Of a stretch of 64,000 nucleotides of DNA, positions 1 through 64,000 are shown one piece after another. Position 1 is the stretch's first letter, and each line of letters opens with the position of its first letter. The notes under the pieces are model-generated. The model did no database searches. It worked only from the letters and a program-made list of their open reading frames with translations, and was not told where the DNA came from. The DNA is from Plazaster borealis (lineage: Eukaryota > Echinodermata > Asteroidea > Forcipulatida > Labidiasteridae), in contig JAJGQC010000535.1 in the NCBI GenBank assembly GCA_021014325.1, positions 1 to 64,000 on the forward strand, given 5' to 3'. The translations under genes and the position numbers were made by a program.

Positions 1-1926
1 ACGTCACAGAAGGAACCCAGGCATGTCAGCAACTGACATTATTTATACAAAGCTGCCAATATTTGCATCTTGCAATCTGGAAAATTCTTTTACAACTGTC
101 AGGGAGATATTTGAAAATACATTCAACATAGGGAAAAAGGTTTCAATAATCAGGGAGATTTTCAAATTTGTTCATCTGAACGTGGAAAGATTGAATTATT
201 TTCAGGGGACTTTTTGCAGAATCAGGAAGATTTGGCAGCTCTTTATAATTATGTTGGTATTCCTGAAGACTATTACTTTTAAAGAAAATATTATCATTTT
301 GAGTGTATCTTTCTGAGGTCACCGTTTGAGCCGGTTTGTGAGTTTGTGAGTAATTTTTTTTCTTTTTTTCTTATTTGGAATTGAGCTTCATAATTTAGGG
401 GGTCAACTTTAGGTTCAATTGATGTGCGTCTTTACTTTTTTGTTCCAGTTGGGCAATACAAGTCACTCACAATAATAACAGCACAGAAGAAAAACAATCA
501 AACACATTCAATCTGATAACTCGTTATTCTATTCATGGATCAAAAACATCAGGAACTAAATACTAAATAAAGGTTCAACAAACGCAGCGTGATAAAAAAC
601 GTAATGACATCCATTGTTGAACAAAGTTAAATTAGATGAAATTTAAACTCATCGTTTGAAACAAATCAATTTTGTACAGACAACTTTCATAATAATATGA
701 CGTCATAAACCCAAACAGGAAAGTTAAAATACATCCAATTCACCGTACGAGGGCGCTTTCAGTGGCAAATGTTTTGCATCACAATTTCTTATTTTGACTG
801 TCTGTATGTTGTTTTCTTGTATCAATGGCAAACAAATTAAATAAATAAATAAAAACAAAATAGAAAAGAAAAAGAATAAGACAAAGTTTGTTTTATTTTG
901 CATCACGTAAATTCAGCTGGGCATACCGCCCCCCACACACAAAGTCAAAAATGTGAATTTAAAAGGAAATACATGTTGCGTCTTGATTTATTGTAATGAA
1001 AATCTTAGTGGGAAGTTATTTCAAGCAATAGTATGTTTATTACTTATTTTTGTATTAAAATAGGCTACACAATGCCTGTTCATTAAAACCTTACACACAT
1101 TGAAAACGACACGAAAGCTTAGAAAGTGAAAGTCCTGTAGGCTAATCTGATTATTTTGTTTACAATTTAGTTCAATTTCCTCCCCTAAAATCAGCAAAAG
1201 TCAAACAAACGACTTTTGTACGACTCCGGTTTCCTTTAATTATACATATTTAATATGTAATTTGATCGAGTCGCAATTAGGAAAAATCTTTACACCAAAG
1301 TGTCGATCTAATTAATTACGAACAAATCATGTTTGGAAATGAGAAATGTAATTTATTTGCTTTAAAATTTATTTAAGGGATTTCCTAAAGATTGATCATT
1401 TATTTTAAAATAAAACATCGGGTCAATATCTCCTGAAAATTCAGAAAAAAAATACGCGAAAATAAGAGAGCTGCCTCGAGTGCGTAACAAAAAGTGTTGA
1501 CGCGCCTTTACTTCCACCCATGATTTCAGAAAATCAAAAAAATCAGTTTAGCGCCCCCTGTTGTCCGTCTTTAGGTATTATGTGCTTACAAGAGCTACAT
1601 TGAGGGGCTACTTGTAAGTAGGATCTGTACTTGTGGGCTTTTCTCGTGTTGTGGGCTCATGCCCACAATGTTTAAAACAGAAAAGATTAAAGAAAAGGGA
1701 TCATAGTCACAACCTGTGGAATGCCCACTATGTCACTCTCCTAAACATGTCTGTCTGTGCAGATGTCTGTGTTTTTGACTGACTCTCTCTCTCTCTCTGC
1801 TTTAACTATGGTCAATAGTGCACGCAATAAATTAGTAAAACGTTGGATCCATGTTGTATTTCGTGTCAATAGTTTAATTAAGTTACTTTGTATTATTTAA
1901 AGATCACAGATGAGATTTTATTCACC
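1..1926. other. Upstream region, no gene recognised
   Basis: AT-rich. Only short frames without similarity, and a CT run near 1781-1798. The L1 promoter should be in the last part but no clear core element is visible. Confidence 0.4.
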
Positions 1927-1996
1927 ATGCTACCGCCACCGGGGTCTTCATCAGTAGTGCTGATGGTCCTACTAGTTTTGTCAATACAACTTCAAG
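1927..1996 (+). CDS. Leader exon L1 (signal peptide), unlike the other leaders
   Basis: ATG followed by a proline/serine start and a hydrophobic core (VVLMVLLVLSIQL), 23 codons plus one base, then a GTAGGT donor. It ends in phase 1 and joins the V exon at 5428 in frame (G+TT gives Val). The sequence is unrelated to the MVLQRM leaders found elsewhere in the window, so this unit is an older or separately acquired branch. No transcript start is visible. The ATG was chosen because it precedes the hydrophobic stretch directly. Confidence 0.6.
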
Positions 1997-2199
1997 GTAG
2001 GTCGATCTATTGTGGTGGGTGTCCGTGTATGCATTAGGGATCTACCAAATACAATACGTGTACTTGGCTACATCATACATGATACATGTAATATAATATC
2101 ATGATCATGATTATCTCTATGATTTGACGAATGGTGTATGTGGTGTGGCCCTAGTACAGCGTATTATTGGCACTATTTATGTAGGTCATTGAGGTACCT

Positions 2200-2410
2200 G
2201 GAGGTTTTCTATACCTCCTTGGGTTTTCGCAAAGAAAGATCATGTGAGACCCAACTTGCATTATTGGTTGATGACTTACAATCAACGTGTCGTTACATCA
2301 GCGGAGCCAGGCTGATCTCATAATTATGGGTTTTAGCAAAGCATTTGACACCAGAAACTCCTGGGCTAAACTCGACCACAAGCAGTGTTTTAGCTTGGAT
2401 TTGAAAAGTG
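2200..2410 (+). mobile_element. Reverse transcriptase remnant (LINE)
   Basis: GFRKERSCETQLALLVDDL in one frame and ADLIIMGFSKAFDT in the next, the motif 2-3 region of LINE reverse transcriptases. Frameshifted and with both ends missing. Confidence 0.7.
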
Positions 2411-2419
2411 GAAGTGCAC

Positions 2420-5400
2420 AAAATAGGGAGTGTAATTTTTTACACAAAAACCCCCCAACAACACACAGAGTGCAAACACAAGCACAGTACGCAAACTCTT
2501 TAAAATTACCTTGAAAATGTAACTTAAGTATGTTTATCCATTGTTTTAGAGCCCAGCCGGAAGCTTCATTTACCGATTGTATACTCTCTCATTCTCAGGT
2601 GTATTCTGCGCAGTGAATTTGGATTGCAATGTACATGTAGTCTCCTCCGAAGACGTTTTGTTGAGGAGTTCATTCTAAGAAATTAACTTGTTTGTCCTTT
2701 AGGATCAGACTTTGTTAGGACCATAAAAATCATTAACGCAACAATTACAATTTACAAATTTTGGCCAAGACATCTTTAAAATTTCACAATAATTTTGCTT
2801 TACATTAGATTTTTCTTCCTTTTCCCTCATTTTCACCTAATGATCACCCAAAATGTATTGACTGATGTTCAATGATCTTGTGTCATGGTGGCTGAAAAAT
2901 TTAAACTGAAATTTGTTTGGTTTTTATTTAAAAGAGGGACTTCCCTAAGCTTGGATTGTTCTGTTTCGTTTTGTTTTTTGCTGGACGGACTAAAATCACA
3001 CTTATAATGAGTCGCCCGCAATTGTTTTTTCCATGGGCCCGCATGTGATGTGCACATTTTGAAAAATGATGGGGGGAAACCTGAAAGCGGCGTTCGCAAA
3101 ATTGCGTGTTGAACAATCGCCATCGCCTAGTTTGTGCCTTTAATGGCAGCATTTTCATAACACATCAATGGATTCCTGAATTGAGGATGTATTATATTAG
3201 AACTTCTTTTGCATGGCGTCTTTGCAATTCAACGATCAGTACATATTCGACATTGATGACAGATCACCGAAGCACCGCATACGACGACAACGCACATCGG
3301 CGGCATCGCGGAGGCAACGTTAAAACAAGGTGTCCCCGCGCCCCCGGCGAACGTTCACTATGTTGATGGTACAAGGCCGTGTGTAGTACATAAATCCGAA
3401 GCCTCCACTACCCACTGAGCAACTATTTTTTACTCGACTTGTGAACGTGTACCTACCAAGTTGGAGTCTAGCCACACTTTTCATGAATATGAATATTATC
3501 TACAGCCAATCATAGCGTGCCAATAGATGGACTTTGGACCCTGTGGCTGGCTGCGCTACACAGACGCGTGATTTTCTGTTTTGGGTCTGTGCGTGGTAGA
3601 TAGTGCACGAGTGGTGAATGAAAGCAAGCATAAAATCTACAACGATCGTGGCCATGTCAAAAGTCAAATGTAGAAAAAAATATCCAGCTATTTCAAACCA
3701 TTTCACGAGCTATAGATTTTGTGACAAGGAAAATAGTATTGTTCTCACGACCAGAGCGGACTAAGGTAAGGTATTGACTCGCCCGCTGCTGTTTTCAATC
3801 CTATTTGGCGACCGTTTATTACGAAAAACGAAATAGGGGAAATTGAGTCAACCCTTACCTTCGAGAAGAAACCTTTTACGGTGACTTTCATTTCTTCGAT
3901 GTCGTTTTCCCTCTTCGTTTCCAAAAAAGCTTGGAAGTTTACAGATACACACGACTAAGCACCCACTCATTGGGGCGTCCATGCGATTGCGAGGGGAGTA
4001 TTGCTCCTAGGGTTAATTTTGCCTCACGTGTTACGAATTCCACATTCCGACTAAGACATAATGCGACTTTCGTCTTTTGGGGATCGGGGTCAACAATGTT
4101 GTTTATGTCTTTCTCTAATTATTAAATTCTAAAACCATTTTTGTTAAGGGACAAAATATTAATTCAGCTCATATTTCGTACTGTAGAGACACGGGAAGGA
4201 GGCCGGCCCTCTTTAATAAAAAGGAAGAGCATGTTCAAACTCCCAACCACTTTGGCTCTAGAGCTCATAATATCTCTTGATAAGGTGTTTTTCACTTCAA
4301 CTTCCGCTTTCGATTGGAAGTAAAAGTCAAATAGGGTCACACTTCGTGTAAGATTTGTACGATACACTAAGATTTTTCATGGTGCAAAGATCTTGTATGT
4401 AGCTATAATGGTTCTCAAGATATGATTTTTTTGAAACATTAAACGTTGATTTAATGTTGTGACATCATCGAAAACGTCATCATCCCAAGCCATTTGTGGT
4501 TTCATATACACACTAAGTTCTAAGTACATGGTAAGTTTCAAGTCTGAACTCTTTTTTGTTCATGAGATATAAACTTTTGAATTATGAAATTTCAACTTCC
4601 GTTTCGACCGGAAGTAAAGGTCCAATGATGTCTCACATTGTACGTGATTTGTACAATACGTCAAGGGCTTTTATGTGGTGCAAATACTTCGTATGTAGTA
4701 CATGGTAAGTTTCAAGTCTATGCGACCTTCATTTGTTTGCGAAATCTTGATGAGAAGGTTCAGTGAGAAGGACGAAGATGGTGGAAAAAACAATATAGGT
4801 TTTCGGCTGTTGGCCGAACACCTAAAAACAGAACAAAATCAAGAGGTGTTCGTGCACATATTGCACGAACACCTAACTAGTAAATAACACTGTTGTTATA
4901 ACATGATGACATCATCGGGTGTCAAACACTAAGCCAAAGATTATTACGTGTATTTCAAAAGATTGTAATGTACATGTGTACAGTAAGGCCGTGTCAAAAC
5001 TGGCAGCTACAGCTATACGGCTACGGCTAAATTTCCGCGTCATCATGCGTTGAAGAATAGGACGTCCTTAGCAACACTCTTAGCAACAGACGTAGCCGTC
5101 TGTAGTCGCCAATTCGGATACGGCCTATTTCACAATGATACATTTGTGTCGTCATATGTACTTGACCCTTGGAAGGGGAAGGGACTGCAAGCAGTACTGT
5201 TAGCAACACACAAACTTGTGTAAATTGCACATTTTTTCGGCATGTTTAAGTGTTTTAAACTACTTCTTAATTGTTGCAATAAAACAAGTAAATTTGATTT
5301 GTACACTATACAGGTGTACATGGTTTTTTTTACAGACTTTAGCAAAGTCTACACTTAGTACCGGACCATGGAATTCTTTAAATTGATATTATAATATTTA

Positions 5401-5427
5401 CTCTGTGTACATTATTTCTACTTCTAG
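2420..5427. other. L1-V1 intron, mostly unassigned
   Basis: Contains copies of the CTTCCG...CGGAAG repeat (4300, 4590), a small palindrome GTTCGTGCACATATTGCACG near 4849 and a foldback near 3760-3865. No exon fits the array phases here. Confidence 0.4.
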
Positions 5428-5793
5428 TTTCATTAGGTCAAACAGTGACAGTGAGCATGAAGCCTTTATATTACAGTAACCCTGCAACATCTTCAGCAAC
5501 ATTGACGTGTGAGTTCAGTGTAGATGATGGGACATACTCATTTTTTAATCTGGAGTGGAGAATAGATGGAACAATTGTTGCCGACTTCTATAATGGTGCA
5601 GCAGATCCACTGTACCTAAACCATTGTTCGTCATCCAGTAGCTGTACTATAACGAGAACCAGTGACAGTAGTAACTTTACCATTACTTCTTTGGATATGA
5701 CAAGAAATGAAGAAACATTCAGCTGCCTGGTGACATTTCAATTGGGGACTGACAGAAGGAACGGGGAAGACTCTGCATTGCTGGTAGTGGTTG
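5428..5793 (+). CDS. V-type Ig exon V1
   Basis: Extracellular V-set Ig domain of 122 codons, phase 1 at both ends (acceptor CTTCTAG, donor GTGAGT). The first Ig Cys is in TLTCEF, the core Trp in LEWRIDG and the second Cys in ETFSCLV. An extra Cys pair lies between them (NHC...SCTI), which other V exons of the window lack. The usual D-x-Y-x-C motif is changed to E-x-F-x-C. It joins leader 1927 in frame and could join the C2 exon at 7843 or any later phase-1 exon. Confidence 0.72.
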
Positions 5794-6399
5794 GTGAGTC
5801 AACACGTTTACATTGTACAATTGGACAGTTTTTGTTGTAACATGGAAAACAAAATAAAATTTAATACAAATAATACATGTTCAATGTACATTATAAGTTT
5901 GTAATTAATTTGTACTATTTGTGTATTAGGAACAAATGAGTTTCATGTAAGTGCGTGCACATGAAACTTACAGGACAGACATTGCTAAAAAAAGATACAT
6001 ATTGTACAGTCGATTTCCTAGTTCTGGGCTTCTTGTTTTGTTTCTGATGACATTTTGTTACATTGTTACTATTGTAGCTTCGTAAACAATTTTTGTTAAT
6101 TGCTGTCAAAATTATTTACTGCTAGTATCCATTAAGACTGCAATAGATAATACATCAGGAGTCTCTAAAATGTAAAATTAGCTAAAAATTATGTTGCATT
6201 TTGAACTGCGAAAACCAAAAAGAACCCAAAAACAAAACAAAAAACAAGCAATCATCAAATAATTTTCTTGATTCTTGTTATGTATTTAAAAACAACAACA
6301 ACATCAACGACTGTTCATTTGTTTCAATAACTAGGCCCTACACATTTGGTGCTTGATACAAGTATGTGGCACAATGTACCCCCTCATCATTCTTATCTC

Positions 6400-6920
6400 A
6401 AAAACCACGTGTTTTTGTATCAAAGTTGAAATTAAATGTTTCAAAAACTATAACTTCTAAACCACACATTGGGTTTTTACAATATATGCAAATTATGTAA
6501 CAACTTAAGAAAAGATACACAAAATGTGACCCCATTTGGCCTTGACTTCCTGTTCAAACCGAAAGACGAAATTTAATACTTGAAACAATCATAACTCCTG
6601 TACCACACAATTAATTTTTACAATCTTTACATCATAAAAAGGTCTTTACAATTTAAACAAGCGCTACACAAAATGTGACCCTCTTGAACTTCACTTCCGG
6701 TTCAAATCGGAAGTTGAAGTTTGATATTTTAATTAATCATAACTCCTTAACCAGACTTTGGTTTTTAAAATGTATACATCATTTTAATGGTCTTCAAAAA
6801 GTCAACAAACGCTGCACAAATTGTGAACCCATTTGACTTTGACTTCCAGTTCAAACCGGAAGTTGATTTTTAATAACGAAAAAATCCAACTCCTGAACCA
6901 GACATTGGATTGAAAAGGTA
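6400..6920 (+). repeat. Tandem repeat of about 150 bp, three units
   Basis: Units contain ACAAAATGTGACCC, CTTCCGGTTCAAA-CGGAAG and CATAACTCCT. The CTTCC...GGAAG palindrome recurs near 6546, 6695 and 6843. Related pieces occur near 4300, 4590, 17040, 24290 and 24445. Confidence 0.6.
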
Positions 6921-7531
6921 ACATGTCGACATTAATTCATTCACTCATAATTTGATGACATTACTCTCGAACACCTTGTTTTTGTGATGTCACAAAAACT
7001 GAATATCTAGTTATTCTTTTTGTTTTATCTTCTTTTTCCCCCTTAACCCTTCTCCAAATTAAAGATTGAAATTGAATTGAACATTGAACCATACTATATT
7101 ATATATTAACTCGCATGGTAACATGAAGATGGCCCAAATCCTTCTGGATCCTCCTTTACTGCTATGCCCTGACAGCCCAAGTCCTCCTCATTCCTTCACA
7201 ACGGTAAAGAGGATATTGAAGGAGTTGGACTAGTTAGGGTTAACAGAAAATTCTCCTCGTTTCCAACGTAAGCCAGTTGGAGTATTTTTTGCAGATTAGA
7301 CATGGTAGGTTTAAACCTTGGCCGTGAGCCACGGCTGAAAAATATGACATGGTATGCTGGAATCTCGGATTGCTCGGACTTCCCATTGAGCCGAATGTAA
7401 TGACGAACAATGGTGGCAGGCTGTCCATTCTTGGACACGTATGTCACATTTGTTTAACAACAAGACAAATGTCTGCAATCGGGAGTTACACAATAAACCC
7501 CGGAAAGGGGAAATGTTTGCGCTTAAACACA

Positions 7532-7720
7532 GGGGCGGATCCAGGATTTTCCAAACGGGGGGCGTGAAAATATTCCAAGCAGCAAAATGATAAATGAAGT
7601 TTGTTGCCCCATTTCTCCCTCCCCTTCTCTCTCTCCCTCTTTTTTTCTTTTCTCCCTCTTTTTTTTTTATATATGAAAGGGGGGGCGTGCGCCCCCCACG
7701 CCCCCCCTGGATCCGCGCCT
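7532..7720. mobile_element. Foldback element with GGCGGATCCAGG ends
   Basis: GGGGCGGATCCAGG at the left and CCTGGATCCGCGCC at the right. Between them are pyrimidine-rich tracts and a GGGGGGGCGTGC/GCGCCCCCC hairpin. It produces long spurious minus-strand frames. Confidence 0.7.
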
Positions 7721-7842
7721 GAAACATGTCATCCGACGTGAAGTGGTTAAACAGTGATTTGGAAGTACATGTACATTGTAGTAATATCTTGACATTTAAC
7801 ATTGCAGGATTTTCTTTATTTTGTGCATTATTGTATTTTCAG

Positions 7843-8173
7843 TACCAACAAACACCATAGTAATGTCAAATGGAAGCTCATCACAGGCATCTACTGATGG
7901 TAAGCCTTGATGTGGCCAGTCACATATTTCAATGCGCAGTTGCAGGCATCAATCCACAAGCAACATTCACCTGGACAGTTGGTGATGAGCCGTTGTCATC
8001 AGACAGCATTACAGAGAGCCATGATGTTGATCCTGGCACTGGCTTGACAACGAGTACAAGTAATGCTGCACTGACTCCAAACCCAGAATACAATGAAAAG
8101 GACCTCAATTGCAAAGCAGTAAACTATAAAGGTGATCCTGGAGTTATGTTTCGCCTGCTTCCCAAAGTGGCAG
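7843..8173 (+). pseudogene. C2A-type Ig exon with a one-base frameshift
   Basis: The exon opens VPTNTIVMSNGS in phase 1. The homologous reading (FQC, NPQATFTWTVG, DLNCKAVNYKGD) is in the next frame, with the shift near 7900-7910. The exon is 331 nt, while its relatives are multiples of 3 (327 or 330). Acceptor (TTTTCAG) and donor (GTTAGT) look usable. It is either a recently broken exon or an assembly/sequencing error. It is the only C2 exon close behind V1 and has no C2B partner. Confidence 0.6.
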
Positions 8174-9614
8174 GTTAGTCCAGATTGGATAATTTGATTT
8201 CTTAATTATTTTCTTCCTATAAATTGATATTATACTGTGTTCGAAACATCATTCCGGTTCTTCTCAGAACCACTTCTCCAAGAGAAATTGTACCACATGG
8301 TTATTGCTTTAACACTATATGTTATCCTATTGTACTCGGACCATGCAAAGCTTCAAAACATTTGATGGATACATCATTCAATTTCTCCATATTTTCTTCA
8401 TCTTGCTCTTACATAAAGTAAAAACCTCTGGTTGTACCCTACATTGCCATGAAACACATAATTACATGCAAAACCTGCAATTATGGGTGCATGGTTTTTC
8501 TTTGGTGTCTCCACACTCTCCATATAAATCAGACTAAAAAAACAAACTTCAAGTAATCCATTTACTATTTGAAGAAAAAAACAAACTTAACTAGAACTGA
8601 ATTTGTTAGTTACGAACAAATACTGGGGTTTTGGCTTTAACAAGGCGAACTATTAAGAATTGAATAATGTCTTGGTGACGTAATGTAGTTTGTTAATTAA
8701 TAAGTTGTCACAGTCCCGATGATGGAAATCGATTGTGGGTCAAGTTAACGAAAATGGAACCTGTCGCTTTAGGGCGCTTTTTTATAATGAAATTTCTATT
8801 ATATTTGAATTTCCAGTTTGGAACAGATGGACCGGTATAGGTTCGGGTCATGTGGGAGGATGAAATGTCATGAATGTGGCTAAAATATGTCGTAAAACTA
8901 TAAATGAAAGATAAAGTACATGTGCTGTAAAGGTACAAGTGGCACAGAGATTATATGGTTGAGACGATATACAATTTTAAATAATGAACTACCACGCCAA
9001 GGCTAAATTTATTATTAATCTATACCGCACAGACATTGAAAGGAATTGTGATGGGAAAATTCATTGAATTTACGTGGGGATAAACTGCTACTAATGTCCC
9101 CAAAACGCTTCCGTATTAAATTATTTGTAATTGTCTAAATCACCCTATAACGCGTCCGTGTTTAGTTGTCTTTACTTATCTTCATATCCCAAACGCGAGA
9201 GGGCGCTAATACAAGTCCACCATTGATTGTATTATGCCGTCGTTAGATAGACCATGGCAAAGTAGTGAACCAAATGCATAAATGTGAAGCCCAAAGGTCG
9301 GAACGATGCCACGCGTGGGATAATGGCTGTGTGTGATGTATGGCCCGTATGCTACAGCGTCAATTACTTGTAATGTACACAGACACGGCAAGATAAACAT
9401 AATTTTAGTTTTCTGTGTAAGGACAAGTCAATGCTTTTTACTGAAAACCACAAAATGAGATTGAGTTTACTTCTCCAAAAACCATTGTTGTATTTTACCG
9501 TTATTACCAGCCCACATATTTGTTTAGAGAATACTCGAGTAGTTTTGCAAATCACCTTTAAAGAGTTATAAACTTGAAAAGTGTTAAAAGCCTTGATATG
9601 AGGCCGAATTGATC

Positions 9615-9951
9615 TTAAAGGGTCTGTTTACGTTTGGTAATGACTCTGAAAATTAATGGCAATGAGAACTTACTTGGTAAGCTTTACAGCAGCTTTGGAT
9701 AGTCTAATGCTTTTCGAGAAACTTTTCACTTCGAAGTACTGCGGTCATGGAAGAATATATCACTTTGTGTTCCCCAAAAATGAATCTTAGAAGCGTTTCT
9801 GACAGTAATGTTTCTCAGATTATGTATTTCAATTGCAGATTATTCTTCCTGCGTGGACATAACTGCTCCAGATTTTCGGCAATATTTCAAAAACGCTACC
9901 CAGGATTGAAACAAACAGTGGGTTCTAATTACCAAACGTATACAATCCCTG
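9615..9951. mobile_element. Foldback MITE
   Basis: Terminal inverted repeats: TTAAAGGGTCTGTTTACGTT at the left and TTACCAAACGTATACAATCC at the right. Same family as 13847-14166. Present in copy A of the duplication and absent from copy B. Confidence 0.6.
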
Positions 9952-9965
9952 TGCGAATCCATCTG

Positions 9966-10308
9966 AAAGGAAGGGTATACCATTTGTATTTACTCCTAAA
10001 ATTACTGACCATAAAACATACTATGTAAAGAGCACTTGAGAACTGCTGATTATTATAAAACTTTGTTAGAAACGACACCCTTTGAAGTATGTAGTTTAGG
10101 AGAAATAGGTGGTTTTTTTCAACAAAATATTTGAATCTGTGAAAGGCTTCAGGCATGAAGCCTTTCTCAGGCATTTAAAAGCACATGATTCTGCAACAAG
10201 GGTGTTTTTTCTTTCATTATTTTCTTGCAATTTCGATGACCAATTAAGTCCAAATTTTCACAGGTTTGTTATTTGACAATTACCAAAAGCATACCTTGCC
10301 TTTAAACT
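9966..10308. mobile_element. Foldback MITE (TTTGGTAAT family)
   Basis: Left end AAAGGAAGGGTATACC, right end GGTATGC-like in inverse (TTACCAAAAGCATACC). Includes the hairpin GGCTTCAGGCATGAAGCC near 10146. A collinear copy lies at 42275-42648, so it predates the segmental duplication. Confidence 0.6.
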
Positions 10309-12449
10309 GCCAAGTAAAGTGTGATGTCACAATATAAATCACCATGGTAATGTAGACGACCCATCTTAAGATGGATCTTAGTGCTTAATGAAATTGACCT
10401 CTGTCCCTTCCAAGGAGGCAACGGTGAAATGTTCATTTTTGTCCTTTTATAGTGGTGCCCTTTTGTAAGGAAACATTTGCCTTGCCCTTTACAAGAACAA
10501 ATCTCAGACTTTGACCGTTTTTTATTTCATTAGCTATTTCTTTTTGTTTACGCAGGGTGAACCAAATCATTACAACTTTAAAACCATCCATGGTAAAACG
10601 GCTGGTCTCCAGTATATTACAAACAATAAAGAAGTGTGTAAATGTATGATACAAACTTAGTGTATAATTGACTATAATTGGTTTGGAATGATAAACTATG
10701 CCAGTTTGAAATGATGTGGTAACCTACACTGTTGTTCTATTACATAACCTTTAGCTTTTGAATAGTTTGTCAACTCCATTGAACGTTTTGACGATCTTCA
10801 TTCGTTCTGTCTTTGTTATGTTTGTCCGACGTTCTAGTTCCTGCTTTCGTTCTGTTTGTTTGTCCTCCCTGCATCTCACCACAAAAGCACAAGCCTAAAA
10901 GCTTCTAGAAGATGCCTCCACTCTTAATTAATGTTCTGCCGTGTAAAAATGCCTTTTTTGGTTACTTCTTTAAATTAACGTTTTGGCTACATGTACTGTT
11001 TGGAAATTTTAAAGAGTATAAAAATAAATGTGAGTTTAAATTGAAAAAAAGGAATTGATTAAAGTCAACACAATGATTGAATTTCAGATGGAAAAGTCAA
11101 CTCGTCATCTTATAAGCCATGTCTCTACAAGGGTTTTCTTTTATTCGGACACTTACATGTTACAATAAAGACTGTCATATTACTTAATTACATCACATTA
11201 ACAACATAACTGTACATGTACGTAATTGTCATTTAATTATGATTAACAATGTAGTAATTATGAGGGGTGACAAAATAATGGTAGTCTACAATAAAGCGTA
11301 ATTTCAGACATAATGTCAACTTGGTGTATGTTTGACCTTTTAACTATGACCTTCTAACAGCTGGGGCCAATTTCATAAAGCCTGTAAAAGAATGGTATGG
11401 GATGCGTGTGCGGCTCGGAAAAAATGTTGATGACGTCATCATTCTTTGTGGTAAATTTCAGGGTACTCGCACAAAAAGAAAGGTGGTTTCAGCTGTGGGC
11501 AGAAACCCCCGGTAAAGAGAGTGTCCAGAAAGAAGTAATTAAATCCCATGGGCAGATCAAGGAACTTCGATTATTTAAAGCTAGGGTCATACCTTTAAAT
11601 ATGACTCTGAAAAGAAATTGTGTATTATCCAAAAACCTACCTGTATGGTAATGGTTGTCAGTAAGCATCCTGCAAAATTATTTTATCCGAAGTAACCCCA
11701 TTGATAAGATATCAATAAAAGTGTGTCAAAGAATTTGAATCTCCAAAGATTGCCTAAAAGCGACTTTGGGGAATTTCCGTGGTGTCCGTTTGATGCTGCC
11801 CTCAATACGGCCATATACGGTTGGTACCCACTAAACGTGGATGGATTCAACGTTCTTGGTGAAAATACCATGACAATTTTGGAGTGTTTTCTCAACAAAT
11901 TGACACTGTATTCAACCGAAACTTCCACAAGTGACTTTTATTGTATCCTTCTTGATACCTTTGCCTATAATTCAACATTACGTGGACTAAAACCATACGA
12001 TGATCCCACAGACACGAACACATTTGCATTCGTATGGGTGCAATGGTTTCGGCCAACGGGGAAAAAAGAGATGGACATTGGGGAGGGGGCAAATGGGGAG
12101 CAAAACAAGTAACTGGTGGATTCCCCCCCCCCCCCGTTGCGTCGACGCTTAGCAACTTTTGTTATTCAGATCAGGAGACTTGCTAAGTACCGCGATAATA
12201 GGGGAACCCACCATATATTTTTCAAGTGTGAAGAAAATTCGTTGACGCATTGTCAGCTTTTCTTGGTTGTCGACTGAACAAAACTAATTATAAGAGATAA
12301 GTTAACCTTGCCGTCTGTTGAATTCGTTATCAAAATCATCTTCGTTCGGCTTCGGTTTGTAAAGTTACCCAACAAAATTAAGTAACATATAAACTTCTGA
12401 ATGAGTCGAACGTTCACAAGTGGAACGGTTGACCGATCTTTGAACTGTT

Positions 12450-12754
12450 ATTAAATTGTTGATTATGATCAAAACACCATACGTGTACATGGACTTGTAC
12501 GTCGGCACTCAATGTGAAGCTTGACATGCTAGATTACAGCAAAATATGTTCCCAAATGAGGAAGTAACTTCCATTGTATGTATACTGCGCTGCAAATTTG
12601 AATAAATGGATTTATTGTACTTTCAATTCATAGTCTTTCAAAGCAGGAAATGAACGTGATATTTATTAGGATCTCGTGTTACAACTAATTTGACATTATC
12701 AACTAAGCTGACAATTGGGACCACACTCGCCCCATAGTATGGTTTACATTCATT
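12450..12754 (+). promoter_or_regulatory. Shared upstream module of leader L2
   Basis: Part of the upstream sequence common to eight MVLQRM leaders. GGAAGT (ETS core) at 12560-12565 and ACCACA (RUNX core) at 12720-12725, 30 bp before the ATG. Promoter function is inferred from conservation among copies. Confidence 0.5.
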
Positions 12755-12818
12755 ATGGTTTTGCAGCGCATGAAGATGTCAGGACAATTACTGTTCATCG
12801 TTGGAATACTGTTTAAAA
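12755..12818 (+). CDS. Leader exon L2 (MVLQRM type signal peptide)
   Basis: 64 nt: ATG, a short basic head (MVLQRMKMSG), a hydrophobic core (LLFIVGILF), and one base of the next codon before a perfect GTAAGT donor. It joins V2 at 13459 (A+CG gives Thr). A second in-frame ATG at codon 6 could also serve as the start, since in sister leaders only that one is always kept. It lies at the 3' end of the duplicated block 9395-12830. Confidence 0.75.
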
Positions 12819-13079
12819 GTAAGTTATTATGAGTGAACATTTTAAATGCAGAATTTTTTTTAACGAAAACGGTCATTCCTTTTTTACGAACAACTTATAG
12901 TTACAATAATAATGACATCTATAGCAGCTGTGTCCACAAATTTAAAGTGCTCATGGCACTGGCTCCCGTAACACAGTTCCTCATTTGGAGGCTACCCTTA
13001 ATGCAAGTGGAAAGAAAGGTGAACAGTGGGGTACTGCATAAAAACAGCAGCAGACTGAACAATAACTCCAAAGTCTCTA

Positions 13080-13255
13080 CACTCTAAGAGCTCCCGGGTC
13101 AGAATTGACCCGGCTTCCGGGTCCCAGGGTGCCTGAAACATTTCCGGGTCAGGCTCTGGCTGACCTGGAAAGTGGTTAACGGATGGGATTTTAAACCGAA
13201 TTATGCGCCAGTTTGACCCTATTCAGGGTCTTTTTGACACAGATTCATTGATGCT
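13080..13255. mobile_element. MITE with TCCCGGGTCAGAATTGACCC end
   Basis: Left end CACTCTAAGAGCTCCCGGGT and following GGGTC repeats. The right end is missing. Related copies: 33108-33170, 38148-38335, 48988-49187. Confidence 0.55.
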
Positions 13256-13458
13256 TTTGAAAATAAGAATTTTCATTTCATTTCATTTTTTATATAAATG
13301 TCACATGTGAAAATATTTGTGATTCTTGTTTATTAATCGATTTGTGACCACACGAAAAATATGCACCCCGTACAAGGTCCGTATGTGCTATCACACTTTA
13401 GGAAAAGCATTATAATCCTATAACAGACACCTCTCATCGTCCCCTTTTTTCCCTTCAG

Positions 13459-13836
13459 CGTCTTGTGGGCAAGGGACGGTGACAGTATCTCCGAACGTGA
13501 CGGTTGACAATGGCAGTCCAACAACACTTTCCTGCAGATACAACGTAGACAATAATTACTTACTCTTTAACATAGAATGGAGAAGGGGGGAAAGTGTGCG
13601 GGATGGTATAAGAATTGCTGATTTTGTTAATGATGTTGATAATCCAATATACTACAACAACTTCAGCTCATCAGATTACACAGCCTCTAGAGACAAACTT
13701 AATGAAATAGCATCATTAGCTGTTGCTGCTGTAAGCTTTCAGGATGACTCGGAACTCTTCTGGTGTACTATTCAAGTGTTTACTTCGGGGATGCCGGTGG
13801 TGTATATCAGTGCTTCAATTGAAGTGATTGTGACAG
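13459..13836 (+). CDS. V-type Ig exon V2
   Basis: 126 codons, phase 1 at both ends (acceptor CCCTTCAG, donor GTATGT). Ig landmarks: TTLSCRYN, NIEWRRGE and ELFWCTIQV. It carries N-glycosylation sequons near its start and middle. It is more diverged from V3/V7/V8 than those are from each other. It follows leader 12755 by 640 bp and precedes the C2A/C2B pair at 15839 and 16587, so a full leader-V-C2A-C2B set is present here. Confidence 0.75.
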
Positions 13837-13846
13837 GTATGTTAAG

Positions 13847-14166
13847 GTGTTTAAAGGGAAGGTGTATACGTTTGGCAATCACTCTGAAAATTAGGCTAAT
13901 GGTAAAAAAACTACTTGGCTAGAAGTACAGCAGCTTTCGATAAAAAGCCTTTTGAGAATTATTTCACTTCGAAGTACTGCGGTTATGGACAAAGATATCA
14001 GTTTTTATCCCTCGAAATTTGAATCTGAGAAACGTTACTGTCAGATACGCTCCGGATTTTCGGCGATATCGCCAAAACGCGAATTTTTCACAGGTTAGTT
14101 TTATTGTACGGTATATCAAAACAATGGAACGGTTCCAAAAGCCAAAGGTATACTTTCCCTTTAAGA
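13847..14166. mobile_element. Foldback MITE in the V2 intron
   Basis: TTAAAGGGAAGGTGTATACG at the left and CAAAGGTATACTTTCCCTTT at the right form imperfect terminal inverted repeats. No coding capacity. Confidence 0.7.
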
Positions 14167-14449
14167 AAACACAAATCATTTTACCAACATGCCCACATGT
14201 AACTTCAAACAATCCACAAGAACACATTGTACTGCAGTACACGATGTACATGTATTAGGACAGGTACGATGTACAACTATGTACAGATGTGTATTGTGTA
14301 TAATCTGTAGAAATTCCATCCCATTTAGTCCTCATGTTTTATCGATGAAAACAAAAATATTTAATAAAAAACATTTTTGTCAGGTGTTTTGTGCACATAA
14401 TGTGAGTTCAACTTAGTTCATCATGTACACACACAAATGTCGGGTTGTC

Positions 14450-14579
14450 GGGCCTTTTCGAAACCAGCGCTTGAGTTTGGCTCAGGCTTATGCCCCGTCC
14501 GAGGCGCACGTTTTCTTAACAACTAACGGAGCCTAGCTACACCTAAGCCGGAGTCCAACCTGAGATTTTGAAAAGGGCC
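14450..14579. mobile_element. Small foldback element
   Basis: GGGCCTTTTCGAAA at the left and TTTTGAAAAGGGCC at the right, 130 bp, non-coding. Confidence 0.5.
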
Positions 14580-15458
14580 ATAAGTTCCGGTATACCTACA
14601 TGCATTTTGATTGATTCAATCAAAGATAAGCTGTTTTGAGGTGTTGTGGAGGTCTCTAATTAATGCTATTTTGTCAACTTATAAGGTTTAATGCATTGTT
14701 TGTAATGTCGCGTTCTGTATGTTATGTATTACGAATTCTATGTATAACTTAAAATTTGATAATATACACGTGTAATATTACAATAAATCCTCCAAATAAG
14801 ATTTTTTTTTTCTTTTGAGTGGAGCTCTTAGACTCCGTTTATTCAACTCCAGTAATTACAAAGTACAGACATCTTCTATGGAACATTAATGCAAGTACTG
14901 ATAAATCAATACATTGAGTACATAGAGGTTACTAGAAACTAAAGCACAATGAACAAAAGGTGATATTACATGTCAAACAAAAAGAAGATCAAAACATGAT
15001 AAAAAGCAAATTAGTACAAGTAAAATAATAATTTATCTCAGATTTAAACATCCCATTTTCCTCCAATAATTACTCTTTTCTGTACTTTGTCTGTGATTAA
15101 GTTGTTTTTGTTTCAAACAGAAAATAGACAATGTAGAATAAAATGGCATTTTTAATCATAACATCATCCAAGAAAATAAAAACAAATCATCTTTAAATGC
15201 TTTCAATGTTGACAAGAATAGTTTGTTAAATTTACTTGTTACGTTACTTATTCAACTTCTCAGAAACGTGCATGTATAACAACATTTCATGCAATTTTTA
15301 CCCGAGTCATTTTATATTGAATGACTACAGTCATGACAGTGATGGACATATGTGGACATAAACAAAGATATCATGTTAATTTAATATCTTTAGGAGACTG
15401 TGAATTGAAAGAGTGTGGAAGATAGCTTTCTGTTTCAGACACATGTTTTTACTATAAC

Positions 15459-15790
15459 GGGCGGCAAAGTTGGCTTGTCCGTAAAGCGCTCGCCTTCCAA
15501 CAATGTGACCGTGGTTCGATTCCCGGTTAGGGCCATTATATGAGTTGAGTTGTGCGTTGGTTCTCTCCTATGCCACTAGGGTTTTCCTCCCTCCGGACCC
15601 CGGAAAAAAAAACTTTAAATCTCAGGCTGTGCTCCGTGTTCATGGGTCGATGTGGCTGGCTGCCAAGGGCACCTTGGCATGCCTGCGGCTCGAACACGTT
15701 GTATAGCCGCGTACTTCGCATTATTCAGCTTCTCAGCTGCGAGTAAGGATGATTATAGCCTCTCAAATTAGTACCATTATTATTATGTTA
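15459..15790 (+). mobile_element. tRNA-derived SINE
   Basis: Pol III B box GGTTCGATTCCCGG near 15513, a tRNA-like head, a body shared with 30795-31085 (GTTGTGCGTTGGTTCTCTCC, GATGTGGCTGGCTGCCAA, TGCGAGTAAGGATGATTA) and an AT-rich tail. Confidence 0.75.
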
Positions 15791-15838
15791 TTACGTACAT
15801 GCGCATTAAATGTTGACAACAAATATTTTATAATGTAG

Positions 15839-16165
15839 TTCTCCCATTGAGCATCACAATATCCGATGAGACTGGAACCTATCCTCCTGATGGTACATCA
15901 TACCTTGTAGAAGGAGAGGAACGTCAGTACGTATGTGTGGTACCAGACATTAATCCAGGAGCTACATTCACTTGGACTGTTGGAGGTCGGAGTCTTACAC
16001 CAGATGGTAACTCTGGTATCACTAGTAGTAATGGGTTAACAACTAGCAACAGTACAACCACAATAACAGCTGTAGCAGGAAACGATGGAGAGATGTTACA
16101 ATGTCGAGCGTCAAACAAGAATGGTCATGATGGAGTTTCTACCACTGTGGTGCTGGATGTCAAAG
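15839..16165 (+). CDS. C2A-type Ig exon (set 2)
   Basis: 109 codons, phase 1-1 (acceptor AATGTAG, donor GTAATT). Landmarks: VPLSITISDETG-like opening, ERQYVCVVPDINPG, ATFTWTVGG, EMLQCRASNKNG, ending VLDVKG. Relatives in this window start at 24979, 27539 (broken), 49519 and 59495. It is always followed within about 1.3 kb by a C2B exon, so the two are probably used as a pair. Confidence 0.78.
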
Positions 16166-16586
16166 GTAATTATTAACTGTGTGTACATAATGTACTAAGA
16201 GTTTGTAATTGAACTTACAAGAACAAAAACCTAATTTTACATCGTGTACATCAATGCAACCTTTTTACTTTAATTTGATATGCCTTAAATATTGTTCTTT
16301 AATTGCAAAACACCATGTTTAAAGTTGATGACTTCTTGATACTTCTTCAATGATAAAGTGTCTTTGTAGAGTCATTCACTGTACATAATTGTATTGGGAC
16401 TTTCACTTGTTGCATACAAAACGTTTTATACCTTGTTAAATGTGGTTTTTAGTATGTTTCTTTTTGCTGTTAAATGTTAATTTGTACATTTTCATTTTCA
16501 ACACAACTTCAAATAATTATTGTAGTTTGTACATAAACTGTATATGTAAATTGAATAAACAGTTTTTATTATATTTTATGTTATAG

Positions 16587-16913
16587 TGCCCCCGAAGGCT
16601 TCATCGATGTCGCTATTAGATTCCAGTGGACCCCTTGGAGATCCAGCAGACGTTGATGAAGGCACAGAACACACATTTATATGCAGGGTTCTGGGTACCA
16701 AACCAGCTGCAACCATCAAGTGGTATATTGATGATGTAGAGCAAACAACCACGACTCCAGCCCCTGGAGTAGGCAATGGACTGGTGGACACGGAAAGTCA
16801 CTGGACATTCATTCCGCAGAGGGTCAACCACAAACAGATGGTCAAGTGTGAGGCAAACACTGCAGAGTCAATTCCTCCATTCCCTTCAGTGTCTACTACA
16901 TTGAATGTCATTG
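16587..16913 (+). CDS. C2B-type Ig exon (set 2)
   Basis: 109 codons, phase 1-1 (acceptor TTATAG, donor GTAAGT). Landmarks: VPPKASSMSLLDSSG, HTFICRVLGTKPAATIKWY, VGNGLVDTESHW and QMVKCEANTAES. The central stretch around GVGNGLVDTESHW is nearly invariant among C2B exons. After this exon no stop-containing terminal exon or transmembrane segment is seen before the next leader, so the transcript must continue to shared downstream exons or end in an unrecognised exon. Confidence 0.78.
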
Positions 16914-18216
16914 GTAAGTGACTGATAAATTGATTTTGTTTTGATTTTTTTTTTAAACAGGTGTTTCTGTGAAAAAAAAGCCTTACTGATCATTTAACAC
17001 AAAGGATCAATATTGGTAAATAGTTACATTTATTTGAACTTCCTGTTCAAACCGGAAGGCAAGGTTTTAATGTAATTTGAAACCGATGACCTCGTGATGA
17101 CGTAAGTTGTTCACAAGGAAACGTTAAGCTATGAGATTGTTTGATAACAAAATCCATGTACAAAACGTACAGGCTTTGGCTGGTAAGAAAAAACTAATGA
17201 TAATAATAACATAAAAGAAATGTTATAAACAGCAAAAAATCTGGTCCCGAAAAGGTGGTTTCGGCTCATGTCCGAAACCCAATATAGGCAGTGTCCAGAA
17301 TTTGTTATAAATCCCATGGGCAGATCAAAGAATTCAGATATTTAAATTCAGGGTCATACTTTGGTAATGACCCCGAAAAACAACTGTGTACTTTATATCC
17401 GAAAGCCTATACATAAGTAATATAAAGATGGTAATGGTAGTAAGAATCCTGCGAAATTATTTCGTTTGAAGTGCCCTCGTCTGTTGGTGAGAATGTAATA
17501 AAAGTATAATGTCGACAAATTGGATCTTCAAAGATTGCCTGCTGGTGACCTTTGTACATTTCCGTGGTGTTCATTTGAATGCTGCCTTCAATACGTCAAG
17601 ATGTGGTTGGTACCCGGGTTCGACGTTCCTGATGAAAATACCATGACAGTTTTTGGGGTGTTTCCTCAACTAGTTGATAGCTGAGACTTTCATAGGTGTC
17701 TTTTTTTGTATCCATATTGATAACTTTGCCTATAAATCAGCATTGTTGACTAAAACCAATAAAATTCAATTTCGGCCATCGGGGGAAAAAGAGGTGTGAA
17801 TTGGGGAGGGGGCAAATAGGAGCAAAGAAAGTAACTATAGAGAATCCCTCATCCCACCCCAACCCTATCACCACCGCTAAACAACTTGTATTCTAAATAA
17901 ACGTTCTAAATACCGCGATAATAAGGCGACATTGTTATTTATGTGAAGACAATTCTTTGACGCATTGTCAGCTTTTCTTGGTTGTCTTTTCAGCAAAGCT
18001 AATTGCCCGTAAATGTTCTTGTTCTTGCAAAATCAAGGTGACATTTATAAGAGATAAGTTACAAGACCAGATGTTAAATTCGTTATCAAAATCATCTTTG
18101 TTTGTAAAAAGGCAAAGGTGGTTTAAGTAACATAAAAGTTGTGAATGAATCAGAACGGCTGACCATCTTTCAACTGTTATTTGATTATGATCAAATTGTA
18201 AAAACACACCTTACAT
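16914..18216. other. Spacer after C2B (set 2), shared with other sets
   Basis: Homologous to 51072-51750 and 60900-61500 (GATGACGT-ATGACGTAA-TTGTTCACAAGG, GAGATT-TTTGATAACAAAAT). It links each C2B exon to the next leader module and shows that the duplicated unit is C2A-C2B-spacer-leader-V. Confidence 0.6.
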
Positions 18217-18350
18217 GCAATATAGGGCGTAACGCTATAAATTTGGGCGTTATATAACGCCTGAAATATAGAGCGTTATAACGCTGTTTGGCGTTATAAC
18301 GTCGTAGTAGGGTGTCAAAACGCCGTATAGGGCGTTGAAACGCCGTACTG
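18217..18350. repeat. Cluster of GGCGTTATAACGC palindromes
   Basis: At least six copies or half-copies of GGCGTTATAACGC-type palindromes in 130 bp. Found only upstream of L3, not in the sister modules. Confidence 0.65.
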
Positions 18351-18399
18351 AAATAGAGTTATGCTGTTGACGGAAAACAGCCCCGTACGTATGTCCGTG

Positions 18400-18644
18400 T
18401 GCAATTTCAACTTGAAGCTTGAATGACTTAGTAAAAGAACAGTAAACTGCGGAAGTAACCTTCAGTTTGTGTACATTGCGCTGCCGTTTTGAATAAATGA
18501 ATTTTATGTGTGTTCAATTCATGGTCATGACAACGAAAAACAACCATTGTATTGAGTAAGATCTCGTGTTCCAACTAGTTTGACATTATCAACTAAGCTG
18601 ACAATTGGAACCACACTCGCCCCATAGTATGGTTTTCATTTAAT
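18400..18644 (+). promoter_or_regulatory. Shared upstream module of leader L3
   Basis: Copy of the common module. GGAAGT at 18451-18456 and ACCACA at 18610-18615. The second ETS-like site of some sisters is absent. The distal part is interrupted by the palindrome cluster 18217-18350. Confidence 0.5.
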
Positions 18645-18708
18645 ATGGTTTTGCAGCGCATGGAGATATCAGGACTATTACTGTTCATCGTTGGAATACT
18701 TTTAAAAA
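18645..18708 (+). CDS. Leader exon L3 (MVLQRM type signal peptide)
   Basis: 64 nt, MVLQRMEISG head and LLLFIVGILL core, ends in phase 1 before GTAAGT. It lies 395 bp before V3. Its distal promoter holds a palindrome cluster (18217-18350) that the sister promoters lack. Confidence 0.75.
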
Positions 18709-19102
18709 GTAAGTTATTATCTATGAATGAGTATTATGATCTTTATTCAAATTTGTGCACATTATCTAAGACACCGTGGTCTACCAATTCAACTTTGCAG
18801 GATTGTGTCACACTACTATTAGGCTGGTAAATTAATTATGTCATTTACACTTCTTCAATGGGGCTATTCTATTATTTTGAAGCAAGAATAGACAGGCTGC
18901 CACCATTTTGTATCATTGTATTGCGGCTCAGTGGGAGGAAAACAAGTTGGAATATAAACCCGAAGTGGTTTAAAGTAAATTCCAATGCAATTGGGCCCAG
19001 CCGTTCATTTATCCACTAAAGTGCATACAATTGTACCTTTTTATAGCTGTCTACATAAATTTTCGAACAAGAATTTAAAAACTTTTTTTTTTTTTTTTTT
19101 AG

Positions 19103-19501
19103 TTACTAATGGTCAAGTAGTCACAGTGATTCTGCAATCTGAGGCCAGTTATGATGGCGACCACACTGCACTTTCTTGTTCCTACGCAATTCTGAACAGG
19201 TCATATATAGTATTCACTCTGAGTTGGTTCAAAGGAGAGAGTACTTTAGACCCATCTACCAAAAAGATTGCTGACTTCATTCGGGAAGGAACATCTCCTA
19301 TATATTCCAGTGCTTATGATGACCGATCACGATACAACATATCCAGATCTGGAGACAGTGGTAATTTCATCAGTACTTTTGACATATTTAACGTGGAATT
19401 TAGCAGGGATAGAGGGCGGTATTGGTGCAGAGTAACAGTGGTACAATCTGATGGAATGAACCCCTTGGACGCAGATGCCTCGACTGATCTGATTGTCTAC
19501 A
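19103..19501 (+). CDS. V-type Ig exon V3
   Basis: 133 codons, phase 1-1. The acceptor follows a 20-T tract (T(n)AG) and the donor is GTAAGT. Landmarks: ALSCSYAIL, LSWFKGES and GRYWCRVTVV, with the R-D-R-G-R-Y-W-C segment of V-set domains. It ends STDLIVYS, with no J-like FGxG motif. It is about 84% identical in protein to V8 (54663) on the far side of the kinase, and most differences change the amino acid. Confidence 0.8.
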
Positions 19502-19899
19502 GTAAGTACTAGAACATTATCAAAATGAAACCATCACAAATCTGTTTTTGTGACATCATTGGAAACACGGTGTTCGTGTATCTGATCTATAATGTGGTTG
19601 TTTTTTTTAGTGTTTTTTTTTTATTGAGGGCCTACATGTTTTAATGTTCTTTTTATTGCAAAATCAAGGTGATATTTACAAAACCATTATGTTAAATTCG
19701 CTGTCGAAATAATCATCGTTTGTAAATTGTCAAATAAACAAATGTGATAACAAACCTGTTGACAAATAAACAAATCTGACGACAACTCTTTTGACACTCT
19801 TTGCATTTATTTTGAGTTAAATAACATAAAACTTGTGAATGAGTCGAACGTTTTCAGGTGGAACGGCTGACCGATAATGAACTGCTATTTGATTGTGAT

Positions 19900-20207
19900 C
19901 AAATTGTAAAAATACACCTTACATGTACATGGACTTGTCCGTCTGTATTTCAACTTAAAGCTTGACTGACTATTATACCAAAAGAACAGCAAAATGTGTT
20001 CCCAAATGCGGAAGTAACCTCCATTGTATGTATATTGCCGTGCGAATTTGAATAAATGGATTTAACGAGTTTTCAATTCATAGTCATTCTAACCAGGAAG
20101 TGAACATTACATTGAGTAAGATCTCTTGTTAGAACTAAATTGACATTAAACACTAAGCTGACAATAATTGTGACCACACTCGCCCCATAGTTTGGTCTAC
20201 ATTCATT
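19900..20207 (+). promoter_or_regulatory. Shared upstream module of broken leader L4
   Basis: Well preserved although the leader is dead. GGAAGT at 20010-20015, CCAGGAAGT ending at 20101, ACCACA at 20173-20178. Confidence 0.45.
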
Positions 20208-20270
20208 GAGGTTTTGCAACGCATGAAGATGTCAGGACTATACTGTTCATCGTTGGAATACTGTTAAAAG
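20208..20270 (+). pseudogene. Broken leader L4
   Basis: Aligned with the other MVLQRM leaders, the start codon reads GAG instead of ATG and one T is missing in the hydrophobic core (CTATACTG for CTATTACTG). The length is therefore 63 instead of 64 nt and a stop appears in frame. The donor GTAAGT and the promoter, including two GGAAGT cores, are intact. With V4 it forms a dead cassette. Confidence 0.75.
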
Positions 20271-21711
20271 GTAAGTTATCTATTAAAAAGTCTCGTTCAC
20301 TTAAGTACCTCTAACAAAATGAAACATCACCTATTGAATATGTATTTGTAGATCTAGGACATACTGGTACAAAGACTGTTGTTCCGATAATTATTTAAAT
20401 TGACTAGACTAGTCTCATTGTCATTGTCATTGTTTGTCCTTGTCGTGTCCAAGTCCTTGTCTGTCACAGGGAAATGTACAAAAGCCGTATGCTTAACTTT
20501 TTTTCCCTGCATGTTGGCGAGCATGTTAATTACACTCGATATTATCTTTGAAATTTCTATACATTTTATTGTTGAATTATGTGGCATCCATCTTTTCATA
20601 ATTATACTCATTGTTATTTGTTTCAACTGTATGTTTAATTGTCATTGTCAGCATGAAAAATAAATGTGCATTGAATTGAATTGAATTGAATTGAATTATT
20701 AGTGAATATTTGAAATGCAGAAGATTTGTACACAAAATACAGTCATTTTTCTTTGGGAATAATTTTGTATTTAGGTCTTGTTTTTCTTTGACGAATCCTA
20801 AAAATGAACTTTAAGGAAACTGTACGTTTTGTGCTCTCCAATGATAGTTATGAGGCATAGTTATTATTTTGTAAAATAATTAGGTTTTTATTCTGCCTAC
20901 ATTGTGTTTGGTTATTTCTTTGAGAATGTTGTGCGTGGTGTTTCTGCTACAAGGAAGGTCTACTGCTTTTTACAGTAGGTTTTTGCAGTTTTTAAAATAA
21001 TTCCGCCCAGGAATTTAAAAAAAAATAGGTTTTTTGGTAAACCCCTTTAAGACGATGTAGAAACAGATGGAAGAAGTAATTGGCACTGGGAGAATTAATT
21101 CACCTTGAAAACTCCATTTTGACTTCTGTGGTCAAAAGGGATTGCCATTACTTTGTACATGTAAATCTCAGCAAACCCTCAAAGGGTAGATTGCCCACCT
21201 TGTTTGAAAATAATCATCAATCATCCTTATCCAGAGGAGCTTGTCCCTGTCAGAAAAGACTGTGGGATACTTGTTTGACAGGTGAAGGTTTTGTATCAGG
21301 GTAACGCTATACTTATAAAACAAACATCCACTTGTGGGGGGGGGGGGGTTGTTAGTAAGGCCATGGAGGAAGGAAACACAAGGCACTGTAATCCTGCCGG
21401 TCATCAACCCATTCATAAAAACATGTTGAGGGTATATAAACTACTCTTTATAGGAAATAAACATCTCTAGCTCCTCTGGGGGGTATTATGCTTGAAAATG
21501 AAGTAAAAAAGCTTGCATACCCCGGGTGTAAACTGATTTCACAGACTGCATGAAAATGTAGTAGGGCCGCCGCAGAATGATAAGGTATTACGTAACACAC
21601 AGTACAGGGTAATATTTAAGATACTTTGAAACATAAAATTATGTGGGTGGTTCGAGACTGGCAACAAACTTAGTTCGTTATTTTTGTGTACATGTGTCTT
21701 GTTTTGTTCAG

Positions 21712-21755
21712 TTAGCAATGGTCAAGAACCCATAGTGACTCTGGAGTCTGGACAT
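21712..21755 (+). pseudogene. V4 relic: 5' end of a V-type Ig exon
   Basis: After a good acceptor (TTTTGTTCAG) the sequence starts VSNGQEPIVTLESG, matching the first 13 or so codons of V7 at 52869. Homology then stops and stop codons follow. The rest of the exon is lost. It belongs with the broken leader at 20208. Confidence 0.6.
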
Positions 21756-22281
21756 CTTGGGATTTTCACAATCTGTAGATTGCGCTCTGAATATTAAGCA
21801 GCTCAATCTCAAATCGTGCGCAATCTTTATTTGTGCAATCCCAAGAATGCGCTCCACTAGACCAAAGTTGCAAGGTCCAATTTGGACATCAATCCAGATT
21901 TTTAGCCGAAAATGTACATTTTTTCTAGAAATGTATCTGAAACAACCGTACCAATATATTCAGCGGGATTATTTCCTGTTTTTCTCGGGTGAGCTTTAAG
22001 TATATCATAGAGGTCTTAGATGGATTTTGGAGCAGTTTTTTTGTTACTCCCTGTTTGGGGGTTGTGAATCCTGTGGGGCAAATTTGCACAGTACAACAAA
22101 CACATGAGCGTTCACTTCGGATCCTATACATACGCCATCCATTTTATGTACAATGTTTGAAATAAAAACCTCTCCAGCAACTCGTAATATCTCCAAAACC
22201 AACACACAGTGCTTGCCTTGGTTGATGTTTTATTGTTATTACCATTTGCCCTTTTCCTTGTTACACAGATCACAGAGCTTC

Positions 22282-39517
<17,236 letters not shown>

Positions 39518-39544
39518 CCCATTTTGCAGCTGGTTCATATTTCA

Positions 39545-39550
39545 AATAAA
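39545..39550 (+). terminator. Polyadenylation signal of the kinase gene
   Basis: AATAAA 28 bases after the TAG stop of exon K8. It would give a very short 3' UTR. The downstream G-rich run (39584-39597) is compatible with a cleavage-site context. Confidence 0.5.
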
Positions 39551-39746
39551 CGATTAATCAAACACATAAGATTTGTAAATTGGGGGAGGGGGGGGGGGCT
39601 TTTTGTTCACCTTTATACTTTATACTTAAACTGAACAAAATCAAACCGATGACGTTCCCAGATAAAATAGATCCCATGTTTTTTTTAGAGCAAGTCCCAA
39701 GACATCAATTGTAAGTAACGGCACATTGAGAAACTGTCTTTGTTTG

Positions 39747-40497
39747 TTGGGGTGTTTGTTTGTTTGTTTGTTGGGGTAGTTTGTTTGTTTGTTTGTTTGT
39801 TGGGGGTGTTTATTTGTAGAGCTGGAAGGAGGCCGTCCTCTATTTAAAAAGGATCAGCATTCACCAGAATACACCAGAAGCAGAATCCATATGACAAAGT
39901 AAGTTTAAGTGTTTAAAATGTTTGTCAATTAAATAGAATACAATATGTCTCTCTGATTTTAATCATCCAATACTATAGCACACAGTACACAATAATATAG
40001 CACAGCACAGTCACTTATTATTAAGGGCGAAAGGTCAACACAACAAGAGGCTGGCCACACACAAGTTTACAATGATCCAATCAGCCCTAAAAATGACAAA
40101 ATTTCTGGAATAAAAAGAGGATTTGAATACAAAAGAGTACTCACAGATAGCTCTAGGAGCCTATCCATCCCAGATAAATATTATTTGGAGCATGGCTAGA
40201 GCCATGCTCCCCTACACAATAGAGAGAAATACCTAAAGAAAATCATTGTGCTTCCTCTTGCTCAAAAGCTAATATCGGGAAAATAGAGTGAGCCCAAAGG
40301 TCGCGACCCCAAACTTAACTTTATGCTATAATCATAAAGTTGGATTGGACACTTAAACTCTGAGGGCGCACTTTGTGGGGGTGTTTGTTTGTTTGTTTGT
40401 TTGTTTGTTTGTTGTTTGTTTGTTTGTTTGTTTGTTATTGTTGTTTTTGCTGTTGTTTTTGTTTCGTTGCTTTGTTGTTTGTTTGTTTGTTTGTTTG
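39747..40497 (+). repeat. GTTT microsatellites downstream of the kinase gene
   Basis: Two GTTT arrays (39747-39805 and 40378-40497). Between them is a 60-bp copy of the K7 exon border (39893-39956) and unassigned DNA. Confidence 0.85.
39893..39956 (+). repeat. Copy of the K7 3' border and intron start
   Basis: GACAAAGTAAGTTTAAGTG and the following TTTGTCAATTAAATAGAAT repeat the sequence at 39322-39385 about 570 bp away, with few differences. Exon content is only a few bases. Confidence 0.75.
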
Positions 40498-40719
40498 TGT
40501 GCGTGTACACAGAGGTATGGCATGTTATAGCCTTGGTTGACACATGTACCCGATTCGACTAGCCACCTTCACTTATAAGTAAGGCATAACCGCGTGGCTT
40601 GTAAATTGCTCATGATACTAATCTTTCAATTTCGTCATGGTGTTGGTCCCCTGCTTGAATGATCTGCTCACCGCATACATGCCGTTCTGCAAACAAAGAT
40701 AATTGTTATCATAACTGTT

Positions 40720-40960
40720 GCCACAAAAGCATATGGTGAACGTTGTTTTCAATTTGCTGGACCTCATTTTATGGATCAATCTCACTCTTTACATCAAACA
40801 TGCTACCACCGTCACACATTTCAAGAACCTTCTCAAAACATTTCTGTTCAAGTCATCGTACATCTAGTTCTTCTTCTTTGTTTTCTTCTGAGCACTTAGA
40901 GACTTTCTCCTAAAGGTGTTAGGCGCTATGGGCCTATAAATACAGCTATTGTTTATTAGT
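40720..40960 (+). mobile_element. LINE 3' end remnant
   Basis: Degenerate C-terminal LINE sequence (GERCFQFAGP, then HFKNLLKTFLFKSSYI in a shifted frame) followed by the LINE-type tail with AGCAC...GGCGCTAT. Confidence 0.5.
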
Positions 40961-41169
40961 ATACTATCATGCCATCATAATAAATCCACTCTTATAAGCG
41001 AGGCGATTTAGAACGTGTTATTCGAAACGGTACCATGAGCGTTTTTTTTTACAGGCTTTCGTTTTTTTCTGGAAGGCTTTGCTTATAATTGACGTTGGTT
41101 AGTCAAAGAGGGTGACACTGCGGACAAACCCTATACCATACTTCTTTAAGTTTTTTATTGAAGCATAAT

Positions 41170-41194
41170 GACTAAAGAATAATAATAATAAGAA

Positions 41195-41227
<33 letters not shown>

Positions 41228-41310
41228 TAAAAATAATGAAAACTTATTAAGCGCACAAATCCACAAAAGTGCTCATGGCGCTAATACAAACAATAACATA
41301 CATGTACAAT
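41170..41310 (-). mobile_element. LINE tail fragment with ATA/ATT repeat
   Basis: An AATAATAAT run followed by GCGCACAAATCCACAAAAGT and GCTCATGGCGCT, the same 3' tail as the LINE at 45547. Confidence 0.6.
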
Positions 41311-41786
41311 AATATATAACAAAATGGGAACGTAAGCCTAAAGCTAAGAAGAATAACGCAGAAAGTTCTAAATATAAAGTATTATGTTATGTAGTAACAT
41401 ATAAATATAAACAACAGTGTACTTTTTATAACCACATTTATATAGTTTATGATATTAAGGTTTTATGCAAAAACACAAACGTTATATGATTAATTGTTGG
41501 ACTGAAATCAGCCTATATATGAATGAGCATTTATATAAAAATAATAACATTAATTAAAGTCGAAGGAGAATACCTACAAGATATTAATATATTTTTGTAA
41601 CAACGTAGTTTAGTTAATTATTTCTCATTGTTGTATGATATGATAGCTACTTTCATATTTCAAACTTTATCAAGTAAACATTATACTAGCTTATGAAATG
41701 TAAAGCTGCTTCAGAAAAGTAGGTGGATCTTGCTGAATACGGCAAAGATTAGCACTAGTTCTTTTACCGAACAAGATACAAAATAA

Positions 41787-42008
41787 GTGGTGTTTGAAGC
41801 TTTGCATGGTGTGGAAGTAAGAAGTAACTATAAATAGTAGTAAACTTGGTACAACCATGTGTAAAATCTCTTTTTGGAGGAGTGTTGGCTCTGAACAGAG
41901 CCGGTTTGGTCTCCTAAAACCGGCTCTTTTCAGAGCTAACACTCCTCCCAAAAGAGATTTTACACATGGTTGTACCCGCAAGTTTACTACTATTTATAGT
42001 TACTTCTT
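41787..42008. mobile_element. Palindromic insertion with 14-bp target duplication
   Basis: Arms of about 90 bp (41819 onward against up to 42008) surround a short centre near GGTCTCC. The direct repeat AAGATACAAAATAA is at 41773-41786 and again at 42009-42022. It is non-coding. Confidence 0.65.
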
Positions 42009-42274
42009 AAGATACAAAATAATTTTTGTTTTCTGTAAAAGACAAGTCAATGTTTTTGACTAAAAACCACAAAATGAGATTGAGTTTACTTCTCCAAAAA
42101 CCATTGTTGTATTTTACCGTTATTATTACCAGCCCACATATTTGTTGAGAATACACGAGTTGTTTTGCAGACCCCCAAATCACCTTTAAAGAGTTATCAA
42201 CTTGTAACGTGTTAAAAGCCCTCAGGCCGATTTCACATAGAGCTAAGATTGATATTAAGTGTGATTCCATCTTA

Positions 42275-42648
42275 AAGGGGTAGGGTATACCTTTGGTAAT
42301 TACTCCACAAATTATTGACCATAAAACTTACTTGGTAAATAGCACTGGCGAACTGATGATTTTTATAAAACGTTGCTGGAAACGACACCCTTTGAACTAA
42401 TGTAGTTTTAGAGAAAGAGGACATTTTTCACCCAAAAGTTTGATTCTGAGAAAGGCTTTAGTCTCGGGTATCTGAAAGCACATGATTGTATGCAACGAGG
42501 GTGTTTTTTTTTCTTTCATTATTTTATTGCAACATCGATGACCAATTAAGTCCAAATTTTCACAAGTTTGTTATTTTATGCCTATGTTGGGATACACCAA
42601 AAGAGAATACTGGTCTTTGACAATTACCAAAAGTATATCCTGCCTTTA
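42275..42648. mobile_element. Foldback MITE (TTTGGTAAT family), duplicated copy
   Basis: TTAAAGGGGTAGGGTATACC at the left and the inverse ACCAAAAGTATATCCTGCCT at the right. Counterpart of 9966-10308. Confidence 0.65.
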
Positions 42649-44779
42649 ACTGTCAAGCAAAGTGTGATGTCACAATACAAATCACAATGGTAATGTAGAT
42701 GACCCAATGATCTTAAGATAGATCTTGGTGCTTAGTGAAATTGACCTCTGACCCTTCCAAGGTGGCAACGGTGAAGTGTTCAAATTTTGTTCTGTCCTTT
42801 ATAGTGGTGCCCTTTTCCAAGGAAACACTTGCCTTGTCCTTAGAACAAGTCTTAGACCTTAAATTCTTGTTCCTGTTTACGTTCTGTTTGTCTGTCCTTC
42901 AGGCATCTCACCACAAAAGCACAAGCCTCGGCTTCTAGATGATGCCTCCATACTTATTTAATGTTCTGCCTTGTAAAAAAAAATGCTTTTTTGGTTACTT
43001 CTTTAAATTCAAGTTTTTACTATGTACTGTTTGGAAATTTTAAAGAATATGGAAAAAAATGTGAGTTTGAATTGAAAAAATTGAATTGATTAAAGTCAAC
43101 ACAATGAATGAATTTCAGATGGAAAAGTCAACTCGTCATCTGATAAGCCATGTCTCTGCAATGGTATTTGTTTTTATTCGGACACTTACATGGTTACAAT
43201 AAAGACTATCTTAATTACATCACATTAACAACATAACTGTTCCTGTACGTAATTGTCATTTAATTATGATTAACAATGTATTAATTTTGAGGGGTGGCAA
43301 ATGGTAGTCTACAATAAAGTGTAATTTCAGATATTATGTCAACTTGATGTATGTTTGACCTTTTAACTATGACCTTCTAACAGCTGGTGCCAATTTCATA
43401 AAGCCTGTAAAATAATGGTATGGGATGCGTGTGCGGCTCGGAAAAATTGTTGATGACGTCATCATTCTATGCGGTAAATTTCAAGGTACTCGCACCAAAT
43501 GAAAGGTGGTTTCAGCTGTGGGCAGAAACCATAAGAAAAAATATGTCAAATCCCATCGGAAGATCTTAGATTATTTAAAGGTAGGGTCATACCTTTAAAT
43601 ATGACTATGAAAAGAAATTGTGTGATTTTTATCCGAAAGCCTACTTGTTATAAAAACGGTAATGGTTGGTAGTAAACATCTAGACTTGACTCAAATCCCA
43701 ATCCCGTGCAAGGCCCTCCTTGCCTCATCTTCTGCATTCCCCAACCTGTTCCGTGATCGCAATAGCTACATTTTGTCGGTGAGGACGCACTGGTATTATA
43801 TGTCTCAGAGCCGTATGTCTGTACTGTGGCTGCATGCTGGCGCGTTACATGTGTGTTTAAGAACCTCGCACGAGAAAGGGACTTGAATCAAGTCTAGTAA
43901 GCATCCTGCAAAATTATTTCGTCTGAAGTGCGGCAGCCCCCAATAGTTATAAATCAATACAAGTATGTCACAAGATTTGAATCTCCAAAGAGTGCATAAA
44001 GGCGACTTTGGAAAATGTTCGGGCTGTCAGTTGGATCACGGAGGAAGGAACCTCCATGGTTGGATGCTGCCCTCAATGCGGCCAGAAGCGGTTGGTACCG
44101 GTTAAACGTCTAAACGTGGGTGGATTCGGCGTTCCTATTGAAAATACCATAATAGTTTCGGGGTTGTTTTCTGTACAATTAGACACTGTATTCAATTGAA
44201 ACTTTCAACGGTGACTTTTACTGATAATTTGCCTATAAAACAGCAATACGTTGATGACTAAACCACTGCGATGATCCCACAGACACGAACAAAACTGCAC
44301 TCATGTGGGTGCAATGGGTTGGAGTAAAATTCAATTTCGGCCATCGGGGGAAAAGGAGGTTGGAATTGGGGAGGGGGTAAAAAGGAGCAAAGAAAGTACT
44401 ACCCCCCCCCAATAATATCGATGCTATGATCAACTTCTGTCCAGATCAGGAAACTTGCTAAGTACCGTGATAATAGGAACCTATCCTAAATTGTTTATGT
44501 ATGAAGAAAATTCTTTGACGCATTCTCAGCTTTTCTTGGTTGTCTTCTGAACAAAATTAATTGCACGTAAATGTTCTTGTTACTTCAAAATCAAGGTGAC
44601 ATTTATAAGAGATAAGTTACAAGACCAGATATTAAATTCGTTATCAAAATCATATTTGTTCGGCCTCTGTTTGTAAAGTTACAAACATATTTAAGTAACA
44701 TGTAAACTTGTGAATGAGTCGAAGGTTTTCAAGTGGAACGGCTGACCGATCTTTGAACCTTTATTTGATTGTGATCAAA

Positions 44780-45078
44780 TGGTAAAAATACACTATACGT
44801 GTACATGGACTCGTACGTCTTCAGTCAATGTGAAGCTTGGCAGGCTATACCAAATTAAAAGAACAGCAAGTGTTCCCAAATGCGGAAGTATCCTCCATTG
44901 TATGTGTATTGCGCTGCGAAATGTAATATTTTGATTTAATGCGTTTTCAATTCATAGTCATTTAAAGCAGGAAATGAACGTGATATTGAGTAAAATATTG
45001 TGTTACAACTAATTTGACATTATCATCTAAGCTGACAAATGAGATGACACTCTCCCCATCGTAGGGTCTACATTCATT
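44780..45078 (+). promoter_or_regulatory. Shared upstream module of leader L6
   Basis: GGAAGT at 44884-44889. The RUNX-like core is changed (ATGACACTC in place of ACCACACTC). It is the 3' part of the segmental duplication 42010-45190. Confidence 0.5.
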
Positions 45079-45142
45079 ATGGTTTTGCAGCGCATGAAGA
45101 TGTCGGGACTATTAATGTTCATCGTTGGAATACTGTTAAAAG
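45079..45142 (+). CDS. Leader exon L6 (MVLQRM type signal peptide)
   Basis: 64 nt: MVLQRMKMSG head and LLMFIVGILLK core, phase 1 end, donor GTAAGT. It opens the second array, downstream of the kinase. It lies at the end of the duplicated block that also precedes L2. A truncated LINE (45547-46650) has inserted between it and V6. Confidence 0.75.
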
Positions 45143-45546
45143 GTAAGTGATTAGGAATGAATATTTGAATCGCAGAAGATTTGTACACAAAAACAAACAT
45201 TTCTGTCTTCGGGAAACATTTTGTATTTAATCGTACTTTTTTCTTTGACGAATCTTAAATTATAATTATTATTATTATTTATATTGGCCATTATTCTGCA
45301 TACATGTTTGGTTATTTATTTTAAGGAACTATTTTTGGTATTTTTTTCTAAACGAATTAACTAACTCATTATAATTATCATATAATTTACTAATCCGAGG
45401 TCTAGTTTATTCCCAGTGTTCTAGTCATTAGTACTTTTTAGACGAGTACCAAGTATCTGAGTACTAAGTAGACCAAGGCCTGCTCTGACATCAGATTATC
45501 TAAGTCCAACTGCCGAATACGAAGTACTTGGATCTCTGAGTACGAG

Positions 45547-46650
45547 TAATAATAATAATAATAATAACGAGGTCTTATAGAGCGCACAAATCTACAAAAG
45601 TGCTCAAGGCGCTATTACAGAGAAAATACAAACAAAAATAACAAAAAACAGATTAAATACAAAAGAACGGATCTATAGACATGAGGTGTGTTTTGAGAGA
45701 TGTTTTGAAAGAGTGAATGGAAGAGGATGTTTTGATGTGAAGAGGTAGTTGATTCCAGAGACGTGGTGCCGCAATAGAAAAAGATCTGTCCCCCCAGGTG
45801 CGATTAGACTTGATTTCTTGAAGAAGATATCTGTTAGCAGAACGAAGGCTGCGAGATGGTTTGTAGATGTTGAGCATGTTTTGGATGTAAGCAGGTGCTT
45901 GCCCATTTAGAGATTTGAAAACAATGAGCAAGAGTTTATATATGATTCTAGAGGATACTGGGAGCCAGTGAAGATCTAAAAGAACAGGTTTGATATGAGA
46001 GCATTTTGTTGTTAAGGTGACCACACGAGCAGCAGTGTTTTGTATGCGTTGAAGGCGGGATAGCTGAACATCTAGAAGCCCAAACAAAAGAGAATTTCCC
46101 ATATCAAGACGAGATGTAACAAAGGAGTGGACAGTCTGTTCTGTGGAAGCACGATCAAGATATTTTCGGATCCTTCCTATGTTGCGGATGTGAAATGAAG
46201 CAGATCGAACTGTGTTAGAAATGTGGCTCTTGAACGTCATCGATGAATCAAAAATGACACCCAGATCGCGTACTTGGCTGACTGGTTTGATGTGAGAATC
46301 CCCAACAGTAATAAAGGGAATAGAGATCTTCGAAAGTTGCTGTGGAGAACCAATCAACATGAACTCGGTCTTACTGTCATTATTTTTCAGGAAGTCTCAA
46401 TGCCTCAATGCGATTGATGCAGGACTGGGCATGTTGTTGTGAGGGATTAAAAGACACATATATTTGTGTGTCATCAGCGTAAGTGTGATATTGAAGGTTG
46501 TGACGCTGAATGGTTTCTTGAAGAGGGAATGTGTATATAGAGAACAACTGCGGGCCGAGAACAGAACCCTGAGGAATAGAGAAATCAAGGGAAAAGGAAA
46601 AAAAAATACATTTAGGTTTCTTTTTAACTACTATTGTGAAGAATGCAAAG
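45547..46650 (-). mobile_element. 5'-truncated CR1/L2-like LINE
   Basis: The minus strand holds IPQGSVLGPQLFSIYTFPL and YADDTQIYVS of the reverse transcriptase. After a frameshift near 46390 come VSQVRDLGVIFDSSM, LHWLPVSSRIIYKLLLIVF and GDRSFSIAAPRLWNQLP of the C-terminal part. The 3' UTR ends in a TTATTATT run at 45550-45570. Endonuclease and N-terminal RT are absent. Inserted in the L6-V6 intron. Confidence 0.85.
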
Positions 46651-46946
46651 TCGAAAATCATACACGTATACATAGCTATATACAACTGACGTTACAATTG
46701 GGGGAAAAACCATTACAGTCTTATTTTATGCAAATTGAACACTTGGTGAGGTCAATCTGACATGCTAATACACGTGATGAATATCTTGGTTACTATACCT
46801 GGCACAACCAGTTACCGATTTCTAATAGTACGATATTGCATATAGATCATTTCCTCATCTCTATACACTTTATCGACATTTTACCTAATTAAGAAATCCC
46901 TTTGAATTGTTTATATTAAATGTATTTATTAAAAATTTCCCTCCAG

Positions 46947-47324
46947 CCAGTTTCAGTCAAACCTTTTCAGTGTCTGTGTCACCCGTAACAAGTGAGAATG
47001 GAACGAGAAGAACTCTTACGTGTACTTACTCAATAAATGTACCAGGGTATACCCTAGATGCACTGCGATGGTTCAGAGATGACTTTACTGGATCAGGAAT
47101 AGCAGTCATTGTTGTAGAAGGATCACCACCAGCATACGCTGATGGATACAGTGAACCAGCTTATTGCATGACTAGAAATGACATTACGGGTATGACCAAT
47201 TTCATTATTGCTGAGGTCCGACTGGACAAAGATGACGGCGTCTATGGGTGTCAAGTGAAGTACCAAGTTGTTGGGAGTTTTGATAATGTACTGGAAAGAG
47301 ATACTGCCAAATTGACTGTAATAG
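46947..47324 (+). CDS. V-type Ig exon V6 (YGC subtype)
   Basis: 126 codons, phase 1-1 (acceptor CCTCCAG, donor GTAAGT). It opens ASFSQTFSVSVSP. Landmarks: RTLTCTYSI, LRWFRDD and GVYGCQVKYQV. It is the sister of V5 but sits behind a leader of the common type, so leader and V types have been reshuffled. Confidence 0.8.
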
Positions 47325-47539
47325 GTAAGTGACAATGTAGTTGTTTGTACTGACATTGACAGCGTAGGCTTGTATACTTTTTATACCGCTTCTATTTTCC
47401 TCTTTTTTAGGCAAAGTTAAAAAGCAATCGCTTTAATCTGAAAAAAATAGGTTTGCACGTCTCGCGCGTCTAGAAAACCGATGGTTTTCCCACCTACTAT
47501 GTTTTTACGTATGAAAGAACAACAAATTGCACTGAGTTT

Positions 47540-47581
47540 GAATAAGCGCGAGACTTGCGTATGCAAGTCTTGCGCTTATTC
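47540..47581. repeat. Near-perfect 42-bp palindrome
   Basis: 19-base arms beginning GAATAAGCGCGAGACTTGC with one mismatch and a 4-base centre. Could form a cruciform or an RNA hairpin in the V6-C2A intron. Confidence 0.7.
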
Positions 47582-47639
47582 AGAAAATGCGACTTTCTTG
47601 ACGGGAACTGACAATAATTATAGCAATGCATGTGTTGTA

Positions 47640-47930
47640 TATGTTCAACTTGTGGCTTAAAATAAAAAGACTCGAGAGTTTTGAAGAACATTGACGACTT
47701 CGGAGCGCGATGTCATTTAAAACCCAAAATGCAAATAGAAAAATAATCTGAAAATAAATAAATTAAAAATTAAGCGTGGTCCAGTGTCATTGGATAATTA
47801 TGTACTGGCAGTATACTTTCGCAAAGAACTTTTAATTATACTGAGAAGTGATTTTTCCATCTCTTTTGAGTTTACTTTGCTTCGTTGGTAATCAAAATAG
47901 CTATTCCTTGTTTCATGGGCATGTGTTCGC
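47640..47930 (+). repeat. Repeat shared with 56880-57105
   Basis: GTTCAACTTGTGGCTT, GCGTGGTCC-GTGTC-TTGG, GGCAGTATACTTTCGCAAAG and TCATGGGCATGT occur in order in both places. No frame is conserved. It is likely the 3' part of the element whose tRNA-like head is seen at 56793. Confidence 0.6.
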
Positions 47931-47931
47931 T

Positions 47932-48987
47932 TGCTTTCCGCGTTATGACTTCCGTGGTGTTTCTATGGGTAGGGGAGGCATCGATCAGAATAGAGAATGG
48001 GAACAGAAAATGGAAACTAACGAAATGTAGAAGACGGGTTTTTTAGAAGGACCGCTGGGTTTGACGGTTAGTTGTTTTAAATATAAATGAATTGGCTATG
48101 CAGATAACAGTGCATATTGCCATCTCTCGAAATAGTCATTATGATTTGCTGAGCAAAGTGAAGTCTGAGCAATAAATTGACAAAATGTCAATGTGTTGAA
48201 ATAAAAGATAGTACCAATTTGTGAACTTTAAAAGACAGCAACAAAGGGAAACGATAATGATGATGATGGTAAAGATGATGGAATATCAAAGAACGAATTT
48301 TTATATCTTTGCATTAAATCAATAACTATTTAAACAATTTATAAACAATATTCAGTCTCCTGACGATGACTAGAGCAAGTCGAAACGTTGAGACCAATCC
48401 AAGAACTGACTCCGCGGTAGTACAGTTAATTACGATCCTATAAGCTAAAGTAGTAGTCCCAGCCTAATTATATACCTTCCGCCCAGGTAATAGTTAATAA
48501 ACAGGACAGTTCTTTTCAGAACTGAGAAGTCTCCCGAACACCCGAACAATCTACTCCGCGGTAGTAGAATTAAGCAAGACAGTTCTCTAAGAACAAACTC
48601 TACCTGGCAAGTAGATACACACATGGTGTTACCGCAAACCAAATATGTTGATACCTCACCATGCAATGCCTCAAATCCTATATAATATTCGAAGTTTGCA
48701 AAATGCATAAAACATTATAAAAAAGTTATGAAAGCCTTGCTGAAAGGTTTTTTCTGGGCTGCTAAAAATAATGAAGAAAAAATACGAAAAATAAAAGGAT
48801 TTATAATATATTTATAAACATATCATCATTCTATTGTAAGGCGGAGATGCAGGCTCTGTGAGTGCTTTTGTGTATCGTTTTACGTACCTACATGAAAATC
48901 CCGCATCACCGCATGCCCAGGAAGAAGCAAACTAAATTGATCTGTGGTACCTGCTCCACGATAATATCTAAAGAAAAAGTTTGCAAT
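47932..48987. other. V6-C2A intron, 3' half
   Basis: A segment near 48360-48400 with GACGATGACTAGAGCAAGTC and AAACGTTGAGAC looks like a dispersed repeat. No exon seen. Confidence 0.35.
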
Positions 48988-49187
48988 GCACTCTTAAAAC
49001 TCCCGGGGTCAGAATTGACCCAAACATCGGGTTCCTGGGGGCCTGACCCATTTCTGGGTCAGGCTGATTCGGATCGGGAACTAATGGGATTTTAACTCGG
49101 ATCCTGCGCCCGTTTGACCTATTTCAGTGTCATTTTTACACTGATTCCGGATCCGGGACACACTGACCCGGAAGGTTTTAGAGTGTG
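48988..49187. mobile_element. MITE (TCCCGGGTCA family), best copy
   Basis: Starts CACTCTTAAAACTCCCGGGG and ends GACCCGGAAGGTTTTAGAGTG, imperfect terminal inverted repeats about 200 bp apart. Confidence 0.6.
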
Positions 49188-49518
49188 GCCATGGTCTATT
49201 TCATAAACAGATACATGGTATATTTTAATTTACATGTAAGAATACAATTGTTACAATCTGCAGATGTTAATATGAATTGCACCAGTGCAAACATAATTTT
49301 CAAAATGTCCCTTTAAGGGGTGTGAAAAAGGTTACTCGGATTATTACTTTACTGGTCACACGGTTGTTTCAGTCTTTGTGTTCAGTAAGTCATGGGAAAT
49401 AAAAGAAGGCGGAGGGACATGCTCTACATTGCCTGTTGACAATGAAAAGGAAAACCAACATAGGCCTATATGGTTTTTTTTTATAATTACGTAACCAGTT
49501 TCACATCATTTGTTTCAG

Positions 49519-49845
49519 TTTTTCCATCGAGCATCACTTTGTCTGACTCAACTGGTGCCTACCCCCCTACTGGGGGAACATCATACCTGGTGGAAGGTGA
49601 CAATCGCCAGTACACATGCGAGGTACCAGACATCAACCCAGGGGCATCATTTACATGGACTGTAGGAGATCAAGAATTGGATCACAGTGACAGCAATGTC
49701 ACTGATACGGATGACTTGACTACCAGTACGAGTGCAGCAACATTATCGGCTACATGGAGTCATCATGGACAGATGTTACAATGTGTAGCAATCAACGAGA
49801 AAGACCACCCTGGCCTTAGTATCAGTGTGACGATTGATGTCAAAG
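49519..49845 (+). CDS. C2A-type Ig exon (set 5)
   Basis: 109 codons, phase 1-1 (acceptor TGTTTCAG, donor GTAAGT). Landmarks: VFPSSITLSDSTGAYPP, RQYTCEVPDINPGASFTW and GQMLQCVAINEKD. It is nearly the same as the exon at 24979. Most replacements cluster in the opening codons and around the loop after FTWTVG. Confidence 0.82.
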
Positions 49846-50156
49846 GTAAGTAATGCATTAAGTCTTAGGTGGATCAACTTTGGGTAATAGTTAGTGTTGT
49901 AGCTAAATAGTACTTCGCGTACTTGGGTGAAACCAGTACTTTGAATTGAAATATACTGCAGAATGAGGTAAGAAACGCATTTAATGGTTATTGACAACAA
50001 TATGTGGATGCTAATTCCTTTTATCATAAAAAAGGCTTAAACTCAGCGTAATACTAATCTGTCACCGATTAACGTTGCACAGCAAAATGTCATTATGGTG
50101 TAGGCCTACACAATAAATTTGGTTTATTATAGCTGGCAAATATCCAGCAATTTGTT

Positions 50157-50270
50157 TGGGTCTGGTGTACCCATTTTTCAGGGTCTGGTGTACCCGCTTT
50201 GTTTGGGGTCTGGTGTACCCCCTTTCAGGGTCTAGTGTACCCGCCATTTTTGTGTGTGTCCGGTTTACCA
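50157..50270. repeat. GGGTCTGGTGTACCC tandem repeat
   Basis: Four units at about 28-bp spacing, the last degenerate (TCCGGTTTACC). Each unit is partly self-complementary (GGGT...ACCC). Confidence 0.65.
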
Positions 50271-50741
50271 AAACATGCGGTATCCGGCACAAAAAATAAA
50301 AACAGTACATGGATGTTAAACTGCATAATTCCCAACAGCAGCATGATTAAACCGAATTATATACTGTACATGAACAGTGTGGCGTCTATCTGGCCAATGA
50401 GCCTGTTCTCCTTGTATTGCTATAATATTCGTTGCAGAGCGTGTGTATCAGGCGTGATTTAATCCCATTTGAGGTCTTCAAGTTTTCAAAATTTCAAGTT
50501 TTCTTTACGACGTCTGAATGTTGATCCATTATGATGTCTCGTACGAACTTGGGCACAATTCGCACTTTATCAATTCCCCCGGTTTAGCCCAAAGCGCTAC
50601 ATCTAAGATTGCTTTGTCGTACCATCTTATAATGATTTACCCCAACCTAATTAGGTAAAATTTGTTTCAGAATTATAACTCTAGTTTCGTGTACTTGTTA
50701 TGAATTGGCCTATTAATACTTGATCCCCCTTTTTCTAAAAG

Positions 50742-51071
50742 TGCCCCCGATGTCCTCCTCAATGACATTGTTAGATTCTGGTGGTGGTTCCCTTGGAGAT
50801 CCTGTAAATGTTGTCCAAGGCGTAGAGGTCACTTTGACATGTCGGGTACGGGGTACCAGACCAGCTTCAAACATCAAGTGGTATCTTTATGATGTAGAGC
50901 AAACAACCACCACTCCAGCCCCTGGAGTAGGCAATGGACTGGTGGACACGGAAAGTCACTGGACATTCACTCCGCAGAGGGTCAACCACAAACAGATGGT
51001 CAAGTGTGAGGCAAACACTGCACAGTCAATTCCTCCATTCCCTTCAGTGTATACTACATTGAATGTCATTG
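50742..51071 (+). CDS. C2B-type Ig exon (set 5)
   Basis: 110 codons, phase 1-1 (acceptor CTAAAAG, donor GTAAGT). Landmarks: VPPMSSSMTLLDSGGGS, VTLTCRVRGTRPASNIKWY, GVGNGLVDTESHW and QMVKCEANTAQS. It is followed by a spacer homologous to those after the C2B exons at 16587 and 60351. Confidence 0.82.
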
Positions 51072-51929
51072 GTAAGTACAATTGACTGATATATTGATAT
51101 TATTTTGAGTCATTTTTTGTCGTTCACCCCAAATTAAAAATACAAGTAAGAAAGTAGAAATTAAATTTTTGTAAAAAACGAACACGGGTGTTTCTGTGAA
51201 AAACTGATCACTTAACACAAATGATCAATATCTATAAATACATGTCGTTACATTTATTTGAACTTCCTATTCAAACCGGTTTAATGTAATTTGGTTTAAT
51301 GTAATTTGAAACCTGATGACGTCATGATGACGTAATTTGTTCACAAGGCAAAGTTAAGATATGAGATTATTTGATAACAAAATTCATGTACGAAACGTAC
51401 AGGCTCTGGCTGGTAGGAAAAAAATAAAGATAATAATAACACGATGATATAAATATTATAAAAAGTTAAAAATCTGGACCCCAAAAGGTTGTTTCGGCTG
51501 ATGTCCAAAACCCAACAAAGGCAGTGTCCAGAAAATGTTTTATTAAAGAAAGTAACTGTGTAGGAAATCCCCCATCCCACCCAACCTTATCGCCACCGCT
51601 TAACAACTTGTAATCTTAATAAACGTTCTAATTACCGCGATAATGGGGGTACAATTTTTTATTGATGAAGACAATTCTTTGACGAATTGTCGGCTTTTCT
51701 TAGATGTCTTTTCAGCAAAACTAATTGCCCGTAAATGTTCTTGTTCTTGCAAAATCAAGGTGACATTTGTAAGAGATACGTAACAAGACCACAGATACGT
51801 AACATGACCACATTATCAAAATCATCATTGTTCGGCCTCAGTTTGTAAAATGGCAAAGCTGGTTTAAGTAACATAAAACTTGGGAATGAATCGGAACGGC
51901 TGACCGATCTTTGAACTGTTATTTGATTA

Positions 51930-52242
51930 TGATCAAATTCTAAAAATACACCGTACTTGTACATGGACTCTTCCGTCTGTATTTTTAAACTTGAAGCTTG
52001 ACTGACTACGGTATTATACCAAAAGAACAGCAACATATGTGCCAAATGCGGAAGTAACCTGCCTTGTATGTATATTGGGCTGCGGTTTTGAATAGAATTG
52101 TTTTACTATCTGTGCTCAAAACATGGTCATAACATGGGGAAAAAACATTGTATTGAGTATGATCTCGTGTTACAACTAATTTGACTTTATCAGCTAAGCT
52201 GACATTTGGGACCACACTGGCCCCATATGGTTTGCATTCATT
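51930..52242 (+). promoter_or_regulatory. Shared upstream module of leader L7
   Basis: GGAAGT at 52050-52055 and ACCACA at 52211-52216, otherwise collinear with its sisters. Confidence 0.5.
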
Positions 52243-52306
52243 ATGGTTTTGCAGCGCATGAAGACGTCGGGACTATTAATGTTCATCGTTGGAATACTGT
52301 TAAAAG
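52243..52306 (+). CDS. Leader exon L7 (MVLQRM type signal peptide)
   Basis: 64 nt: MVLQRMKTSG and LLMFIVGILLK, then GTAAGC. It joins V7 (G+TT gives Val). The codon-8 Met of the sisters is Thr here, while the ATG at codon 6 is kept. Confidence 0.75.
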
Positions 52307-52868
52307 GTAAGCTGTTATGAGTGAATATTTGAATTGCAGACGATGTGTACACAAATACAATCATTTCTTCTTTGGGAACAATTTTGTATTTAGGTCTTGT
52401 TTTTCTTTGACGAATCCTAACGAGGAGGTTTCGAAATTGTTTATTTTGTACTTTCCCAATAGCACATTATCTAAGGCACCATAGTCTACCAATGTAATAT
52501 GTTGGTGCAGTCCTGATAAATAGTGCTTGTCGGAAATAGGTTTCCCATTGAGTGATAATTATGAGGCCTATAATGTTTTTTTTTGTAAAATAGGTTGGTC
52601 ATTATTCAGCCTACATTGTGTTTAGTTATTTCTTTTGAGATTTGTGGACGTGTTTTTTTTCTTCTAAACAATTAGTAAGATACTTTGAAACATTTGTGGG
52701 TGATTCGAGACTGTCAACAAACTTGGTATCGACCAGATATCGCAACTTCTTGTGCTAATGAGAGTCAACTGTATACAACGTGTACAGTAAATTAACTATA
52801 TATGTATTTTTAACATGTTGGAATTTGGTTCTTAATGTTCGTGTATACGTATACCTTGTTTTGTTCAG

Positions 52869-53261
52869 TTAGCAATGGTGAAGAAGTCACAGTGACTCTG
52901 GAGTCTGAGGCCAGTTATGAAGGCTATCCCACTACACTGTCATGTTCCTACACTATTCTGGATAATGCATATGAACTGTTTGATCTGGAATGGATCAAAG
53001 GAGAGAGTTTTATATTCCCAGATGCCATTAAGATTGCTGATTTCTATCGAGCAGCAACATCTCCTTCATATTACAATAGTTACAATGATCCGTCACGATA
53101 CTTGGTATCCAGAGACAATGATAATTCCATCAGTACTTTTGACATTCTTAACGTGGGATTGAGCAGCGATAGAGGGCGGTATTGGTGCATAGTAACAGTG
53201 AGGCCAATAGGAGGGGGGACAACTGTGGATGAAGTTTCCTCGACTGACTTGATTGTCTATA
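52869..53261 (+). CDS. V-type Ig exon V7
   Basis: 131 codons, phase 1-1 (acceptor TTTTGTTCAG, donor GTAAGT). It opens VSNGEEVTVTLESEAS. Landmarks: TTLSCSYTIL, DLEWIKGES and GRYWCIVTVR. It is the intact counterpart of the V4 relic at 21712, with the same opening codons and the same acceptor sequence. Confidence 0.8.
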
Positions 53262-53859
53262 GTAAGTAGAAAATTACCAAAATTAAATATCCTGCACATT
53301 TTTACCATGAGTTACCATTTCATAAAATTGCATTGCAGTACTACACATTGGCGTACCCAAACACAGCTACCCCCCCCATCAGATCAGAGAAAACATTGAC
53401 TATATGAGTTGTTTTTCTTTATGCCATTCAGATATTTTGTGCATACAAACAACCTTTAAAGACAATAATTAAGACAACTGCAATTCCAATTAAATTACTG
53501 TTTAAAGAGTGCCCCTTTTTCATTTACTAGACTGTCAGACCATTACCGCGATAGTAGGGGTACATTTTTATTTATGAAGACAAATCTCTGACGCATTGTC
53601 GGCTTTTCTTAGTTTTCTTTTCAGCAAAACTAATTGCCCGCAAATGTTCTTGTTCTTGCAAAATCAAGGTGACATTTATAAGAGATACGTAACAAGACCA
53701 GATGTTAATTTCATTATCAAAATCATCATTGTTCGGCCTCAGTTTGTAAAATGGCAAATGTGGTTTAAAGTAACATAAAACTTGCGAATGAATCGGAACG
53801 GCTGACCGATCTTTGAACTGTTATTTGATTAAAAGTTCAAATTGTAAAAATACACCCTA

Positions 53860-54130
53860 CATGTACATGGACTCGTCCGTCTGTATTTCAACTTGATGCT
53901 TGACTGACTAGTATACCAAAAGAACAGCAAAATAATGTTCCCAAATGCGGAAGTAACCTCCATTATGTAAATTGCTCTGCGGTTTTGAATAAAATGGTTT
54001 TAGGCCTATCTGTGCTCAAAACATGTAAAAAACCATTGTATTGAGTAAGAGCTCGTGTTACAACTAATTTGACAATCAACTATAGCTGAGATCGGACCCC
54101 ACTCACCCCGTAGTATGGTCTACATTCAGT
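53860..54130 (+). promoter_or_regulatory. Shared upstream module of leader L8
   Basis: GGAAGT at 53949-53954. The RUNX-like core is changed to ACCCCACTC near 54100. Confidence 0.5.
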
Positions 54131-54194
54131 GTGGTTTTGCAGCGCATGAAGATGTCGGGACTATTACTGTTCATCGTTGGAATACTGTTGAAAA
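54131..54194 (+). CDS. Leader exon L8 with shifted start codon
   Basis: The first codon of the usual leader reads GTG instead of ATG, but the in-frame ATG at codon 6 (54146) remains and gives MKMSG followed by LLLFIVGILLK, still a workable signal peptide. Phase 1 end, donor GTAAGT. It supports the idea that the codon-6 ATG is the functional start in this leader family. Confidence 0.65.
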
Positions 54195-54662
54195 GTAAGT
54201 TATTATTTGTAAGTGAATATTTGAAATGCAGAAGACTTGTACATAAACAGTCACTCATTCTTTTTGAAAAATGTGTACTAAAGCCTTTTTTTTTTGACGA
54301 ATCCTTAATTGATTTGAAGAAAAATGTACGTATCGTAATTTCCCTCATTAGCAAACTTTATAGTTGTTCACATTATCTAAGGCACCATGGTCTACCATTC
54401 AACTTTGCAGGGTTGTGTCGCACTACCAAGGCTCGTAAATTAATTATCTCATTGCATTTCTTCAAGGGGGCTATTGAAGCAGAATTATACAAGAATGGAC
54501 AGGCTGCCACTATTGTTTATCAGTGTATTCGGCTCAGTGGGAGGAAAACAAGAAAATTAGGCCCAGCTGTTCATTTATCCACTAAAGTGCATACAATGCA
54601 TGTGTACCGTCTACATGAATTTTAGAACAATTGTAATTGTGTTATTATTTTTTTTATTTTAG

Positions 54663-55061
54663 TTACTAATGGTCAAGTAGTCACAGTGAGTCTGCAATCT
54701 GAGGCCAGTTATGATGGCTACCAAACTACACTTTCTTATTCCTATGCGATTCTGGACAGTTCATATATAGTATTCACTCTGAGTTGGTTCAAAGGAGAGA
54801 CTGTTTCAGACCCATCTACCCTCAAGATTGCTGACTTCATTCGAGAAGGAATATCTCCTATATATTCCAGTGCTTATGATGACCGATCACGATACAACGT
54901 ATCCAGATCTGGAGACAGTGATAATTCCATCAGTACTTTTGACATATTAAACGTGAAATTTAGCAGGGATAGAGGGCGGTATTGGTGCAGAGTAACAGTG
55001 GTACGATCTGATGGAATGAACCCCTTGGATATAGAGGAATCGACTGACCTGATTGTCTACA
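54663..55061 (+). CDS. V-type Ig exon V8 lacking the first Ig cysteine
   Basis: 133 codons, phase 1-1 (acceptor TTTATTTTAG, donor GTAAGT), open throughout. It is close to V3, but the first disulfide Cys is Tyr (LSYSYA instead of LSCSYA, TGT to TAT). The second Cys (GRYWCRV) and core Trp (LSWFKGE) are kept. An Ig fold without the disulfide is possible but less stable, or the exon may be starting to decay. Confidence 0.7.
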
Positions 55062-55332
55062 GTAAGTACCAAGCAAAATCAGTTTTTGTGACATCATTTG
55101 AAACATGGTGTTCGTGTATCCGATCTGTGATGTTGTTGTTGTTGTTGTTGTTTCGGTGGGTTTTCTTTACATTTAGGGCCTACATATTAATGTTCTTGTT
55201 ATTGCAAAATCAAGGTGACATTAACAAGACTATGCATATTAAATTCGTTGTCAAAATCATTTCGTTTGTAAATTGACAAATAAACAAATCTGATAACAAA
55301 CCTGTTGCAACTCTTTCCATTTATTTCGATTA

Positions 55333-55739
55333 AACCATCCGAGCAGCCACGGGAAAAATATATGCTGGATTCCCGGGGAGCGCACGAAAGGAAGATTACG
55401 GGTAAATTACTGTGTTTGGAGACACAATGCTTTTTCCAATAATCTGAACAGATGAATAGATGTTCCCTGGACCAACACACTAAAGATTGAAGCATTCTGG
55501 AAATGTACACATTGGTTCACTACTAATTTTCCAAAAGTAGTACATTTCGAAATCCGCACCCCGGCCCTCTGCAAACTGCCATGGTAAATAATAAAGAAAT
55601 CACTACAGTATATGAAAGAGGGGGTGTTTAAAGGTAGTTCCCAACAAAAAATCAGCAGAATTGATCCACACTTTTGTAGTTATTAAAACAAGTATGAAGC
55701 TGGTCCTTCCGCCTGCTCCCCGTGGCTGCTCGGAGGGTT
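55333..55739. mobile_element. Foldback element inside the L9 upstream region
   Basis: AACCATCCGAGCAGCCACGG at the left and CCCCGTGGCTGCTCGGAGGG at the right. The flanks rejoin the shared leader-upstream sequence (the part with TAAAACTTGTGAATGAG), so the insertion is younger than the cassette duplication. Confidence 0.65.
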
Positions 55740-55839
55740 CATAAAACTTGTGAATGAGCCAAACGTTTTTAAATGGTACGGTTGACCGATCTTTGAACTG
55801 CTATTTGATTATGATCAAACTGTGAAAAGAAAATACATC

Positions 55840-56110
55840 TTACATTTACATGGACTTGTCCGTCTGCATTTCAACTTGAAGCTTGACTGACTATTATACC
55901 AAAAGAACGGCAAAATGTGTTCCCAAATACGGAAGTAACCTCCATTGTTTGTATATTGCCGTGCGAATTTGAATAAATGCATTTAATTTACTAACCAGGA
56001 AGTGAACGTTATATTGATTAAGATCTCGTGTTACAACTAATGATATTGACATTATCAACCAAGCTGACAAATGAGACCACACTCGCCCCATAGTATGGTC
56101 TACATTCATT
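55840..56110 (+). promoter_or_regulatory. Shared upstream module of leader L9
   Basis: GGAAGT at 55931-55936, a second in CCAGGAAGTGAAC at 55998-56003, ACCACA at 56076-56081. Confidence 0.5.
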
Positions 56111-56174
56111 ATGGTTTTGCAGCGCATGAAGATGTCAGGACTATTACTGTTCATCGTTGGAATACTGTTTAAAA
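56111..56174 (+). CDS. Leader exon L9 (MVLQRM type signal peptide)
   Basis: 64 nt: MVLQRMKMSG and LLLFIVGILFK, phase 1 end, donor GTAAGT. Start and frame are intact although its near V exon (57622) is broken, so it could only be useful by splicing to another V or straight to a C2 exon. A foldback element (55333-55739) has split its distal upstream region. Confidence 0.65.
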
Positions 56175-56792
56175 GTAAGTTATTATCAATGAGTGAATAC
56201 TTGAAATGCAGAAGATTTCTTTGGGAACAATTTTGTATTTAGGTCTTGTTTTTCTCTAACGAATCCTAAAAAGCAAGTTTAGGAAATTATACGTTTTGTA
56301 CTTTCTCAATAGATGTTCACATTATCTAAGGCACCATATTCCAACTAAGCAGGATTGTGTTACCTGCTAAGGCTGGTAAAGTAATATGACGTGTACATTT
56401 TTAATAAATAGTGTTTATCAGAAACATTTATCCCATTGAATGATAATTATGAGGCCTATGTGTTATTTTGTAAAATAATTTGGTCATTATCCTGCATGCA
56501 ATGTGTTTAGTTATTTCCGATGAATATTTTGTTGGGTTTTCTAAACTATATTAAATAACTTAATTAATTGTCAAATACTTTTCTAATTCGGATTAGGCGG
56601 ACATAGTCATAAGCAGCTGGTCCATGGGTGGACAGTGGGCTATAAAAGCGTTTGTTTAAAGTAGAATATGATAATTCCTATAAATATCCCTTAAAATTGT
56701 GTTTTTTTTTGTAATTTCTTAACAGAACACGGTCCGCTATTTTGTAGGAACAAATTATTGTTGACTCCACAAAATAGGGAGACCGCCAACAT

Positions 56793-56960
56793 AGGGCTAG
56801 ATAGCTCAGTTGGTAGAGCGACAGCACGTTAAACCGGAGGTCGTTGATTCAAATCCCGCTCTAGTCAATATGTCTTTGGCATGTGTTGCATATGTTCAAC
56901 TTGTGGCTTCAAATAAAATGAATAACAAATAAATAAATTAAAAATTATGCGTGGTCCGGT
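56793..56960 (+). mobile_element. tRNA-like SINE head
   Basis: Good A box (TAGCTCAGTTGGTAGAGCG) and B-box-like GATTCAAATCC. The anticodon arm and acceptor pair poorly, which argues against a functional tRNA. It is followed by a tail (GTTCAACTTGTGGCTT) also seen at 47640. Confidence 0.6.
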
Positions 56961-57621
56961 GTCCTTGGAGAATTCTGTCCTGGCAGTATACTTTCGCAAA
57001 GTACTTTTAATTATAATGAGAAGTGATTTTTTCCTACCTTTTGAATTTACTTTGCTTCGGTGGTAATCAAAATAGTTCTTCCTTGTTTCATGGGCATGTA
57101 TTCTGAGACCCCTTGTCAATTTTACAAGTTCTAAAAACATGCATGTTTTAAAAATAGCACAAAAGTGGCACTAATAATAATATTTTTTCTCATGTAAGAC
57201 CAAGAATTATAATTTGTAAATGGTTTTGTCATAGATTTTCTTTTTGGGCTTGGTGAACTTTTAAGCGAAAGAAACCAAAATTTGCCAAATTGGCATGTTA
57301 CTATGGCAACATGCTACACGCTACACTGCTACATATTGATTTTAGAAGTCTATTTTGTTTATTTGTCCCAAGTCCTTTCATCCTACTGGCTAAAGTATTT
57401 AACAAAAGAAAGATTTTTTGACCACGGACACATTTATGCCAAGTATTTAGGCGGAATCACTCTTAAGTAATAAAAGTAGCTTTCTGAACATAATGAAATT
57501 GGGCCCAGCTGTTTATTTATCCACTAAAGTGCATACCATGCCTGTGTACCTTTATATTTAGATGTTTACATGAATTTTTGAAAAAGAATTGATATTCTGT
57601 TTTTCTATTTTCTCTTTTTAG

Positions 57622-58000
57622 TAACTGTTGGTCAAGTAGTCACAGTGAGTCTGCAATCTGAGGCCAGTTATGATGGCTACCACACTACTTTCTTGTTCCT
57701 ACGCGATTCTGGACAGTTCATATAGAGTATTCATACTGTATTGGTTCACAGGAGACCCATCTACCAAAAAGATTGCTGAATTCTATCTAGATGAAACATC
57801 TCCTACATATTGCAATGGTTACGGTGACCAATCACGATACAACGTATCCAGATCTGACAGTGATAATGCCATCAGTAATTTTGACATTTTTAATGTGGAG
57901 TTTAGCATGGATAGAGGGCGGTATTTGTGCAAAGTAACGGTGATAAATTCTTATGGAACAACCGTGGAAGCAGTTGACTCGACTGACTTGATTGTCTACA
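57622..58000 (+). pseudogene. Broken V-type Ig exon V9
   Basis: The acceptor (CTTTTTAG) and opening ITVGQVVTVSLQSEAS are good. A 2-nt deletion near 57688 then shifts the frame. The rest (LSCSYAILDSSY, ILYWFTGD, RYLCKVTV, STDLIVY) is in another frame. The donor GTAAGT has become GGAAGT, so the 3' splice partner is lost too. It also carries W to L in the YWC motif. Confidence 0.8.
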
Positions 58001-58387
58001 GGAAGTGGACAATTATGAAGTAGAAAATTTAATGGTACCTAGTCCTGCATATTTTCACTAATGATAACCATTTCGTATTCAGCAAATAGGTATCTGTATA
58101 AAATTATACAGAATTGCCTCACCAGTTATCCAGACAAAGAGATACTGTGTAGTTTACATCTACTTATTTTGAGGAATAAAAGTCGACTTGTCGTGATAAT
58201 TCATCTCTCCGGCAGTCAAATTACTGAAACTAAGAAGTCGACTTACCGTATTAGGTTCAATAACTCATTTTGGCAAGATACAGGACAAGTTGACAACTTT
58301 AATCCAGTAAGTCGACAGGAGACTGAGATAAATTAACGTCATCATCTGGATAAGTGGCTTGGCACCGCTGGAGCTACCAACAAACAA

Positions 58388-58562
58388 AACTCGCCAAATG
58401 TATACTTCAAAAACAATAATTTCTAAATATAGACTTCCAAAAACAAGACTCGCCAAATGTATACTTCCAAAAACAGAATTGCTAAATATAGACTTCCAAA
58501 AAACAAGATTCTCCAAATATATACTTCCAAAAACAAGACTCAAAAACATAAGATTCGCCAAA
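58388..58562 (+). repeat. Minisatellite of about 31-bp units
   Basis: Five or six imperfect units of CGCCAAATGTATACTTCCAA and AAACAAGACT type. It directly precedes the V relic at 58897. Confidence 0.65.
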
Positions 58563-58580
58563 CATAATATAATAGGGTAC

Positions 58581-58657
58581 TGCGTTCAATTAGCTTCCGC
58601 GGGTCGACCCTGGTGTGCTCATCCGGGTGAGCCCCTGACATGAGCTAATCGAACGCC
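58581..58657. repeat. Short inverted repeat
   Basis: GCGTTCAATTAGCT and AGCTAATCGAACGC about 50 bp apart. A probable tiny foldback element. Confidence 0.45.
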
Positions 58658-58896
58658 AAATTCCCCTAGCATTCACACCAATGCATGTTCGGACAACCGA
58701 CCGGAACTATTTTCCATGTGTTTGCATTGCGTCAGTGGATTCACGAAAAGATCGTAAAATAATTATTCTCAAGGTAAAACTGCAATGTTAGATTATTTTA
58801 CAAGCCCACGTTGTTACAAAAGTACTCGTCTTTGAACAAACAAATATTGAATGCTCACAAAGTCGCTATTTTAAGGGTGAAAATGTGTGTCAAACT

Positions 58897-58970
58897 TTGT
58901 GCATTAATAGTGGTAAAATGTGATGGAATGACCGTGGAAGCAGTTGACTCGACTGACTTGATTGTCTGCA
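58897..58970 (+). pseudogene. V exon relic (3' end only)
   Basis: A piece of the last quarter of a V exon (VVKCDGMTVEAVDSTDLIV) ends at an intact GTAAGT donor at 58971. It matches the ends of V8 and V9. The 5' three quarters are replaced by unrelated DNA. Confidence 0.65.
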
Positions 58971-59494
58971 GTAAGTGGAAATTATCAAACTAAAACAAAA
59001 GTTTTTGTGGCAAAAACATGGTTTCGTGTTTATTTTATTCTTTTTTGACCTTATGGTTCATGACTCATGAATCATGTGAACAGGGGAATAAAAGTACATG
59101 TATGGTGACAAGGTCTTAAACAGCAGTTAAGACCAACATGCCCCAAAGTTAACTTTTCATAACAACTGATTAACAGTAACACTGATTTGTGAATACATCA
59201 AAGTTTCATAAAACTGCACTTCTATCACTGATAACCTTTGTATTATTGATCAAAATAGTGTTTTGGGGTATTTTGTTGAGACCTCCATCTGCACAGTTTC
59301 TTCGCCCTTAATTTTCAAGTTATTGTATAATGTATATTTTGTTACATACGGTATCATCTTTTTGTGTACGCGTGTCTTGACAAAATTGGACAAAATTAAT
59401 GAAGAAAAAGAAGAATACTTTAACTCCACGGATGGTCAACTACAAGTTGAGTCAAACTTATGTTTGATGTTGTGTTTTGTTTGATTGGTTTTAG

Positions 59495-59824
59495 TACTCC
59501 CAACAAGTATAGACCTATCTGATTCAACGGGGGACTACCCAACTGATGATGGGATATCATACGTAGTGGAGGGTGAAGGTCGTCAGTACACATGCCAAGT
59601 ACCAGGCATCAACCCAGAAGCAACATTCTCTTGGACTGTGGGAAGTCAACCCTTGACATCTGATGGCAATGAGAATGACGTTGGTGCAGATGGACTGATT
59701 ACCAGTAGGAGTACGGCTACATTGACAGCTACTTGGAGCAATCATGGAGAAATGTTAAAGTGTCAGGCAACAAACAACGATGATAACCCAGGGATTAGCA
59801 TCAGTGTAATGCTTGATGTTAAAG
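59495..59824 (+). CDS. C2A-type Ig exon (set 6)
   Basis: 110 codons, phase 1-1 (acceptor GGTTTTAG, donor GTAAGG). Landmarks: VLPTSIDLSDSTGDYPTDDG, RQYTCQVPGINPEATFSW, EMLKCQATNNDDNP and LDVKG. It is more diverged than the 24979/49519 pair. Confidence 0.8.
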
Positions 59825-59960
59825 GTAAGGAATATGAAGATGGCAAAGCATGGAATGGAAGGTGGTTCTCTGGAGAGTTTTGCTTACAAATTTAATGTTG
59901 TTTAATATACACACAACGAAGTTGGAAATGTAGGGGTTCTTTCCTGCTTTCTGCATTCAT

Positions 59961-60173
59961 ACGGAGCCCCTAAAGGGTCAGGTAGAATAAAATTTGAAAA
60001 GGTAAAAAAAATGTTGAAATTATTTCGTTCCTCGAAATGTTATTTCATTCCTACGAAATAACTTATTTCATTCCTCGAAATAATATTTCGTTACCTCGAA
60101 ATGGGAATGAAATAATATTGGTATTTTTTTACCTTTTCAACTTTTGTTTTACCTGTCCCTTTAGGGGCTCCGT
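59961..60173. mobile_element. Foldback MITE with ACGGAGCCCCTAAAGGG ends
   Basis: ACGGAGCCCCTAAAGGGTCA at the left and GTCCCTTTAGGGGCTCCGT at the right. The centre repeats CCTCGAAAT/ATTTCG motifs. It lies between C2A and C2B of set 6. Confidence 0.7.
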
Positions 60174-60350
60174 ACATTCACAATTAATATGATTTATTGT
60201 GGAACTTACACATACATTTACTGTCTTACAACCAACACAGGGATATAGTTTTGCTGATATTGATAATATTAAATGATTTAGTGATGTTACTATGTGTACA
60301 TATGCTGGATTTCATCACTGACGTGTGACATTCCACCTTTGTTTTACAAG

Positions 60351-60680
60351 TGCCACCGAAGTCCTCTGCCATGTTGTTGTTAGATTCCAGTGGATATCTT
60401 CTAGATTCAGCAGACGTCATTGAAGAAACAACACACACATTTACATGCAGGGTTCAGGGTACCAGACCAGCTGCAACCATCAGGTGGTATCTTGATGATG
60501 TAGAGCAAACAACCACCACTCCAGCCCCTGGAGTAGGCAATGGACTGGTGGATACAGAAAGTCACTGGACATTCACTCCGCAGAGGGACAACCATAGACA
60601 GATGGTCAAGTGTGAGGCAGACACTGCAGAGTCGGGGCCGCCTCCATTCCCTTCAGTGGCTACTACATTGAATGTCATTG
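60351..60680 (+). CDS. C2B-type Ig exon (set 6)
   Basis: 110 codons, phase 1-1 (acceptor GTTTTACAAG, donor GTAAGT). Landmarks: VPPKSSAMLLLDSSG, HTFTCRVQGTRPAATIRWY, GVGNGLVDTESHW and QMVKCEADTAES. Confidence 0.8.
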
Positions 60681-61699
60681 GTAAGTACAATTGACTGATA
60701 TTTTTATTATTATTTGTTAGTTTATTTTAAATCTTCGGACACTAAAAACATCTTGACCAGGAGTAGTCCATGCAGGGAAGTACACAAGTTTTAAAACTGT
60801 CATCAGAACAATGTGTCTTCAACAAGCCCCTGATCATAAAACAAATATAAATATATAAGAATACGATACAAACTATTACAAGATATTTCGATATAATTTA
60901 TCAAAATTTTGATTTTGTTTTGAGTCTTTTTTTTTTGCCGTTCACCCAAAATTTAAAATACAAGTAAGAAAGTCGAAATTAAATTTGTGTAAAAACAAAC
61001 GCGGGGGGGGGGGGGGGTCACATTTGTTTGAACTCCCCATTCAAACCGGAAGGCAAAGTAATTTGAAACCTGATGGCGTCATGATAACGTAATTTGTTCA
61101 CAAGGCAAAGTTAAGGTATGAGATTATTTGATAACAAAATTCATCTACGAAACGTACAGGCTCTGGCTGGCAAGAAAAACATAATGATAATAATAACACG
61201 ATGATATAAATATTATAAAAAGTTAAAATCTGGACCCCAAAAAGGTGGTTTCGGCTGATGTCCGAAACCCAATAAAGGCAGTGTCCAGAAAATATTTTAT
61301 TTAAGGAAGTAACTGTGTAGGGAATCCACCCCCCCCCCATCCTCATCCCATCCCAACCCTATCGCCACCGCTTAACAACTTGTATTCTGAATTACCGCGA
61401 TAATAGGGGTACATTTTGATTTATGAAGACAATTCTTTGACGCATTGTCGGCTTTTTTTAGTTGTCTTTTCAGCAAAACTATAATTGCCCGTAAATGTCC
61501 TTGTTCTTGCAAAATCAAGGTGACATTTGTAAGAGATAAGTTACAAGACCAGATGTTAAATTCGTCGTCAAAATCATCTTTGTTCGGCCTCGGTTTGTAA
61601 AATGGCAAAGCTGGTTTAAGTAACATAAAACTTGCGAATGAGTAGGAACGGCTGACCGATCTTTGAACTGTTATTTGATTATGATCAAATTCTAAAAAT

Positions 61700-61988
61700 A
61701 CACCTTACATGTACATGGACTCGTCCGTTTGTATTTTCAACTTGAAGCTTGACTGACTATTATACCAAAAGAACAGTAAAATATGTGCCAAACGCGGAAG
61801 TAACCTCCATTAAGTATATTGCTCTGCGGTTTTGAATAAAATGGATTTAATGAGTTTTCAATTCATAGTCATTCTAACCAGGAAGTGAACGTTACATTGA
61901 GTAAGATCTCTTGTTAGAACTAATTGACATTATAAACTAAGCTGACAATTGTGACCACTCTCGCCCCATAGTGTGGTTTACATTCAGT
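61700..61988 (+). promoter_or_regulatory. Shared upstream module of leader L10
   Basis: GGAAGT at 61796-61801, a second in CCAGGAAGTGAAC at 61881-61886. The RUNX-like core is changed to ACCACTC. Confidence 0.5.
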
Positions 61989-62052
61989 ATGGTTTTGCAG
62001 CGCATGAATATGTCAGGACTATTACTGTTCATCGTTGGAATACTGTTGAAAA
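61989..62052 (+). CDS. Leader exon L10 (MVLQRM type signal peptide)
   Basis: 64 nt: MVLQRMNMSG and LLLFIVGILLK, phase 1 end, donor GTAAGT. It lies 520 bp before V10, a normal leader-V distance in this array. Codon 7 is Asn instead of Lys. Confidence 0.75.
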
Positions 62053-62572
62053 GTAAGTTATTATGAGTGAATATTTTAAATGTAGAAGATTTGTACACAA
62101 AGACAGTCATTTATTCTTTGGGAACAATTCTGTATTAAGGTCTTGTTTTTCTTTGACGAATCCTAAAGAGGAAGTTTATGGAAATTATATGTTATGTACT
62201 AAATTTCCTAATAGTTGATCACATTATCTAAGGCACCATAGTCTACCAATGCCAACTAAGCAGGATTGTGTCACATGCTAAGGCTGGTAAAGTAATGACG
62301 TGTACATTTTTAATAAATAGTGCCTATCAGCAATATCCCTTTTGAATGATAATTATGAGGCCTATATGTTAGTTTGTAAAATAATTCGGTAATGTTTTTG
62401 CTTTTATATGCAGCCTACGTAGTGTTTGGTTATTTCTTTTCAGAATTTTGGTGGTTTTTTCTAAATTATATTTGAGTAACTATTGTCACATATACTGTTC
62501 TAATGCAGACTCTTGTTAATTCTGTGTACTGCATATTACTGACAATCAAGCTTCTTTTGTGTTTTAATAAAG

Positions 62573-62929
62573 TTGAAGGTATTTCTGCAGAGGTAGATGT
62601 AGTCATCAGCAGTGGTCCATGGGTGGACAATGGTATAGATACAACATTGACCTGCACATCAACTTCATCTGGTACACTCAGAGAAGTCTATTGGGGAAAG
62701 AGTTTCTTCAATGGAACTTTTAATGATGCTTCAGGAATCCTTTTCTACGTTTGCGGTGACCCTGTCGAATGGAGTACTTCAGTGGATCTAAACCATTATG
62801 AATTTGATCAAACTCTAAGTGGTGTTCCTCTCACCATTAAATCAGTTTCATTGGATGATGAAGCTCAATACTGGTGCGTCTTGAATATTGCAGGAGAGGA
62901 GACCGGGACAGCTGCAATGAGAGTAAGAG
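62573..62929 (+). CDS. V-type Ig exon V10
   Basis: 119 codons, phase 1-1. Acceptor TTTTAATAAAG, donor GTGAGT. Landmarks: DTTLTCTSTSSG, REVYWGKSFF and AQYWCVLNI. An ATG at 62503 opens the same frame with a hydrophobic stretch (VYCILLTIKLLLCF), so leader and V may instead lie in one exon starting at 62503. It is the most diverged V of the array. A C2-type exon follows at 63861. Confidence 0.7.
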
Positions 62930-63860
62930 GTGAGTCTTGTATATTCGTTTTTAACTCATTTCTTTACAATCTGTCTTTAATGAGTGAAGTCATCGATTTG
63001 GTCCTTAACAAGTGTAGCCAGGATCTTTGGGGACAAATTATATCAACACATTCTTAGTGCAGATGAAAATGTTTGAGTTATACCCTGAGAACAAAATGGT
63101 ACATATTTACCACAGTGATTGTCAATAGAACGTCAGATCGAAACTCCATTTAAAGAGCATTGAATAATAATTTAAATGTTTTCGGAATAATCATCTTCCT
63201 CCGTCCCCAGAATTAAATCGCTTGTGCCCAAAATTTGGCTTGATGGGGATTTTTCACTTCCTTTATTTTGTTGTACTGTCTCAAATGAGTTTCTTGCATG
63301 GCTTTACAACCAAATTAAACGTCTATGGTCCGACCACCCCTATGTTCCGACACCCCTACAAATGTGTGTTCCTAATCCTAACCCTAACCCTCACCCTAAC
63401 CCTATCCCTAACCTTAGCGTGTTGGCTAGATCACAAGGGGTTATCGAAACATTGGGTTGTCGGAACATGAGTGTTGTCGGAATATAGAGCAGTCTCTCTG
63501 GCGTGACTTATGGTGGTATTATCAAGGTTTATTCAATGTGTATGTTTTTGTGTATTACAACGTACTTATTTGTGAAAATGTGTATAGAGTGGCTTGCATT
63601 TTATTGTAATTTACATGATTTACAAGGTGAATTAACCATTTCACAGATAACTATTTTTTAAGAATTGTATTCAAACCACAGTTGTCAAAGAAAAACGAAC
63701 GCAAAACGTGTCTAAAACACACGTGTTATGGTTTGCCCAGAAGTGAAATGTCAACCACTATCGATACAGTTTTCCAGGTTGTTGAATTTTTAATTCAAAT
63801 TGACAAAAATAATTACCAGCTGACTTTTATTACACTTTGTTGAACTCCGTACAACCACAG
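62930..63860. other. V10-C2A intron
   Basis: Only the telomere-like run at 63371 is notable. No exon with array-type phases was found. Confidence 0.4.
63371..63414 (-). repeat. Telomere-like CCCTAA run
   Basis: About seven CCCTAA units, two of them degenerate (CCCTCA, CCCTAT), in the V10-C2A intron. TTAGGG is the usual deuterostome telomere repeat. Confidence 0.75.
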
Positions 63861-64000
63861 TGCCACCAAATGCAGTTGCTGTATCCTACCTGGATACCAT
63901 GTACAGCATGGACTCCACCCCAGTGTCAGTGGTAGCTGGAAGTGATCGTCAGTTTACATGTGAAGTAAATGACATCAAACCAGAAGCCATCTTCACATGG
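63861..64000 (+). CDS. C2A-type Ig exon, cut by the window end
   Basis: It starts after ACAACCACAG in phase 1: VPPNAVAVSYLDTMY, then DRQFTCEVNDIKPEAIFTW, where the window stops. It has the C2A core (RQ-x-TCEV, FTW). The second array therefore continues beyond 64000. Confidence 0.72.

Follow-up and report, generated by a model that had tools for sequence, protein, structure and literature searches.

We find that the window, i.e., the complete 64,000-base stretch analysed (bases 1-64000 of the 94,985-base contig C443; GC about 37%, zero N), encodes a receptor tyrosine kinase on its + strand, the 5' part of which consists of tandem leader/IgV and leader/IgV/C2/C2 cassettes. With a probability of roughly 0.84, we read it as a 5'-cassette receptor tyrosine kinase gene that places varied V ectodomains on one shared Ig-Ig-FN3-TM-kinase half. 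In this way, a single gene can probably give rise to a set of receptors that differ in their binding head but keep one internal switch. This reading is supported by open joins between cassettes and shared half, by a single such half in 64 kb, by conserved blocks in front of the leaders, by the genome layout and by gene models of Asterias amurensis. It is weakened by a short cassette protein annotated in Asterias rubens (P0046), by a poly-A excess behind the V7 exon, by D1 exons without leader block and by one D1 exon (C16 9281097) without a listed kinase. Anatomy, frames, block conservation, genome layout and the matching Asterias models are direct observations.

The 3' kinase half and its cassette arrays

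Exons were called from open frames, splice sites, phases and relatives; leaders were called from hydrophobicity. The shared half is one set of D1-D2-FN3-JM-TM-K1-K8 exons with GT-AG borders (30088-39517):

30088..30405, + strand: D1, first shared exon (Ig)
31190..31525, + strand: D2, Ig (Pfam I-set/Ig_3)
31857..32141, + strand: FN3 exon (Pfam)
32801..33085, + strand: JM, membrane-proximal domain with six Cys and an RKRRRR furin-type site
34153..34290, + strand: transmembrane (TM) exon, TM judged by eye
36172..39328, + strand: kinase exons K1-K7, overall span
36172-36384, + strand: K1
36755-36865, + strand: K2
37229-37416, + strand: K3
37562-37684, + strand: K4
37974-38085, + strand: K5
38426-38522, + strand: K6
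39229-39328, + strand: K7
39440..39517, + strand: K8, C-terminal tail with tyrosines and stop

The stop codon lies at 39515-39517, with AATAAA at 39545. A tblastn search (E 0.01) places the D1, D2, FN3, JM, TM and K exons at one place each in the 64 kb. Joining L3-V3-C2-C2-D1-D2-FN3-JM-TM-K1..K8 over 16 junctions gives an open frame of 1168 residues. Chance ORFs as an explanation of the exons are ruled out by splice sites, phases and homologs. The K6-K7 intron holds a CAG/CAA-type microsatellite (38700-38860), which is the source of long spurious Q/A/S open frames.

The encoded protein has a leader, an Ig/FN3 ectodomain, one TM and a complete tyrosine kinase (Pfam PK_Tyr_Ser-Thr, 2.6e-94; several Ig families and FN3 are also matched), i.e., all parts of a receptor tyrosine kinase. 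What we take to be the glycine loop, HRDLAARN and DFG are recognised in the kinase exons. Among the best 60 of 2562 PDB chains, 59 are FGFR1/2 and the top one is named EGFR, a ranking by sequence score and not by a tree. A three-Ig FGFR ectodomain is not found; five Ig-type exons, FN3 and the furin-site domain are present instead. Within JM, the six cysteines and two RKRRRR arginines are invariant among 12 aligned kinase and non-kinase sequences (the window with P0005, P0007, P0008, P0011, P0013, P0016, P0024, P0028, P0029, P0031 and P0033). The relatives P0023 and P0025 have no basic run at the position of the furin site. Many receptors of the JM-bearing family may be two-chain molecules, made by the predicted furin-type cleavage.

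Upstream of this half (unit 1), we find the following features:

1927..1996, + strand: leader exon L1, differing from the other leaders and outside the set with the conserved 5' block
5437..5793, + strand: V1 exon, phase 1-1, open; no Pfam match alone
7843..8173, + strand: C2 exon of cassette 1, frameshifted
12105..12754, + strand: conserved 5' block of L2, promoter-like, about 650 bp; the same kind precedes L3-L8 and L10
12755..12818, + strand: leader exon L2
13459..13836, + strand: V2 exon; Pfam V-set 7.7e-6; 76% identity to the V of A. amurensis P0005
15839..16165, + strand: C2a exon, cassette 2
16587..16913, + strand: C2b exon, cassette 2
18645..18708, + strand: leader exon L3
19103..19501, + strand: V3 exon, without own C2 pair before the next leader block
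20207..20270, + strand: broken leader L4; one-base deletion, first ATG lost
22778..23152, + strand: V4 exon; Pfam V-set 9.8e-7; counterpart in A. amurensis P0010
24979..25305, + strand: C2a exon, cassette 4
25977..26309, + strand: C2b exon, cassette 4
27528..27854, + strand: broken C2a exon with stop and frameshift; open counterpart in A. amurensis P0010
28203..28510, + strand: broken C2b exon, frameshift

The first-pass annotation had described leader-V-C2A-C2B cassettes in which each V group is followed by paired C2 exons, feeding a single set of TM and kinase exons. Its leaders at 1927, 12755 and 18645, V exons at 5437, 13459, 19103 and 22778 and C2 pairs at 15839/16587 and 24979/25977 hold up. 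The pairing does so only in part: an intact C2 pair is present in two of the four V groups ahead of the first kinase half, while L1-V1 has one frameshifted C2, L3-V3 has none and the extra pair at 27.5/28.2 kb is broken. Likewise, the single TM/kinase set is right per unit and not for the locus, as a second D1-K8 half lies on the contig at 66992-75551, just outside the window. The locus limits of 1927-39517 are too narrow, given that this half belongs to a second array at 45-64 kb:

45079..45142, + strand: leader L5, start of the second array; V5 46947-47324; C2 49519-49845 and 50742-51071
52243..52306, + strand: leader L6; V6 52869-53261
54146..54194, + strand: leader L7, GTG for the first ATG, other ATGs kept; V7 54663-55061
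56111..56174, + strand: leader L8; V8 57622-58001, frameshifted; C2 59495-59824 and 60351-60680
61989..62052, + strand: leader L10; V10 62573-62929; C2 from 63861, continuing past the window end

For V5, a start at 46971 was dropped, as 46947 agrees better with the V5 copies. V7 has its B-strand Cys replaced by Tyr. This change and the split of V8 recur in a 99%-like copy on scaffold C16, which is not independent if that copy is the other haplotype. The V7 frame (54663-55276) is open beyond its donor into a hydrophobic stretch, while the V3 and V6 frames stop at once; a short membrane-anchored V7 form is conceivable from this frame and from the poly-A hexamers behind V7 (see below).

The cassettes are linked by direct repeats of 60-97% identity. 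Given these repeats and the restricted genomic spread of the leader blocks (see below), we consider the cassette layout more than chance. L2, L3, L5, L6, L8 and L10 encode nearly one 21-residue leader peptide. Intact starts in unit 1 are limited to L1, L2 and L3, which keeps the diversity of the unit small. An old segmental duplication relates 9.4-12.9 kb to 42-45.2 kb (about 73-87% identity), i.e., the surroundings of L2 and L5 including non-coding DNA. By eye, we also see minus-strand retroelement-like open frames in array introns at 26622-27125 and 45653-46691.

Joins, leader blocks and V domains

All intact ectodomain Ig exons are of phase 1-1. For unit 1, seven of seven tested joins from a leader to D1..K8 are open, namely L2-V2-C2-C2, L1-V1, L3-V3, L3-V3-V4-C2-C2, L3-V4-C2-C2, L1-V1-C2-C2 and L2-V2. 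As the intact Ig exons share one phase, this tells us that frames permit sharing, and no more. The second array gives open joins for L5-V5-C2-C2, L6-V6 and L10-V10, but not for L8-V8.

The uniform phase would equally suit a giant receptor, i.e., one multi-Ig protein made by consecutive splicing of every V and C2 exon, with the leaders skipped or kept as in-frame relics. Yet the broken C2 exons would stop such a transcript in unit 1, and eight conserved blocks with leader exons are at odds with it. We thus consider a giant receptor hardly credible, and come back to it with the Asterias models.

To characterise the blocks, we aligned the surroundings of eight leaders (L2-L8 and L10, leaving out L1) with MAFFT. 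From about -650 to +100, mean pair identity per 50 columns is 0.61-0.94, compared to 0.38-0.49 further upstream (-1000 to -651) and 0.48-0.63 further downstream (+100 to +399). The V exons behind these eight block-bearing leaders nevertheless come from several subfamilies. We also compared four cassettes that carry different V types. Identity is 78-86% over the 300 bases preceding the ATG, 91-95% in the leader and 68-76% in the V exons; a far-upstream control of 63-72% gives the background of the gap-optimising alignment. Given these identities, block and leader form the common part of a cassette and the V exon its variable part. An in-frame stop is found 13-21 codons upstream of 8/8 leaders tested, which suits start exons but is a weak sign since such stops are common in AT-rich DNA; for L1, it lies 16 codons upstream. 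The conserved block of about 650 bp would be the promoter of each cassette, as far as its conservation can tell.

A further reading is that of a decaying tandem family. Here, the cassettes are separate short genes (perhaps for secreted V-C2-C2 proteins) or kinase-less 5' remnants, and the nearest cassette alone serves the kinase. Several cassette parts are broken and the V7 frame continues into its hydrophobic stretch, both of which fit such decay. We also find a poly-A hexamer in eight of the nine gaps behind cassettes, with five behind V7 compared to a shuffle mean of 1.6 (3/300 shuffles reach 5). Over all nine gaps, however, the hexamers are not in excess (32 vs 27.2; 51/300 shuffles reach it). 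Furthermore, no D1-or-later homolog lies between cassettes, neither in the window nor in the three units at 11.25-11.345 Mb of C16, and only 280-315 bases separate V6 or V3 from the block of the next cassette. On balance, we consider decay clearly unlikely and the shared half the better account.

The V exons are 20-84% identical to V3. When single exons are scanned, V2 (26.5 bits) and V4 (29.4 bits) pass the Pfam V-set cut-off of 26, V10 and V5 fall below it, V6 is matched as generic Ig only and V1 and V7 show no match. V1, V3, V5, V6, V7 and V10 align with V2 and V4, and a profile of all eight V exons matches VHH, TCR V-alpha, amphioxus IgVJ-C2 and PD-L1.

We also compared rates of change over the copies, leaving out pairs with at least 60% synonymous differences. 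Pooled dN/dS is 0.43 for V2, 0.91 for V3, 1.15 for V5, 0.72 for V10 and 0.76 for V2b; the two V6 copies are identical. The C2 classes range from 0.38 to 0.82, D1 shows 0.63, D2 0.83, FN3 1.52 and JM 0.14. For K3 and K4, dN/dS is 0 (dN is zero vs two C16 units), while K1 shows no synonymous change and a small dN. That is, the V exons are looser than JM and kinase, not looser than FN3 and not clearly driven; strong positive selection on them is not found in the pooled dN/dS. The alike kinase exons of neighbouring units would fit a constant output, or simply recent duplication.

Arrays in the genome and in other sea stars

Compared with the first half of C443, the second is 100% identical in protein for K1-K8 and TM, with 99% DNA identity over 8.8 kb. 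Its D1 (66992-67281) is frameshifted, by polymorphism or sequencing error; the C16 copy at 9245333 is open. Units 2 and 3 of the contig are 98-99% alike, and a third array starts at 81.1 kb.

Searching the genome with the D1 protein yields at least 15 matches, i.e., at least 14 exons, two of them on C443 and 12 on scaffold C16 (13.6 Mb). A search with the L10 block yields 50 pieces, 11 of which were merged with neighbours of the same block, such that at least 39 blocks result, all on the + strand. At least 12 are on C443 and at least 27 in two clusters of C16; they occur nowhere else among the matches listed. We find 35 of the 39 blocks 5.2-25.2 kb upstream of one of eight D1 exons, with 2-7 blocks each (lower bounds). 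On C443, at least 3 precede the D1 at 30090 and at least 5 that at 66992. The respective lower bounds on C16 are 3 (9205185), 6 (9245333), 5 (9281097), 7 (11277328), 2 (11296944) and 4 (11333463). The remaining four blocks lie behind the last D1 of C443, where the contig ends.

Kinase exons follow seven of the eight block-preceded D1 exons; behind the D1 at C16 9281097, none is among the matches listed (133 of 1010 candidates scored). No such leader block is near 6 of the 14 D1 exons found in the genome. One of these (C16 10835684, - strand) is preceded by V10-C2-C2 and a C2 pair, but shows no leader and no kinase in the 30 kb examined.

At 11.25-11.345 Mb of C16, there are three units, each with L-V and L-V-C2-C2 cassettes followed by one D1-K8, besides a few V pieces and one C2 pair without own leader. 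In the third unit (11333463-11345278), D1-D2-FN3 is about 90% identical to that of the window and the JM, TM and kinase exons 43-93%. As JM, TM and kinase are much changed here, the output half is not constant everywhere.

The small size of C443, the likeness of its units 2 and 3 and the match of its 47.8-66.5 kb to C16 9.226-9.245 Mb (99.1-99.3% identity, 97.6% beyond) raise the question of an assembly artefact, in which an unplaced contig would have been built by stringing haplotypes together in tandem. Judging by these identities, C443 probably represents either the second haplotype of the C16 region or a copy of it that arose very recently. Still, the window's cassettes differ far more than alleles do. 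The layout is found again on C16 at 9.19-9.28 Mb, and at 11.25-11.345 Mb it has other cassette numbers and 72-97% identity in matched pieces. Given its presence on C16 apart from C443, we reject an artefact, to which we attach next to no weight.

Relatives were taken from two protein searches, the first with 27 proteins (7999 best candidates scored) and the second with 36. Asterias, Patiria and Acanthaster rank first, followed by distant brittle star, sponge, NCAM, Dscam and nephrin-like proteins; the relatives from Patiria and Acanthaster are less close, at 33-53% identity. NCBI labels the sea-star models uncharacterized, ROS-like, Mer-like, TYRO3-like or nephrin-like. These names are misleading. 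The Asterias models named ROS-like or uncharacterized belong to the window's receptor family.

Eight NCBI models of A. amurensis, each standing for a 90% cluster (27 sequences over all eight clusters), are most informative about sharing. From D1 to the C-terminus, P0005, P0009, P0010 and P0012 are identical at 829/829 residues (P0010 at 828/828 plus one gap column). P0006, P0007, P0015 and P0026 carry the other half, identical at 824/824; the two halves differ at 3/824 residues plus 5 gap columns. By best window match, the ectodomains of the first set are V2-C2-C2 (P0005), V6-V3 (P0009), V10-L-V4-C2-C2 (P0010) and V10-L-V4-C2 (P0012). The second set has V6-V3 (P0006), V10-V3 (P0015), V10 alone (P0026) and a V about 43% like V2 plus C2-C2 (P0007). 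Thus, four different V ectodomains sit on each of two halves, as gene models and not as reads. Each set would come from one gene, judging by the identity of the halves and by how the isoforms are labelled (X4 and X11 in both sets). Together with the several blocks before eight D1 exons in our genome, this agrees with the first-pass proposal that different leader-V starts are joined to one D1-K8 half.

The V-V pairs in P0006, P0009 and P0015 and the second leader amid P0010 and P0012, which is perhaps a model error, are what a giant receptor could leave behind. However, each of the ten Asterias models of the shared half examined holds at most two V domains. Sharing of one half by several cassettes, as in these models, also speaks against a decaying family. 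A. rubens P0046 (LOC117301798) speaks for one: this V2-C2-C2 cassette is annotated as a separate protein of 380 aa with its own end. Its tail has no convincing match in the DNA compared, and it is the one short cassette protein found among 4117 candidates of 201-639 aa. Two further A. rubens models, P0016 and P0018, place V6 alone on the shared half; between the window and P0016, this half shows 80% identity (630/786 aligned residues).

In P0008, a V2-type V, C2, C2, D1, D2, FN3, JM and TM are joined to a non-kinase tail in an open frame of 1048 residues; the record (5524 bases, open frame) is cDNA-like. P0008, P0029, P0031 and P0034 share this kind of ectodomain and have a long tail with many tyrosine motifs (e.g., LIYMEV) and no kinase. 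The tyrosine-tailed sisters next to the kinase forms suggest paired kinase and adaptor-type receptors, going by their domain content.

By sequence descent, the receptor falls into a family of Ig/FN3 kinase receptors from sea stars, which also has sister forms that lack a kinase (P0008, P0029). Descent from Dscam is not found, the closest relatives being the sea-star kinase receptors and their non-kinase sisters; Dscam-named proteins outside sea stars show 27-30% identity over about 42%. In a tree of 30 V domains, window V10, V4 and V3/V7 group with Asterias V domains on starred nodes, and so do V2 (94/86) and V6 (94/97) on nodes just short of starred. V5 joins the V4 group from outside. V1 is without close Asterias partner; its branch is long and falls with V4/V5 and the V domains of Patiria. 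Given the grouping of window and Asterias V domains, most V types predate the species split, with recent turnover adding and losing copies.

Proposed mechanism and known systems

In the account we favour, each cassette comprises a promoter-like block together with a leader exon and a single V exon, and may or may not include a C2 pair. Transcription would start at one of several blocks (promoter choice), and splicing would then connect the phase-1 end of the cassette with the D1 acceptor at 30088, likewise of phase 1, leaving out any intervening cassettes. Alternatively, the cassette might first be joined to a neighbouring V or C2 exon and then to D1. Receptors with different V ectodomains and an identical Ig-Ig-FN3-TM-kinase half would result, and a possible cut at RKRRRR would turn them into two linked chains. 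Arrays and halves have been duplicated in tandem. Of these steps, we infer promoter activity, splicing in Plazaster borealis and cleavage.

The most likely function would be surface recognition of varied ligands (a microbial surface or that of another individual or cell type) by coelomocytes or epithelia. By analogy to neurons picking protocadherins, single coelomocytes or epithelial cells might even pick one of dozens of leader-V promoters, with the shared kinase reporting microbes or foreign tissue; we regard such somatic choice as a tentative and rather doubtful idea. The V domain is the domain type of antibodies and T-cell receptors, and immune recognition in echinoderms is a long-standing question. 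Whether echinoderms have diversified V-domain receptors becomes a question that long-read cDNA can answer.

In vertebrate clustered protocadherins, tandem variable first exons with own promoters precede shared constant 3' exons, with arrays side by side. The variable exon encodes the whole cadherin ectodomain and TM, the constant part a short cytoplasmic tail. In the sea star, the cassette is leader-V(-C2-C2) and the constant part Ig-Ig-FN3-TM-kinase. The first pass had compared the layout to protocadherins with V domains, and the comparison is apt: tandem cassettes with own first coding exons share one 3' set; V4 has lost its own leader. The sponge Geodia has an Ig-type ectodomain on a receptor tyrosine kinase as well, with variation that is said to be allelic, in which it differs; we know of no such array in the Geodia kinase.

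Within the literature searched, which most subscription journals lie outside of, we found no echinoderm V-domain kinase array described. The main text of two sea-star genome papers (PMC9270726, PMC10625585) contains neither "tyrosine kinase" nor "immunoglobulin".

Another parallel is given by the sDscam alpha/beta genes of Chelicerata. According to the main text of PMC4835542, which also describes promoter use in clustered protocadherins, they have tandem 5' cassettes of a leader and one or two variable Ig domains, each with its own promoter, and shared 3' exons. Exons of different cassettes can combine, and the genes themselves are tandemly duplicated (PMC4835542). The word "kinase" does not occur in that main text. 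As far as this source describes sDscam, the likeness thus covers tandem leader and Ig cassettes spliced to shared 3' exons, optional combination of cassettes and tandem gene duplication. The molecules differ: sDscam has Dscam-derived Ig7 or Ig7-8 and no kinase, while the sea star, an echinoderm, has V-set and C2 domains on an FGFR-like tyrosine kinase.

That is, the layout is known from clustered protocadherins and sDscam, while the molecule, a V-domain kinase array, is undescribed as far as our searches reach. Known arrays of such layout serve adhesion molecules; what is shared in the sea star is a signalling kinase, and what varies is a V domain. If our reading is true, the cassette layout would have been invented once more, apparently independently.
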